Source of the DNA: an uncultured Prevotella sp.
GTDB taxonomy: Bacteria; Bacteroidota; Bacteroidia; Bacteroidales; Bacteroidaceae
Assembly (NCBI GenBank): GCA_946188165.1
Contig: CAMHTW010000010.1
Span: forward strand, 1-64,000
Direction: 5' to 3'
Length of the DNA: 64,000 bases
Shown here: positions 1-64,000 of the stretch, piece after piece
How positions within the stretch are numbered: position 1 is the first letter of the stretch
Layout of the letters: each line of letters starts with the position of its first letter
The notes under the pieces: generated by a model
The model's input: the letters and a program-made list of their open reading frames with translations, nothing else
What the model was told of the DNA's origin: nothing
Databases searched by the model: none
Program-made: the position numbers and the translations under genes

Positions 1-1036
1 TGGTACGCTCCTGGTTGAACCACTTCATAAAACGCTTCTGCAACCAAGAGAGACCATCCCAATCGGGCTGAGAGCCATCGGGGAAATAGAACTCACCGAA
101 GATGCTCTGGAAATAGTACTTGTCGTAGTAGGCTACATTCCAGAACACAGCCTGGTAGTTACGGGCACCCGTAGGCTGGTTGAGGGTATAGACAATCTGC
201 TCGAAGTAGTCGGTAATGACCTTGTCAATGGTGCGCTTCTTCAACGAGAGGTCAGCCTGCTGGTCGGGATGTTGCCAGTAGTCCTTACCATATTCCTTGC
301 CAATGAAGTAGTTCATATACATCAGGAACTCAGGCGTGGCACAGGCACCAGACAACATGGAGCTGACCATGAACACCATGTTGACGAAGCCACCGGCAAA
401 CGACTTCAAGTTTGTGGGGGCAGTAGAGTTGCCGCCAATGGCCGTCGTACCATTAATAAGCCAAGGATACATCGTGATAGAGGCACAGTAGTTGGCCAGC
501 GATGTCTCGTCGTTCTTATATATAAAATGGTGGGTCAGCTTGTCAATGTACTCGTTAGCCAACTCCTTGCCGTACATCTTCTTAATGCGGTCCACCAACA
601 AACGACGGTTCAGGCGGATGAAGTTCGATTTGGGCAACTCGCCAATCAGTGTGGCAATATTCTTGTGCTCCACATTGGCATTAGCATCGTACTTCGAACC
701 CGTAGCAGCGTTGACGGATTCGGTGTACTCAGAGAGGAACATCATCTTCTCCAGTGTGTCACGGTCTTCAGAGTGTTCCTGACGATAAAGGATAAACGAC
801 TTAGCCACCTTGTAGAAACCTTCGCGCATCAGCGCCTCTTCCACCTGGTTCTGAATGTCTTCCACCTTGATGTCGTCGTGCATGTCCAGATGACTCAGAA
901 TCTTCGAGACCGTTCCGAGGTCAGCCGGTTCGTCAACACTCTCGAATGCCTTCACTATAGCATTCATGATTTTGTCTAAAGAGAAGCGATCCTTGGAGCC
1001 GTCACGCTTCGTAATGGTAAAATTTTTAATTTCCAT
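1..1036 (-). CDS. nrdD: Anaerobic ribonucleoside-triphosphate reductase, N-terminal part (3' end outside window)
   Basis: Reverse-strand translation from ATG at 1036 gives MEIKNFTITKRDGSKDRFSLDKIMNAIVKAFESV (ATP-cone) followed by NrdD-like sequence (TSLANYCASITMYPWLINGT, AFWNVAYYDKYYFQSIFGEFYFPDGSQPDWDGLSWLQKRFM); open to the window edge. Confidence 0.9.
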   Translation of the reverse strand, partial: MEIKNFTITKRDGSKDRFSLDKIMNAIVKAFESVDEPADLGTVSKILSHLDMHDDIKVEDIQNQVEEALMREGFYKVAKSFILYRQEHSEDRDTLEKMMFLSEYTESVNAATGSKYDANANVEHKNIATLIGELPKSNFIRLNRRLLVDRIKKMYGKELANEYIDKLTHHFIYKNDETSLANYCASITMYPWLINGTTAIGGNSTAPTNLKSFAGGFVNMVFMVSSMLSGACATPEFLMYMNYFIGKEYGKDYWQHPDQQADLSLKKRTIDKVITDYFEQIVYTLNQPTGARNYQAVFWNVAYYDKYYFQSIFGEFYFPDGSQPDWDGLSWLQKRFMKWFNQERT

Positions 1037-1233
1037 TGTATGTATTTCTCTATCTTATTGGTTTTAATTAAGCTTTCTCGTTTGACTAAGGTTACCTTTG
1101 GCAACCACCCTGTCGCGTGGCCAATCAAGCAAACTTGATGGCGTTCGTCTTTCGGGAAGGTTTTCCGTTTTGGACAACTTTTCGTCTTCGGATTTCCAAA
1201 AAGTTTTCCGTTTTGGAAAATCCGATTCGGTTG

Positions 1234-1241
1234 CAAAGATA
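1234..1241 (-). promoter_or_regulatory. Candidate Bacteroidetes -7 element for nrdD (TATCTTTG on minus strand)
   Basis: TAnnTTTG match about 200 bp upstream of the nrdD ATG; -33 element weak. Confidence 0.35.
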
Positions 1242-1389
1242 CGAATAATAACTAAAATATCCTAAAGTTTTTGACGAGATTTTTTGCAAAAAATAGTTAA
1301 TAAAAGACAATTCGTCGATAGTGATTACTAAACCTAAGCTCGTACGTCTTTAATATATAAGCAGATAACGACAAACTATTAAAGTGTAT

Positions 1390-2286
1390 ATGAACAACAG
1401 CAAGTATCACGGCGTGGTGGTGCCAATGGTCACCCCCGTCACTCAGGACGGACAACTCGACGTGGAAGCCATTAAGAGAATCATCAACTTCTTTGCAGAC
1501 AATAAGGTATCGCCTCTGCTCATGGGAACCACGGGTGAAGGCAATAGTGTCAGTCAGGCAGATGGACAGCTGTTCGTTGACACAGCGGTAAAGGCCGCCA
1601 ACGAACGTATCTTGATTTATGCCGGCCTCACAGGCAACTGCTTTGCCGAGCAGGTACAGCAAGCCGAGATCTACTCAGCCTTGGGAGCCGACGTCATTGT
1701 AGCCACGCTGCCTACCTATTATACGCTGACCCCAGAGCAGATGTACGAATACTACAAAACGCTGGCCGACTGCATCACAGGACCGCTGATGCTCTATAAT
1801 ATTCTGGCCACGACACACATGAGTATTCCCGTAGATGTCATTCGCCGACTGGCCGACCATCCGAACATCGTTGGCTTGAAGGACTCGGAGCGCGACTTGG
1901 AGCGTATGGCACAGTGTATCGAGATTGCCCAGGGACGCGACGACTTCGCCTACTTCTGCGGTTGGGCTGCACAATCGGCACACTCATTGGAACTGGGTGG
2001 TAACGGCATCGTACCCTCGACGGGTAACTTCGTGCCAGAGATGTTCCAGCAACTCTACGATGCTGCCGTGGCTGGCGATATGGCTACTGCCAACCGCTTG
2101 CAGGATGAAACCAACGAGATTGCCAAAATCTACCAAAAGGACCGCACGCTTGGGCAAAGTCTGACAGCCCTGAAAGTGATGATGCAGACCAAGGGTCTCT
2201 GCGAACCGTGGATGCTCATGCCACTGACTCGCCTTTCCGCCAATGAAGAACAAACTATAATAGATAAGGTAAATGCATTGGGTTGA
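1390..2286 (+). CDS. Dihydrodipicolinate synthase / N-acetylneuraminate lyase (DapA) family protein
   Basis: GTTGEG, YNIL and LKDSE (Schiff-base Lys) motifs; ATG 1390 preferred over GTG 1384. Confidence 0.85.
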   Translation: MNNSKYHGVVVPMVTPVTQDGQLDVEAIKRIINFFADNKVSPLLMGTTGEGNSVSQADGQLFVDTAVKAANERILIYAGLTGNCFAEQVQQAEIYSALGADVIVATLPTYYTLTPEQMYEYYKTLADCITGPLMLYNILATTHMSIPVDVIRRLADHPNIVGLKDSERDLERMAQCIEIAQGRDDFAYFCGWAAQSAHSLELGGNGIVPSTGNFVPEMFQQLYDAAVAGDMATANRLQDETNEIAKIYQKDRTLGQSLTALKVMMQTKGLCEPWMLMPLTRLSANEEQTIIDKVNALG

Positions 2287-3838
2287 CTATATCATCGTAC
2301 TGCTGTCCATTTTGGCAGCTATCGGCACAGGCGTCTATTTTGCCCATAAGCAGAAGGACACCTCACAGTACTTTGCAGGCGGTGGCAAGATTCCTGCATG
2401 GGCTGTGGGCATCTCCATCTTTGCCACACTGATTTCGAGCGTCACGTTTCTCGCCTACCCCGGCGCTGCGTATGCCGGCAACTGGATATTACTGGTACAG
2501 GGCCTCATGGTACCCATCGTGCTGGTAGCCCTCATTGGCGTCATTGTACCGCTGTTCCGTAAAGTCATACGTTTGTCGACCTACGAATACTTCGAGCGTC
2601 GCTTTGGACTGTTTGCCCGTTTGTACTCATCGTTTGCCTTTACGTTAGGGCACTTCTCGAAGGCTGGCACAGTCTTCTTCCTCGTCTCGATGGCCCTGGC
2701 CACCTTCCTGAATATCAATATCTATACCATTGTACTGGTGCTGGGCATTACCATCATTATCCTGACACTGTTTGGTGGCATGGAGGCCATCGTCTGGATG
2801 GACGTCGCTCAAGGCTTCCTGCTCATCGGTGGCGGCATCATCTGTATCGCCATCCTGCTGTTCGGTATTGAGGGCGGTCCTGCTGAAACGTTCCGTATAG
2901 CCTCGGAATACAACAAGATAGATTTTGGGCCATACGACTGGAGCCTCTCAGAGCTTTGCTTCCTGGTGATGGTGCTCAACGGCATCTTCTATGCCTTGCA
3001 GAAGTATGGCACCGATCAGACTATCGTACAGCGCTATCTGGCAGCAAAGAACGACCACGAGGCCAAGAAGGCGGCATACATCGGTGTACTGATGTCTGTA
3101 CCCATCTGGGCCCTGTTTATGTTCATCGGTACAGCACTCTTTGCCTATTACCATGCGCAGGGTGCTCCCCTCTTGCCCGAAGGCATCAAGGCCGACGAGG
3201 TCTTCCCCTACTTTATCGCCCATGAACTGCCCGTCGGCATTCGCGGCCTTATCATTGCCGCCCTTGCCGCAGCCGCTATCTCGTCACTCGACTCTGACCT
3301 GAACTGTCTATCGGCTATTGCCGTACAGGACTACTACAAACGTTTCTGTAAGGATGCCACAGACCAACAGCAGCTACGATTTGGCAAATGGATGGTCGTG
3401 GTTTCGGGTGCAGGTGCCATCGGTGTGGCCAGCCTATATATTTTCTGGGGTGGAGAGGGCGTGTTGGGTGCACTGTTCTCCCTTTATGCTATCTTCTCGG
3501 CAGGTATCGTAGGCATCTTTATCCTCGGACTGTTCAGTCGTCGGGCCAACAAGCAAGGTCTGTATATCGGTATTGCTGCAGCTGTGCTGTTTACGGCCTA
3601 TGCCGTGCTGACGTCAACGAAGGTGGACATGGACGGCGACGGCGTGAAGCAGACACTACTCGACCTGGGTGACTGGAACTTCAGTCATCATAAATATATG
3701 TTAGGCGTGTATAGCCATCTCATCGTTCTTGTTGTTGGCTATGTAGCCAGCTATTGTTTCAAGACACCGCTGGCCGACAAGGAACTCACGATTTGGGGCT
3801 ATTTGGAAGATAAGGAGACACAACGCGCTGCTTCCTAA
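2273..3838 (+). CDS. Sodium:solute symporter (SSS) family transporter
   Basis: Multi-TM protein with SSS-like features (FAGGGKIPAWAVGISIFATLISSVTFLAYPG; AAAAISSLDSDLN); overlaps upstream CDS by 14 bp. Confidence 0.87.
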   Translation: MHWVDYIIVLLSILAAIGTGVYFAHKQKDTSQYFAGGGKIPAWAVGISIFATLISSVTFLAYPGAAYAGNWILLVQGLMVPIVLVALIGVIVPLFRKVIRLSTYEYFERRFGLFARLYSSFAFTLGHFSKAGTVFFLVSMALATFLNINIYTIVLVLGITIIILTLFGGMEAIVWMDVAQGFLLIGGGIICIAILLFGIEGGPAETFRIASEYNKIDFGPYDWSLSELCFLVMVLNGIFYALQKYGTDQTIVQRYLAAKNDHEAKKAAYIGVLMSVPIWALFMFIGTALFAYYHAQGAPLLPEGIKADEVFPYFIAHELPVGIRGLIIAALAAAAISSLDSDLNCLSAIAVQDYYKRFCKDATDQQQLRFGKWMVVVSGAGAIGVASLYIFWGGEGVLGALFSLYAIFSAGIVGIFILGLFSRRANKQGLYIGIAAAVLFTAYAVLTSTKVDMDGDGVKQTLLDLGDWNFSHHKYMLGVYSHLIVLVVGYVASYCFKTPLADKELTIWGYLEDKETQRAAS

Positions 3839-4736
3839 AGAACAAAGGCGATATTCTTAAGACATCCATCAGATAGCCAATAGCCAAACTGCCACTGATG
3901 CAGACCACGAGCGAGGCTATCAGGAACAGTATGCCCGTTTTGTCAAACGCTAAATAAGGCACCAGCTGTTTGCATAGAATCGTGAATATCGGCGAGAAGA
4001 CGTAGAGCAACAGGCTATTTCTGCCCAAGAAACCCATGACGTTTAAGACCGTCCGGTGGGAATATCTGAATAAGAAAAGGCAACCACTGATGACGAGATA
4101 GACGATGAAGAGTCCACCCAACGTTGCCGTACTCAGATATGCTGGTTCACAGATGAGCAGCGCAAAAGCCAGTATGGCGAATGCTGACGGAAGAAAAAAA
4201 CGCGTGAACGCCGTCTGACTTTGGCGCAGGACAGCCCCTATCAGGAAATACATAGCCAACGGAAACGAGAGGATGCCCAACACATAAGAGCAGAAATAGT
4301 AGACAAGTCCCATCAGTATCATGCGTGAGATGATGGGGATAGTCGTCCCTACGACCAAACGATAGGTCAAGCCACAGAGTATCAGCGTATGCAGATACCA
4401 GTAAGGCCCTAAGGGATGGAGCAGCAGCTTGTCGAAGAAAACACCAGCGGTCAGATGATCGATATGTTCATTGATAGGCAACAACGAGGCCATGACGGTA
4501 TAGCTACTCTCCATGACCAGATAGGGTATGACCAGTCCGACTATTGTGAGCATAAAAGCACCCCACTTCTTACTGATGTTCATCAGATAGCCCGAAATAA
4601 CCAGGAATACTGGCATGTGGAAGGTATATACCACTTGCTTGGCATAGGGATAGAGATGCTCGAAATACACCAAGTGGAAGGTAATGACCAGAATGATCAT
4701 CACACCCTTCAAATAATCCAGTTCCTTTATACGCAT
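3786..4736 (-). CDS. Membrane acyltransferase family protein
   Basis: MRIKELDYLKGVMIILVITFHL... multi-TM start typical of Acyltransferase_3 proteins. Confidence 0.78.
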   Translation of the reverse strand: MRIKELDYLKGVMIILVITFHLVYFEHLYPYAKQVVYTFHMPVFLVISGYLMNISKKWGAFMLTIVGLVIPYLVMESSYTVMASLLPINEHIDHLTAGVFFDKLLLHPLGPYWYLHTLILCGLTYRLVVGTTIPIISRMILMGLVYYFCSYVLGILSFPLAMYFLIGAVLRQSQTAFTRFFLPSAFAILAFALLICEPAYLSTATLGGLFIVYLVISGCLFLFRYSHRTVLNVMGFLGRNSLLLYVFSPIFTILCKQLVPYLAFDKTGILFLIASLVVCISGSLAIGYLMDVLRISPLFFRKQRVVSPYLPNSPKS

Positions 4737-4763
4737 ACTCTTTTGAATGAGATAAAGTTGGTG

Positions 4764-4795
4764 CAAAGTTACGAATAAGGCGGCAAACAGCCAAA
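4764..4795 (-). promoter_or_regulatory. Bacteroidetes-type promoter TTTG-N20-TAACTTTG for the acyltransferase gene
   Basis: Exact spacing on minus strand just upstream of the acyltransferase start. Confidence 0.55.
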
Positions 4796-4874
4796 TTTTG
4801 GCTGGAAAAGTTAATGGGTAAGGATGACATTACACGCGCGTATCCGTCTATTATTTATAACAAAACAACAAGAT

Positions 4875-6029
4875 ATGAAAGCAATCACATTATTGCAGCC
4901 ACAGAAGATCGTATTCGGTACGGGCTGCATCGAGACATTCACAGAAGACTACAAGAAGATGGGCTTGCAGCGCCTGATGGTGCTGACGGCCCCCCCTATC
5001 CTACCCTTCATTGAAGAGCCATTGGTAAACCTCAAGGCGGCAGGTGTCAGCATAGAAATATTCCAGAATATCCTGGCTGAGCCTACCGTCAACGACTTCA
5101 AGAAGATTCTGGAGGTAGCCCGACAGTTCAAGGCCGACAGCGTGGTGGGTATCGGAGGTGGCAGCGTGCTCGACGTGACGAAACTCGTGGCAAACCTCAC
5201 CCACAACCCCTCTCCGATTGGCGAGGGGAGTGACATGTTCCAGCCAGGATTTATCAAGAAACGCGGCCTGTGGTTTGCCTGTCTGCCCACGACGGCGGGA
5301 ACGGGCAGCGAGGTGTCGCCTAATGCCATCCTTCTGGACGAGCGCGACCACCTGAAAAAAGGCATTGTATCGCCCTACCTCATTGCCGATGCCGCTTACG
5401 TGGACCCCAAACTGACGTGGACAGTACCCTCAAAAGTGACTGCCGATACGGGTATGGACGCCCTGACACACTGTATCGAAGCCTACACCAACAAGTTCGC
5501 ACATCCCTCTGTCGATATCTACGCCCTGCAAGGCATTCGTCTGATTGCTGCCAATCTGGAGCGTGCCGTGAAGGATGGCAAGGATGTGGAGGCACGCGAG
5601 GCACTGGCCTTTGGTTCGCTGTATGGCGGACTATGTTTAGGCCCTGTGAATACGGCCGCTGTCCATGCGCTGAGCTACCCACTCGGTGGCGAGTTCCACA
5701 TTCCCCACGGTCTGTCGAATGCCATCCTGCTTCCCAGTGTTTTGAAGTTCAATATGCCTGCCAATATCAAGCGGCACGCAGATGTAGCGATTGCCTTAGG
5801 GTGTGAACCAGGGACTAACGACGAAGAGACGGCCCTGCGTGGTGTTGAGTTCATCTATCGCTTGGCTGAAGCCGTGGGTATTCCCAAGAAACTGACCGAT
5901 CTGGGCATCCCCCAGACAGCTGTACCAGGTATGGCTAAAGCTGCTATGCAGGTACAGCGCCTGCTGAAGAACAATCCAAGAGAAGTAACAGAACAAGACG
6001 CAAGAAATATTTATAATTCCCTATACTAA
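4875..6029 (+). CDS. Iron-containing alcohol dehydrogenase
   Basis: GIGGGSVLDVTK, PTTAGTGSEVSPNAI, ADTGMDALTHCIEAY motifs; ATG 4875 begins MKAITLLQPQKIVFG. Confidence 0.88.
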   Translation: MKAITLLQPQKIVFGTGCIETFTEDYKKMGLQRLMVLTAPPILPFIEEPLVNLKAAGVSIEIFQNILAEPTVNDFKKILEVARQFKADSVVGIGGGSVLDVTKLVANLTHNPSPIGEGSDMFQPGFIKKRGLWFACLPTTAGTGSEVSPNAILLDERDHLKKGIVSPYLIADAAYVDPKLTWTVPSKVTADTGMDALTHCIEAYTNKFAHPSVDIYALQGIRLIAANLERAVKDGKDVEAREALAFGSLYGGLCLGPVNTAAVHALSYPLGGEFHIPHGLSNAILLPSVLKFNMPANIKRHADVAIALGCEPGTNDEETALRGVEFIYRLAEAVGIPKKLTDLGIPQTAVPGMAKAAMQVQRLLKNNPREVTEQDARNIYNSLY

Positions 6030-7114
6030 TGAATAACGTAACACCATCTCCCCTCCTGCACGGGAGGGGCCGGGGGTGGGTCTCTCCCATATTGGCCATC
6101 ACGATGGGCGACCCCGCAGGCATAGGTCCTGAGATTACCGTTCGCGCCCTAAACCGCAAAGAGACTTACGAGAAGTGTCGCCCCGTTGTTACTGGCGACG
6201 CTGCCATTATGCAAGAGGCCGTCAAACTGTTGGGCTTCGACCTGCAAGTGAATGCCATCAGCCATGTGAAAGATGCCAAGTTCAAGTACGGCACCATCGA
6301 CGTCATCGACTTGAAGTGTGTCGACCTCGCCACCTTCGAGTTCGGCAAGGTGCAGGCCCAATGCGGCAATGCCGCCTTCCAATATATCAAGAAAGCCATT
6401 GAGTTAGCGATGGCTAATGAGGTGGATGGCACCGTGACAGCTCCACTGAACAAGGAGGCACTGAACTTAGCGGGCCATCACTACGACGGACATACAGAGA
6501 TTTACGCCACGTTTACGAATACAAAGAAATATGCCATGATGCTGGCTGACGAGAACATCCGCGTCATCCACGTCTCGACCCATGTGCCTTTGCGCAAGGC
6601 TTGTGATCTGGTAAAGAAGGCCCGCGTCATTGAGTGCGTAGAACTCATTGACGATGCCTGCCGTCAGTTTGGCATTGAGAAGCCCCACATCGGTGTGGCC
6701 GGCCTCAACCCCCATAGCAGCGAGAATGGCATGTTTGGCTATGAGGAGGCCGAGGAGATTATCCCCGCCATTGAGGAGTTGCGCCAGCGTGGTTTCGACG
6801 TTGACGGCCCCGTACCCCCTGACAGTATCTTTGCCAAGGCTAAATGCGGCCAGTTCGACGGATGTGTGGCCATGTACCACGACCAGGGGCACATCCCCCT
6901 AAAGGTCTGCGCTTTCAACTGGAACAAGGAAACGGGCAAGATGGATTCAGCCAGTGGTGTGAACATCACGCTGGGCCTGCCCATCATCCGCGTCTCTGTG
7001 GATCACGGCACCGCTTTCGACGTGGCCGGCAAAGGCATTGCTAACGATTCAGCTATGACGCTGTCGATAGACTATGCCACACGCATGGCCATCTATCGGA
7101 AAAGGAAGATGTAA
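6029..7114 (+). CDS. PdxA-family dehydrogenase (4-hydroxythreonine-4-phosphate dehydrogenase / PdxA2-like)
   Basis: ITMGDPAGIGPEI, GHTEI, MYHDQGHIPLK, GVNITLGLPIIRVSVDHGTAFD motifs; start overlaps upstream stop. Confidence 0.9.
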   Translation: MNNVTPSPLLHGRGRGWVSPILAITMGDPAGIGPEITVRALNRKETYEKCRPVVTGDAAIMQEAVKLLGFDLQVNAISHVKDAKFKYGTIDVIDLKCVDLATFEFGKVQAQCGNAAFQYIKKAIELAMANEVDGTVTAPLNKEALNLAGHHYDGHTEIYATFTNTKKYAMMLADENIRVIHVSTHVPLRKACDLVKKARVIECVELIDDACRQFGIEKPHIGVAGLNPHSSENGMFGYEEAEEIIPAIEELRQRGFDVDGPVPPDSIFAKAKCGQFDGCVAMYHDQGHIPLKVCAFNWNKETGKMDSASGVNITLGLPIIRVSVDHGTAFDVAGKGIANDSAMTLSIDYATRMAIYRKRKM

Positions 7115-7126
7115 GAAGGAAGAGGG

Positions 7127-8206
7127 ATGATAGTCATTGCTGACGACATCACAGGTGCTGCAGAGATAGCAGGTATCGCCTTCTCGAAAGGACAGGAGGT
7201 GCGCCTGCTTTGCAGTCATTCTGTAAACTGCGACAGTGTCGCAGTAAACGGGATAACCGTGATTGCCACCGACACCCGTTCCACGTCGGAGGCTGAGGCC
7301 GTTGCAGAAACTCGCCATCTAGTAAGCCCCCTCTTTGGGGAGGGGGATGGGGGGAGGCTCCTCTTCAAAAAGACCGACTCTGCCCTACGTGGTCACGTAG
7401 TAGCAGAGCTTACAGCACTAATGGAATCCACGGGCTATCAAAGGGCCGTCTATCTGCCAGCCAATCCCACCAAGGGACGTGTCATCAAGAATGGCTTATA
7501 TTATATAAATAAGGTACCCATACACGAGACGGCTTTCAGCTATGACCCAGAATTCCCTGCCAAGACCTCCGTGCTGAAGGAACGTTTCCCTGATGCAGAG
7601 GCCAACGGCATCATCATGCCCGACGCTGAAAGCATGGACGACATCCGAACCATCATCGGCTTATATAACGATGGAAAGACGCTCTTTGCCGGTGCAGCCG
7701 ACCTGTTTTCTGCCTTATTGGAAATGACTCCTAATGACACCCCTCATCTCTCATCTCTCAACTCTCATCACTCATCTCTCAACTCCGCCATCATCCTTTG
7801 CGGCTCTACCCAGAGCAAGCCCCTGGACTGGGGCATTCCCATTGCCCCTATGCCTCGCGACATATATGACGGCAACGAAGACATCAGCCTATGGGACACC
7901 AGTGCATACAAAGAAAAACACAGTCTCATCCTGACGATGCCTTATACCCACCGCACAGGCAAGGCTGCTGCCGTCCACCTGCGCACCATGATGGCCCGGA
8001 AGACCAAGGAACTCATTACCTACCACCGTCCTGACCACCTGATTATCGAAGGTGGTGCCACCGCGTGGGCCACCTTACAGACCCTTGGCTGGTCACAATT
8101 TCAGATAGTCAACCAGATTGCTCCCGGCGTGGTTCAGATGCGTGCTGAAAACGGAACATACATCACCCTCAAGCCTGGCAGCTACCCATGGGGGCGAAAG
8201 GTATAA
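7127..8206 (+). CDS. Four-carbon acid sugar kinase family protein (DUF1537)
   Basis: VIADDITGAAEIAGIA N-terminus, FKKTDSALRGHV, C-terminal GGATAWATL. Confidence 0.85.
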   Translation: MIVIADDITGAAEIAGIAFSKGQEVRLLCSHSVNCDSVAVNGITVIATDTRSTSEAEAVAETRHLVSPLFGEGDGGRLLFKKTDSALRGHVVAELTALMESTGYQRAVYLPANPTKGRVIKNGLYYINKVPIHETAFSYDPEFPAKTSVLKERFPDAEANGIIMPDAESMDDIRTIIGLYNDGKTLFAGAADLFSALLEMTPNDTPHLSSLNSHHSSLNSAIILCGSTQSKPLDWGIPIAPMPRDIYDGNEDISLWDTSAYKEKHSLILTMPYTHRTGKAAAVHLRTMMARKTKELITYHRPDHLIIEGGATAWATLQTLGWSQFQIVNQIAPGVVQMRAENGTYITLKPGSYPWGRKV

Positions 8207-8323
8207 AATAAAAGAGACCGTCAAAGAAGTCTAACAACGCTACGAAGGTGTCACATGGTACGTTCAAACCATACTAAACGCCTTGTTTGCAATGACAGAG
8301 CCAGGCAGTAAGTGCTTGCTATT

Positions 8324-9382
8324 TTATTCTATCGTCTTATACAGTGTCTGTCCATTATAGCGATGCGCCAGCACGTCAAGGATTTCCTCTTCTGTCGACA
8401 GGTTGAAGTCGCCCGGGATGGTATTCTTCAGCGATGCGGCAGCCAACGAGTAGTCGAGCTGGCGCTGACGGTCGTCCGGAAAGAGGCTGATGGCATGCAG
8501 GAAACCACCCATGAAGGCATCGCCCACACCCACAGGATCGACCACGTCAGGAATGTCCACAACGGGTGCCTCTAAAAGCTGGCCGTCAGTGAAGAGTAGG
8601 GCCGTCAGCGTGTGGTGGTTGGAATCGACGATGTTACGCATACCCATCAGCCACTGGCGACAGCGCGGATATTGGGCATGCAGTTCGTCGAACCACTCAC
8701 GATATTCGGGAATCTGCATCTTGAAGTTCGAGTCGGTAGCCGTGAAAGGTGGCTGTGGATGCTGGGAAATCCACTCGAACTCGATGGCGTCGCCAAACAT
8801 CATGTCGCAACGGCGAAGCATGCGGCGCAACGTCTCGCGCGGATCGGCACCATACTTCCACAGGTTCTTGCGGTAGTTGATATCGAACGAGATGGTGATA
8901 CCCATTTCCTCAGCGATGTCAAGGGCCTCAAAGGTGGCATCGGCAGCCTGCTGTGAAATGGCTGCCGTGATGCCAGACACCTGGAAGATGTCGGCATCCT
9001 TCAGGACAGTGCGCCAGTCAATCATGCCGGGTGCCAGGTCGTAGTAGGCCGAGTGGTCACGGTCGTACACCACCTTAGCGGCTCGCATGCCGGCAGCAGG
9101 CTCGAAGTAATAGGTGCCAATGCGCTTGCCGCCATAGATGATACGGCTGATATCGACCCCCATCTGTGCCATACACTGAGCACCCGCATGTCCAACGGGC
9201 GTATCGGGCAGGCGAGTGATATAGGTCACTTCCTCGCCCTGAGTAGCCAACGATACAGCCACATTGGCCTCACTACCGCCATACTTGCTGGTAAACATAT
9301 CGCCCTGCGTCAGACGTAGCTGACCGGGTTTCGAGAATCGGAGCAACAGTTCTCCGAATGTTACAATCTTTTGCCTTTTCAT
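8324..9382 (-). CDS. PfkB-family sugar kinase (2-keto-3-deoxygluconate kinase-like)
   Basis: GGSEANVAVSLA and DPVGVGDAFMGGFLHA motifs. Confidence 0.82.
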   Translation of the reverse strand: MKRQKIVTFGELLLRFSKPGQLRLTQGDMFTSKYGGSEANVAVSLATQGEEVTYITRLPDTPVGHAGAQCMAQMGVDISRIIYGGKRIGTYYFEPAAGMRAAKVVYDRDHSAYYDLAPGMIDWRTVLKDADIFQVSGITAAISQQAADATFEALDIAEEMGITISFDINYRKNLWKYGADPRETLRRMLRRCDMMFGDAIEFEWISQHPQPPFTATDSNFKMQIPEYREWFDELHAQYPRCRQWLMGMRNIVDSNHHTLTALLFTDGQLLEAPVVDIPDVVDPVGVGDAFMGGFLHAISLFPDDRQRQLDYSLAAASLKNTIPGDFNLSTEEEILDVLAHRYNGQTLYKTIE

Positions 9383-9456
9383 CGTCAGTCTAGTTTTGTC
9401 TTCCTTCTTACTTCTTCCTTCTTACTTCTTACCTCTTACCTCTTACTTCTTACCTC

Positions 9457-9921
9457 TTACTTAAAATAGTACAGGAAGGCGGCAATACCTTCCAGGGCAG
9501 GCTTGCGCTGCCCTTCAATCTCGATAGCGAACTTGATTTCAGCCTTACAGATGCCACGCAGATTCTGGATGCTATGCAGTTTGGTCACCAGACGAACCCT
9601 TGACCCCGTAATGACAGGCTGTCCGAAGCGCATGTCGTTCATACCATAGTTCACCAACATCTTGATATTATTCACCTCGATAATCTGGTCCCACATGTAA
9701 GGCAGCAAGCTCAACGTCAGATAACCGTGAGCAATGGTAGACTTGTAAGGGCTCTCTTCCTTGGCACGCGCTACGTCAACATGAATCCACTGATGGTCTA
9801 ACGTAGCGTCAGCAAACAGGTTGATACGGTCCTGATCGACCTGAAGCCACTCGCTGGCACCCAACTCCTCGCCCAAGTGGGCAGCAAACTCGTCGTACGA
9901 GTTAATCACTAATTTTCCCAT
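9457..9921 (-). CDS. MaoC-like hydratase
   Basis: DQDRINLFADATLDHQWIHVDVARAKE...TIAHGYLTLSLLP typical MaoC/hot-dog signature. Confidence 0.87.
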   Translation of the reverse strand: MGKLVINSYDEFAAHLGEELGASEWLQVDQDRINLFADATLDHQWIHVDVARAKEESPYKSTIAHGYLTLSLLPYMWDQIIEVNNIKMLVNYGMNDMRFGQPVITGSRVRLVTKLHSIQNLRGICKAEIKFAIEIEGQRKPALEGIAAFLYYFK

Positions 9922-9952
9922 GTTCTCTATACATTTTGTTGCTTATGGGGGG

Positions 9953-9985
9953 CAAAATTACGAAAAAAATGGCAAAGAGCCAAAA
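9953..9985 (-). promoter_or_regulatory. Bacteroidetes-type promoter TTTTG-N20-TAATTTTG for the MaoC gene
   Basis: -33/-7 match about 30 bp upstream of the start codon. Confidence 0.5.
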
Positions 9986-10033
9986 GTTCCTTACCATTTT
10001 ATTCACGAGGTTATCCTTACTATCGTATTTCAG

Positions 10034-12919
10034 TTATCGGCCACGCTGGTCACGATTACCCCATTTCTTGTCGTAACGGCCTTCGGTGTCTATCTTGCCA
10101 CCGAACATGTTCAGACGATAGCGGACGTGGAGCATGGCGTACGAGTTGATGCTGTTGTAGCGCGTATCGCTACGACCTGTGGCATTGACCCAGCGTTCGT
10201 AGTTAGACTGCTGTTTCAACACGTCGTAGAAGTTGAGGGCCACAATGAGCGACTTGTTCTTGAGGAAGGGTTTGGAAATCTGACCATTCCAGATCAGTTC
10301 GTTAGTATTCATCGATGCGTCGTTATAGCCTCGACGACTGTGCTCATGAAGATTCATGCTTACCTCGAAGTCCAAAGGCAGACGTACCAGGAACTGGCCA
10401 CCGTAGTTGAACTGCCATGTATCAAGATCGGCACTGGGCTGTAACTCGTTGCGCGAATGCTGATAGTTCAGTTGTCCGTCAAGCGACACCTCGAGCCAGT
10501 TGTTACGATAGCTGGCTGTCAGACGTTCGTTAATATTGGTGGTCTTCGTCGTGTTCTTGGCAGCATCAGCCAGATGCTGTGCCACATAGCTGACGTAATT
10601 ATTATAACGTATTCTGGTATCGGCACCGACGTTCCAGTGAGCCGCTGAATCGAGGGCGGTATTAAAGGTAAAGCCACCATTCACATTCCAGTTACCATTG
10701 ATATTCTCAGGTCGTGAGATGCTACCGCCAGTTACCGGATTATATCGCACCATGTTCGATATGCTGTTCCGTATGTGACGGTAGTTGACATAGAAAACGA
10801 TAGACCGCTTGTACTTCTGGATATAGTTATTGTAATAGACATTCAGCGAATTGGTGAACTGGGGCTTCAAACCCGGATTACCCTGAGTGATATAGAGGGG
10901 ATTGGAGTCATCAGTGATGTCGAGCAACTGGGTCATCTCCGGCTGACGGGTATCGCCACGGTAATGTACCCAGATGTTCTGCTGGTCACTGAATTTATAG
11001 TGGAAATCGAAGGTTGGCGTGAGATTGGTCACGTTACGGACGGTATCGACATACACCCCACGATAGTCCTGAATGAAGTTCGAATGCTGTGGCTGCACCA
11101 AGAATCCCACATTATAATCGTATTCCTCCTGCCAGTGACGCAGGGTCAGACGGATGTTGTGGGTATAGTTCTTGTACTCAGAATAACGGCTGAGGTTACG
11201 GTCAAGATAGTCGTCAAGAGGCGAAATGCCACCAAGCCAGGGATCCCACTCGCGATACTCTGGCACGACAGAGGCAAAGGGGTTGACCGGCATACGACTG
11301 AAATCGTAGGTCTGACGGTCGCTCTTGTTCTGACTGTAACGCAGCTCATAGTTGGCCTGAAGGTGGGCACCCTTCCAAAGCGGTTCGCTATAGAGGACGC
11401 TCAGCACGTAACCCTTGTTATCTGATGGGGTCGTATTGTAGCGGGCCGTAAAGTATGTAGAGTCCTGACCATACTGATTCTTGACACGATGCAGGAACAC
11501 CTCGTTGTTCGAGACGCTACGGTCCTTATTGTCACCCAAATTACCCTCAACACGTAACGTGATATTACGGCCACGGGGATTCAGACGGCGGTAGAACTGC
11601 AACATAGCCCATGTGTTCTTGTTCTCACCATAGGAGAGGTTGGCACTGTTGTTGTGGTTGACCAGATAGGGAGCCAATGGAGCTAATGAATTCAACGGGT
11701 CTTCAACATAGAGATATGGGTCGGCATCGAAGGTAGCACTGGCCGACTTACCAGTACCATCATTGGTACCAATGCTGCCGTTGGCACGCAGCAGGATGTT
11801 GGTCAGCGTGTCGGGCTTCCACTCCACACGTACATTACCCCACCAGTTGTTGCTACGCGAATAACTCTGAGAGTAACTGTTTGAGAACGTACGACTGGTC
11901 TCGCTGTAGAAGTTCTCGCTGGCATTCTCGTTGAGGTTGTCGCCGCCACGGTGGTTCCAACGGACGCTGGCGTCAATCTTCAGCTTATCGCCGTCGTCAT
12001 AGTTCAGGTTGGTACCTAACATCTTACGCGAGTTCAGACCTCGGCGGTTCCACCAACCGGCATTCTCATCCTTATTATTGAAATTGCCCAAGATGACGAA
12101 ACGCGTCTTGTCCGTAAAACTGCTTCCCATACCACGTGAGGCATAGCGATGCTCTGTACCGGCAGCCAGGTCGAGATTGGTCATAAAGCCACGGTTCATA
12201 CCCTTCTTGATGGTAAAATCGATGACCGTCTCCTTCTCGCCATCCTCAATACCCGTGATACGTGCCTGATCGCTCTGCTGGTCGTAGAACTTCATGTTCT
12301 GGATGATATTGACGGGAATATTTTTCAAGGCCGTTTCCACGTCGCCCAGCATAAATTCCTTACCGTCGAGCAGAATCTTCTTCACGGCCTTGCCGTTAAT
12401 CGTGATATTACCATCCTCATCGACCTCGGCACCAGGGATGCGCTTGATGAGTTCCTCGATAGGCGACCCCTCGGGTGTACGGTAGGCGTCAGGGTTATAG
12501 ACCAGTGTGTCCTTCTTGACGATGACCTGTGCGGCACGGCCTGTCACGACAGCTTCTTTCAGCATGACAGACTCGGGCGACATGAGTAGCATACCCATTT
12601 CCTGACTTTGGTTACGACGCAGAGTTACCTCACGCTCGATGGACTGGTAGCCCACCGATGAAATCTTCAGCTTGTAAACGCCGTTGGCTGGCGCTTCCAC
12701 AGAGAAGTTACCACGCAAGTCGGTTACGGTACCACCCACGAATGTTGAATCGCGCTTACGGAACAACTGTACTGTGGCCTGTACCATGGGTTCTTTCAAT
12801 TCTGCATCATGTACGTTTCCACTAACGGTCAGTCCTTGATCTTCTCCTGATTGGGCCTTGATGCTCATGATTGATAGCATCAAAAAGGCCAGTGTTACTA
12901 TGTTTCTTATTATCATCAT
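10034..12919 (-). CDS. Outer-membrane beta-barrel protein with N-terminal carboxypeptidase-regulatory-like domain
   Basis: Signal peptide, VSGNVHDAELKEPMVQATVQLF..., plug-like LIKRIPGAEVDEDGNITINGKAVKKILLDGKEF, long barrel with aromatic strands. Confidence 0.83.
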   Translation of the reverse strand: MMIIRNIVTLAFLMLSIMSIKAQSGEDQGLTVSGNVHDAELKEPMVQATVQLFRKRDSTFVGGTVTDLRGNFSVEAPANGVYKLKISSVGYQSIEREVTLRRNQSQEMGMLLMSPESVMLKEAVVTGRAAQVIVKKDTLVYNPDAYRTPEGSPIEELIKRIPGAEVDEDGNITINGKAVKKILLDGKEFMLGDVETALKNIPVNIIQNMKFYDQQSDQARITGIEDGEKETVIDFTIKKGMNRGFMTNLDLAAGTEHRYASRGMGSSFTDKTRFVILGNFNNKDENAGWWNRRGLNSRKMLGTNLNYDDGDKLKIDASVRWNHRGGDNLNENASENFYSETSRTFSNSYSQSYSRSNNWWGNVRVEWKPDTLTNILLRANGSIGTNDGTGKSASATFDADPYLYVEDPLNSLAPLAPYLVNHNNSANLSYGENKNTWAMLQFYRRLNPRGRNITLRVEGNLGDNKDRSVSNNEVFLHRVKNQYGQDSTYFTARYNTTPSDNKGYVLSVLYSEPLWKGAHLQANYELRYSQNKSDRQTYDFSRMPVNPFASVVPEYREWDPWLGGISPLDDYLDRNLSRYSEYKNYTHNIRLTLRHWQEEYDYNVGFLVQPQHSNFIQDYRGVYVDTVRNVTNLTPTFDFHYKFSDQQNIWVHYRGDTRQPEMTQLLDITDDSNPLYITQGNPGLKPQFTNSLNVYYNNYIQKYKRSIVFYVNYRHIRNSISNMVRYNPVTGGSISRPENINGNWNVNGGFTFNTALDSAAHWNVGADTRIRYNNYVSYVAQHLADAAKNTTKTTNINERLTASYRNNWLEVSLDGQLNYQHSRNELQPSADLDTWQFNYGGQFLVRLPLDFEVSMNLHEHSRRGYNDASMNTNELIWNGQISKPFLKNKSLIVALNFYDVLKQQSNYERWVNATGRSDTRYNSINSYAMLHVRYRLNMFGGKIDTEGRYDKKWGNRDQRGR

Positions 12920-12935
12920 GTTATCACTATTCACT

Positions 12936-13919
12936 TTATTCCTCATCCATCGGATAGCGGACATCCCATTTCTGACGCAGCCCATCCATGAGCTGCATGA
13001 TGTAAAGGGTTTCGTCGAGCGGCATCTCATGAGGCTCCAGAAGTCCGTCCATCAGTGCCTGGCGACAAGCCAGGAACTGGTACTCATAACCCGTAATCTG
13101 CTGTGGCACATGAATGGTCTCGATATAAGTCCTGTCAGGACCGTTTACGGTAATGGTCTGCGGATTATTGATATTGTCTATGATGAGGTTGCCCTCTGTA
13201 CCGGCAATCACACCGATATTATCGCCCACGCATTGAGCACTCGATTGCAGGTTGCAAAGCATACCGTCTGCCAATACAAGGGTCATCGCATTCGTCAGGT
13301 CCATACCTGTATCACTCTTCACACAGGTACCGTCAATGCTGACAATGTCGGCAGGAAAGAACATGCGGGCGAAGTTCAGCGCATAGACGCCAAGGTCGAG
13401 CAATGCCCCACCACAGAGGTCGGGACGCATGATGCGTTCCTTGTTGCCCATCGAATAGCCCAACGTGGCAGTAACCAGTCTGGGGGTACCGATACGTCCA
13501 CTGGCTATCAGGTCGCGAACCGTCTTCACTACCGGCTGATAGCGAGTCCAGATAGCCTCCGCCAAAAACACCTCACGTTCCCTGGCAATCTTGATGATTT
13601 CCTCCGTCTGTCGGGCGTTGGCCATAAAGGCCTTCTCCACCAGACAGGGTTTGCCTGCCAGCAACGCCTCCTTAGTGACGTCATAATGGTGGGAATGGGG
13701 CGTACCCACATATATCAGGTCTATATCGGGGTCGGCAATGAGTTCACTATACGAGCCGTAGGCCCGTGGGATATTCCATTTCTTGGCAAATGCGTCTGCC
13801 TTATCTTGTGAACGGGAACCTACAGCATAGGCCTCGCATGCCTTCAGTCCGTTCAGTGTGATGGCTGCCTTCTCAGCAATCCATCCTGTACCTATAATAC
13901 CTACTTTCATATTATCCAT
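12936..13919 (-). CDS. Gfo/Idh/MocA family oxidoreductase
   Basis: MKVGIIGTGWIAEKAA, YVGTPHSHHYDVTKEALLAGKPCLVEKAF. Confidence 0.88.
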   Translation of the reverse strand: MDNMKVGIIGTGWIAEKAAITLNGLKACEAYAVGSRSQDKADAFAKKWNIPRAYGSYSELIADPDIDLIYVGTPHSHHYDVTKEALLAGKPCLVEKAFMANARQTEEIIKIAREREVFLAEAIWTRYQPVVKTVRDLIASGRIGTPRLVTATLGYSMGNKERIMRPDLCGGALLDLGVYALNFARMFFPADIVSIDGTCVKSDTGMDLTNAMTLVLADGMLCNLQSSAQCVGDNIGVIAGTEGNLIIDNINNPQTITVNGPDRTYIETIHVPQQITGYEYQFLACRQALMDGLLEPHEMPLDETLYIMQLMDGLRQKWDVRYPMDEE

Positions 13920-14934
13920 TGAATTGTTGTTTAGCAAGTTCTTGTGCCTCAATAACCTTATCACACCACATGTCGAACTCTGGGTCTTCTACTTGCAGTT
14001 CGGTGTGGGACAAGATATGTTCGACGCAACGGCGCACACCTTCGTCAAAGCGGGTGTTAGCCTGGAAACTAGGGACGGCACGCTTTAGCTTCGTACAGTC
14101 GAAGCAGACCGTAACGCTCTTGTCGCCCAAGAGATTACCCTCGAAGTCCCATGCCTTCGGAGCAACGGCAGCCAGAAACTCAGAAGCCACATAGTAAGGC
14201 TTCATTGTAACATGGAGTGCATTGGCAACACACTCGTAAATCTGTGTCCATGTCAGTTGCTCGTCACTCATAATCTGGAATGCCTCGCCAATAGCCTTTG
14301 GATTGCCAAGCAGACCGATAAAGCCACGGGCAAAGTCCTCATTCCATGTCAGTGTCCACAACGACGAACCATCCCCCTGAATGATGACGGGCTTTCCTGC
14401 CATCATACGCTTCAGAACAGACCAGCTGCCCTTCAGTCCATGTACGCTGATAGGCACACCGCGTTCACAATACGTATGACTGGGGCGCACGATGGTAACA
14501 GGGAAGCCGTTCTCTCGGTATTCGCGCATCAACAGCTCCTCGCAGGCAATCTTATTGCGAGAATACTCCCAATGCGAGTTAGCCAATGTCGTACCCTCAG
14601 TAATGACATGACTGGCTGCGGGCTTATGATAGGCTGAAGCCGACGAGATATAGACATACTGGCGTGTACGTCCCTTGAAGAGCCTGATGTCACGCTCCAC
14701 CTGTGCAGGAACAAAACCGATAAACTCACAGACGGCATCGAAGGTTTCGCAGGCTAAACTATCAAGCACACTGCTTTCATCGTCAATATCGACGATGAGT
14801 TGTTTCACGTTTGCAGGCACTTCGTCCTTTCGTGTGCCACGGTTTAGCAGCCACAACTCATGACCACCCTCTGCCAGTTGTCGGGTAATGGCACTGCTGA
14901 TAGTGCCTGTTCCACCTATTAATAATATTTTCAT
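13912..14934 (-). CDS. NAD-dependent epimerase/dehydratase family protein
   Basis: MKILLIGGTGTISSAITRQLAEGG Rossmann start; YISSASAY. Confidence 0.83.
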   Translation of the reverse strand: MKILLIGGTGTISSAITRQLAEGGHELWLLNRGTRKDEVPANVKQLIVDIDDESSVLDSLACETFDAVCEFIGFVPAQVERDIRLFKGRTRQYVYISSASAYHKPAASHVITEGTTLANSHWEYSRNKIACEELLMREYRENGFPVTIVRPSHTYCERGVPISVHGLKGSWSVLKRMMAGKPVIIQGDGSSLWTLTWNEDFARGFIGLLGNPKAIGEAFQIMSDEQLTWTQIYECVANALHVTMKPYYVASEFLAAVAPKAWDFEGNLLGDKSVTVCFDCTKLKRAVPSFQANTRFDEGVRRCVEHILSHTELQVEDPEFDMWCDKVIEAQELAKQQFNG

Positions 14935-14972
14935 AACACTTGATTTATATTTTGTACACAGAAACATAGAGT

Positions 14973-16463
14973 TCACTGTTCACTTTTCACTAGCGAAGCG
15001 CTTTCACTTTTCTTCGCCGTTTCCTCTAACTGGCGAGTCAGACGGCTGATGTTGTCGGCACTCTCCAGCATACGAGTAGTGATGTCATCCACTTCGTCAG
15101 ACTCCAGGCTGTGACGATTGGCGGTAAGCACCTGTACAAAGCCACTGATGATGTTGAGTGGCGTACGTATCTCGTGATACATATAATGAATGAAGTCTGC
15201 CTTACGACGGTTGGTTTCCTGCTTCAGTTGGGTGGCATTGGCAAGCTCGTCGTTATGTTGTTCAAGTTCCTCGTTGACACGACGGATATCGTTAACTGTT
15301 GTGGCGAGTGACTGCTGCATGAGGATAAAGCTGTTGGTCAGACGGCCCACGCTGTCGTGACGCGGACTTGGTGGCAGAGGCTCGTCGAACACCCCGTCAG
15401 CTATCCGCCGTGCCTGTTCGTCAAGCAGGTGCAAGGGCTGGATTGCTCGTCGCACAATCTGGTAGCAGACAAGGAGCAGCAGAAGCAAACCAGTCGCGAT
15501 AATCACGATGACGTTGGCGAACAGACGATTGTACCGGGCAAAGATGTCGCTGGCCGGACAAACGATGGCAATGCTCCACCCCGTACGCTCCAATGGGGTA
15601 TAGAAGATGAAGGCGTCACGGTCATCGACAATGGTCATCGTCATACCGCTATGCCCGGCAAGCATGGACTTGCCGAGTCTGTTGATGTCACGCTGCGCCT
15701 CTGGTGCTGCATCGCTGAAAATGGTCTCATGATACAATTTCGCCGTATCGGGATGAACCAGATAGACTCCATTACGTCCCACCATGATAGCTGACGAATT
15801 GGGATAGGGCTTTAAGGCAGAGACGGTCTGTGAGAGCCATTTCAGCGTCAGACTGGCGGTGACAGAGCCAATAAAGCGACCTTCATCGTCACGCATGGGA
15901 CAGCAGTACGAAGTCAGGTAGTCGGGTGAGGAGAGCGTGCCCTCGTTGTAATCGTCATAGGCATCGACCCAGCAGGCCGTACCGAGCGTGTGCGGTGTCT
16001 TATACCAGACAGCCTCAAAATACTCGAAAGGCCCCTCGCGCACGGTGGTAATACTGTCGGAACCTGGTGTCCTGTCACGTAGTGAATAGGCTGAATAGTA
16101 ACGTCCCTTGTCTGGGAAGAAGTTGGGTTCCATCGAGATGGCCATACCTGTAAGGAAGGGATTCTCGACAATGGCACGACGGGTGAAGACAAGCAGGGAG
16201 TCGGGATGCAGGTGATGAGGTGTGGTCTGTGCCAGATGCTTGGTCACCAATTCTGTCTCTTCCATAATACCGTTGATGCGTACCACGGTATTGTCGAGCA
16301 ACTGGGTGGCACGGGCTATGGCCACACGCTGGATATAGCGTTTGCAGCGGTAGAACAGAATACCGAAAATCAAGGCAAATGCCACTGTGATAATCAGCAC
16401 GATGATGATGCCGAGGCGCAGCGAGAGGTGCTCGCGGAAATTGCGGAGTAATCGGAATGTCAT
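14973..16463 (-). CDS. Membrane sensor protein: cache-like region, HAMP, HisKA-like H-box, no HATPase domain
   Basis: Two TM segments, HAMP-like RRAIQPLHLLDEQARRIADG, FIHYMYHEIRTPLNIISGF H-box, stop about 60 aa later. Confidence 0.72.
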   Translation of the reverse strand: MTFRLLRNFREHLSLRLGIIIVLIITVAFALIFGILFYRCKRYIQRVAIARATQLLDNTVVRINGIMEETELVTKHLAQTTPHHLHPDSLLVFTRRAIVENPFLTGMAISMEPNFFPDKGRYYSAYSLRDRTPGSDSITTVREGPFEYFEAVWYKTPHTLGTACWVDAYDDYNEGTLSSPDYLTSYCCPMRDDEGRFIGSVTASLTLKWLSQTVSALKPYPNSSAIMVGRNGVYLVHPDTAKLYHETIFSDAAPEAQRDINRLGKSMLAGHSGMTMTIVDDRDAFIFYTPLERTGWSIAIVCPASDIFARYNRLFANVIVIIATGLLLLLLVCYQIVRRAIQPLHLLDEQARRIADGVFDEPLPPSPRHDSVGRLTNSFILMQQSLATTVNDIRRVNEELEQHNDELANATQLKQETNRRKADFIHYMYHEIRTPLNIISGFVQVLTANRHSLESDEVDDITTRMLESADNISRLTRQLEETAKKSESASLVKSEQ

Positions 16464-17485
16464 GACTGCGAAGGATTTTCCATGAGTTGATCGAGTAGCT
16501 CGGTAATCGTCTGGGTAGCTTGCATGATGTCGGTCTGAAGGACCGTCATCTCTGCTTTCGAGAGAGAGTTATAGTCACGACAAACTGCTTCTGTACTATC
16601 ACATATCTTTGACACTGGAGCAGCCATACGGTCGGTCATCTTGGAGAGAACTTTTTGGCGTAATGCCTCGTAGGCCTCTGCCTCCGAATAGGCTGTCTGC
16701 AATTCAGCATTCTGTTGACTCAATGCCTCCTTTTTCTGCTGCATCTCTGCTATATAGGCGGCCAAAGAGGTCTGCATCTTCTTCAGACTGTTTTGCAGAC
16801 GTCCTGTCTCGTGTTGGTGGTAAGCTGTTGGAATCGGCGTGTCGAGGTTGCCATTGGCAATGCTCTGTGCTGCGTCTGCCAAACGATGAAGCGGACGCAG
16901 GTGGCTGGCCACAACCAGAAAGAGGATGTAGAGCAGGATGAGCACACCGATACCGCCCCTCAGCAGGATGAACCACTGTACTCCCGGATTATATTCGTAG
17001 ATGTCCTGGGCCGGACAAACCACCGCAAGACTGAAGTCACGTTCGCCAATAGGCTGAGAGAAGATAAATGTCTCGCGCCCCTCGTAGAACATCAGTCGAT
17101 AGCCTTGCTCGTCGCCAGCAATAAAAGAACTCAGCTGACTGCTGTCGCGACGACTGACAAAGAGCTCTGCGTGAGGCAACGACTGCCGTATGATGTTCTC
17201 AAAATTGTTTTCTACAACCAGTCGTTCAATGCTCCCACGTGTCACTCGCAGAGACTGGTGTTCCAGACGTGCCGTCATCTCAGCCTGTGTCAGCATGTTG
17301 TTAATACGCAATGCCGTATTCTCCAAGGCCTGCTGCGTGGTATCGATGGACTCTTGATGAATACTGTCTTGTGAGAATCGTGCCAAAAGGAAGATGACAA
17401 CACCCGAGATGACCAGCACAAAGCCAGCCACCCACAGCGTCAGCTGCCAGGTAAACGAGGTATGTATCTTCTCTATAAACTGCAT
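16460..17485 (-). CDS. HAMP-domain membrane sensor protein with degenerate kinase region
   Basis: TM, PDC/cache-like region, HAMP-like (LRPLHRLADAAQSIANGNLDTPIP), C-terminal helical region without H-box or HATPase. Confidence 0.65.
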   Translation of the reverse strand: MQFIEKIHTSFTWQLTLWVAGFVLVISGVVIFLLARFSQDSIHQESIDTTQQALENTALRINNMLTQAEMTARLEHQSLRVTRGSIERLVVENNFENIIRQSLPHAELFVSRRDSSQLSSFIAGDEQGYRLMFYEGRETFIFSQPIGERDFSLAVVCPAQDIYEYNPGVQWFILLRGGIGVLILLYILFLVVASHLRPLHRLADAAQSIANGNLDTPIPTAYHQHETGRLQNSLKKMQTSLAAYIAEMQQKKEALSQQNAELQTAYSEAEAYEALRQKVLSKMTDRMAAPVSKICDSTEAVCRDYNSLSKAEMTVLQTDIMQATQTITELLDQLMENPSQS

Positions 17486-17491
17486 AATCGA

Positions 17492-19945
17492 CTATTTAGG
17501 TGCGACGATATTCTTCAACGACGAACCAAAGATGACATACTGGGTGTTACCTGCAATAGTTCCTTCATTCTGTCCCCAGAGGAAGGGCCAGTCATCGTAA
17601 TTCTCGAAGTGGTCAGGCTTGCGGAACAACAGACCAGGCGCCACGTTACCTGGGATAGCTGAAAAGTCTGCACGGTTGTTACCATAGAAGACCTGCTTGG
17701 GACGGGCGGCACCCACTACAGCCACAAACGAGTAGTTGTGGTACGGATGACAACCGTATAACCAATTGGCCACACGATAGACCTCGTCCTTGCTGACGAT
17801 GTCGGGATAGTAGATATGGGCATAGTTGACGGTAATGCCGAAATTCAGCACGGCATTGACACCTGCCCAGTTGCCCAAACCAATGGGTACACCGTATGGG
17901 TTCTGCGTGTCGAAACTATGGATATATTCATTGTACTTTTCTACAGCAGGACGTAGCTTCTGCTTATAGGCCTCGTCCTTCATAGGTATGGAGTCAAGAG
18001 CCGTTTGCAAATTACGGGCTACATTGCCAAGACCTGTCAACCAGTCGTTGTCAGCCTCAGCTTGACGGTCTCGACGGAATCGCGGCCCACGCTGAAGGGC
18101 TGTTGCCTCTTGGCGCAAGCGGTCTGCCTGCTTTTGTGCTCTGTCAGCCAGCTCGTCGTTAAAACCCTTGAGCACACGGGCTGCTGAGGTAAAGACACCC
18201 GCTGCCTGCAGGTCGAGACGGGGATTACGGTTCGTGAAAGCCCACATATCGTCGGGCGTACCACTACGCTTGCCGTCAGCACTAACCTCGTAAGGTTTCA
18301 GCGAAGGGTCGTAGTGCAGTCCATCTGTAATAGATGCTGCATCGCCCAAGTGATGATAGTTATCGAGTACGGAATTGGAGAGTGTCGATGACATGTGACC
18401 TATCTGCTCAGCCTGAGCCACGAGGTTCAGCACGCCATGTTCGATAAACTGCAGGATATCGGGTTTACCATCTGGACGATGCAGTTCTACGTAGCGCTGT
18501 TCCTGCGAGACAAAGGTCTCATCACGCTGGGGATGGAACAATTCCCATGTGCGGATGAAGTTCTGTACCACATTGATGTTCGAACCTGTCTCGATGTCGA
18601 AGTCGCCCGCATCGAAGAAGCCACCAACATTCAGACCAGGAATCAATTCGTAGGGCTTGTATTTTGTATCGGTGTTCTTTCCCTGACGGTGCAGATCGAA
18701 GTGGTCACTCTCCGGTGCCTGCAGATAACCCTCCTTGAAAGGTTCTCCATGCCACGTACGGTAGCCCTCCGTCACGTACATGTGGTTCATGTGGATTGGA
18801 ACCCACACATCTGTCGTAGCATCGGTAATCTTGTCGTACACGTGTTCGTCAATCAAGAAATCGTTCGTCTTGGTCTTGCCGTACTGGATGTAATAGACGC
18901 CAGGCTGACGGACACTTGAGAAGTCGAACTTCACATAATTATATTTATAATAAGGACCCCAGGTTTTGACGCCACTCCTGTAAGCCTCGGTAATGGTACC
19001 ATCAGGATTGAGGCGCATCAGACTGGCAGAACCATTCTGCATGGGGTCGTTCTTATCCAGTTCGATGACAGCTACCTTGGGCTGCTCAGGAGTGTAGCCA
19101 ACCTGTGAGAACCCGATGTTAGGTTCACGAATCCAACCTGGGATGGCGTAGGGCTCTACTGTCCATGTGACAACCTTACCCGTCTTACCTGCTGGTAATA
19201 CGCTACGCAACACGAACCAACCATTCTGTGCCAGCATACGTCCATCGTACAGTTTCAACTCAGCATCGTCACTCGAGATGCTGATCATGCGCTCAGGGGC
19301 ATCCGTAGCTACCGTAATGCGATGACCAGTCTCTAATGGCAGGGGGTCCACAAAGCGGTTGGTACCACGATCGTCGTAGGTCTTAAAGCCTTTGAACTGA
19401 CGGGGCTTCTCGCTATTGGGACGTGTGATGGTCTGACTGGTGGCATAACGAGGGAAGCGACCCAGACGGTTGTCCATCTGATAGGTCTTCAACCAATACT
19501 GTGAGGGCAAGAACTCAATATTCAGTCCTGCCTCACCAGCCAGCTTGGCTGGTACGGGCTTGTCCAACCAGACAGCAATCTCTACTGCCTTGCCTTTGGC
19601 TGTCACCACGATACGACTGTCGAAGTCGTAGTCATCATAGCGCAGAGCCACCTCGATGCTACCATTCTCTTTATCGACCTTACGACTGGTCATCTTTGGC
19701 ACCAGGTCCCACTGTTCTGGGGTGTTGTTCAGACGGATGGCTCCACCCTGTACGGTACGAACCCCGTGGTGGATAACCTCGATACCTGAGTTCTTTTCGT
19801 CGTTGAAGCCGCCGTTGAAACTATTGCTGAACACCAGCACGTTCACGCCCTGGCGTTCGAAATACTCAAGGTCGTTAAGTGTTAAGTCTTGTGCATAGCC
19901 GGTAACGACTGAAGCCAGTACCAGCATGAAGAGGTGTTGTCTCAT
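17492..19945 (-). CDS. Glycoside hydrolase family 9 protein with N-terminal Ig-like domain
   Basis: Signal peptide; GFSQVGYTPEQPKVAVIELD (CelD_N-like); LNVGGFFDAGDFDIETG and NWLYGCHPYHNYSFVAVVG catalytic-domain motifs. Confidence 0.77.
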   Translation of the reverse strand: MRQHLFMLVLASVVTGYAQDLTLNDLEYFERQGVNVLVFSNSFNGGFNDEKNSGIEVIHHGVRTVQGGAIRLNNTPEQWDLVPKMTSRKVDKENGSIEVALRYDDYDFDSRIVVTAKGKAVEIAVWLDKPVPAKLAGEAGLNIEFLPSQYWLKTYQMDNRLGRFPRYATSQTITRPNSEKPRQFKGFKTYDDRGTNRFVDPLPLETGHRITVATDAPERMISISSDDAELKLYDGRMLAQNGWFVLRSVLPAGKTGKVVTWTVEPYAIPGWIREPNIGFSQVGYTPEQPKVAVIELDKNDPMQNGSASLMRLNPDGTITEAYRSGVKTWGPYYKYNYVKFDFSSVRQPGVYYIQYGKTKTNDFLIDEHVYDKITDATTDVWVPIHMNHMYVTEGYRTWHGEPFKEGYLQAPESDHFDLHRQGKNTDTKYKPYELIPGLNVGGFFDAGDFDIETGSNINVVQNFIRTWELFHPQRDETFVSQEQRYVELHRPDGKPDILQFIEHGVLNLVAQAEQIGHMSSTLSNSVLDNYHHLGDAASITDGLHYDPSLKPYEVSADGKRSGTPDDMWAFTNRNPRLDLQAAGVFTSAARVLKGFNDELADRAQKQADRLRQEATALQRGPRFRRDRQAEADNDWLTGLGNVARNLQTALDSIPMKDEAYKQKLRPAVEKYNEYIHSFDTQNPYGVPIGLGNWAGVNAVLNFGITVNYAHIYYPDIVSKDEVYRVANWLYGCHPYHNYSFVAVVGAARPKQVFYGNNRADFSAIPGNVAPGLLFRKPDHFENYDDWPFLWGQNEGTIAGNTQYVIFGSSLKNIVAPK

Positions 19946-19978
19946 ATTTAAATAGTTTCTTGTGTTATAGCGTATGGC

Positions 19979-21166
19979 TTAGCCTCTTGCCATTTGATAG
20001 ATAGCTTCCATATCCTCAGCCTTCAGCACCTTCAGACCTCCACAAGTGGCAGTATAGTTACGGCTACACTTACGCGTCATCTCCTTGATTTCGTCATCGG
20101 TGATGTCACGGCCTATCAGTTCCTTGATATTAATAGGCATGCCAATGGCATGGTAGAAGCGCTCGACAGCCTCGATACCTTTCAGTGCCGTGCCTTCAGG
20201 GTCGGTAAAGTCGTTGGGCACATCCATCACGTTGACGGCAAAGCGTACGAAGCGACTCAGGTTCTCATGCATCGTATAGCGCGCCCAACTGGGCCAGATG
20301 GCAGCGAGTCCTGCACCATGCGTCACGTCGAACATACCACTGAGCTCGTGCTCCAGCTGGTGGGTGGCCCAGTCCTCCTGTACGCCCTTGCCCAACAGTC
20401 CCCAGTGGGCCACACTGCCGCCCCACATAATCTGCGCACGCTGGCGATAGTCCTCGGGATTCTTCAGCACATCGAACACGGCAGTCTTGATGCGACGCAG
20501 CGTAGCCTCAGCCAAATCGGTGGTCAGGTCCATGTCGTCATCCTTGGTGAAGTAGCGCTCAAAGATGTGCATCATCATATCGGTCACACCAGCTGCCGTC
20601 TGATAAGGAGGCAGGGTAAAGGTGCGACAGGGGTTCATGATGGCAAACTTGGGACGCGACATATTGTTGCCGTAACCCAACTTCACGTCACCATCCTCAT
20701 TGGTAATCACGGAGGCCTCACTCATCTCACTGCCAGCAGCAGGGATGGTCAGCACCGAGGCAACGGGCAGCATGGTCTTGGGAGCTTCGACCTTACCGAG
20801 ATACAAGTCCCACACGTCATCCTCCATGCACACACCGTATGCGATGCACTTCGCTGAATCGATGACGGAACCGCCACCCACGGCAAGAATGAAATCGACA
20901 CCCTCCTGGCGACACAGTTCAATACCTTTCTTTGCTAATGACAGACGCGGATTGGGTACCACACCACCCAACTTGACATAGGCTACCCCACCCTCGTCAA
21001 GCAGACCACAAATCTTGTCGAGCAGGCCCGAGCGCTCAGCACTCTTGCCACCATAGTGTACCAGCACCTTCGTACCACCATATTTCTTGACTAGAGCAGC
21101 CACCTGCTCCTCTGACTCTTTTCCAAACACCACCTCAGTCGGTGCATAATAATTAAAATCTCTCAT
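19979..21166 (-). CDS. Iron-containing alcohol dehydrogenase (butanol dehydrogenase-like)
   Basis: MRDFNYYAPTEVVFGKESEEQVA, AVGGGSVIDSAKCIAYG, HQLEHELSGMFDVTHGAGLAAIWPSW. Confidence 0.87.
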   Translation of the reverse strand: MRDFNYYAPTEVVFGKESEEQVAALVKKYGGTKVLVHYGGKSAERSGLLDKICGLLDEGGVAYVKLGGVVPNPRLSLAKKGIELCRQEGVDFILAVGGGSVIDSAKCIAYGVCMEDDVWDLYLGKVEAPKTMLPVASVLTIPAAGSEMSEASVITNEDGDVKLGYGNNMSRPKFAIMNPCRTFTLPPYQTAAGVTDMMMHIFERYFTKDDDMDLTTDLAEATLRRIKTAVFDVLKNPEDYRQRAQIMWGGSVAHWGLLGKGVQEDWATHQLEHELSGMFDVTHGAGLAAIWPSWARYTMHENLSRFVRFAVNVMDVPNDFTDPEGTALKGIEAVERFYHAIGMPINIKELIGRDITDDEIKEMTRKCSRNYTATCGGLKVLKAEDMEAIYQMARG

Positions 21167-21233
21167 TTTCTTATAAATTTTGTACACAGAGACTCAATTT
21201 CTCATTTTCTCAATTTCTCATTTTCTCAATTTC

Positions 21234-21743
21234 TCAATTTCTCAATTGAACAATCCCCCATGTTCCGAACAACATGAGAAGCAATCCAGGCCAACCAATG
21301 GTAAAGTCGGCTATCGTAGCAGCAATTCCACCAGTCAGGATGAACTCACCCAGACAACCAATAGCCATGCTGACAAGGATGACACCAATCAACAGAGACA
21401 GGCTGACGGTCTTGAAATGCTGGGCAACGAGTCCTGCGACAAGGGCCAGAGTGACCAGCTTGAAGGTCATGACGGGCATAACCTCCCAAGCGGGCATACC
21501 AGTAACGGCATGATTGACCAACGGTGAGGCAAGGGCTGCCAACAACCCCGTCTTCCATCCAAACTTATAGGATCCGGCAAGGATGACCAGCGACAGCGGT
21601 GCAAAGATGATGCCTCCCTGCGGAATAAGGTGGAACAACTGAGGCAGTATCAAGTTGCAAGCCACGAACACCGTTGCCCACAGATACGTCTTTGCCTCGT
21701 CATAATCGAGTGAATAAAGTCTTACATTTGCTTCCATAATCAT
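21234..21743 (-). CDS. ECF-type transporter S component-like membrane protein
   Basis: Small multi-TM protein with GGIIFAPLSLVILAGSYKFGWKTGLLAALASPLVNHAVTG. Confidence 0.6.
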   Translation of the reverse strand: MIMEANVRLYSLDYDEAKTYLWATVFVACNLILPQLFHLIPQGGIIFAPLSLVILAGSYKFGWKTGLLAALASPLVNHAVTGMPAWEVMPVMTFKLVTLALVAGLVAQHFKTVSLSLLIGVILVSMAIGCLGEFILTGGIAATIADFTIGWPGLLLMLFGTWGIVQLRN

Positions 21744-21802
21744 TTTTTTATTAATTTCTCATTATCTCATTTTCTCAATTTCTCATTTTCTCAATTTCTC
21801 AT

Positions 21803-23680
21803 TTAGAATTCAAAGCTCACGCCTCCCATGAACGTAGCCCGCGGCATGGGGTAGCCGAGATTGATCTCGTACTTCTGTGCCAACAGGTTTTCGCCACGTA
21901 CCCAGAGGCTTAGGGCTTTCGTAGCAGCGTAGGTAACGCTGGCATCCAGCAGGCAGAAGTTCTCTTTCGTCTCGTTGTCGCCAACCGCCGTATAGAGATG
22001 GTTCACATACTGAGCGCCCAACGTAGCCAACCACTTGTCGTGATGATAGTCGATACCCAGATAACATGTGGCCTCAGGAGCTGCCACAATCTTGTTCTTC
22101 ATGTGCAGGTACGAGGCGTTACCCTTAATCGTGAAACTGGGACAAATAGGATATTTTACTTCTAGTTCTGCACCATAATTTTCGATTTCACCCGTATTCA
22201 CGTTCTTCATATTGATGGTCTGAATCATGTTGTCGCCCTTGATATAAAAGAGGTTCACACCATAGTTCAGGCCTCCGTCCAGACGATGACGCCACGACAG
22301 TTCGTAGTTCCACAGACGTTCTGGCTCCAGCTCTTCGTTGGCTGACTTATACAGATACATCTCCTTAGGATTGGCACGACGGAAACCCTTGCTGGCCATA
22401 GCCTTTATCTCGCCTGTAGCGATGGGACGGACAACGATACCACCCTGGGGAATCCACTCACTGCCAGCCACAGAGTGGTGGTCGTAGCGCAGACCTGCAT
22501 CAATGGTCAGCCATTCTGTCAGGTCCTGACGGAAATCTACATAACCAGCGATATCATTGGCATGCGAATGACAGCTCTGCATCTGACGCTGCTGGGTGTT
22601 GACCACATCGCCCGTCTCACGATTGGTATAGTAGGCACGTCCATAGATGTGCTGATAGTCAACACCAACGGTAGTGCGGTTGCCTTCAAACAACTGGGCT
22701 GACTGGTACAAAGAAACGCCAGACACGGCATCCTTCGAACGGAACAGGTCTGTCTGGGGAGTACCACCTTCAGCATTATAGCCGTCATTAATCTTATGGC
22801 GTCCAAAGTTCGAATAGACGCTCAGTGCACCACTGGTACAACCATAGTTGTTGCTCAGCGTGGCTGATACCTCACCACGGGTAATCCACTGGTCGTTCTC
22901 CAGTTTCAACTGACTTTCAGCACCAGGGTTCGAAGCATTCCAATGTGTCACATTACCACTCAGCGAAGCCTTCCAATTCTCGTTCAGGTCATAGCCCAAA
23001 TTCAGGTAGCCGCCATACTGCTCGAAACCCATATTGGGACGATGGTTGTCTGTACGTCCATACTGTGCAGCAATGGTACTGCTGAACTTACCGCTGCGCA
23101 CCTGGTTCGAGGCCTCAGCCTGTACGGTACCCCAGCTGCCTGCAGCAATGGTTGCGTTTGTCGCGATATGATCGCCACCTAACGGACGACGCGTCACGAT
23201 ATTGATGACACCACCCATGGCATTCGAGCCATAGAGCACAGAGGCAGGACCACGCAACACCTCTACCCGCTCTGCCATCAGGGTCTGATAGCTGTCGCTG
23301 AGAGGGTGACCATAGATGCCCTGATACTGCGGATGCCCGTCGATGAGTACCATCAACTGACCCGTTCCACCAGAAATACCACGCAGGCTGATACCACCTG
23401 CTGCACCCGTCGAGACACCATAGCCCATCATCGAGCGTGAGGTGACAAAGAGTCCCGGCACCTGTTGCATCACCGTTGGCAGGATGCTCGTCTGGTGTTG
23501 CTTCGTCAAGGCTTCACGACTGATAACGGTGACTGTCATAGGCAGGTGACGCACATCAACAGCGTTACGCGTACCAGTTACCACTACTTCTTGCAAGGCC
23601 AGCGAGTCAGCTGTCGACTGCGCCCTTACAGGGCTAAATAAAAAAGAACAAATAATAAATAAAAAATAATGTCGTTTCAT
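21803..23680 (-). CDS. TonB-dependent receptor
   Basis: TonB-box-like LQEVVVTGTR, plug VEVLRGPASVLYGSNAMGGVINIVTR, C-terminal barrel ending FEF. Confidence 0.9.
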   Translation of the reverse strand: MKRHYFLFIICSFLFSPVRAQSTADSLALQEVVVTGTRNAVDVRHLPMTVTVISREALTKQHQTSILPTVMQQVPGLFVTSRSMMGYGVSTGAAGGISLRGISGGTGQLMVLIDGHPQYQGIYGHPLSDSYQTLMAERVEVLRGPASVLYGSNAMGGVINIVTRRPLGGDHIATNATIAAGSWGTVQAEASNQVRSGKFSSTIAAQYGRTDNHRPNMGFEQYGGYLNLGYDLNENWKASLSGNVTHWNASNPGAESQLKLENDQWITRGEVSATLSNNYGCTSGALSVYSNFGRHKINDGYNAEGGTPQTDLFRSKDAVSGVSLYQSAQLFEGNRTTVGVDYQHIYGRAYYTNRETGDVVNTQQRQMQSCHSHANDIAGYVDFRQDLTEWLTIDAGLRYDHHSVAGSEWIPQGGIVVRPIATGEIKAMASKGFRRANPKEMYLYKSANEELEPERLWNYELSWRHRLDGGLNYGVNLFYIKGDNMIQTINMKNVNTGEIENYGAELEVKYPICPSFTIKGNASYLHMKNKIVAAPEATCYLGIDYHHDKWLATLGAQYVNHLYTAVGDNETKENFCLLDASVTYAATKALSLWVRGENLLAQKYEINLGYPMPRATFMGGVSFEF

Positions 23681-23728
23681 TTCTACTTTAGTCTTTTGTA
23701 TTTCTTAATTTCTCATTTATTTCATTTC

Positions 23729-24742
23729 TCATTTGGCGCGAAGCGCCTTAGTACTGTCTCTCAGTTCCAGCCGTGCCTTTACCACGACATGCTGCACACT
23801 GTCGTCCCCATTCATTTGGTCTAACAACAGACGGAAAGCCTTACAGCCTATTTCCCTCAGGTTCTGACGGACGAACGATATACGCGGATGCGACATTTCT
23901 GACACCCAGTCACTCATATAGCCTACTACTGCCACTTCATCAGGAATACGTTTTCCACTATTGGTCAACGCCTGCAGGGCTGAGATAGCCAATAACCCAT
24001 GGGCAGCAAGGATAGCATCCGGGGGCTCTGGCAGTCGCAGCAGGTCGAGTGTATCGCTCAACCCTGAATTAAAACTGATATGATGACTCTTCACCAGTTC
24101 TGTACGGATAGGTATTCCCCGTTCGCGCAACGCCTCCAGATAGCCGTGCTTACGATCTATCATCTGTTTCTGCTGGTTAGGGCCACCCAGGAAAGCAATG
24201 CGGCGTGCCCCACCATCGATGAGGCAGTTGGTAGCCTCACGTGCTGAAGCAGCATCGTTGATGATGACTGACGAGATGTCCAAATCTGGAGCCCTGTCGA
24301 ACAGCACCACAGGCATGTGGGCCTTCTTCAGCTGTCTCAGGTGACGGAAATCTACCGTGTCCTGCGACAAACAGATGATGATACCTTCTACATGCATGTT
24401 CACCAACATCTCTAAACAGTTCGCCTCATTCTCGTAGGTGTCGTCCGTGTCCGTAATGATGCACATATACCCTGCATTACGCGCCTCCGCCTCAATACTC
24501 TTCACGATATGGGCATACTGGTTGTACGACACGTCAGGCACCACGATGCCTATGATTCGTGTTGTGTCATAACGCAGACTCAGGGCAAAGGGGTTGGGAC
24601 GGTAGCCCGACTCCTCAGCCAACTTCTCAATTTGCTGCTTCAGTTCAGGGCTCACACCATCCAATCCGCGCAGTGCTCGCGACACTGTGCTGACGTTGAC
24701 ACCTAACTGACGGGCTATATCTCGCTGCGATATCCGTTTCAT
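23729..24742 (-). CDS. LacI family transcriptional regulator
   Basis: MKRISQRDIARQLGVNVSTVSRALRGLDGVSPELK HTH plus periplasmic-binding-like domain. Confidence 0.92.
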   Translation of the reverse strand: MKRISQRDIARQLGVNVSTVSRALRGLDGVSPELKQQIEKLAEESGYRPNPFALSLRYDTTRIIGIVVPDVSYNQYAHIVKSIEAEARNAGYMCIITDTDDTYENEANCLEMLVNMHVEGIIICLSQDTVDFRHLRQLKKAHMPVVLFDRAPDLDISSVIINDAASAREATNCLIDGGARRIAFLGGPNQQKQMIDRKHGYLEALRERGIPIRTELVKSHHISFNSGLSDTLDLLRLPEPPDAILAAHGLLAISALQALTNSGKRIPDEVAVVGYMSDWVSEMSHPRISFVRQNLREIGCKAFRLLLDQMNGDDSVQHVVVKARLELRDSTKALRAK

Positions 24743-25059
24743 CGTTCTATTAATAGTGCAAAGCCACACTCTGACATAGTCAGAGATTGACCCTACAAAG
24801 ATACGACTATCTTTTTAAATATAACGCAACTACAAGTCAAAATGTTGCGCAATGCGTTGCGTAAATTAAATGCCACTTACTTTTTTCAAGCAAGTGACAC
24901 CTCGTGTTTGTCCATTAGATTATATCATGTGGAACTAATATATTTCATCATTTGTGCTGGTTCCTGTTGCAAAAATATGGAATATCCCATAATCTGCAAA
25001 AAGAAACTGTCACAAATCCTACGCAATGCGTTGCGCTGTTACGCAACATTCGCCTGCCA

Positions 25060-25365
25060 CTATATTTCAAAGTCGAGACAAGAACGTTGTACAGTATAAG
25101 GACGTACTTTACCGTTTGCCACAGCCACATGTTCAGGATGCACGGCATAGCCCTTCAGTGCCGCTTCGTTCTCTAATGTGCTGTCGAGCATCACGTCAGC
25201 ATTCGACGAGGCCAAACGTCCGTCGATATGTACTTTTACATCGATGAGTCCAGGTACTTTGCCTACTAAAGCTTCCAAACCTGCCTTAATACCTGCCTTA
25301 ACGGCCTTCTTCTCTTCTTCTGAGAGTTCTGGATTCAGTTTCCAGAGAATTACATGTTTTACCAT
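25060..25365 (-). CDS. Dabb (stress-responsive alpha/beta barrel) domain protein
   Basis: MVKHVILWKLNPELSEEEKKAVKAGIKAGLEALVGKVPGLIDVKVH. Confidence 0.83.
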   Translation of the reverse strand: MVKHVILWKLNPELSEEEKKAVKAGIKAGLEALVGKVPGLIDVKVHIDGRLASSNADVMLDSTLENEAALKGYAVHPEHVAVANGKVRPYTVQRSCLDFEI

Positions 25366-25401
25366 AATATACATTAAAAATTATACATTAAACATTAAAT
25401 T

Positions 25402-26877
25402 TCAGAAGGGTGGCGGTGAGACGAGGTGCATCTCCCGACCTGTGATGGAGTGATGAAACCATATTTCTGCGGCATGTAGCATGAGTCGCTCGCCCTTGGT
25501 GCCATAGAGTTCGTCGCCCACGATGGGGCGTCCCAATCCGTCTGGATGTGCACAGTGGATGCGCAACTGGTGGGTACGCCCCGTCTGCGGATAGAGAGCT
25601 ACCATATTAGGACTGATAAACTCGTAATCTGTCACCGCTCGCTTTCCATGTTCCATATCCACAACTTGTCGAGGACGGTTCATGGGGTCAGGCCGCAAAG
25701 GCAACTCAATCCGCCCCTTTCCCCCTTCCATCTTACATCTTCCATCATCCATCTTACATCTTCCCTCTAACCTCGCTATATACTTCTTTTTTACCTGATG
25801 TTTAATGAACTGCTCCTGCAGCGCACGATACACTTCTGGCGTCTTGGCAACAATCAGCAGTCCGCTGGTTCCCATATCCAAACGGTGAGCCACCTTGCTA
25901 TCAGGATAACGTTCCTGCATCACCGTCTCGACGGAGTATTGCTCGATGCGTCCTGGCACAGACAACAAGCCACTGGGTTTATCGACCACCAACAGCCAGT
26001 CGTCCTCATAAACGATAGGGATGTCCATTTTCTGAAAACCTAACAATTCTGGGTCAGGATCAACTTCCAACCCCTGCAACATCCACGTCAAAATAGGTTT
26101 ACATTTTCCGCGACAAGCAGGATAGTAATTCAAGTGCTGGCGCAACTCCGTCTTTGTCGATTGCCCCCACCAGAATTCTGCCATACAAACAGGCTTCAAT
26201 CCGTTCTGATAGGCATATTGCAACAGTTTTGGCGCACAGCAGTCGCCCGTACCACCAGGGGGCATTGGAAACTTCTTCCTCAACTTGGGCTTGTCGTAGT
26301 ACGACTGCCAAATATCTACCAAATCTTTTACCTCTCCTCGCGCATTCAGCAGCTGGTATTGATGGAACAACCAATCTTGTAAATTTTGTGACAATTCTTT
26401 AGAAGTCTGAGGGCTGATGGCTGAAGTCTGAGAGATAATCCGTTCCTGGGTTTTGAAGTAGCCATCAGGTTGCTGGGCATCATACACAGGAGGCACGAAA
26501 TAATCCCAGTCGTTCCTGCCAGCCAACAAACCGCTATAAGCCGCCAAGAAACCAAAACCCACCCCCAGCCCCTCCCGAACGGGAGTGGAGACACCGCATA
26601 GGGAACCCGTCTCGCTGTGCTGTGCAGCCATAGAGTAATTTGACTCCCCTCCCGCTCGGGAGGGGCTGGGGGTGGGTTCTGCGCTGGGGGTGGGTTCTAC
26701 CACCAGCACGCCAAACATCTTGCCACAGTCCGCATCCGTCCTAATGATTTCGTGTTCAGCAATATACTGCTGCACCTCCTTAGCCGCCAATTGGCACAAA
26801 GGATGGGGCTCGTAGCAGAAAGGGTACGTAAACCGTTCTGGCTTCGGAATGTCTGTATGTAGTGGATGAACAACCAT
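25402..26877 (-). CDS. RluA-family pseudouridine synthase with N-terminal extension
   Basis: VVDKPSGLLSVPG, VAHRLDMGTSGLLIVAKT, PQTGRTHQLRIHCAH motifs. Confidence 0.88.
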   Translation of the reverse strand: MVVHPLHTDIPKPERFTYPFCYEPHPLCQLAAKEVQQYIAEHEIIRTDADCGKMFGVLVVEPTPSAEPTPSPSRAGGESNYSMAAQHSETGSLCGVSTPVREGLGVGFGFLAAYSGLLAGRNDWDYFVPPVYDAQQPDGYFKTQERIISQTSAISPQTSKELSQNLQDWLFHQYQLLNARGEVKDLVDIWQSYYDKPKLRKKFPMPPGGTGDCCAPKLLQYAYQNGLKPVCMAEFWWGQSTKTELRQHLNYYPACRGKCKPILTWMLQGLEVDPDPELLGFQKMDIPIVYEDDWLLVVDKPSGLLSVPGRIEQYSVETVMQERYPDSKVAHRLDMGTSGLLIVAKTPEVYRALQEQFIKHQVKKKYIARLEGRCKMDDGRCKMEGGKGRIELPLRPDPMNRPRQVVDMEHGKRAVTDYEFISPNMVALYPQTGRTHQLRIHCAHPDGLGRPIVGDELYGTKGERLMLHAAEIWFHHSITGREMHLVSPPPF

Positions 26878-26882
26878 CGATG

Positions 26883-26914
26883 CAAAGGTACGATTAAGCG
26901 AGCAAAAAAACAAA
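26883..26914 (-). promoter_or_regulatory. Bacteroidetes-type promoter TTTG-N20-TACCTTTG for the pseudouridine synthase gene
   Basis: Exact motif and spacing directly before the start codon. Confidence 0.6.
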
Positions 26915-27116
26915 TTTATTTGGATTTTTTTCGAGCGCAGTACCTTCTCGGAACGAATAGATACAAACTTTTTTTGACCAAGCCAACACCTTAACCTTTA
27001 TTAACGAAGCGTCGAAACACACACCACAAAGTTGATAAAAAAGCATAAAAAAACGTTGATAATATTAAGAAAATCAAGAAAAATGGGACTTTTGTAGAAA
27101 AAAACTGCAATTTTTC

Positions 27117-27147
27117 TTGGAAGTTTCAAAAAAAAACTCTATATTTG
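27117..27147 (+). promoter_or_regulatory. Bacteroidetes-type promoter TTG-N20-TATATTTG upstream of the pilus-like locus
   Basis: TTG at 27117 and TATATTTG at 27140-27147, about 85 bp before the first start. Confidence 0.6.
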
Positions 27148-27233
27148 CGCTCTATAACAATAACGTACGCGAATTAAACAACCATGCGTATGCAAATATA
27201 GAGGACAGAATTAACGTATTTTATAAGTTTGAA

Positions 27234-28820
27234 ATGATCAACTTTAAAACCACATATCGCCCCAGTTTTTTGTACGACAATCGTCGGGCAAAGAATTGTT
27301 TTGTGTTATTGGTTTTGCTGTTTGGCCTGGTGCAAAACATGGTGGCAAAACAGATGATCATTCCGATATTCAATGAGGACAGCCCCCTTCTTTACAATTG
27401 GTTTGTTGATAGCAAAGACTCCATCAAATTGTCGGACGAGGAGTTTTTTGACCACAGCGCCAAGGTGCTGTTCAAGGTTAACAAATACGGTCTGCCAAGG
27501 AACGACAAGACCTTGGACGAATTGGAGAAGATTGTGTTGCCACGTATCAATCAGGACAGCCTTGAGCTGGTAGCTATCGTCATCCGAGGCGCTGCCTCGC
27601 CTGAAGGTCCTTTATGGCTCAACAAGATATTGAGTGAGAAACGCGCTAAAGCTCTGACAGACTTTGTGACATCGCGCCTGAAGTTTAACGGGCTCAACGA
27701 TTCGACTAACGTAAACAGAAACCTTCGTCAGGACTGTGTCGTTGAGGACTACCGTTCACTCTGCATCCTGATGAAAAAAGCAAACGATCCTGATTACGAT
27801 TACGTAAAGCGCCTATGCGACCAATATCTGCCCGAGGACAATCTGGAGCAGTTAAAGACTGAACTGATGAAGGCCCGCAAAGGACAGCTGTGGAAACACC
27901 TGCTGGGCACATACTTCCCGCAATTACGCAGTGCCCGCATCTTATTGTTCTTCCGCAAGCACCAGCCCAAGCCCGAAACGGTTGTCACACCAGAACCCAT
28001 CATACCCATAGAGGAAATAAAGACGAATGCAGTAGAGCAAAAGCCCGACACCGCCGTTCTGGACACCCTGCATAACGAAGTAACACCATTGGAAGACGAG
28101 ATTCTCCAGCGCAAAAAGCTGCTGGCTGTCAAGACCAACCTGCTATTTTATGGTGCCTACATCCCTGGCTATGATCGTTGGGCTCCCATTCCCAATATCG
28201 CATTGGAATACTATCCTCTGAAAGGCCACTTCACCTTTGGCGCTTCGTTCGACATGCCTTGGTGGCAGGACTACGATGCCCACAAGTACTTCCAGTTCCG
28301 CAACTATCAGGTGGAAGGAAGATGGTATGCCCATGGAGCCAATAAGACGACAGTGACTAATGATGCTAATAAGATCAATGAGGAAAATAGGGCCTATAAC
28401 AAAAAAGCCTATACCGGCTTCTACCTTCAGGGATATGCTCATCTGGCCGTCTTTGGCATCTGCTTCGATGAAAACCGAGGTTGGGTAGGTGAAGGTGCAG
28501 GTGCAGGCATTGGTGCAGGCTATGTGCTGCCGTTGTCACGTGAAGGACACTGGCGACTGGAGTTTGGCCTGCAGGCTGGTTTCTTCCGTTGCAAGTACGA
28601 TCCCTACCAGTTCGAGAACCCTGTGAATCCTGCCTATCGCGACGGACTCTACTACTACAAGTGGACGCAGAGACCCAGCTTGTTTGAGAAGCGTCAGTAT
28701 CGCTGGAACTGGATAGGCCCAACCCGCATAGGTATCACCCTGAGCTACGACCTGTTATATCGCCGTATAGAGAAGAAGGGCGTGAGCTTTAAGAGCACAG
28801 AAAGGAGGGCCCATGAATAA
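27234..28820 (+). CDS. DUF3575 domain-containing outer-membrane protein
   Basis: N-terminal OmpA-like region (VAIVIRGAASPEGPLWLNKILSEKRAKALTDFV) and AVKTNLLFYGAYIPGYDRWAPIPNIALEYYPL typical of DUF3575 proteins near fimbrillins. Confidence 0.77.
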   Translation: MINFKTTYRPSFLYDNRRAKNCFVLLVLLFGLVQNMVAKQMIIPIFNEDSPLLYNWFVDSKDSIKLSDEEFFDHSAKVLFKVNKYGLPRNDKTLDELEKIVLPRINQDSLELVAIVIRGAASPEGPLWLNKILSEKRAKALTDFVTSRLKFNGLNDSTNVNRNLRQDCVVEDYRSLCILMKKANDPDYDYVKRLCDQYLPEDNLEQLKTELMKARKGQLWKHLLGTYFPQLRSARILLFFRKHQPKPETVVTPEPIIPIEEIKTNAVEQKPDTAVLDTLHNEVTPLEDEILQRKKLLAVKTNLLFYGAYIPGYDRWAPIPNIALEYYPLKGHFTFGASFDMPWWQDYDAHKYFQFRNYQVEGRWYAHGANKTTVTNDANKINEENRAYNKKAYTGFYLQGYAHLAVFGICFDENRGWVGEGAGAGIGAGYVLPLSREGHWRLEFGLQAGFFRCKYDPYQFENPVNPAYRDGLYYYKWTQRPSLFEKRQYRWNWIGPTRIGITLSYDLLYRRIEKKGVSFKSTERRAHE

Positions 28821-30036
28821 GCTATGGGGCATACAGGGCCAAATAGGCTCATGGAAGAAGTCTATGAGACTCATTGGACTTAAAGGACTGATGGGCTTCA
28901 TGGGTCTTTTAGGCCTTTTGGGCATGGGGTTTGGGTCTTGCAGTCCGGAGCCACCACTTCACCTCTATGATGCTCAGGAAGCGATGATAGAGCTGTCTGT
29001 TGTCGACCTGGATTTTGAGAGCTATTGGGGAACCGTGATGGACTTGAATACAAATATGGAAATTGAGAGCAACTGGTACTATGGCTGGGACGCTGTAGAT
29101 GTCGCCACCCATGGCGAGATAGGCTACACCCTACCCACCGTATTTGAAGTGCGCCGTTATTATACTGGCGAGGTACCTTATGTCAAGCATACCGGTGTCA
29201 TCAGAGATACCATTCATGGCAACAGTTTCCAAGGCATGTACGACTGGGGCTTCTGGGACATGATGCTGTGGAACGAAATTGATGCCAAAGACGGTGTGCA
29301 GAGCATCATCATCGACGAAAACAGCACACTCGATTCCGTTTTCGCCTATACCAACGCGACAATGCGTAGCACGCGTTATAATGCTCCTCGCTTCACCCAT
29401 GCCTTCAATGCTCCAGAGCCATTGCTGGTCGTCTATGAGCAGGGCATTGAGATTAACAAGAATCTAGACGGCTTTGTCTTCGACGAAGAACGCAACGCCT
29501 GGGTCAGAACCCTAAAGATGACCCTGAGGCCTGTTACCTATATATACCTGACGCAGGTAATTCTACACAACAACAGGGGACGCATCAGCAGCATTGACGG
29601 CAATGCCGACCTTTCGGGTATGGCTCGCAGCACCAACATGAACACAGGTCGGGCTGGCGACGATGCCATCACAGTATTCTTCAATGTCAACTTCAAGAAA
29701 GACCGTGACAAGGACGGTGAAAAGGTAGATATCATCGGTGGACGTGTGCTGACCTTCGGTATCTGCGGACTGCAAGCCAACAAGATTAGCAGTCCCAGTG
29801 AGGTGAAAGACGCCCATCGCCACTATATGGACTTCACCATGCAGTTCAACAATGGTATGGACTCCACCTTCGTGTTTGACGTGACAGACCAGATTCGTGA
29901 GAAATACAGGGGTGGCATCATCACTATTGAACTCGACGTTGACACCATACCGATACCCACCCGCTCAGGCGGCAGCGGTTTCGATGCGGTGGTAAAAGAA
30001 ACAGAAGATGGTGGCACCTACGAATTTGACATGTAA
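28813..30036 (+). CDS. DUF5119-like lipoprotein (pilus anchor/accessory type)
   Basis: Lipobox GFGSC; VVDLDFESYWGTVMDL; position between DUF3575 gene and fimbrillins. Confidence 0.65.
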   Translation: MNKLWGIQGQIGSWKKSMRLIGLKGLMGFMGLLGLLGMGFGSCSPEPPLHLYDAQEAMIELSVVDLDFESYWGTVMDLNTNMEIESNWYYGWDAVDVATHGEIGYTLPTVFEVRRYYTGEVPYVKHTGVIRDTIHGNSFQGMYDWGFWDMMLWNEIDAKDGVQSIIIDENSTLDSVFAYTNATMRSTRYNAPRFTHAFNAPEPLLVVYEQGIEINKNLDGFVFDEERNAWVRTLKMTLRPVTYIYLTQVILHNNRGRISSIDGNADLSGMARSTNMNTGRAGDDAITVFFNVNFKKDRDKDGEKVDIIGGRVLTFGICGLQANKISSPSEVKDAHRHYMDFTMQFNNGMDSTFVFDVTDQIREKYRGGIITIELDVDTIPIPTRSGGSGFDAVVKETEDGGTYEFDM

Positions 30037-30071
30037 AACGAGAGTATTAACGAGATAAAATAATTAAAAAT

Positions 30072-31949
30072 ATGATGGATATGAAAACATTCTTTTCGAT
30101 TTTATCAGCGCTTGTCCTTGTGACGCTTTTTGGCTGCACAAATGACGAGAATGTGGGAAACAACACTTCCGTAAATCCTAAAGACGCTGGAGCTATTGCC
30201 TTCAGTGGCGGAAGCAGTATGATTACCCGTACCACCTCCTATGGTGCGACGGCAGCAGCTAAATTGGGCAATACTTTCGTTGTATATGGTACGAAGCACG
30301 TTACAGCTGAAGACAAGACTGCCATCAATGATGCTGTTGTCTTTAACAACTTCCAGATTAAATGGACCTCAGCCAGTGCTGGCAGCAATGAGTCAAATGC
30401 CAGTGACTGGGGCTATCTTGGTTTGCAATCCTATGATGCTACGCCAACGTCCCAAGGTATCAAGTACTGGGACTATAGTGCCGCTCAGGGACATACCTTC
30501 TATGCCTTCTCAAGTTCGGATATCAGCTATCCTAAGAATGAGGCTAACGACAAGGTGCTGGTGACCAAGACTACTTCTGACGAGACTTCCCTGTACAACA
30601 AAGGTTATGCAGTAACCATCAAGAATGGTGCCTCACTTAACAACCTGTATTTCTCTGACCGCGTGCCAGTAGCAAAAGCAGACTATGACAAGACTGTCAA
30701 CTTCACCTTCCGCAACGTCGCTACATTGTTGCGTGTTGGTTTCTATGAGACCATTCCCGGCTATAGGGTCCAGATTGACAAGTTCTACATTGATGACGAT
30801 GCAACGGCAGCAGTCACCAGCTTTGCTGCAATGAAAGACGCCAAGACCGATGGTTTCTATGCGTCATTACAAAACGTAAAAGGTTCTACCGACCAGACTG
30901 TGAATGTCACTTATTATGACAATAGCGACCCAACGATTGAGAACAGAGCAAAACTGGCGAATCCCACAGGTGGCTACAACTATGCACTGAAACTGGGTTC
31001 TGGTGCTTCCATCATAGGTACCGATTTGGGCACTTCAGCCTCTTCACCAACGTGGGTCAACAGCGAATATACGTCTGTGTTCCCGTTTGAGGACAACACG
31101 AATCCGCTGCTTCTGAAGCTCGACTTTACGATGTATGCTGAAGACGGTTCACCCGATGTCATCCATGTGCGTGGCGCTCGTGCCGTCGTTCCTGCACAAT
31201 ATATAAAGTGGAAGAGCAACTTCGCCTATACCTACATTTTCAAGATTACTGACAAGACCAACGGTACCACTGGCGATGTGGATGCGAACGATGATCCTAC
31301 AGACCCAGAAGGTCTGATGCCCATCACCTTCGATGCCATCGTTTATGATGTTACCGAGGAACAGCAGCAGACTATCTCTTCCGTATCTTCCAACAGCATT
31401 ACCACCTATGCTGAAGGTGCCCTCGTCAATGAATACACAGCTACCAAGCCCATCTACGTCGTTGTTTCGAATAGCGCTTCTGGTGCAGTTATCGCACCAT
31501 CAGCAATTGGTGACGCAGCAAGTGAGGCTCAGGTCTACAAGCTCAGTAAGGCTGCTACAGAATCAGATGTCGTTGCTCAGCTGATGGGTTCACCTATGGG
31601 CATCACGATGACTGCTGAAACGGCAACACTGGGAACCAGCATTCCTCTCGCTGACGGGTCGACACCCGCTATCAGCAATGTGAAGTTCACACCCTCTGCT
31701 GCTAATACATATTATGCCTACGTATATACGACAGAAAAATATGTCGCTCCCACTTATTTGAACCAGTCTGCTGGCACTTACGACTCTGGCAAGACCTATT
31801 ACATGAAGACTGCCAACGATGTGTACTATGCTGTCACAGTGGCAAATGCAGCTGCCTTCAACGAACACAAGGCCCAGCTGTATATCATTGATTCTACAGC
31901 ACCTGGCACCCCTGGCAAATATGATGTAAAAGTCATAAAGGTACAGTAA
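30072..31949 (+). CDS. Fimbrillin family lipoprotein (paralogue 1)
   Basis: Lipobox TLFGC, AIAFSGGSSMITRTT, RVGFYETIPGYRVQIDKFYI, C-terminus YDVKVIKV. Confidence 0.78.
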   Translation: MMDMKTFFSILSALVLVTLFGCTNDENVGNNTSVNPKDAGAIAFSGGSSMITRTTSYGATAAAKLGNTFVVYGTKHVTAEDKTAINDAVVFNNFQIKWTSASAGSNESNASDWGYLGLQSYDATPTSQGIKYWDYSAAQGHTFYAFSSSDISYPKNEANDKVLVTKTTSDETSLYNKGYAVTIKNGASLNNLYFSDRVPVAKADYDKTVNFTFRNVATLLRVGFYETIPGYRVQIDKFYIDDDATAAVTSFAAMKDAKTDGFYASLQNVKGSTDQTVNVTYYDNSDPTIENRAKLANPTGGYNYALKLGSGASIIGTDLGTSASSPTWVNSEYTSVFPFEDNTNPLLLKLDFTMYAEDGSPDVIHVRGARAVVPAQYIKWKSNFAYTYIFKITDKTNGTTGDVDANDDPTDPEGLMPITFDAIVYDVTEEQQQTISSVSSNSITTYAEGALVNEYTATKPIYVVVSNSASGAVIAPSAIGDAASEAQVYKLSKAATESDVVAQLMGSPMGITMTAETATLGTSIPLADGSTPAISNVKFTPSAANTYYAYVYTTEKYVAPTYLNQSAGTYDSGKTYYMKTANDVYYAVTVANAAAFNEHKAQLYIIDSTAPGTPGKYDVKVIKVQ

Positions 31950-31983
31950 CAACTAACTAGACAAAAAACATAACAATTAAAAG

Positions 31984-33876
31984 ATGAAGACTATGAAAAA
32001 GTATTTATTCCTTGCAGCCGCTGTCACAATGATGGCCAGCTGCTCCGACAACAACTTCGTGGGTGACAACAACCCCGATAATCTGGATGGCTCAGGAGCT
32101 ATTGCCTTCGGCTTCGACGTACAAAACATCACTCGTGGTGGTGACCTTGTTGGTTCTGATGCAGCAGATAAACTGCAGAGCCAATTCGTTGTATTTGGTA
32201 CCAAACATTCTGCTGCAGAATCTGCTGATGCCACAAATGACATGGTAGTATTCCAGAACTACAAAGTAGAATACGCAGCAAATACTGCTGGAACAAAAGC
32301 ATCCAATACTCATAACTGGGATTATGTTGGCCTTACACCGTATGCTAGTACTATTGTGTCACCTGTTGCAACCTCTCAAACAGTAAAGTATTGGGACTAT
32401 AGTGCCGAGCAGGGTTACACTTTCTATGCTTTCGCCTCTAAAGCAGACCTAGAAGGTGATAAGGTTACAGTAACAAAGACCACTACAGGTACTACTGTTT
32501 ATGATAAGGGCTATTCAATTGTAATTAAGAACGGTGCTAATTTGGACAAATTGTATCTCTCTGACCGTACGCCTGTCGCAAAGACAGCCTATAATAAGCC
32601 TGTCACATTGACATTCCGCAACTTTGGTACTCGTGTTCGTGTAGGTTTCTATGAGACCATTCCTGGCTATAAAGTTAAAATTGACCAGTTCTATGTTGAT
32701 GGTGATGCTACAGCTGCAGTGACTACTTTTGGCGCTATGGACGTAACGAATACAACAAACTTTGCTGCTGCTTTACAGAACATTAATTCGACCGCTGAAA
32801 GTAATACGTTGACGGTATCATACTTAAATGGTAGTAATGGTCCTGTAAACCAAGTTAATGTCACACCGACTACCGTTGGTTATAACTACTCATTAGTGCT
32901 TGGAACAGGTGTTATTAGTGCTACAGAATTAGCAACCTCTTCTGCTACTCCAACATGGGATAAGACGGATGGTGCATATACTACTGTTTATCCCTGTTCA
33001 GGTGTCACCAACCCCATGTTAATCAAAGTGGATTATACATTGACTGCTGAAGATGGTGGTGGTGAGGTTATTAAGGTTAAAGGTGCAAATGTTGTCGTCC
33101 CTGCTCAATATGTGCAGTGGAAGAGCAATTTTGCATATACCTACATTTTTAAAATTAGTGATAACACCAATGGTTCTACCGATGGTACTACCCAAGGGCT
33201 TTATCCCATCACTTTCGACGCTGTCGTTGTTGATGTAGCTGATGACAAGACTCAAGAAACCATTACTACCTTTGAGGACTATTCTATTACAACGTATGCG
33301 AATGGCTCTGCTGTTACAAACGACAATGAGTATAAGAAAGGTAAGGATATCTATGTTGTGAAGATTAATAATTCTAATGGAGCAATTATTCCTCAGACAA
33401 TTGGAACAGATGCTGTTAACAAAGCGCAGGTTTATGTAGTAACTCAAGAGACTGGTGCTGATGCCATTTCAGAAGCCACTATCACAGCTAGGCTTAATGG
33501 TGCTCCCAATGGTATTGTCTTGACAGCAGTTAATCCTGCTGCAACCCTCGCCTCGTCTGCGCCAGCTGCTGATGGAACCAACTTCAGTTTTGGTGGAAAT
33601 GGTTCAGTGAAGTTCACTCCAGGAGCTGCAGGCACTTATGCTTACGTTTCAGTTCGCACTGTCAATGTCGCAGCCGCATATACAGCTGTTGGATCTGCTA
33701 CATGGAGTGGAACTACGACGTATTACTTCAAGACAGATAAGAATGTATATTATGCCGCTGCTGGTATTAACGAAGCCAACTTCGACACATACAAGGCAAA
33801 CTTATATACAAGAAATACTACACCTACACCTGTAGATGGTGTCTATGACATCAAGGTCATTAAGGTAGTTGACTAA
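31984..33876 (+). CDS. Fimbrillin family lipoprotein (paralogue 2)
   Basis: Lipobox MMASC, AIAFGFDVQNITRGG, RVGFYETIPGYKVKIDQFYVDGDATAAVT, C-terminus YDIKVIKV. Confidence 0.8.
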   Translation: MKTMKKYLFLAAAVTMMASCSDNNFVGDNNPDNLDGSGAIAFGFDVQNITRGGDLVGSDAADKLQSQFVVFGTKHSAAESADATNDMVVFQNYKVEYAANTAGTKASNTHNWDYVGLTPYASTIVSPVATSQTVKYWDYSAEQGYTFYAFASKADLEGDKVTVTKTTTGTTVYDKGYSIVIKNGANLDKLYLSDRTPVAKTAYNKPVTLTFRNFGTRVRVGFYETIPGYKVKIDQFYVDGDATAAVTTFGAMDVTNTTNFAAALQNINSTAESNTLTVSYLNGSNGPVNQVNVTPTTVGYNYSLVLGTGVISATELATSSATPTWDKTDGAYTTVYPCSGVTNPMLIKVDYTLTAEDGGGEVIKVKGANVVVPAQYVQWKSNFAYTYIFKISDNTNGSTDGTTQGLYPITFDAVVVDVADDKTQETITTFEDYSITTYANGSAVTNDNEYKKGKDIYVVKINNSNGAIIPQTIGTDAVNKAQVYVVTQETGADAISEATITARLNGAPNGIVLTAVNPAATLASSAPAADGTNFSFGGNGSVKFTPGAAGTYAYVSVRTVNVAAAYTAVGSATWSGTTTYYFKTDKNVYYAAAGINEANFDTYKANLYTRNTTPTPVDGVYDIKVIKVVD

Positions 33877-34058
33877 TCCTATATACCAGGTGGGGTTCGA
33901 CTCCTCGGTGGGTAACTAAGAAAAGAATAAAGTAATAAAGAAGAAAAAATGAAAGAAAATGGACTTCTCTTCCAAGGTCGTTTGGCCGTCGTAGCGCCGT
34001 CGTTGGTATATCGTAGCGATATCGATGGTTCGACGGAGCTTCGGTTATCTTTCGGTAA

Positions 34059-34102
34059 GGTAAGAAGAGGGTAAGAAGAGGCCAAGAAGAGGGTAAGAAG
34101 AG
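34059..34102 (+). repeat. 11-bp tandem repeat array (GGTAAGAAGAG x4, one unit variant)
   Basis: Units at 34059, 34070, 34081 (gccaagaagag) and 34092. Confidence 0.9.
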
Positions 34103-34150
34103 GCCGGGCCTCGAAATAGTATAAGAAAATAAATTATTAACGAAAACTGA

Positions 34151-35914
34151 ATGAATATGAAAAAGAAACTATTCTTCGCAGCAATCGCCATCACAGCATT
34201 GGCAAGCTGCTCAAGCAACGACTTCGTGGGTGATGAGAGCCCACAAGTGACAAGTGAAATCGTTGGAGCTATTAGCTTTGGCTCTAGTACACCAGCTATC
34301 ACGCGTGCTGCCAAATCAGGTGCTGACGCCGCTACTGATTTGAATAACAACTTCGTGGTATTTGGTTATAAGACTGTTAGTGCAGCTACTCAGACGGTGT
34401 TTGATAACTATCAGGTTAATTATGTAACTAATACAGCTAATACGACAGAGTCAAATTCTGTAAATTGGGAGTATGTTAGTTATAAGAACTTGCCTTTTGG
34501 TACTACCACGACATCTGGCGGTACATTAAACACTGATGGCGTTGCCAAAAACGCAAATGCTTCTTCAACTAATATAGAACAGTCAATTAAATACTGGGAT
34601 TTTAATGCAAGTCAGTATGATTTCTTTGCCTATTCATTAGGCGCAGGCGAGGCTGATAATGATGATGAAGGTACTGATCCTCAGTATGCAAAAGCATCAG
34701 CCCTTTCAAATTCAACCTACACATTGGAGGGTAATGCTGCACAACTAGGTACATGCTATATCTCTAATAAGAAAATTGTAGCGCCAGCCACTTCTGCAAC
34801 GGAGGTGGATCTCGAGTTCCGCTCTTTCCTGACTAAAGTTCAGCTGGGATTCTACGAGACTATTCCTGGTTATTCTGTAAAGGAAGTTAAGTTCTATCCT
34901 TCATCTTCAGAGACTTCCACTACAACCCCTAGCCTTTATACAGCAACTGCAGTTATTCCCAATGGTGGTAAGTACACAGTTACTTTTGATGCAAGTGGCA
35001 AAGCACAAGTTGCATTAGCAACAAGTGATCCTGCACCAACAAAAATTTCAAAGATAGATTTCAATACTACTCTGACAGATTATGTTGGAGCTGATTATAA
35101 AGAAGACAATACAAGTACTGTCTATTTGGGTAGAGCATCTAATGCTGCTACCAAGACAAACGTTATAAATGTTCTTCCTAATCCAGCTAATACGAATGCA
35201 TTGAATTTGAAGATGGACTTTACCCTTGTATCACGTGATGGTACTGGTGAAACTATTAACATGACTGGTGCTACCGCAGTTATTCCTGCTGCTTATGCTC
35301 AGTGGAAGCCAAACTACAAGTACACATACCTCTTTAAGATTAGTGATAACACCAATGCACAGTCAGGTACTATCACAGGTCTGTATCCTATTACCCTTGA
35401 TGCTGTCATAACCGACGCTCAAGATGGTAGTCAGGAGACAATTACTACTGTTAGCAATCCTAGCATCACAACCTATGCTAATGCTTCTGCTGTGCTGACT
35501 GATGAAGAGTATAAGTCAGGTGCAAATATCTATGTAGTTGTAAATGATGGTGTAGCTCTTACCGTTGGCACAAATGCAAAGCTCTATACAGCAACAGTTG
35601 AGGCTGGTGCAGCTCAGGGTATTACTGAAGAAACAGTGAAGAATGCATTGGCTAATGGAACTCAGACTCCTACAGGTACTTGGACAGTCACAGACGCTCT
35701 TGGAAAGAAGTTGGTTGTTACCACAGCTAGTGTACCAACTCTCACTGCAACAACAGAGATAGCTGCGGACGACTCTCCTACAGGTGTTGCTATCACTGTA
35801 AATGGTGCTAAGTTTACACCTACTGCAGCTGGCTACTATGTATTTGAGTTTACCGACACATCAGATAGTAACAAGAAGTACTATAAGGTCATCAAAGTCG
35901 TAGCAGGCTCATAA
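34151..35914 (+). CDS. Fimbrillin family lipoprotein (paralogue 3)
   Basis: Lipobox ALASC, AISFGSSTPAITRAA, LGFYETIPGYSVKEVKFYP, C-terminus KYYKVIKV. Confidence 0.8.
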   Translation: MNMKKKLFFAAIAITALASCSSNDFVGDESPQVTSEIVGAISFGSSTPAITRAAKSGADAATDLNNNFVVFGYKTVSAATQTVFDNYQVNYVTNTANTTESNSVNWEYVSYKNLPFGTTTTSGGTLNTDGVAKNANASSTNIEQSIKYWDFNASQYDFFAYSLGAGEADNDDEGTDPQYAKASALSNSTYTLEGNAAQLGTCYISNKKIVAPATSATEVDLEFRSFLTKVQLGFYETIPGYSVKEVKFYPSSSETSTTTPSLYTATAVIPNGGKYTVTFDASGKAQVALATSDPAPTKISKIDFNTTLTDYVGADYKEDNTSTVYLGRASNAATKTNVINVLPNPANTNALNLKMDFTLVSRDGTGETINMTGATAVIPAAYAQWKPNYKYTYLFKISDNTNAQSGTITGLYPITLDAVITDAQDGSQETITTVSNPSITTYANASAVLTDEEYKSGANIYVVVNDGVALTVGTNAKLYTATVEAGAAQGITEETVKNALANGTQTPTGTWTVTDALGKKLVVTTASVPTLTATTEIAADDSPTGVAITVNGAKFTPTAAGYYVFEFTDTSDSNKKYYKVIKVVAGS

Positions 35915-35993
35915 CCCCTCCCCCCTACGGGCTCCCTCGCAAGAGGGGGCCAATAGGGCTAATAAGGCTAATAAGATAATAATTAAAAAAACA

Positions 35994-36764
35994 ATGAGCG
36001 AGCAAGAAACGAAGAAGGACGAGGCCATTAAGGCTAATGAGGCTAATGGGGCTTATAAGCCCAATGAAGCTAATGGGCCTGAAGCCAATAGCCAGCCCCA
36101 GCGCAAAGCGCTGGAGCCTAAGCCCTTCTTGCCAAAGAAGGGTAACTATCGTGGACTCATCGTCTATCAGAAGGCGGAGTGTATCTACGATATCACCTTC
36201 TATTTTGCTCACCATTACTTCGTGGAGCGCAAGGATCGCACCATCGACCAGGTCGTTCAGGCCGCCCGCTCTGGTAAGCAGAATATCGCAGAGGGCTGTG
36301 CAGCAGCCAGCACCTCTGCTGAGACAGAGTTGAAACTGCTGGGGGTGGCCCGCGCCAGCATGCAAGAGACGCTGTTGGACTACGAGGACTATCTGCGTAC
36401 CCGCCACATGGAACAGTGGCCCTTAGACGATCCTCGTACCCAGCAAATACAGGAATATAGCAAGGTGCACAACCGTCCGGAGGACTACACGAAGGACATC
36501 GACAAGCGCTCACCCGAAGTCCTGTGCAACATTGCTATCACCCTGATCCACCAGTTCGACAACATGATGGGCAGGCTACTGGATCGCCTGCAAAAGGACT
36601 TCGTGGAAGAAGGCGGTATTCGCGAGCGGATGACTGCAGCGCGCCTGGGCTACCGCAATGAGCAGAAAGCCCGCATCGCAGAGCTTGAGGCGGAGAACGC
36701 CAAGTTGAAAGCCCGCATCACCGAACTGGAGGCCGCCCTGCGGCAGAAAGGAGACAAACTATGA
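35994..36764 (+). CDS. Four-helix-bundle (S23-type, suffix-domain-like) protein with C-terminal coiled coil
   Basis: YRGLIVYQKAECIYDITFYFAHHYF...DQVVQAARSGKQNIAEGCAAASTSAETELKLLGVARASMQETLLDYEDYLR. Confidence 0.8.
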   Translation: MSEQETKKDEAIKANEANGAYKPNEANGPEANSQPQRKALEPKPFLPKKGNYRGLIVYQKAECIYDITFYFAHHYFVERKDRTIDQVVQAARSGKQNIAEGCAAASTSAETELKLLGVARASMQETLLDYEDYLRTRHMEQWPLDDPRTQQIQEYSKVHNRPEDYTKDIDKRSPEVLCNIAITLIHQFDNMMGRLLDRLQKDFVEEGGIRERMTAARLGYRNEQKARIAELEAENAKLKARITELEAALRQKGDKL

Positions 36765-37996
36765 AAAGACCAATGAGGCTAATGAGGCCAATAAGGCTAA
36801 TGGGGCTAATGGGGCCAATGAGGCTCATGGGACTCATAGGACTCATGGAGCTTATGGGGTGTAGCGGAGGTGAGGACGCCACAGGACAGACTCCAACGAC
36901 ACCGCCTACCCCGACGACACCTACGATAACGGAGACTGCCATCACTTTCAGCGGACAGCAAAGCGAAGAGCAGGCTGTAAGCCGAGGGGCCAATAGGGCT
37001 TATGGGCCTTATAGACGGGCGGCTGGCACCCCGCTGAGCGATGCAGGCGTAAGACAGTTCCACGTCTGGGGCTATAAGAACATGGACTACGAGGCTGATG
37101 CCTATGGCGGCACGCAGACGGTGTTCCCAGGCTATACCGTCAACTGGATTAGCGGCAGCGCCGCCACGACAACTACGAACAGCAACGGCTGGGAGTATGT
37201 GGCTCAGCAGACAACCGACGACGAACAAACCATCAAGTACTGGGACATGGGCGCCAAAGCCTATCGGTACTTTGCGGTAACAGGAGGGCTGAATGGGACC
37301 TATGGGGCCAATGGGGCTTATGGGGCCTATGAGTTCAGCATTGCGGCGGATGCCAGCAGTGAAGGGGCGAGGACGGCTACGCCGTACTTCAGCAAGCTGT
37401 GGTTCTCGACGGGAAATCTGGGCGCTTACCCCGACAAGCAGTTTGGCAAGCCCGTGACGCTGGAGTTCCTGAAGCCCTTCGCGCGCGTGCGATTCCTATA
37501 TAAATATTCCACCCCGCGCGAGGGATTTAAGATGACGGAACAAAAATTCCGTCCCACGGACGATGTGAGTGCCGCAGATGACGCTAAGGCGAAGATAGCC
37601 CGCAAGGGTACGGTGACTGTCCACTACCCCACTGAGGGAACTGCCACTAAGGAGTGGTACACAGTGGTAGTAGATAATGATAAGTCCACAAGGCTGGAGG
37701 CCTTTACTGAGGACTTCGACCCTGATAACGACACCAAAGTATATACCACCTGTGACAACGGCTGGTATTGGGTGTTGCCAATCATTTCGCAAGGCAGCTA
37801 TACGCTGACGGTGAAAGTAAATAACAACGATAGAGCTGTCACTGTGCCTGCGGAATATATGACTTGGCTGCCAGGCTACAGCTACACCTACATCTTCAAA
37901 GTCACCGAAGAAGGCGGTGTGGAGATTGGTTGGGTAGAGTATGCCATGACACCTTGGACTGAAATGACTGCCACCAAAACGGTATATAATTGGTAG
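36761..37996 (+). CDS. Fimbrillin-like lipoprotein
   Basis: Signal peptide with lipobox ELMGC, AITFSGQQSEEQAVSRGA, EYMTWLPGYSYTYIFKVTE shared with the other fimbrillins. Confidence 0.7.
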   Translation: MKRPMRLMRPIRLMGLMGPMRLMGLIGLMELMGCSGGEDATGQTPTTPPTPTTPTITETAITFSGQQSEEQAVSRGANRAYGPYRRAAGTPLSDAGVRQFHVWGYKNMDYEADAYGGTQTVFPGYTVNWISGSAATTTTNSNGWEYVAQQTTDDEQTIKYWDMGAKAYRYFAVTGGLNGTYGANGAYGAYEFSIAADASSEGARTATPYFSKLWFSTGNLGAYPDKQFGKPVTLEFLKPFARVRFLYKYSTPREGFKMTEQKFRPTDDVSAADDAKAKIARKGTVTVHYPTEGTATKEWYTVVVDNDKSTRLEAFTEDFDPDNDTKVYTTCDNGWYWVLPIISQGSYTLTVKVNNNDRAVTVPAEYMTWLPGYSYTYIFKVTEEGGVEIGWVEYAMTPWTEMTATKTVYNW

Positions 37997-38031
37997 GGAG
38001 ATAGTGATAATTGATAATTGAAAATTGAGAA

Positions 38032-39153
38032 TTGAAGATTGAAAAGACCATAGTAAGAATACTGGTACTCATGAGCCTGACGGTGCTCATGGGATGCTCT
38101 GCAGACTCTGAACCAGAGACGTCGGAGATGAAGACGGCTGCGGTGGAGGTGGTAAGCTTTGTCACGGGGTATGATGAGGCCTATGGGGCTAATGGGGCTC
38201 ATCGGGCCTGGGCGATTCCCTCGGGGTATGTGGCCTATGAGGACGGAGAGCAATCTATTGGCATTGCCTTTACGCAGAATGACGTAGAACCAAGGATTGG
38301 CAACTTTTTCAAGAGTGGAGACAAGTGGCGTACAGACTTGGAGAACATTGAAGCAGGAAGCTACCAGCTCTATGGCTATATTCCTCATCAGACAGCGATT
38401 AATTATAGTATTACGGACTATAATGGGGCTAATGGGTCCTATAGCACGGGGGCTATTATGACCCTGCAGAATGTACCCACTGTGATGCCTAACGACCTCT
38501 GCGTGGTCATTGGTGCTAAGCATGGTACAGATAAAGAGCACGATAGCGGGTTGCGGCAGGGTGACTTTAGTTTTACTGCTAAGCAAGGTACCGACAGCAA
38601 AGACTACGTCTTCCTGCTCTTCGACCACCTTTATGCCGCCCTGCGTGTGCAGATGAGGGTACAAGGCGACTATGCTACCCAGCGCACCATTAAGCTGAAG
38701 AAACTCCGCCTGCAGGCCAGTGTCGGTAATACGCCAACGACGAAAAAGACCAGTATCACCATTGCGTTGAATAAGACGACGGATGGTACCAACCCTATCA
38801 CTAATGTCATCTTCACACCTACGGGTACGGAAATTAGTGATGGTGTGATAGTAGAATCGAAAGATGGTATCGAGCTGACAACAGCCTTCCAACCATTCCA
38901 GAGTCATTTCATGCCTGCTGGTGTCACTAAACTGAATCTGATCAGCACGTATGATGTCTATGATAGAAAAGGCAATCTGATACGCCTGAACGATGAGGCT
39001 ATCAATACCATAGATATACAGGAGTTGTTTTCAGGACAGACCCAAGCGTTACGTGGACGTCGGTATACAATCAATATGACGATTAACCCGACGTACCTTT
39101 ATATGCTGTCGGAGCCAGACTTAGACAACCCTACTGTTACAATTGATAATTGA
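38032..39153 (+). CDS. Fimbrillin-like lipoprotein (TTG start likely)
   Basis: Lipobox TVLMGC, fimbrillin-like N- and C-terminal regions; no upstream ATG in frame near the start. Confidence 0.6.
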   Translation: MKIEKTIVRILVLMSLTVLMGCSADSEPETSEMKTAAVEVVSFVTGYDEAYGANGAHRAWAIPSGYVAYEDGEQSIGIAFTQNDVEPRIGNFFKSGDKWRTDLENIEAGSYQLYGYIPHQTAINYSITDYNGANGSYSTGAIMTLQNVPTVMPNDLCVVIGAKHGTDKEHDSGLRQGDFSFTAKQGTDSKDYVFLLFDHLYAALRVQMRVQGDYATQRTIKLKKLRLQASVGNTPTTKKTSITIALNKTTDGTNPITNVIFTPTGTEISDGVIVESKDGIELTTAFQPFQSHFMPAGVTKLNLISTYDVYDRKGNLIRLNDEAINTIDIQELFSGQTQALRGRRYTINMTINPTYLYMLSEPDLDNPTVTIDN

Positions 39154-39171
39154 CAATTGATAATTGACGAT

Positions 39172-42100
39172 ATGAGACGGATTATTACCATATTGAAAAA
39201 GGACATGAGGCCAATGGGGCTGATGAGGTTGATAGGCCTGACAGTGCTTATGAGCCTGATGGGCTTGTCGGTTCATGCCCAGATTAAGATTGGTGGTAAC
39301 GTATATGGTGGCGGAAACCATGCAGAGGTACGAGGAAGCACGAAGGTGACGGTGCTGAAGGGTGACATCGGTGCTGTGATGGATCCTGATGTAACGAAGC
39401 GCCAACTGGCAGATCCCAGCGGTAAGGTGTTCGGTGGTGCCCGTATGGCCAATGTAGGTGGCAGCTCATTCGTTCATATCGATGGTGAGAATGCCACCGG
39501 CTATATCCTTATTAATCAGGTATATGGCGGTAATGATATTGCCGGTACTATCGGCACAGCAGCAGCCGTAGGAGCAGAGATTCCTACGGAGCTGACGGAA
39601 ACCCAACCAGAAAGTGGGACTAATGAAAAGAAGAACAAGGTCGATAACACGTTCAACAGCTATGTGCGCATCAGCACGAAAGCAACTAATGAGCATTATA
39701 CTCAAAGCGAGATTGATGCTGCTTCAACAAACCCTGAGGCTGCTGCTTACGGAAAGACAACCAACGACGTGAAGCCCGATCCTTTGGCAAAGAAGGTTTA
39801 TATCGGACAGCTCTTCGGTGGCGGTAATGGTGACTTCACCTATACCGATGATGAGGGAAATCAGCTGAAAGATGGCGACGATTATATTATCAAACAAGGC
39901 GACACGATTATTGCCAGGAGTGCTACACCTTTCCAACTCCCCGAACTGGACAAGACCTATCTTGAAATCAAGGGCGGTTCTATCGTCTATGGCTATGGAG
40001 GTGGTAACAATGCCACGGTGAAACAGCAGAACATCATCCACATTGACAACCCCAGTGCGGTGGTGAACCATATTCTTGTGGATGCCAATGGCAATGAGGG
40101 TAATGATGAGACCTATACGACCTATGAGACTAATAAGAAAAATGGGGACGAAAATCCGCTTCCTTCGGGCTATACCGACCTGCTGACAACAGAACGTTTC
40201 AAGGAGATGGGTATCAACACCACTTTCTCATTCCCCAGTAGTGGTGCATACCAAATAGGCCGTTTCTTCGGTGGTAACAACAAGGCGGAGATGCATATCC
40301 GTCCTACGTGGAACCTGCTGGCGGGTAAGGTGCGTAACCTGTATAGCGGCGGTAACAAGGGCTCCATGACCTCTCCCGATGGTTTGCTCCTTGAAATCAA
40401 GGACTACTCCAGCCTTATTGTCGATAACCTCTTTGGCGGTTGTCGTATGGCAGATGTCATGCCAACGAACGACGATGGTGTCTATACGCCGTGTTTGAAC
40501 CTGCCGGGCTACCACTTCCCCCATCAGCTGTCTGCCCGTGTATTGGTAAAAGGTGGACATATCAATAATGTCTATGGTGGTAACGACGTGACAGGTACGG
40601 TCTATGGCGGTAATGCTGTCGATATCAATACTACCGTCTATGGCGACGTCTATGGTGGCGGTAATGGTGCTTATCCATACACAGACTCTCCATCACTTAA
40701 AGATGATCCCACCTATGGCGACTTCTGCTACTATGACGAAAACAGTCCCGGTGGTACTGAGGGCCTTAATGCCTTCCGTCCGAACGCCGAGCAGGTGTCT
40801 ATCCATCTGTTAGGTACTGAAGAGCACAAGACAGTCATCAAGGGTTCTGTGTTCGTCGGAGGAAACTGTGCATCGTTGGCTACCAAGATGAGTAATCCAT
40901 TGGTCGAGTTGAAGATAGGCTCATATGTTATTGCCGATAAGGTATTCCTTGGCAACAATGGTGAGAAGATGGTAGATGAGTCTATTCTTCAGCATTATGC
41001 CAATGTATATCCAGGAGCAGAAGGCTTCAGCTCATTTAATTTTAAAGAAGGCCCATCCACGTTTGCAGATTATATGGATGGTGTTGCCATGCCTTTGAAG
41101 CCCAGTCTCGTTTTCGATAATACTGCGAACGGCGATGCGGCCACATACATTGACAACACGAGTATGATAGGCTCGTTCTTCGGTGGTGGTAACAGAGGTA
41201 GTATGACCGTAGGCGGCAAGACGACTCTGAAGTTCGACAAAAAGCTGATTATCTTCGATAAGATTGTTGCCGGCTGTAACAACGCCAATGTAGCAGAAGG
41301 AACGTATAATGCTGCTTATGAAGGTGGTCTGTTAGGCGCTACCGACGAACGTGACAGCTACACCGAGGGTGGCAAGATTAAAGACCGCATAGAGTTGAAC
41401 CTCGACAACGTTCTTATAGAGCCTAAACGCTGGAACGACACCTTTACAGCAGTCCCCAATGGTACGACACTTACGGCAGGCAAGGAGTATTATGAGACCG
41501 ACCTGCACGAGACGAAGTTTATTGCTAACGGTACAGAGGTTTCCACCACAGCTAATCCATACTATGAATTGACGACTGTCGGATTGAGTCTGGAGTGGAA
41601 CACTGCCAAGTGGTCATTAGCCGAGAATGACTTTGTCAGTACCGGAACATCAAAGACCGGAAGCCCAAAGGACTGTGAAGATATCGACCGTCGTCTGCTC
41701 TGTGGTAACGTCTATGGCGGTTGCTACAATAGTGGTCATGTAAATGGTAATGTGGTTATCAACATCAACCAGAACTTGATGGATCGTGATGTCATCTTTG
41801 CCCAGGCTGCTGATAATGATCCATACAAGATCAGCGGTGAGCGCCGTACTGGTGTGCTGAAGGAAGCTCAGGGTGACGACGTGATGGCAACATCCTTGGC
41901 TGTTTACGGTGGCGGATTTGGTGCTGATACTGAGATATGGGGTAGCACCACCATCAACCACAATAATGGCTATGCCTTCCAGATGTATGGAGGTGGCGAG
42001 CAAGGTGTTGTCGGTAAGAAAAACAACGACGGTGAATACACCTATAACGCAGCCTACAGCACTACTGTCAATCTAAAAGGTATCAATGCCGGCTACTCGG

Positions 42101-45100
42101 AGAATGAGAGCGGCCTACCCATTCCTGAGTCAGAGTATATCTATGGTGGCGGTAACGAAGGCGATGTCCTCGGTGATTCTTATGTCTATCTGGGCAATGG
42201 TCGCATCTACGATGCTTTCGGAGGTGCTTCTAACGCCGACATTTATGGTGGTACGGAGGTACATATAGGATATAACGGTGGATTCCCGTGGATTCGTGAT
42301 AATGTCTATGGCGGTAACGACTTCGGTGGAACCGTTAGGGGTAACAGAAACCATTACACGGTAACGACACGAGAAGTCTTCGATCTAGAGTTGAAACGAT
42401 CCAGCACCTATGTGAAGTATATCCAGGGTCGTGTTGATTCTATCTTCGGCGGCAACTATGGTTACTATGACTATGCAGACCGTGTGTTCAAAGATTACAC
42501 AGACGGCAATGGTGCGCCATTGGATGGTTTCACCTTCCCGCATCTGAGCGACAACTCCTTCGTTCATTTCGTGCCAGAAGACCACTCCAGCAATCATGTG
42601 GGTTACATCTTTGGTGGCAGTGTTGGTTTCCCAGGTCATGAAAAGTTGTGTAACTCTATGCAGAAGGAAACCTATGTGCTTCTCGATGACACTAAGACCA
42701 AGAATGCCAACCGCTTTGCCAATGTTGATGTCTATGGTGGTGGTGCCTTCGCAGGTGTAGGAACAACGTTTGAAACCTTAGGTGCCGGACGTACCGCTGT
42801 TGACCTGTTTGCCGGTAGCTACCATAACATCTATGGAGGCTGTAATCAGGAGGGTCTGGTAGGTTACACCCGTGTCAACGTGCCTACAGAATCTACAGCC
42901 AAGGTGAATGCCCTCTTCGGTGGTGGCAAGGGATATGACATTGCACTGTTTAAAAAAGAGGCCACAAAACAGTTGGCAGCACGCTACTGCGACCACTATG
43001 TCACCTGTGTTGACTTTAAGAGTAAGAAAGCTATTGTAGAAGATGGCATCTATGGCGGTAATGAGAATTGTCGTATCGCGTGCGATACCTATATTAATAT
43101 AGAAGCACCTGTCATGCAGAGCAGCGGCTATCAGGCTACTGTCTATGGTGCTGGTTATGGTCGTAAGACGCTCTCTGGTCGCACCAACGTGTTTATGAAC
43201 AACGGTTCGAATGCCTATAAAGTGTTTGGCGGTGGCCGTGATGGTAATGCCTTCAACTTCGCTTCGATGTCAAAATGGCTCGCTAACCAATACGATTTAG
43301 CTGGAACTCCGACAGGAGAAATAGAAGGAAAACTGGTTGCCTATCGTGGCCTTTTGGAAGACTTTGGCACCTATTTGGCAGCAAATCCTCTTAGTCTGCC
43401 GACCAATATTGGTACATACCCCAACGCTGAAGGCGCATACACCGGTACCTATACCAATGATATTCTGACGAACGACAAGTACCACCAGACCAACGTCCAT
43501 ATTATGAATGGTGGTAATGTGAGCGGTTACGCCTACGGTGGTGGATATGGTATCAATGCCGTGGTATCAGGTTCTACCTTTATTGAGCTAAAGGGTGGTA
43601 ACGTGAATAAGGATGTCTATGGCGGTGGTGAAGGAGGTCCGGTATTTGACGAGTTCGGACTGGGAGGCTTTACTGCAACCACCAACGTCAATGTCGAAGG
43701 TGGTATGGCTCGTAACGTCTATGGTGGTGGTTACCTGGGATCAGTGGGTAAGCACCATAACACCGTTGAAGAAGAGCTCGTGGAAGCAGCCATCACCGAT
43801 ACAACGCCGGTTGACATCCCAGGCGTAGCCAACGTGACTATCGGTAAGTTGGATGGCACCAATTTCTATAACGGTGTTCCTGCCATCCAGCGTAATGCCT
43901 ACGGTGGTGGCGAGGGTGGTTCTGTCTATGGCACAAGCAACCTCACCATCAACAATGGTTATATCGGTTACCGCTATAAGAACACCTCAGCAACGGCAGT
44001 TCCTAACTACGAATATGTACCAGAACTGGACGACCAGACTCCTAACGCTATCGAGTTGGCAGGTAATGCCTTTGGTGGCGGTTATGTCATCAACAGCTTC
44101 GTAGACAACACCAATGTCACCATGTATGGCGGCACACTCCGTGGCAGCCTCTATGGTGGCGGTGAGCTCGGTCCTATCGGACGCGGCACGATGAAGTCTG
44201 GTGCCACTGGTGGCTTTACCAATGGTAATGCCCATATCTACAAGGGAGGAACGACTTATGTCAAGTTATATGATGGGCATGTACTTCGTAACGTCTTCGG
44301 AGGCGGTCGCGGTAAGGACAGCTGGGGCGGTGACGGTACGAAATACATGGATGCAGATTTGGTTGCAACGCTTGACCTCAAATCAAAGGGATTTGTCTTC
44401 GGAAAGACCGAGGTTGACATCTATGGCGGTGAGGTTGGTACTTCCGAGGGTGTTGCCCAGGGTTACGGAAACGTCTTTGGTGCCGGTGATGTCGGGTGCG
44501 TCTATAGTGCAACAGGTACCAAGTCCGGAGAAAGATATGTTAATAGCAAAGAAGGCTACTACTATGCTAATAATGAACTTACCGAGGACTGTAAGGTGCT
44601 TGTAGAGCCTTGGTGTAAGGCAAACTCTGACGTTAATATCAATGGTACTGACTATGCCGCAGGCAAATATGTTCCGACAGCTGCATTGAACTATTTGGGT
44701 AATAAGACTGCCAGTGCAGCAGAATGGACAGCTCTTGGTAAGACGGATGTCAACAAGGAAGGCATCATTATCCATAATGCCGTCTTTGCCGGTGGTAACA
44801 CCTCTCCTGGTTCTACCGAGGTGTTTGCCAATACCCCAACGGTATTCGGTAATGCCACAGCATCTATCCACGATGTCTACAACCGTGACCTTATCTCTAT
44901 TGGTAGAGGTCGTGTAGGTGGACTGTATGGTGATGGTAACCTGACGTTGGTCGATGGCTATCGTGAGTTGAACATTACCAACTATGGTACCGACTTCTAC
45001 CATATTAATCCAGAGATTACCTTGGAGCAGTATAATGCACTCCCAGTCCGCGAGGCTGCTTATTATGAAATTCGTTATAAGTGTCTGCAGCAATGTACAG

Positions 45101-48100
45101 ACAAGGATGGCAAGACCTACGCTGTCGGTGCAACTATCACTGCTGATGAGATGCTGACCGTCTTTGAAGGTGTGACAGTGGGAGAACCTGCTGTGCCCAT
45201 GATAGATGCTGATGATAAACCTTTGCCAGCATATTGGGAGGAGAACGGTGTCTGCTCACGCTATGCCGGTCGTCCTATGAATACCGTACAGCGTGCCGAC
45301 TTCTGCGGTGTCTTCGGTAGCCGCATGGTGATGCAGGGTGCACAAGACCGTGTGCCAGAGGTCGTGGACTATACTAACTACACCATCAACCGTGTTCGTG
45401 AGGTGTCACTGAATAAGAAGACATCAGTACGCTCTGATGATGCTAGTGATGCCAAGAACAAGGAACATGGCAACTACTTCGGTATCTACAGTGTCGTGAA
45501 CTACCTCGGTGCCCTCACGAGTGATGTAGACTTCCACACTGCAGTTCGTGTAACAGATAATACAGATGCAACGACCTATCAATGTGAAGCAAATGGGAAT
45601 AACTATGGAGTGGCTACCTATGAGGATTGGAAAAACCAGTTCCACGAGGATCGTAGACGTAATAATGGTACCTCGCACAACAAGGTAGCACTTGCTTCTG
45701 GTGTCTATCTGGAACTGACCTCAGAGAAGAGTACCGGCAAAGGACTCAATGAGAAAGACTGGGGCTATATCACTGGTGTTGTAGAACTCGACCTGATTAA
45801 CGTGCAGCCAGGTATGGGTGGTGGTTACGTCTATGCCAAGAACGAACATGGCGTACGTAGTCCTTCCGGAAAGACAAACACCATACTGACCAGCTTGAAC
45901 ACTGGAGCCGTTACAAACAAGATATTCACATACTCTACCGACGATTCTTCCAAGAAAGAATGGGAGACCTCCGGCAACTTCGTTCATAACACGAAGACCA
46001 TTATTGATGACTGCTATAATATCGGTAACAAGTATAAGGCACCCGATGCTGTTCCTGCGCACTACTGGTATATCAAGGGTGCTGTCTATGTCTATGACCA
46101 GTATATCTCTGCTTATACCGGTTCTCCGAATGCCTTCAGTGAGGAGGTTAGCATTCCATTAACCATCACCTCAGCTTCTCATGGCAAGTTGACTCTGATG
46201 GATGTGATGCCCAACCGCTATGCCTACTATTCTAATGGCGCTACGAAGAATAAACTTGGTGCAAATCAGAAGATAACCATCCGCGACAAGGAATACGGTC
46301 TCAACGACGCTATCACCTACTGGGATTACAGCCAGCTCACCGCAACAGAGAAGGCTATGTTCGTTGAAGAAACCTACACTGTCATTTCCGATTGTACTTA
46401 CGGAGATGGTGCAACGCCTGTCACATATAAGGCAGGAACCGTACTGTCGAAGGAAGAATATGAGACTTTGAGAACATACGCTCCTAAGAAGTATCTGGAA
46501 GAGGGTGATGAGGTACAGACGCCTTATGTACATCTCGTAACGAGAGACGAGGATGTTGACTTTGATTATGCTTTCCGTCCTTCCAACAATGTCAGCCACA
46601 ATACGGGTTATATCCTGACTTACAATATCAACAACCCGAACCAGTGGAACACCTGGTACACACCAAAGAGCGGAAGCTCATTGGAAGGAAAGAACCAAAC
46701 TGGCGGTGCAGACTACGAGGATGGTCCGACCTATACACCAATTGCCCCAGGCATGTATGGTCAGAATGACTATAAGGTTGGTAGCATCATCTCGCATGAA
46801 GACTATACTACATATACTAGTATTCCTGCTGCGTACATACCGAATAATGGAAAGAATCCAGGTGATGAGGGTTATGATGCCAGCAAGAAACAGGCCATCT
46901 TCAAGCCTGCCTATATCGTCACCGCTGAGCTTTTGGAAACCAAGAACAAGGATAATATTGACCAGCGTTTCCATAAAGGAGCTGTATTGGCTAAAGAGAA
47001 TTATACCGATGCTCAATGGTCAAGCATGAGTGGCAGCGTACAACAGGCTTATGTTGCTACAAGCACCGTTCAGATTAGTAACACCGAGGTTATCTATCGC
47101 AATACTTATCTGCCGAAATCTAAGTATGATGAACTCGTGAGTGCTCATTCTGATATAGCGACTACCATTCAACCTGCCTACTACTGTATTGAGGCTGGTA
47201 AGTATGGCGGCAACTACTATCAGACAGGCAATAACTACCGTGCTTTAGCAGCCTTTAGTGCTATGTCAGAAGATGACCGTAAGAAGTTCGATTATAACTA
47301 CGATGCCCTCGACCTGCTCATCGACCCGAACTACAGTAGGTCAGAAGGTGTGAAGTATCAGTATGACGGTAAGAATTATACCACAGAAGATGAGGCTCGC
47401 CAGAACATGGCTACCTACTCACTTCCTACGTCTATCGACTATAGTGCTACGTACAAGGGTTCTACGTCGTTTAAGTACATTGATGACAATAATCAGGAAC
47501 AGACCATCAAGACGGATGGAACCTCAGTACTTACAAGAAGCGAGTTTGAACGCCTGCCTAACGAGCAGTACTACTGGGCTCCGATTTCTGTGGGAGCAGC
47601 AGGTACATACTATGTGGTGAAGGAAACGATTGTGCTTGGCGATACCCCATACGCTGCCGGACAGGTCATCACGAGTGACACTTATAGTGGACTGAGTGAT
47701 ACGGATAAGTTAAAGGTGGAAACGCTGAACTTCGATGCTACAGGTACCTATTATTACTGTCGTGAGGGCTACACCATTAACAGCAGCTACTACACAGACA
47801 CAGAAAAGACTGGTGCTGTAACTGATATCCATAATACGAAACATACAACTGCTGTGCCTGCAGGTACTGTCATTAAGGCAGAGACTGATGATACTGTCTA
47901 TGGTTATGATAATGTCATCAACAAGCAGGCGAACTTCTCTATCCACGGATTGGCACCGACGGAGACCAGTACGCTGTACGTCACTCGTGGTTCAGACATC
48001 TTCGACCTCTCTGCTGAGAAGATTATCACGGTCATCTACCAGTACGACTATGTAGAGAGTGATATGGCTGGTCAGCACATCACACCGGTAAGCGAGCGCC

Positions 48101-51100
48101 ATATCCTGAATATCCACCTGAACTTCAAGAGTGGTGTTCCGACCGTGGAGGATATCCGTCAGCCAGACATCATCCTGCCGGGTACGGCTCTGTCAATGCC
48201 TGAGCCATACGTCACACCGGGTGCATACGAAATCACCGGTGGTGGTTGGAAATTGTTCGAATCAGAGACGGATGCTGAAAGCCATATCAATGGCGTTGAG
48301 TACACGAACTCTGTAGATCCGCTCTACCTCTATCAGAACAAGTATTGGCTGGCTTACTACACCAGAACGTACTTGGGTGAGACCTACTCGAACCATGTAC
48401 CTGTCAGTGTGGCTAACTACCATGACCTGAAGAAGGTGATGGATGCCAAGACGCACCACTACTACATCGACCACAAGGATGTACACGAGCGTCTCGGTGT
48501 TAAGCCCAAGATTTACATCAACGACTATAGCGGAAGTTCGGAGAATGGTCTCGACCTGTTCAAGAACCTGTATGACCTGAGCTTGCTGACAACTCCTGCA
48601 GCGTCTGGCGCTCTCGAAGGACATGCCCTGCTGAATGAACGTATCAAGGGCGGCGAGAACCTTGAGTTCTTCCTGCGTACGGATATCGACCACAGCACTA
48701 CACCTTGGACATCGATTGCATCTGAAGCAAATCAATGCTTCGAGGGTACGCTTCATGGCGATGGTCATACTATCAGTGGTCTGAACAACTCCCTGTTCGG
48801 TCATCTCTGTGGTAATGTCTATAACCTCGGCGTAACAGGTTCGTTCACAGGCGCTGGTGTGGCAGATGAAGGCAAGGGCTATGTGGAAAGCTGCTGGATT
48901 AACACCACGGGTACACCGGCAAGCGGCGTCAGAGCCGTCTTTGGTAAACCGACTGCCACTGATGACATCAAGCAGATTGTCAACAGCTACTACCAGGCCG
49001 GCAAGAGCTATAGTACAACGGACACTGGCAGCCATGGACTTGCAAAAGCTATGAGCGACCAGGCATTCTACAACGGTACAGTGGCCTATGACCTGAACAA
49101 CTTCTACCTGTACAAGCGCTATAACGATGGCACTGGTACAAGCTCTGGCGTTGAATACAAATACTGGATACCGGGCGAGGAAGAACCGCAGACAGGACAC
49201 TACGCTAACAACATCGAACTTTGTTCTTCCGGCTACAACAACATCAAGTATGTCGAGGAACGCTTTAAGGACGGTGACTTCCGTTATGCTGGCGGTACTA
49301 TTCCTGACAGCGAGGACGAACGCTTCTATACCAAGACGCTCAATCTTGGAACAGAGCAGGAAACCGTAGAAAGCGGCTTCTACCCCATCTGGCCGGACGA
49401 CTATCTGTTCTTTGGCCAGAGACTTACCTACGGCTATGCAACAGAAGCCCATCAGGATGTGCCAACAGCTGTGGCGAAGAATAGTGGACGCCTATCGACA
49501 CTTTTGGATGCCAACCGTGTCTATCGTGCACCGGCTTACTACCGTTCGAAGGATATGAGCTTCATACATTTCAACCCGCAAGTCTATCTGGCTCAGAAGT
49601 CTAAGGACGGCTCTAAGGAGGCATATCCTAACCTGACGGCTATTGACTTCAAGGGACACAATGATACCTATGAAGCTAATGGGGCCCATAAGCCTTATGA
49701 GTTGGGCTGGAATAATGGTAAGTTCTATGCGCCACTGCTCGATGACGGCGGTCTGACAAGTATCATCAACTGTGACGAGACCAGAAACCTGCTGGTATAT
49801 GCACCGGCAGAAAGTGCTACCACAGGCTATGCCAACAAGGCGACTTACGATGTGCTGACGGGCTACTTTACGGATCCTGCTTACGGTGACTATTATAATA
49901 TAGAAGGCAAACCCGAAGAGTACCGCACGGTTGCAGATGTCACCTCTACCAATGCGGCTATCTACGGTCACCTTGTGAAGAGCAACCTCAAGGCTACCAA
50001 CGACCATCTGCTGGTAGATAAGGAAGACTTCAACTGTCCGATAGCCTACCAGTTCGACGGCACTCACCGTATGTGGTACCAGCGTAAGCCGGAGGATCAT
50101 GAGTATGTTGACTTCACGAAGGGCTGGCAGGGTATCAGCATCCCGTTCACAGCAGAACTGGTGACTACTGACGATAAGGGTGAGATTACCCACTTCTACA
50201 GCGGTAGTGAAACGAGCAAGAACGGTACGGGTACTAAGATTGGTCATGAGTACTGGCTGCGTGAATTCAAGAGTATTAGTGAAGAAGGAACAGCACCTGA
50301 TGTGGTCGCTAAGGCTTCATTCCTCTATCCTACTGCTACGGTTAATAGTAAGACGGTAGATAATATCTTCCTGTGGGATTACTATTATAAGAATACCGCC
50401 GTTCACAACCAGAAGGATGAGAACAAGGACACGTATCAGACCTATTATGAGAAGAGCCGCAACTATTCGGGCTATCCGCTACTGGCTGCTGCCACACCGT
50501 ATATCCTCGGTCTGCCAGGTGAGACCTACTATGAGTTCGACCTCAGCGGTAACTTCGAGGCTCAGCACACGGCAGTAGCCATTGACAAGTTGGGTAAGCA
50601 AACCATCAGCTTCGTTTCTAATACGGGCATCGATATCGGTGTGAGCGATAAAGAGACAGCAGGCGTTACGCAGGCGTTAGAAGGCACTAACAAGAACTAT
50701 AGTTTAACCTTCAAGCCCAGCTATATGAACGAAAATCTGACAGCAGGTACCAACAACTACACGCTGGATACCGCTGGCGACAGCTATGACAAGGTGCCTA
50801 CTACCGGTGCAGCCACTAAAGTCAGTGCCTTCCGTCCATACTTCACGGCTACTGTCACTACAAACAGTCCTAAGATGATACCTGAGCGTATCATGTTCGG
50901 TAATGACTACAGCGGTTTGGAGGGAGAGCCGATTGCAACCCTTGACGGTAATCTGGAGATAAATGTCGAAGGACATAAGATTGTCGCCACGTCGCACCTC
51001 AAGAATGCTACGACGGTACGTATCATCAACGTCAGCGGCGTTTCCATCGCCAACTATGTCATCCAGCCGGGCGAGACGGTAGAGACCCCGGTAAGCATCG

Positions 51101-51144
51101 AAGGCGTATATATTGCAAACAAGAAGAAACTATTAGTAAAATAG
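39172..51144 (+). CDS. Giant secreted repeat protein (about 3,990 aa), [VF][YF]GGG-repeat, T9SS-like C-terminus
   Basis: Single ORF; signal peptide ending SVHAQ; dozens of VYGGG/VFGGG repeats; GLUG-like stretch near 48.7 kb; C-terminus resembles type A T9SS sorting domains. ORF-track start 39157 is a TTG; ATG at 39172. Confidence 0.9.
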   Translation: MRRIITILKKDMRPMGLMRLIGLTVLMSLMGLSVHAQIKIGGNVYGGGNHAEVRGSTKVTVLKGDIGAVMDPDVTKRQLADPSGKVFGGARMANVGGSSFVHIDGENATGYILINQVYGGNDIAGTIGTAAAVGAEIPTELTETQPESGTNEKKNKVDNTFNSYVRISTKATNEHYTQSEIDAASTNPEAAAYGKTTNDVKPDPLAKKVYIGQLFGGGNGDFTYTDDEGNQLKDGDDYIIKQGDTIIARSATPFQLPELDKTYLEIKGGSIVYGYGGGNNATVKQQNIIHIDNPSAVVNHILVDANGNEGNDETYTTYETNKKNGDENPLPSGYTDLLTTERFKEMGINTTFSFPSSGAYQIGRFFGGNNKAEMHIRPTWNLLAGKVRNLYSGGNKGSMTSPDGLLLEIKDYSSLIVDNLFGGCRMADVMPTNDDGVYTPCLNLPGYHFPHQLSARVLVKGGHINNVYGGNDVTGTVYGGNAVDINTTVYGDVYGGGNGAYPYTDSPSLKDDPTYGDFCYYDENSPGGTEGLNAFRPNAEQVSIHLLGTEEHKTVIKGSVFVGGNCASLATKMSNPLVELKIGSYVIADKVFLGNNGEKMVDESILQHYANVYPGAEGFSSFNFKEGPSTFADYMDGVAMPLKPSLVFDNTANGDAATYIDNTSMIGSFFGGGNRGSMTVGGKTTLKFDKKLIIFDKIVAGCNNANVAEGTYNAAYEGGLLGATDERDSYTEGGKIKDRIELNLDNVLIEPKRWNDTFTAVPNGTTLTAGKEYYETDLHETKFIANGTEVSTTANPYYELTTVGLSLEWNTAKWSLAENDFVSTGTSKTGSPKDCEDIDRRLLCGNVYGGCYNSGHVNGNVVININQNLMDRDVIFAQAADNDPYKISGERRTGVLKEAQGDDVMATSLAVYGGGFGADTEIWGSTTINHNNGYAFQMYGGGEQGVVGKKNNDGEYTYNAAYSTTVNLKGINAGYSENESGLPIPESEYIYGGGNEGDVLGDSYVYLGNGRIYDAFGGASNADIYGGTEVHIGYNGGFPWIRDNVYGGNDFGGTVRGNRNHYTVTTREVFDLELKRSSTYVKYIQGRVDSIFGGNYGYYDYADRVFKDYTDGNGAPLDGFTFPHLSDNSFVHFVPEDHSSNHVGYIFGGSVGFPGHEKLCNSMQKETYVLLDDTKTKNANRFANVDVYGGGAFAGVGTTFETLGAGRTAVDLFAGSYHNIYGGCNQEGLVGYTRVNVPTESTAKVNALFGGGKGYDIALFKKEATKQLAARYCDHYVTCVDFKSKKAIVEDGIYGGNENCRIACDTYINIEAPVMQSSGYQATVYGAGYGRKTLSGRTNVFMNNGSNAYKVFGGGRDGNAFNFASMSKWLANQYDLAGTPTGEIEGKLVAYRGLLEDFGTYLAANPLSLPTNIGTYPNAEGAYTGTYTNDILTNDKYHQTNVHIMNGGNVSGYAYGGGYGINAVVSGSTFIELKGGNVNKDVYGGGEGGPVFDEFGLGGFTATTNVNVEGGMARNVYGGGYLGSVGKHHNTVEEELVEAAITDTTPVDIPGVANVTIGKLDGTNFYNGVPAIQRNAYGGGEGGSVYGTSNLTINNGYIGYRYKNTSATAVPNYEYVPELDDQTPNAIELAGNAFGGGYVINSFVDNTNVTMYGGTLRGSLYGGGELGPIGRGTMKSGATGGFTNGNAHIYKGGTTYVKLYDGHVLRNVFGGGRGKDSWGGDGTKYMDADLVATLDLKSKGFVFGKTEVDIYGGEVGTSEGVAQGYGNVFGAGDVGCVYSATGTKSGERYVNSKEGYYYANNELTEDCKVLVEPWCKANSDVNINGTDYAAGKYVPTAALNYLGNKTASAAEWTALGKTDVNKEGIIIHNAVFAGGNTSPGSTEVFANTPTVFGNATASIHDVYNRDLISIGRGRVGGLYGDGNLTLVDGYRELNITNYGTDFYHINPEITLEQYNALPVREAAYYEIRYKCLQQCTDKDGKTYAVGATITADEMLTVFEGVTVGEPAVPMIDADDKPLPAYWEENGVCSRYAGRPMNTVQRADFCGVFGSRMVMQGAQDRVPEVVDYTNYTINRVREVSLNKKTSVRSDDASDAKNKEHGNYFGIYSVVNYLGALTSDVDFHTAVRVTDNTDATTYQCEANGNNYGVATYEDWKNQFHEDRRRNNGTSHNKVALASGVYLELTSEKSTGKGLNEKDWGYITGVVELDLINVQPGMGGGYVYAKNEHGVRSPSGKTNTILTSLNTGAVTNKIFTYSTDDSSKKEWETSGNFVHNTKTIIDDCYNIGNKYKAPDAVPAHYWYIKGAVYVYDQYISAYTGSPNAFSEEVSIPLTITSASHGKLTLMDVMPNRYAYYSNGATKNKLGANQKITIRDKEYGLNDAITYWDYSQLTATEKAMFVEETYTVISDCTYGDGATPVTYKAGTVLSKEEYETLRTYAPKKYLEEGDEVQTPYVHLVTRDEDVDFDYAFRPSNNVSHNTGYILTYNINNPNQWNTWYTPKSGSSLEGKNQTGGADYEDGPTYTPIAPGMYGQNDYKVGSIISHEDYTTYTSIPAAYIPNNGKNPGDEGYDASKKQAIFKPAYIVTAELLETKNKDNIDQRFHKGAVLAKENYTDAQWSSMSGSVQQAYVATSTVQISNTEVIYRNTYLPKSKYDELVSAHSDIATTIQPAYYCIEAGKYGGNYYQTGNNYRALAAFSAMSEDDRKKFDYNYDALDLLIDPNYSRSEGVKYQYDGKNYTTEDEARQNMATYSLPTSIDYSATYKGSTSFKYIDDNNQEQTIKTDGTSVLTRSEFERLPNEQYYWAPISVGAAGTYYVVKETIVLGDTPYAAGQVITSDTYSGLSDTDKLKVETLNFDATGTYYYCREGYTINSSYYTDTEKTGAVTDIHNTKHTTAVPAGTVIKAETDDTVYGYDNVINKQANFSIHGLAPTETSTLYVTRGSDIFDLSAEKIITVIYQYDYVESDMAGQHITPVSERHILNIHLNFKSGVPTVEDIRQPDIILPGTALSMPEPYVTPGAYEITGGGWKLFESETDAESHINGVEYTNSVDPLYLYQNKYWLAYYTRTYLGETYSNHVPVSVANYHDLKKVMDAKTHHYYIDHKDVHERLGVKPKIYINDYSGSSENGLDLFKNLYDLSLLTTPAASGALEGHALLNERIKGGENLEFFLRTDIDHSTTPWTSIASEANQCFEGTLHGDGHTISGLNNSLFGHLCGNVYNLGVTGSFTGAGVADEGKGYVESCWINTTGTPASGVRAVFGKPTATDDIKQIVNSYYQAGKSYSTTDTGSHGLAKAMSDQAFYNGTVAYDLNNFYLYKRYNDGTGTSSGVEYKYWIPGEEEPQTGHYANNIELCSSGYNNIKYVEERFKDGDFRYAGGTIPDSEDERFYTKTLNLGTEQETVESGFYPIWPDDYLFFGQRLTYGYATEAHQDVPTAVAKNSGRLSTLLDANRVYRAPAYYRSKDMSFIHFNPQVYLAQKSKDGSKEAYPNLTAIDFKGHNDTYEANGAHKPYELGWNNGKFYAPLLDDGGLTSIINCDETRNLLVYAPAESATTGYANKATYDVLTGYFTDPAYGDYYNIEGKPEEYRTVADVTSTNAAIYGHLVKSNLKATNDHLLVDKEDFNCPIAYQFDGTHRMWYQRKPEDHEYVDFTKGWQGISIPFTAELVTTDDKGEITHFYSGSETSKNGTGTKIGHEYWLREFKSISEEGTAPDVVAKASFLYPTATVNSKTVDNIFLWDYYYKNTAVHNQKDENKDTYQTYYEKSRNYSGYPLLAAATPYILGLPGETYYEFDLSGNFEAQHTAVAIDKLGKQTISFVSNTGIDIGVSDKETAGVTQALEGTNKNYSLTFKPSYMNENLTAGTNNYTLDTAGDSYDKVPTTGAATKVSAFRPYFTATVTTNSPKMIPERIMFGNDYSGLEGEPIATLDGNLEINVEGHKIVATSHLKNATTVRIINVSGVSIANYVIQPGETVETPVSIEGVYIANKKKLLVK

Positions 51145-51278
51145 CACAAGATATGACACAAGATATGACCGAAATGATTATAACTGAAAGAAACACATAT
51201 TGCGAAACGGAACAGGGGGACAGCCTCTGTTCACATAAGGAGATGTCACCCTACAGGCATACTCTAAGCATACTGTTG

Positions 51279-51344
51279 GAGCAGCTTAGAAGCAGCCTAG
51301 AAGCAGGCAAGGAGCAGCTTAGGAGCAGCCTAGGAGCAGACAAG
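51279..51344 (+). repeat. 11-bp tandem repeat array (GAGCAGCTTAG-type, 6 units)
   Basis: gagcagcttag / aagcagcctag / aagcaggcaag / gagcagcttag / gagcagcctag / gagcagacaag. Confidence 0.9.
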
Positions 51345-51368
51345 AGGCAGTCTGGAGTACGTTTCATT

Positions 51369-51434
51369 AACGAGATTACGGCTCGTCGTCAACGAGATTA
51401 CGTCTCGTCGTCAACGAGATTACGTCTCGTCATG
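51369..51434 (+). repeat. 22-bp hairpin-forming tandem repeat x3 (AACGAGATTACGTCTCGTCGTC)
   Basis: Copies at 51369, 51391 and 51413; each contains ACGAGA-TTACG-TCTCGT (first copy ACGAG...CTCGT). Confidence 0.92.
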
Positions 51435-54400
51435 ACCCTGCTTCTGCTGATGACAGTGGGAGTTACGGGAGTATTGGCGCAAATAGACTTTTCTGGAACA
51501 TATTATATCGCCAATGAGACCAATCATGCCAATGGAAATTATGGCACACACTGGTACTTGGTTCCAGGAGCGGATCCGCATCAACCCCACTATGCTGATG
51601 CTTATTTCCATAACCAGTATTGCAATACAGGTGGTAAAGGTGATTATACAGGAACAAACTATGGTGACCCTGAAAAGCCTTTCCTTACCACATACCAGAC
51701 CAATCAGGATCTGAATTCTATCTGGATTATTAGTTCTACGGGAGACGGATATTATAATATCAAACATGCCAAGACAGGCTATTACGTTGTTTATGAACCG
51801 CCTTACAAAGACGCGATACACCGTAAATCAATGCACCTCGAAAGTACAGACAGCCCTGGAGAAAACGCTAAGTTTACTATCACGGGTAGTAGTCTGACTG
51901 GCCCTATCAATATCAACCCCATGAGCGTTACATCCGGTAATATGTACTTCAACCCCGCTGTTGGTGTAGGTAACCGTGCCCAATACTATGGTACTGGAGA
52001 TTACTATCACGAGGGAATGATAGGCCTATATAGTGGATCTGGCGACAAATCCCAATGGTATCTCGAGAAAACCGCCATTCCACCTACCATCACATACGAT
52101 GAAGAAACTGGCAAGGCGACAATAACCTCTGTGACGGGCACGACGATTCGTTATGCTTTTGATGGTACTACACCAACGGGTAGCAGCGCAACATATTCAG
52201 CGCCTGTTTCCATGGCAGGACATACTATCATCAAGGCTATTGCTGTGGATGCTCAAGGTATAACCTCAAATGTCGTTACGCTGACTCTGAAAGAATATAC
52301 CTATCATATCTTGAATAAGGCAGGAACGATAGCTATAGAACATACGTTGAAGCAGCCTGTCGGAAAAACCATAACGGATACTTATACCAGCATCCCTGCT
52401 GCCATCCGTAGCCCGTATTTGGAGGATGAGGAAGTAAAGTTCTTTAATAATTCAGACCATACCGATGAGCATAAGATTTCTGAGACGCCGTCTGCGACAA
52501 CTGATATCTATGTGACCTATACCACGGTTCACTTGGATGATAAGTATCTACATTTGAGAGGTGTTCGTGCTCTGAACATTACGATAAATGGTGACTATAT
52601 TTACGACAGTGGAACGGCAGACGCAGGTACGTTTGCGCAAAAAACTACTCCAAATGAAGAAGAAATAGCGACTAATCCCTATTTCTGGTTCTTTGAAGGT
52701 GAGGACCCGTACGCCATAGACATTAGGAATGCGGCAACGAATAACATTATTGGATATGCCACACCGTCCTCATCGCCAACATCACTCACATTAAATACAT
52801 CACCGGCAAATAGTAAGTTTATCATCATGGCTACCAGTGGTGGAGGAGAGTATCAGCAGATGGAGCTGATGGCCGCTACGGGTGATGGCAACTACTACCG
52901 TGTAGGATATACTGATGACGCTTATAATATCAGTACTACTGCTACAGGTGATGCTTCTCTGCAAATACAGGCTTATCCTAACAGCGCTACGATTACTTAT
53001 AAGCTGATAGACCAGGCTGGTAAGATCATCATGGAGATTTCCAGTAAGTCAGAATCAGCAGAACTACCCAGTGAATGGCAAAGCCCTTTGGTGGGAAAAT
53101 ATAACTACTGGAAAGTCGGGGCATTTGATATCTATGGTACTGGGGATAATACGGTCTATAAACTCAAGGCAGATCCAGAGCTATACCGCATCACCACCCT
53201 TACAGGTCTGGAGAGTGATCAAATCTATGTCACCTATGAAGTGAACGACAGGGTTGTCTTCGACATATCAGATGACGATAAAACCCACAATGCGTTATAT
53301 CCTACCTATATGCTCAAGTTCTATCAGGGCGAGAGTTTCAACCAGGAGAATGGTAAGGACGGTATTGAAGGTTCTGAGCAGCAGGCAGAATATCCATACT
53401 CCAATGGTGATGCCATGCTGTATGTCTATAGTGACACCAAGCGAGAAACTCAATTCGCTTCTGGTGCCAGTACGCGTCCCCGTTGGCTGTGGTATGCAGT
53501 CAGCCCCAAAGCAGCAAAGGTAAACGATACGGAGATAACACCGGGCTATAAGGGTGACCCTTACCATGTGAAGATCATGAGCCACTCGGCCGACGTTAAG
53601 AGTAAGTCTAATTCTGACGTCAAGCATCAGAATTTCTTCCGCACCTACGTAGTGAACTACGGTGGCAGTAACCATGTGGTTACAGGCTTGACGACCAAGC
53701 ATACAGACGTTGTTGATGCTGCTCCCACAGAATACATGGTGCTGAGTGCTCCTAACGACAGATATAAGTTGGTTACACTTAATGAGATTGAAGGTGCTCC
53801 CGAAAATGGGTCTTACGGAAAGCGACAAACGGTGAACACCTTCGAACAATACTGGAAGAACAACCCTACCGTTCAGAACAAGTTGACAAATAAAGTAGAA
53901 AGCTCAGAAAGTGCTACTGACGACATCGAACTTACATCTGACCAGGTATCACAATTGCCAAGCAACTGGCATACCTATCAGAAATGGGCACAAGCTGCAC
54001 CATGGGTGAAATGGACTGAAGACGGAAAAACCGGAAAGAAATATCAGAACAAGCACCACTGGTTCCAGACCATCGACATGGGCTCTACCGGTGAGTTCAC
54101 CTTCGAGGCCCAGAGTATTGACCCGGAGGTTATCCTGCTTGATCAGCACGGATGGGAAATTATGCGTGCTCCATTGTCTGAGGCAGCAACCTTGCGTAAA
54201 TACGACAGCCCTATGGTGGAGGAGTATCAGTGGTATCCTACTGCTGCGAAGGTTACAGGATATCATAAGTATAAGGTCAACGATCCTAATATTCCGGTAT
54301 ATTACTCATATACGGATGCAAATGGCAAGACTAAGTGGGCATCATCAGGTGAAAGTGTCACGTTTACATCAACGACACTGGGAGCTGATCCATACGCTTA

Positions 54401-57400
54401 CATGGTAGAAAAGGGATATGAGGCTCAGGATAAAAGCGTGAAGACCGACTTCTATGTCACCTATACTGTCAAACCTGAGTATGCCGGACTTTATTCTGGT
54501 GCTGCTACGGAGAGCGGAGTAACCCCTTCTGCCTTCATGGTAAAACAGGGTAATGAATATGCTAAGATAAATGACAATAATCAGCTGGATCCAACAACAG
54601 ATAATCCTTATAACTTAGAAAGCATCGGTGATGAATGGCACTGGTATGTGAAGCCAAATTTCAACATTGATGAGGAAATGGGCTACGAGTATGATGTGGA
54701 AGAAGATGATGGAGCGGGCGGCACTTTTACACCGAATAAAAATCAAAAAGAAGCTCTTAACTACGAAGAAGGCAGAAACGGCTTCGACCCATACAACGTA
54801 CAGATTCAGAGTGTAAAAAGTCCCACATATTATTTTAAGACCACCACCACTGCTAATTCTCAACTCAAAAACGGTGCATGGGAAGGTTCATCAACAGACT
54901 TGAGCCTAAAGAACATGTCTGTTGACGGACAGACGAATGTTGAAGGGAACGACCAGACCACGTTGGCAGTCACCAACGCGACTTTTATGGTAGTTAAGGA
55001 TGCCAGTGGTCGCATGTTGCTGATGCCTCGTTTCGACCATACGAAGGTGGTAAACTCCTTTACTGCACCACGACTGTCTGCTGCCAATGCTGCTAGCCAG
55101 TCTTTGGAACTCTTGATGGCTCCTAAGATTATTCATAGCTCAGACGAGTTCCTGTCTATGAATGGTCAATATACCCTTGCAGATGACTTCACATTTGAAA
55201 GTGGCTTTGAGTCATTAGGCTCTGAAACAAATCCGTTTACCGGTTCTATCGATGGTGCTCTTCATACGCTTGCAGGTCTTTCAAAACCTTTGATAGCCTA
55301 TGCTGATGGCGCTATTATCAAGAACGTGATATTTAATAATGTAACCATTGGTAATGCAGAAGATGTGCCCAATGTTGGTGCTGTAGTTGCAAATGCTACT
55401 GGTGAAACCCGTATCTATAACTGCGGTATTTTGAGTGGTAGCGTAAGTGGTACTGGAAATGCTGGTAGTATAGTTGGAAATTTGGATGGTACTTCACGTG
55501 TCATCAACTGTTATAGTTATGCCAATGTGAGTGGTTCCACGAATTCAGGCGGTATCGTCGGCTATAACGCTTATCAATCCACCTCTACTGATATCAAGAC
55601 GATGGTGATGAACTGTATGTTCTATGGTGATGTCACTGGCGGTAAAGTGTCCCCTATTTATGGCGGTGAAATCATAAATAATCTAGGAATAAAAAATAGT
55701 ATAAAACAGGGTTTAAGTAACTTTAACTACTATGCATACGAGAAGGCAACAAACTTCAATTCCTTGAAGGATAATAATTCCAATAAAGTGTATAACAATG
55801 CACTGGCTATAGAGGAAAGGTTCCTGACTCGTTTTGAGATATATCGTCAGTTGCTGAACAGTAATCGCAGGTTAGCAGCATATTATGCTACATCATCAGA
55901 AGCAACGGTGAAAGCTTCAGATATGATGAAATGGGTTCTGGAGACAGCAGACAGAAGTATCGAAAACCCTAAAGAGTATCCGATATTGAAGGCACAGGCC
56001 AAATATCCATCTATCATTAACTACGATATAGACCATGCTCCTGACAGCGCTGCTGTAGGTCGCAATCATGGTGGGAAATTGGGCAAGACGCTGACAGTAA
56101 ATCTTAGTGGTACTGGTATTACTACCTCAAAGCTTTATCTGGAACGCACCGATAAGGATTTTGATCACTTCAACTATAACTACGACAAAGTTCAGTTGCC
56201 TTATTTTAATGATGTTGGCACAGGAAACTATACAAATAACCAAGTTGTAACGGGTTGGAAGATTACAGCCATCACCGCTATTGATGGTGATCCCTATACT
56301 TCAGATAATTATCCAACTACTGGAATCACTGATTACCCGAACCATAACTATGCAGATCGTAAGAGTTCTAACAAAGATTTATATTCCGTCAGTGGTCGCG
56401 TGTTCTCTCAAGGAGCGTACTTCGATGTGCCTTATGGTGTTTCAGAAATTACGATAGAACCTTATTGGGCAACAGCAGCATACGTTGCTGATGATTATAT
56501 GGATGTTGCTTATGAAACAGGTTGGGCAGGGCATGATGTTACTCAGTTAGGCAAACAGTTCCCAACGAGTAAGATTACCATTAACGGTAGTGAGCAAACG
56601 GTTTATAAATCTATCAGTGCTGCTCTTAATGGTAAAAGTTCCTCTTCGGTCTATGACCTTGCTATCGTGCTGGTAGGAAATCTGCATACCAATGATGTAC
56701 CATCGAATGGAAACGTGCCTTTTACTATTATGTCGGTGGATTTGGATAAGGACAATGAACCGGATTACAGTTATATTTATAGCCATGGTAAACGTGCTAA
56801 GGTATCGCCAATACGTTTTGACTTCATAAATGTTCCTGGTACAGCACAGGCTCAGAAACCAAAAGGAGCAACACAGTTGCGTAATGCTGCTATCTTTAAT
56901 ACTATAGGTTGGTTTGAGCTCACCAATACCGCGTTGATGTACTTTAGTCAGATAGAGTATGAGAATAGTGATCAATCTCAAAAAGCTCCGATGATTCTGC
57001 AAGGCGGAGTGGTTGATCAATTCGTATCTACGGTGTCTCATAGAGTTGATGGAGATAACATCTATATCCATGTAGGTGGAAATGTGTGGTTCAAAAGCTT
57101 CACGATGGGTACCCACGGTGATGGCAGTGAATCAACCCCTCACGTGCCTGTTTCCGTTACGGGAGGCGACTATGAAAGTTTCTATTTGACTGGTATGTAT
57201 AACTCCAATGCGACAGTGCGCGACGATAATGCCGAATGTTATATCAGTGGTGGCCGCTTTGGTGAAGTGGCTGGCGCTGGACAAGAGCAGATAGGAATAA
57301 AAGACGGAGGCAAAGGTAACATCCATTGGCAAATATATAATGCAGACATCAGCGAGTTCTATGGCGGTGGTATCAACGAAGCTAAACCAGCACAGGGTAA

Positions 57401-60400
57401 TATCCAGACAGATATCTTCAACAGTTACGTTGATAAGTTCTGCGGTGGACCGAAGTTCGGTAACATGGCTACCGGTAAGACCGTTGTTACCAACGCTACT
57501 GGATGTACATTCGGCAAGTACTTCGGTGCAGGCAATGGTGGTAATTCATATAGCCGCAAGAAGTATTACGACAAAGAAGGCGTCCCTAATGAGAGCACTT
57601 GGAGTACTCTTAATGGCTATTACACGACTGATAGGGGCAAGTTTTTTAATGGAACAACCACTGGCTCGTCCCAGGTTTCTGGAAAAGACTATGGTAAAAA
57701 AGGTTATGGTGTTGCCACAGACTTCGATTATGAGTTCTTTGTATGGACATCTGGTACTGCCGGCGTGCGTATATATTTGAACTTCGCCTCGTTCTCATTG
57801 GCGCAATGTAATGACGTGACTTCCACACTGACAAACTGTACCATCAATCAGGACTTCTACGGTGGTGGTAACTTAGGTAGTGTTATAGGTACAGCAACAT
57901 CTACTCTTAATGGATGTACGGTTCATGGTAATGTGTTCGGTGGTGGTTATTCTGCGGAATTGCCTAAGATACCTGTTAGAGATGCCGGCTTTACAAAATA
58001 TCCTAATTTTAACACCAATTCGGGTATGTTTGAGCCCGGTACTTTCTCTAACACGACTAACTATGATTGGAAACAAGTCGATAACGATCCTGCCAATGGA
58101 GGAGAAGGTACTGAAGAAAGTAAATATGTTAAAACCAAAGCCAACTTGAATGGACTCGGTCAAGTAGCAAATACCGACCTAACTATCGCCAGAAACTGTC
58201 AGATTGACGGCAGCGTCTTCGGTGGCGGTGATATGTCTGCTGTGAATGAAAACACACTGGTAAAGATTGATAATGTAAAAGCTCCAGAAACAGAAGTTGC
58301 TCAAAAAACTATCCTTAATGTCTACGGCGGCGGTAATACGGCAGACGTATTGGGTAATACAGAGGTTGAGATGACCAGCGGTACCGTCAGTCAGGATGTC
58401 TTTGGCGGCGGTAAGGGTCAGAATACTGTTGTTGCCGGTGATGTGACAGTAAATATCGGCACGAAAACCGGAGAAATACCCAGTGCCACATATACTGGCA
58501 ATGGAACCGTTACTCGCAATGTCTATGGCGGTAGTGCTTTCGGTGCTGTGAATGCCTCTGCAACAAAAGATGAAAATGGCGATGTAACAGCATATACACC
58601 AAGCGAGAATAAGACCACCAAAGTTAATATCTACGCTGGTACTGTAAAAGGTAGCGTCTTTGGCGGTGGCTTAGGTCTTGATGATACTGAAGATGACACT
58701 AACGATATTGTGGCACGGAACTTTGGTCATACAACGGTGCTTGTTGAGAACAGCGAAAACTCGAGCGCAAAGGTGGAGACAGCTGTCTTTGGCGGTAGTA
58801 ACGAGAACGGTGTTCTGAAAGGCGATGCGACAGTAATTATTACTGGAGGTACGATAGGTACTTCAGGTGGTGATATTAAGAATGTTGTCTTCGGTGGTGG
58901 TAAGGGTGCTCCTACACTGGTGAATGGAAATGTGACGGTGAATGTGGGAACGAAATCAGATGCAAAACCCCCAGTCTATGCAGGTGCTGCGACTATCCAT
59001 GGTCATGTCTATGGCGGTGGTGAATTGGGTAATACGAATGAAGCATGGGTAACGGATACTTCGACGGAACCCGCTACTACCACACTGCAACCTGTTGCGA
59101 ACACACAAACGCTTGTCAACCTCTATGGCGGTACGATCAACGGCTATGCTTACGGTGGTGCCTTGGGTGATGCTGGGACACCAGCCATTGTTGGTGGTGA
59201 CGTAACGGTCACCCTTGACGGTGCGAAAGTACATCAAGTCTTTGGTGCTAACAATATCAATGGTACGCCAAAGGGACATGTCTTGGTACATGTGAAGCGG
59301 ACAGTGAATAGCGAGAAAGATGATTCCAAGACGCGTGAGCAAAGAAACACCTACGATGTAGAAGCCGTCTATGGTGGTGGTAACATGGCTGACTATGTTC
59401 CAACTAAGGCTACTGGTACTGATGCTGAGAAGGAAGAGGCCTTTACCGAAGTGATTATTGAAGGTTGTGAACTGACGAGTATTGATAAAGTCTATGGCGG
59501 TGGTAATGCAGCTGCCGTTCCTGCAACACAAGTCACTGTAAAGGGTTCATATATCATCAACACTTTGTATGGCGGTGGTAATGGTGCCGGTAATGGTAAT
59601 CTTGGCGCTAATGTCGGTTACAGGTCATACTCAAGTTTAACTCCCACTGAAGAAGAGAAAACCTCAAAGCAGTATGGTACAGGTAAGGCTGAGACCAAAC
59701 TTCTTGGTGGTTACATCAATGAGGTCTATGGTGGTAGTAATACCAGAGGTGATGTTCGTGGCGGAACGGATGTCCGTACAAAGGGAAAGAAAGAAGTCGT
59801 GGCAGACTGCTGCGAGACTTTGAATGTCGGCAATATTTACGGTGCCGGTAGTCATGCTGATGTTGAGGGCGATGCAAATATCATTCTGGAGTGTATGCCA
59901 GAAGATTATGTGGCTGCTGTTTATGGCGGTGCTGAGGAAGCTATCGTTGAAGGTAATGTCACGCTGACCGTGACCAGTGGTAAGTTCGGTCGCGTCTTTG
60001 GTGGTAACAACAAGGGCGGTAGTATTCAAGGTTCTATTACGGTAATTGCCAAAGAAGAAGGATGTAAGCCTTTGGAAATAGGTGAACTCTATGGTGGTGG
60101 TAATGAAGCCCCTTACTCTCACTTCGGATGTACAAAAGTTGGTGAAACTTGGACTCCCAATACTACGGGCACAGACTATACCGCAGGAAAAGATCATGCC
60201 ATTGAGGTGATAGTTGAATCATGTACTTCTATCGGTAAGGTTTTCGGTGGAGGTAATAAGGCTACAGTTATTGGTAATACACATGTAGATATTAATTTGT
60301 TCCGAGGCTTGGTCGATGGTGATACTGATTTCCGTTCTCTTGGAAAAATTGGACAGGTTTTCGGTGGTGGTAATTTGGCCAAAGTAACAGGTAACACGAC

Positions 60401-63400
60401 AGTAGATATTGGTACAGACGGGGAATATGTAAATCCTGAAACAGGTACCGTAGATGAAGGACAGAAGAAAGGTGTCAAAATTGAAAGTGGTGATAACTAT
60501 CTCAAGCCTTTAGTTGATGAAAGACAATCAATCACGGCAGGCATCTATGGCGGTGGTAATGATGCTGACGTAGAAGGCAATACAACTGTAAATATAGGTA
60601 CAGCTCAACAAACGTTGGGTATCAATATCGCCGGTGACATCTTTGGCGGCGGCTTGGGTAAGGACACTCATGTTACTGGTAATGTAACCGTCAATATCGG
60701 TGCTGACATCGGAACATCAACGGCTCACAATTACGTTGGTTATGCCCAAATCACGGGTGATGTCTATGGCGGTAGTGCCAAGGGTAAGGTAAATGCTACA
60801 AAGGGTGGTACAAATGAAAACCCGACATATTCAGCAACAACAGGCAAGACAACTCATGTGAATTTCTATGGAGGTACCATCAAGGGTAACCTCTATGGTG
60901 GTGGTGAAGGACAAATTGCAGCAGCTGGTACTCCAGCAGTGGAAGCAATCGCTGCTGACGTCTATGGTCCTGTTACCGTGACGATGGAAGGTGGTAGCGT
61001 TTATAACGTCTTTGGTTGTAACAACTACAACGGTGCTCCGAAGAATACAGTTACCGTGAATATCAATGGCGGTACTGTGAACTTCAGCGAAGGAGAGGTC
61101 GATGGTAAAGAGGGTAATGTCTATGGCGGTGGTAACCAGGCTGCCTATACAGCCCCCGATGGTAATAAAGACAATCCTGCGGTAAATATCAATAACGGTA
61201 CTGTCACCAGAAATGTCTTTGGTGGTGGTCTCGGTACGACGGCAACGGTTACAGGTAATCCGCACGTCACGATTGGTGACAATGTCGAAGGTCATACAGC
61301 CGCTATTAAGTGGTCTGTTTATGGAGGTGGCTCATTGGCAACTGTAGATGGTAGTACGGATATTGTTGTTAACAAAGGTACTATCGGAACGCCAAAGGAC
61401 GGTGAGACTGTCTATGGCGGTGCTAAGTACGGCAACATCTATGGCGGTGGATTTGGTAGCAGTGATAATGTCAGAATCGGTCTCGTCAAGGGTAACACTA
61501 ATGTCACCGTCAAGGGTGGTAACGTCCTCCATAACATCTATGGTGGCGGTGCATACGGCTCTGTAGGTACTTATAATTACGCCAGCGAATATGCCAATGC
61601 AGCTATCACTGGTCGTCCTGAAGGTGCTGAGAACACCGGTAAGGCAACCATCCATATCGTTGGTGGTACAATTGGTACTGACGGACATGAGAATGGTATG
61701 ATATTCGGAGCCTCACGAGGTGATATCGCAGCACCAGGTGCTATCCAGGACAACATGGCATGGGTCTATGATACGGATGTCATTATTGGAACTGAAGGTC
61801 AGGGAGGAGTTGTCTCTACTCCTTCGATTAGAGGTTCTGTCTATGGAAGTGGTGAGAATGGACATACCTATCACGATGCTTCTGTAACCATCCATAGTGG
61901 TATGGTGGGTATAGCAGAGGGTTCTGCTATTACCGATGATAATGGTACTGAGGATACCTCGGATGATATTACATATTCAGGTGCAGCTTATCCTTATCGT
62001 GGTAACGTCTATGGAGGTGGCTGCGGTACAGATAAATACTATTCTACGGGTACGGAGACTCATGATGGCAATGGTGACAAATATAATAAAACAGCAGGTA
62101 TTGTTGGCGGCGATGCTATGGTAACTATCAGTGGTGGTCACGTAGTCCGCAACGTCTATGGTGCCGGTGCTATGGGTTCCGTAACAGGTAAGGCTACTGT
62201 TAACATCAGTGGAAAGTCTATTATCGGTGCAGACGGCAGCGGTGGCGGTTATATCTATACTGCTGCCCGAGGCAATGAAGGCATGGAAGATGACTGTGCC
62301 ACAGTAGGTAGTACTGAACTGAACATCAGTGGTGGTACTATCTGGGGTAGTGCCTTCGGTGGCGGACAGTTAGGTACCGTTAAGGGTAGCGTTGCTGTCA
62401 ACGTCAGCGGTGGCGTCGTCAAGAACGACGTCTATGGCGGCGGTGCTTTGGCCAATACCAATACGGATAACTGGGATACAACCAACAACACATGGAAAGC
62501 AGAGAGCAGTGAGTCAACGGATTACTATGTCCCTGTTCAGCACCTTACAGCAGGTACCTCAGTAGTAACAGGCTATTATACTGAGTCGGGTGGTAACTAT
62601 ACTGAAATAACAACCGCTGATATTAAGGCAGATGCGAATACCGTTTATTATAAGAAACTGACATATCCAGCAAATATTCATAACATTGCCGCCAACGGCA
62701 CAACCTACAAGACTACCGTCAATTTGACTGGTGGTGTAATCGGTAATGCATACGGCGGTGGTCTGGGACAACTGACGGCAGGAGGCGAAACGACTGGTGA
62801 TGGTGCTGTTCAGGCAATGGTTTATGGTGATGTCAATGTTACCGTCGATGGTGCGGCATTCACTGCCCTCGTGGAGGCATCTGCAAAGAATGCACCTGTT
62901 ACTGGTCGAGTATTTGGCTGTAACAATATCAACGGAACTCCTAAGGGCAAGGTAACGGTAGTCATTAATAAGACCAAGCGAATTGATGGCGGTAACCACA
63001 CCTTAGGTGAATTCGAAATCCAAGGTGTCTATGGCGGTGGCAACCTCGCAGCATACGTTCCTCAAACGTATGATTCTGATACAGAATTCGGCCAAGGAAC
63101 GAAGGTGATTATTAACGACTGTGAAGCCAGTATATCAAAGGTATATGGCGGAGGTAATGCTGCTGTTGTTCCATATACCGACGTTACTATCAATGGTGCT
63201 TTTGAAATCGGTTATGTCTTCGGTGGTGGTAACGGTGGTGATATGATTAACAAAAACGGCAACTGGATTGATAATACTGGTGCTGACGTAACCCATTACA
63301 CCAACGTCTTACTGAAGGGTGGTACCATTGGTCAGGCCTTTGGCGGCAGTGACTCTCGAGGTACTGTTGGTGGTTCAAATATTAGACAGGCAACAGGAGG

Positions 63401-64000
63401 CCTTTGTCCCTTACGCCTTGTAAACCTCTATGGTGCAGGTAATGGTGAAGAGGCATCTTCTGCAGGAGATATCAATATAGAAGTTTCTGGCTGCGGTGAA
63501 AATAATGAAATTCAGAACGTCTTTGGTGGTTCTTATAAGGCAAACATCACGGGAAGCGTAACGCTCACCATCAAGAGTGGTATCTTCACGTCCGTTTATG
63601 GTGGGAATGACCGTATGGGAAGCATCGGTGGTAATATCACCGTTAATATTGAAGAAACAGATAATTGTGATAAACCTATTATTATCCAGAACCTCTATGG
63701 CGGTTGCTATCAAACAGCTTATCCGGGTGCTAATGCGAGAAAATATAGAGGATCCGGTGATGTAAAGGATGACAATAATTACGATCCGTTCACAAGCGGT
63801 AAAATTACTGTCAATGTGAAGTCGGCCACTCGAATAGACAGGATTTTCGGTGGTAGTGAAAGAGGAGATGTGACTGGTGATACGGAAGTCAACATCAATA
63901 TGATCAGAGGATCCATGAGTGGTCATGATCATGTTACGCTTCCGAATTATTATGCAGAGACAGGGGCTTTTGTTCCGAGCAACATCCATATCACTAATAC
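51432..64000 (+). CDS. Second giant secreted repeat protein (at least 4,189 codons, 3' end outside window)
   Basis: Continuous open frame to the window edge (spot-checked near 53.3, 57.3, 57.9, 61.3 and 64.0 kb; absent from ORF track because unterminated). MTLLLLMTVGVTGVLAQ signal peptide at 51432; in-frame upstream ATGs exist at 51153 and 51165. Confidence 0.87.
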   Translation, partial: MTLLLLMTVGVTGVLAQIDFSGTYYIANETNHANGNYGTHWYLVPGADPHQPHYADAYFHNQYCNTGGKGDYTGTNYGDPEKPFLTTYQTNQDLNSIWIISSTGDGYYNIKHAKTGYYVVYEPPYKDAIHRKSMHLESTDSPGENAKFTITGSSLTGPININPMSVTSGNMYFNPAVGVGNRAQYYGTGDYYHEGMIGLYSGSGDKSQWYLEKTAIPPTITYDEETGKATITSVTGTTIRYAFDGTTPTGSSATYSAPVSMAGHTIIKAIAVDAQGITSNVVTLTLKEYTYHILNKAGTIAIEHTLKQPVGKTITDTYTSIPAAIRSPYLEDEEVKFFNNSDHTDEHKISETPSATTDIYVTYTTVHLDDKYLHLRGVRALNITINGDYIYDSGTADAGTFAQKTTPNEEEIATNPYFWFFEGEDPYAIDIRNAATNNIIGYATPSSSPTSLTLNTSPANSKFIIMATSGGGEYQQMELMAATGDGNYYRVGYTDDAYNISTTATGDASLQIQAYPNSATITYKLIDQAGKIIMEISSKSESAELPSEWQSPLVGKYNYWKVGAFDIYGTGDNTVYKLKADPELYRITTLTGLESDQIYVTYEVNDRVVFDISDDDKTHNALYPTYMLKFYQGESFNQENGKDGIEGSEQQAEYPYSNGDAMLYVYSDTKRETQFASGASTRPRWLWYAVSPKAAKVNDTEITPGYKGDPYHVKIMSHSADVKSKSNSDVKHQNFFRTYVVNYGGSNHVVTGLTTKHTDVVDAAPTEYMVLSAPNDRYKLVTLNEIEGAPENGSYGKRQTVNTFEQYWKNNPTVQNKLTNKVESSESATDDIELTSDQVSQLPSNWHTYQKWAQAAPWVKWTEDGKTGKKYQNKHHWFQTIDMGSTGEFTFEAQSIDPEVILLDQHGWEIMRAPLSEAATLRKYDSPMVEEYQWYPTAAKVTGYHKYKVNDPNIPVYYSYTDANGKTKWASSGESVTFTSTTLGADPYAYMVEKGYEAQDKSVKTDFYVTYTVKPEYAGLYSGAATESGVTPSAFMVKQGNEYAKINDNNQLDPTTDNPYNLESIGDEWHWYVKPNFNIDEEMGYEYDVEEDDGAGGTFTPNKNQKEALNYEEGRNGFDPYNVQIQSVKSPTYYFKTTTTANSQLKNGAWEGSSTDLSLKNMSVDGQTNVEGNDQTTLAVTNATFMVVKDASGRMLLMPRFDHTKVVNSFTAPRLSAANAASQSLELLMAPKIIHSSDEFLSMNGQYTLADDFTFESGFESLGSETNPFTGSIDGALHTLAGLSKPLIAYADGAIIKNVIFNNVTIGNAEDVPNVGAVVANATGETRIYNCGILSGSVSGTGNAGSIVGNLDGTSRVINCYSYANVSGSTNSGGIVGYNAYQSTSTDIKTMVMNCMFYGDVTGGKVSPIYGGEIINNLGIKNSIKQGLSNFNYYAYEKATNFNSLKDNNSNKVYNNALAIEERFLTRFEIYRQLLNSNRRLAAYYATSSEATVKASDMMKWVLETADRSIENPKEYPILKAQAKYPSIINYDIDHAPDSAAVGRNHGGKLGKTLTVNLSGTGITTSKLYLERTDKDFDHFNYNYDKVQLPYFNDVGTGNYTNNQVVTGWKITAITAIDGDPYTSDNYPTTGITDYPNHNYADRKSSNKDLYSVSGRVFSQGAYFDVPYGVSEITIEPYWATAAYVADDYMDVAYETGWAGHDVTQLGKQFPTSKITINGSEQTVYKSISAALNGKSSSSVYDLAIVLVGNLHTNDVPSNGNVPFTIMSVDLDKDNEPDYSYIYSHGKRAKVSPIRFDFINVPGTAQAQKPKGATQLRNAAIFNTIGWFELTNTALMYFSQIEYENSDQSQKAPMILQGGVVDQFVSTVSHRVDGDNIYIHVGGNVWFKSFTMGTHGDGSESTPHVPVSVTGGDYESFYLTGMYNSNATVRDDNAECYISGGRFGEVAGAGQEQIGIKDGGKGNIHWQIYNADISEFYGGGINEAKPAQGNIQTDIFNSYVDKFCGGPKFGNMATGKTVVTNATGCTFGKYFGAGNGGNSYSRKKYYDKEGVPNESTWSTLNGYYTTDRGKFFNGTTTGSSQVSGKDYGKKGYGVATDFDYEFFVWTSGTAGVRIYLNFASFSLAQCNDVTSTLTNCTINQDFYGGGNLGSVIGTATSTLNGCTVHGNVFGGGYSAELPKIPVRDAGFTKYPNFNTNSGMFEPGTFSNTTNYDWKQVDNDPANGGEGTEESKYVKTKANLNGLGQVANTDLTIARNCQIDGSVFGGGDMSAVNENTLVKIDNVKAPETEVAQKTILNVYGGGNTADVLGNTEVEMTSGTVSQDVFGGGKGQNTVVAGDVTVNIGTKTGEIPSATYTGNGTVTRNVYGGSAFGAVNASATKDENGDVTAYTPSENKTTKVNIYAGTVKGSVFGGGLGLDDTEDDTNDIVARNFGHTTVLVENSENSSAKVETAVFGGSNENGVLKGDATVIITGGTIGTSGGDIKNVVFGGGKGAPTLVNGNVTVNVGTKSDAKPPVYAGAATIHGHVYGGGELGNTNEAWVTDTSTEPATTTLQPVANTQTLVNLYGGTINGYAYGGALGDAGTPAIVGGDVTVTLDGAKVHQVFGANNINGTPKGHVLVHVKRTVNSEKDDSKTREQRNTYDVEAVYGGGNMADYVPTKATGTDAEKEEAFTEVIIEGCELTSIDKVYGGGNAAAVPATQVTVKGSYIINTLYGGGNGAGNGNLGANVGYRSYSSLTPTEEEKTSKQYGTGKAETKLLGGYINEVYGGSNTRGDVRGGTDVRTKGKKEVVADCCETLNVGNIYGAGSHADVEGDANIILECMPEDYVAAVYGGAEEAIVEGNVTLTVTSGKFGRVFGGNNKGGSIQGSITVIAKEEGCKPLEIGELYGGGNEAPYSHFGCTKVGETWTPNTTGTDYTAGKDHAIEVIVESCTSIGKVFGGGNKATVIGNTHVDINLFRGLVDGDTDFRSLGKIGQVFGGGNLAKVTGNTTVDIGTDGEYVNPETGTVDEGQKKGVKIESGDNYLKPLVDERQSITAGIYGGGNDADVEGNTTVNIGTAQQTLGINIAGDIFGGGLGKDTHVTGNVTVNIGADIGTSTAHNYVGYAQITGDVYGGSAKGKVNATKGGTNENPTYSATTGKTTHVNFYGGTIKGNLYGGGEGQIAAAGTPAVEAIAADVYGPVTVTMEGGSVYNVFGCNNYNGAPKNTVTVNINGGTVNFSEGEVDGKEGNVYGGGNQAAYTAPDGNKDNPAVNINNGTVTRNVFGGGLGTTATVTGNPHVTIGDNVEGHTAAIKWSVYGGGSLATVDGSTDIVVNKGTIGTPKDGETVYGGAKYGNIYGGGFGSSDNVRIGLVKGNTNVTVKGGNVLHNIYGGGAYGSVGTYNYASEYANAAITGRPEGAENTGKATIHIVGGTIGTDGHENGMIFGASRGDIAAPGAIQDNMAWVYDTDVIIGTEGQGGVVSTPSIRGSVYGSGENGHTYHDASVTIHSGMVGIAEGSAITDDNGTEDTSDDITYSGAAYPYRGNVYGGGCGTDKYYSTGTETHDGNGDKYNKTAGIVGGDAMVTISGGHVVRNVYGAGAMGSVTGKATVNISGKSIIGADGSGGGYIYTAARGNEGMEDDCATVGSTELNISGGTIWGSAFGGGQLGTVKGSVAVNVSGGVVKNDVYGGGALANTNTDNWDTTNNTWKAESSESTDYYVPVQHLTAGTSVVTGYYTESGGNYTEITTADIKADANTVYYKKLTYPANIHNIAANGTTYKTTVNLTGGVIGNAYGGGLGQLTAGGETTGDGAVQAMVYGDVNVTVDGAAFTALVEASAKNAPVTGRVFGCNNINGTPKGKVTVVINKTKRIDGGNHTLGEFEIQGVYGGGNLAAYVPQTYDSDTEFGQGTKVIINDCEASISKVYGGGNAAVVPYTDVTINGAFEIGYVFGGGNGGDMINKNGNWIDNTGADVTHYTNVLLKGGTIGQAFGGSDSRGTVGGSNIRQATGGLCPLRLVNLYGAGNGEEASSAGDINIEVSGCGENNEIQNVFGGSYKANITGSVTLTIKSGIFTSVYGGNDRMGSIGGNITVNIEETDNCDKPIIIQNLYGGCYQTAYPGANARKYRGSGDVKDDNNYDPFTSGKITVNVKSATRIDRIFGGSERGDVTGDTEVNINMIRGSMSGHDHVTLPNYYAETGAFVPSNIHITN

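What the first reader, a model, noticed from the sequence alone, without database searches (positions are those of the whole stretch)
36771..36860. Signal peptide built from the 9-bp repeat (LMGLMG frame)
CAATGAGGCTAATGAGGCCAATAAGGCTAATGGGGCTAATGGGGCCAATGAGGCTCATGGGACTCATAGGACTCATGGAGCTTATGGGG encodes MRLMRPIRLMGLMGPMRLMGLIGLMELMG before the lipobox Cys. The same family builds the signal peptides of the DUF5119 protein (28821-28935, MRLIGLKGLMGFMGLLGLLGMGFG), the giant (39204-39267, MRPMGLMRLIGLTVLMSLMG) and, more weakly, the 38-kb fimbrillin (38061-38098). A 9-bp expandable repeat that yields a functional hydrophobic leader could recruit new secreted proteins or tune secretion by copy number. 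I suggest this as the best candidate for an undescribed mechanism here.
Basis: partly seen in the sequence, partly recalled or inferred. Interest (0 to 1): 0.75.

Follow-up and report, generated by a model that had tools for sequence, protein, structure and literature searches.

The report
Repeat-built signal peptide beside array-embedded gene
In a gut or rumen Prevotella-type bacterium, the secretion signal of a fimbria-like surface protein is encoded by a 9-base tandem repeat that belongs to a repeat array surrounding a small, uncharacterised four-helix-bundle gene, and related species show the same gene wrapped in its own short repeats and such repeats repeatedly turned into secretion signals.

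Summary
An array of NATRRGRCY units (36772-36858) encodes the leader of a fimbrillin-like lipoprotein ("fimD", 36761-37996). It is a DNA-level repeat: the same unit is read in another frame (NGAYGA) in neighbouring genes and also lies between genes; leader codons are the rare ones the repeat dictates. In orthologous operons of about 30 Prevotella-type genomes many fimD, fimE and giant-protein leaders are 9-bp arrays with species-specific units and copy numbers. Charged residues are confined to the 5' units (25 leaders, p<1/5000), so these leaders are selected as signal peptides. The leader array starts 8 bp after the stop of a four-helix-bundle gene (35994-36764; TIGR02436 + TIGR04258 suffix domain). 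Homologues of this gene are embedded in short (8-10 bp, mostly 9) tandem arrays: 27/33 loci against 11/135 control genes, and 11/19 against 2/29 in a hold-out. Close relatives show this cassette swapped at the site, with a different first half of the fimD signal peptide. Arrays elsewhere in the genome are mostly intergenic, so general recruitment of secreted proteins is not supported. How the arrays arise and spread is not shown.

The parts
36772..36858 (+). 9-bp tandem array (NATRRGRCY, about 10 units) that encodes the leader of the fimbrillin-like lipoprotein; starts 8 bp after the stop of the four-helix-bundle gene
   Evidence: TRF and regex; flank analysis
36761..37996 (+). fimbrillin-like lipoprotein ('fimD', 411 aa); start codon overlaps the stop of the 35994 gene (ATGA)
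   Evidence: translation; Mfa_like_1 / Mfa_like_2 hits in 2 and 1 of 5 orthologues, none in the window protein itself
36745..36753 (+). AGAAAGGAG Shine-Dalgarno-like sequence inside the 3' end of the four-helix-bundle gene; GAAAGGAG invariant in five orthologous junctions
   Evidence: DNA alignment
35994..36764 (+). four-helix-bundle protein with suffix domain; N-terminal part is partly array-encoded and its first 50 residues are predicted with low confidence (disordered)
   Evidence: TIGR04258 79 bits (cut-off 40) and TIGR02436 30.2 bits (cut-off 24); PF05635 28.1 bits, below cut-off 33.8; AlphaFold model and Foldseek match to S23/IVP proteins; dN/dS 0.05-0.12
35948..35976 (+). left-flank 9-bp array of the four-helix-bundle gene, intergenic
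   Evidence: TRF
36031..36075 (+). 9-bp array inside the N-terminus of the four-helix-bundle gene, read in the N-E-A / N-G-A frame
   Evidence: TRF, translation, different unit numbers in relatives, up to 15
36992..37009 (+). array in the mature part of fimD, read NRAYGP
37292..37336 (+). array in the mature part of fimD, read NGTYGANGAYGAYE; the homologous position carries arrays in other species
38173..38199 (+). array in the mature part of the next fimbrillin-like gene (38032-39153, 'fimE'), read DEAYGANGA; 10-11 units near the homologous place in L174 and L208
38422..38439 (+). two-unit array in the mature part of fimE, read NGANGS
39204..39266 (+). array forming the leader of the giant protein, read MRPMGLMRLIGL..LMSLMG
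28864..28935 (+). degenerate 9-bp-periodic leader of the DUF5119 protein
   Evidence: lag-9 identity 0.64; DUF5119 E=8.6e-7

Best explanation
The leader is the right-flank part of a cassette made of a four-helix-bundle-plus-suffix gene (TIGR04258) embedded in its own short tandem array. SHOWN by comparison: the gene type is embedded in 8-10 bp arrays across Prevotella-type genomes; in the window the right array begins 8 bp after its stop, and the fimbrillin-like gene starts on that stop (ATGA); in a close relative pair the cassette is present or replaced by another cassette, and its presence goes with a different, array-derived first half of the fimD signal peptide; arrays in one operon share a genome-specific unit whatever the reading frame; array leaders carry charge mainly in the 5' units. 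INFERRED: the cassette (or a piece of array) landed at the 5' end of the operon gene; the array, which is open in the M-G-L frame, supplied the start of a new signal peptide; tandem duplication in steps of 9 bp lengthened it without frameshift; selection kept charged (AGG, Arg) units at the 5' end and uncharged (GGG/GGA, Gly) units next to the lipobox. Further array copies appeared nearby (fimE, giant protein, inside mature domains), so repeats cluster around the one four-helix-bundle gene, much as REP repeats can cluster around RAYT genes. How the arrays are copied, and whether the protein drives it, is not shown.
For: Array adjacency of four-helix-bundle loci: 27/33 against 11/135 control genes of the same stretches, p=7e-17; both flanks 10/33 against 1/135; 7-bp arrays 0/33 against 10/135; hold-out of 19 further loci 11 against 2/29, p=1.7e-4. 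Left and right flanks share 8-mers in the same orientation more than mismatched loci (11.5 against 2.2, 0/10000 permutations). Site comparison L242/L244: flank alike up to GGCCCGGAGGCCG, then array + gene + leader MRLIGLIILCLTLVS|C against another ORF flanked by other repeats + leader MNEIKTIISQIGILCLISMITLLTLVS|C. Presence next to fimD changes about 8 times on the fimD tree, as many as shuffled labels. Species-specific leaders; unit number 10 against 17. Same-genome arrays alike at different sites (6-mer cosine 0.42) against same site in other genomes (0.16), 0/5000 permutations. Codons: ATA 82% of Ile against 19% in mature parts, GGG/GGA 58% against 20%, CTA 14% against 3%. Charge polarity 8 observed against 30 +- 4 expected, 0/5000. 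32 of 48 units in 84 kb lie in 3.4 kb around the single four-helix-bundle gene.
Against: The window's own leader is not a clean signal peptide: an Arg and a Glu interrupt it, Glu at -4 (as Asp in L184), leaving 8 uncharged residues before it; no signal-peptide predictor was available. Some operons have array leaders without the gene nearby (L240, L256, L261), so the array can outlast or precede the gene. Left/right unit sharing was not clearly above controls in the hold-out (5/19 against 4/29), and arrays are weak or absent at many loci outside the genus (2/22 by the strict score). The species are related, so loci are not fully independent, and controls were not matched for spacer length. The L242/L244 pair shows a swap, not its direction. 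Arrays also occur far from any four-helix-bundle gene (about 12 in this genome), and nothing shows that the protein acts on the DNA.
Confidence: 0.66

Rival explanations
1. Neutral slippage only: 9-bp repeats arise anywhere in spacers by replication slippage, and genes whose starts fall in them use them because a signal peptide tolerates almost any hydrophobic sequence. The four-helix-bundle gene is a bystander in loose spacer DNA.
For: Many arrays are intergenic (55 of 118 in a pattern-based Bacteroidales sample); spacers in this window also hold 7-, 8- and 11-bp arrays.
Against: The association is specific for 8-10 bp arrays and for this gene (7-bp arrays 0/33 next to it, 10/135 at controls); arrays at different sites of one genome share the unit; ordinary fimbrillin leaders fimA-C in the same operons are not arrays.
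Confidence: 0.2
2. The arrays are binding sites (operator or iterons) of the four-helix-bundle protein, which regulates the surface operon in which it sits; the leader use is a by-product of sites placed at gene starts.
For: Units are near one helical turn and flank the gene, as iterons flank genes of their binding proteins (own knowledge); the gene is under strong purifying selection (dN/dS 0.05-0.12) and coupled to fimD by ATGA overlap and a conserved Shine-Dalgarno-like GAAAGGAG.
Against: Units differ between loci and even between copies in one genome, so specificity would have to co-evolve each time; no DNA-binding domain was recognised; no binding data.
Confidence: 0.25
3. It is a dosage-tuning contingency locus: gain and loss of 9-bp units changes leader length and thereby surface display.
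For: Unit number differs between species at homologous leaders (10 against 17); surface adhesin-like genes are the ones concerned.
Against: 9-bp steps keep the frame, so no on/off switch of the Opa type; units are diverged, which lowers slippage; no strain-level data here; arrays in mature domains and spacers show the same turnover.
Confidence: 0.15
4. The leaders are ordinary lipoprotein signal peptides whose L/M/G/I bias only looks like a DNA repeat.
For: Some leaders (38061 here, L240) are only weakly periodic.
Against: Rare-codon bias, other-frame reading of the same unit, zero shuffles with tandem matches, 9-bp lag only.
Confidence: 0.03

Closest known systems
Neisseria opa genes: CTCTT pentamer repeats in the leader-encoding part (PMC3960869)
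   Same: A short tandem DNA repeat inside the coding sequence of a secretion leader of a surface protein; copy number varies.
   Different: Pentamers shift the frame and switch expression on and off; here 9-bp units keep the frame, use diverged species-specific units, also occur in other frames and between genes, and go with a four-helix-bundle gene.
RAYT / REP systems (PMC2817692)
   Same: A low-copy gene flanked by repeats of the kind found dispersed elsewhere; REPs can accumulate near their rayt gene; gene and repeats appear to co-evolve.
   Different: RAYTs are tyrosine (HUH) transposases and REPs are palindromes in inverted arrangement; here the protein is a small four-helix bundle without a recognised nuclease, and repeats are 8-10 bp direct tandem arrays.
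Diversity-generating retroelements (Avd accessory protein)
   Same: Avd has a similar four-helix-bundle fold (Foldseek 8ub7_B, TMt 0.70, E 1.3) and DGRs diversify surface proteins (own knowledge).
   Different: No reverse transcriptase (PF00078) was found in this genome draft, no template/variable repeat pair was seen, and the diversity is in tandem units.
23S rRNA intervening-sequence (IVP/S23) proteins, PF05635/TIGR02436
   Same: Family and fold (TIGR02436 above cut-off, 2gsc and 2rld matches); some members lie in intervening sequences (own knowledge).
   Different: Carries a C-terminal suffix domain (TIGR04258), lies in protein-coding operons inside tandem arrays, not in rRNA genes.

Membership tests
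Four-helix-bundle suffix proteins (TIGR02436 + TIGR04258) | Scores over the curated cut-offs | tested here: met
   TIGR04258 79 bits (cut-off 40), TIGR02436 30.2 (cut-off 24); PF05635 28.1, below 33.8
Four-helix-bundle suffix proteins (TIGR02436 + TIGR04258) | S23/IVP four-helix fold | tested here: inconclusive
   Confident helical core, best informative matches 2gsc_B (prob 1.00, TMt 0.72) and 2rld_E (TMt 0.78, rmsd 2.8), but Foldseek E-values only 0.15-0.5
RAYT/REP | HUH (Y1) tyrosine transposase | tested here: not met
   Pfam, NCBIfam and fold searches give only the four-helix-bundle family
RAYT/REP | Gene flanked by its cognate repeats | tested here: met
   hold-out one search confirms adjacency but not left/right unit sharing above controls
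RAYT/REP | Palindromic repeats in inverted arrangement | tested here: not met
   Direct tandem units in the same orientation on both sides
Diversity-generating retroelement | Reverse transcriptase | tested here: not met
   PF00078: no match in the own genome, a draft 89.7% complete
Opa-type contingency locus | Short repeat within the leader-coding sequence | tested here: met
Opa-type contingency locus | Unit length not a multiple of 3, giving frameshifting | tested here: not met
   9-bp unit
Opa-type contingency locus | Copy number varies between strains or cells | not testable with these tools
   Only one genome per species; variation between species only
Lipoprotein signal peptide | Positive n-region, uncharged h-region, lipobox Cys | tested here: inconclusive
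   Met across the set (polarity p<1/5000) but the window's own leader has Glu at -4 and an Arg in the core; no SignalP or LipoP run

The most novel reading that the evidence does not exclude
Four-helix-bundle-suffix genes are the core of an undescribed class of element in Bacteroidales: each protein maintains or spreads its own 8-10 bp tandem array around itself and into neighbouring genes, and because a 9-bp array is open in a hydrophobic frame it can manufacture signal peptides (and variable hydrophilic linkers) for surface proteins.
Probability: 0.35. Interest if true: 0.9.

Novelty: categorically new. Interest (0 to 1): 0.74.

Why it matters
If the association holds in complete genomes, it joins a common protein family of unknown function to a defined DNA partner, which makes its function testable. 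The leaders offer a natural series showing how a signal peptide is built from a DNA repeat and shaped by selection: one G-to-A transition per unit toggles Gly and Arg. It also gives a caution: low-complexity LMGLMG leaders in Bacteroidales draft genomes are real coding features, not assembly noise. 'Categorically new' refers to the array-embedded four-helix-bundle gene, for which no description was found in the open-access papers searched; the use of a tandem repeat in a leader has a precedent in Neisseria Opa.

Tried and rejected
Diversity-generating retroelement: no RT in the genome draft. Known RNA family in the region: none. Defence system: no PADLOC match for the four-helix-bundle protein. 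G-quadruplex reading of the G-rich strand: considered, dropped because many units (GAGG, AAGG) break the G-runs. Structure of fimD: model failed (pLDDT 31.6), so no fold search; no convincing solved relative by sequence. Pairwise codon-identity test was significant for Gly only; the codon-type test is the stronger one. Independent-pairs test of gene presence against array leader: 3-4 of 5 pairs agree and none disagree, too few for significance. Literature: no paper on TIGR04258 or 'four helix bundle suffix'; open-access library only.

Full report
WHAT IS THERE. The array described is present at the stated place. Units are NATRRGRCY; eight match strictly, and the full run to the lipobox is about ten units. 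Tandem matches to the family occur six times in the window, all on the + strand between 35.9 and 39.3 kb, and never in 30 third-order shuffles.

IT IS A DNA REPEAT, NOT A PEPTIDE MOTIF. The unit is open in two of three frames: ATG-GGG-CTA (M-G-L, hydrophobic) and AAT-GGG-GCT (N-G-A, hydrophilic). In the window the first frame is used in leaders, the second in the N-terminus of the 35994 gene and in mature parts of the fimbrillin-like proteins, and one array is intergenic. In array leaders of the operon across genomes Ile is ATA in 82% (19% in mature parts), Gly is GGG or GGA in 58% (20%), Leu is CTA in 14% (3%). Non-array leaders share the Gly and Arg bias but much less the ATA and CTA bias.

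GENOME-WIDE. In the 3.4-Mb draft (89.7% complete) about twelve further array loci were found; nearly all lie between genes or at gene ends, one inside a long secreted protein, none as a leader. In 84 kb of the window's contig 32 of 48 units lie within 3.4 kb. In a pattern-based sample of Bacteroidales contigs 55 of 118 arrays were intergenic; the convincing lipoprotein leaders were in operons of this type. Seven of 60 relatives searched, all same-genus (36 of the 60), carry this particular unit.

THE OPERON IN OTHER SPECIES. Orthologues of the 36761 protein (called fimD here; a working name) are in 31 of 300 genus genomes, mostly with fimbrillin, fimE and giant genes in the same order and DUF5119 in some. 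Leaders of fimD, fimE and the giant are ordinary in some species and 9-bp arrays in others, with different units: ATGGGGCTA (L250), ATGGGACGA (L264), ATGAGTCTC (L260), CTGGGGCTA (L256), the complementary AATAAGCCC (L262). Major fimbrillin leaders (fimA-C) in the same operons are not arrays; the one high value in those tables (L262) is the fimD gene hit again. In L260 and L264 the giant's array is read in the hydrophilic frame and an ordinary hydrophobic core follows, so the repeat does not always supply the core. Arrays recur at homologous internal sites of fimD and fimE, with about 3 to 11 units. Within one genome arrays at different sites resemble each other more than arrays at the same site of different genomes (0.42 against 0.16).

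SELECTION ON THE LEADERS. In 25 array leaders the last 15 residues hold 8 charged residues where unit shuffling gives 30 +- 4 (none of 5000 as low). Units near the start have AGG (Arg), units near the lipobox GGG/GGA (Gly). These leaders were chosen because they look like leaders, but the test concerns the order of units inside each. The window's leader is one of the two weakest: Glu at -4.

THE SOURCE OF THE ARRAY. The leader array begins 8 bp after the stop of the 35994 gene, whose last bases overlap the fimD start (ATGA) and hold an AGAAAGGAG-like site conserved in five orthologous junctions. Six of eight other operons with the gene next to fimD show the ATGA overlap as the window does; in L247 and L251 the frame runs from the four-helix-bundle gene through the array into fimD without a stop. 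The gene is a four-helix-bundle protein with suffix domain; the AlphaFold core is confident and the first 50 residues, which hold the array-encoded part, are not; nearest solved folds are S23-family proteins and, weaker, DGR Avd, none with a significant E-value. It is under purifying selection (dN/dS 0.05-0.12).

THE ASSOCIATION. Homologues occur in 106 of 200 genus genomes. Looking at 30 of them showed short arrays against one or both ends. Tests against other genes of the same stretches: 14/21 against 5/120 for 9-bp arrays; with more loci and periods 8-10, 27/33 against 11/135 (p=7e-17), both sides 10/33 against 1/135, while 7-bp arrays were never next to the gene. Nineteen loci picked afterwards gave 11 against 2/29 (p=1.7e-4); by Tandem Repeats Finder 16 of 19 have a 9-, 10-, 18-, 20-, 27- or 36-bp array close by. 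Units differ by locus, even in one genome. Left and right flanks share 8-mers in the same orientation far above mismatched loci, but in the hold-out this sharing was not above controls (5/19 against 4/29). Outside the genus the association is weaker: in other families of the order 2/22 by the strict score, more by TRF; in a phylum-wide sample 23 of 31 repeats near the gene have period 9 but are mostly short, and no control was run there.

THE SITE WITH AND WITHOUT THE CASSETTE. L242 and L244 are close on the fimD tree (82% DNA identity over fimD-fimE). Left of the site they agree up to GGCCCGGAGGCCG. L242 then has a 9-bp array, the four-helix-bundle gene and fimD with leader MRLIGLIILCLTLVS|C; L244 has an unrelated small ORF among 7-8 bp repeats and leader MNEIKTIISQIGILCLISMITLLTLVS|C. 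The end of the signal peptide (LTLVS) is shared; its start differs and in L242 is array. This is a snapshot of array material at the start of a signal peptide; the direction is not known. On the fimD tree the neighbouring gene changes state about eight times, as often as shuffled labels.

WHAT IS INFERRED. That the cassette moves, that the protein makes or spreads the array, and that unit number tunes secretion are not shown. The closest logic is RAYT/REP (PMC2817692), the closest leader precedent Opa (PMC3960869); both fail defining features.

LIMITS. Draft and metagenome assemblies, one genome per species, no signal-peptide predictor, related loci treated as units, controls not matched for spacer length, open-access literature only.

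Noticed in passing
L244 (G217:C10), reverse complement 5930-6500: At the site where L242 carries the four-helix-bundle cassette, L244 has a small ORF (METRTINPVQLHLLEMFKYCKSEQ...) between 8-bp (AATGAAAA) and 7-8 bp (GTTTAAGA) repeats, possibly another repeat-flanked cassette.
   Followed up: partly
window 7743-7785, 9399-9462, 21193-21254, 21746-21804, 25725-25768, 38005-38045, 39139-39168: 7- and 8-bp tandem arrays, mostly near gene ends; 7-bp arrays were never next to the four-helix-bundle genes tested but occur at other genes.
   Followed up: partly
window 51278-51357 and 51369-51431: 11/22/33-bp and 22-bp tandem arrays just after the end of the giant gene.
   Followed up: no
L299, L301, L304, L305, L308: By eye, several four-helix-bundle genes with CAGAATAAT-type arrays lie next to sequences that look like type I restriction hsdS genes; their arrays encode Asn/Gln/Ser-rich N- and C-terminal tails.
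   Followed up: no
L247 (G301:C4) and L251 (G280:C123): Four-helix-bundle gene, array and fimD form one open frame without a stop (613 and 620 codons).
   Followed up: partly
genomes G002, G027, G031, G035: The reversed control pattern (YCGGRRTAN units) matched 7-20 times per genome, perhaps another array type such as CCGGAATAT, which flanks the four-helix-bundle gene in L390; the two G027 loci examined did not show it.
   Followed up: partly
window 39157-51144: Giant protein of about 3990 aa with a leader and no Pfam match; also carries a two-unit array at 49678.
   Followed up: no
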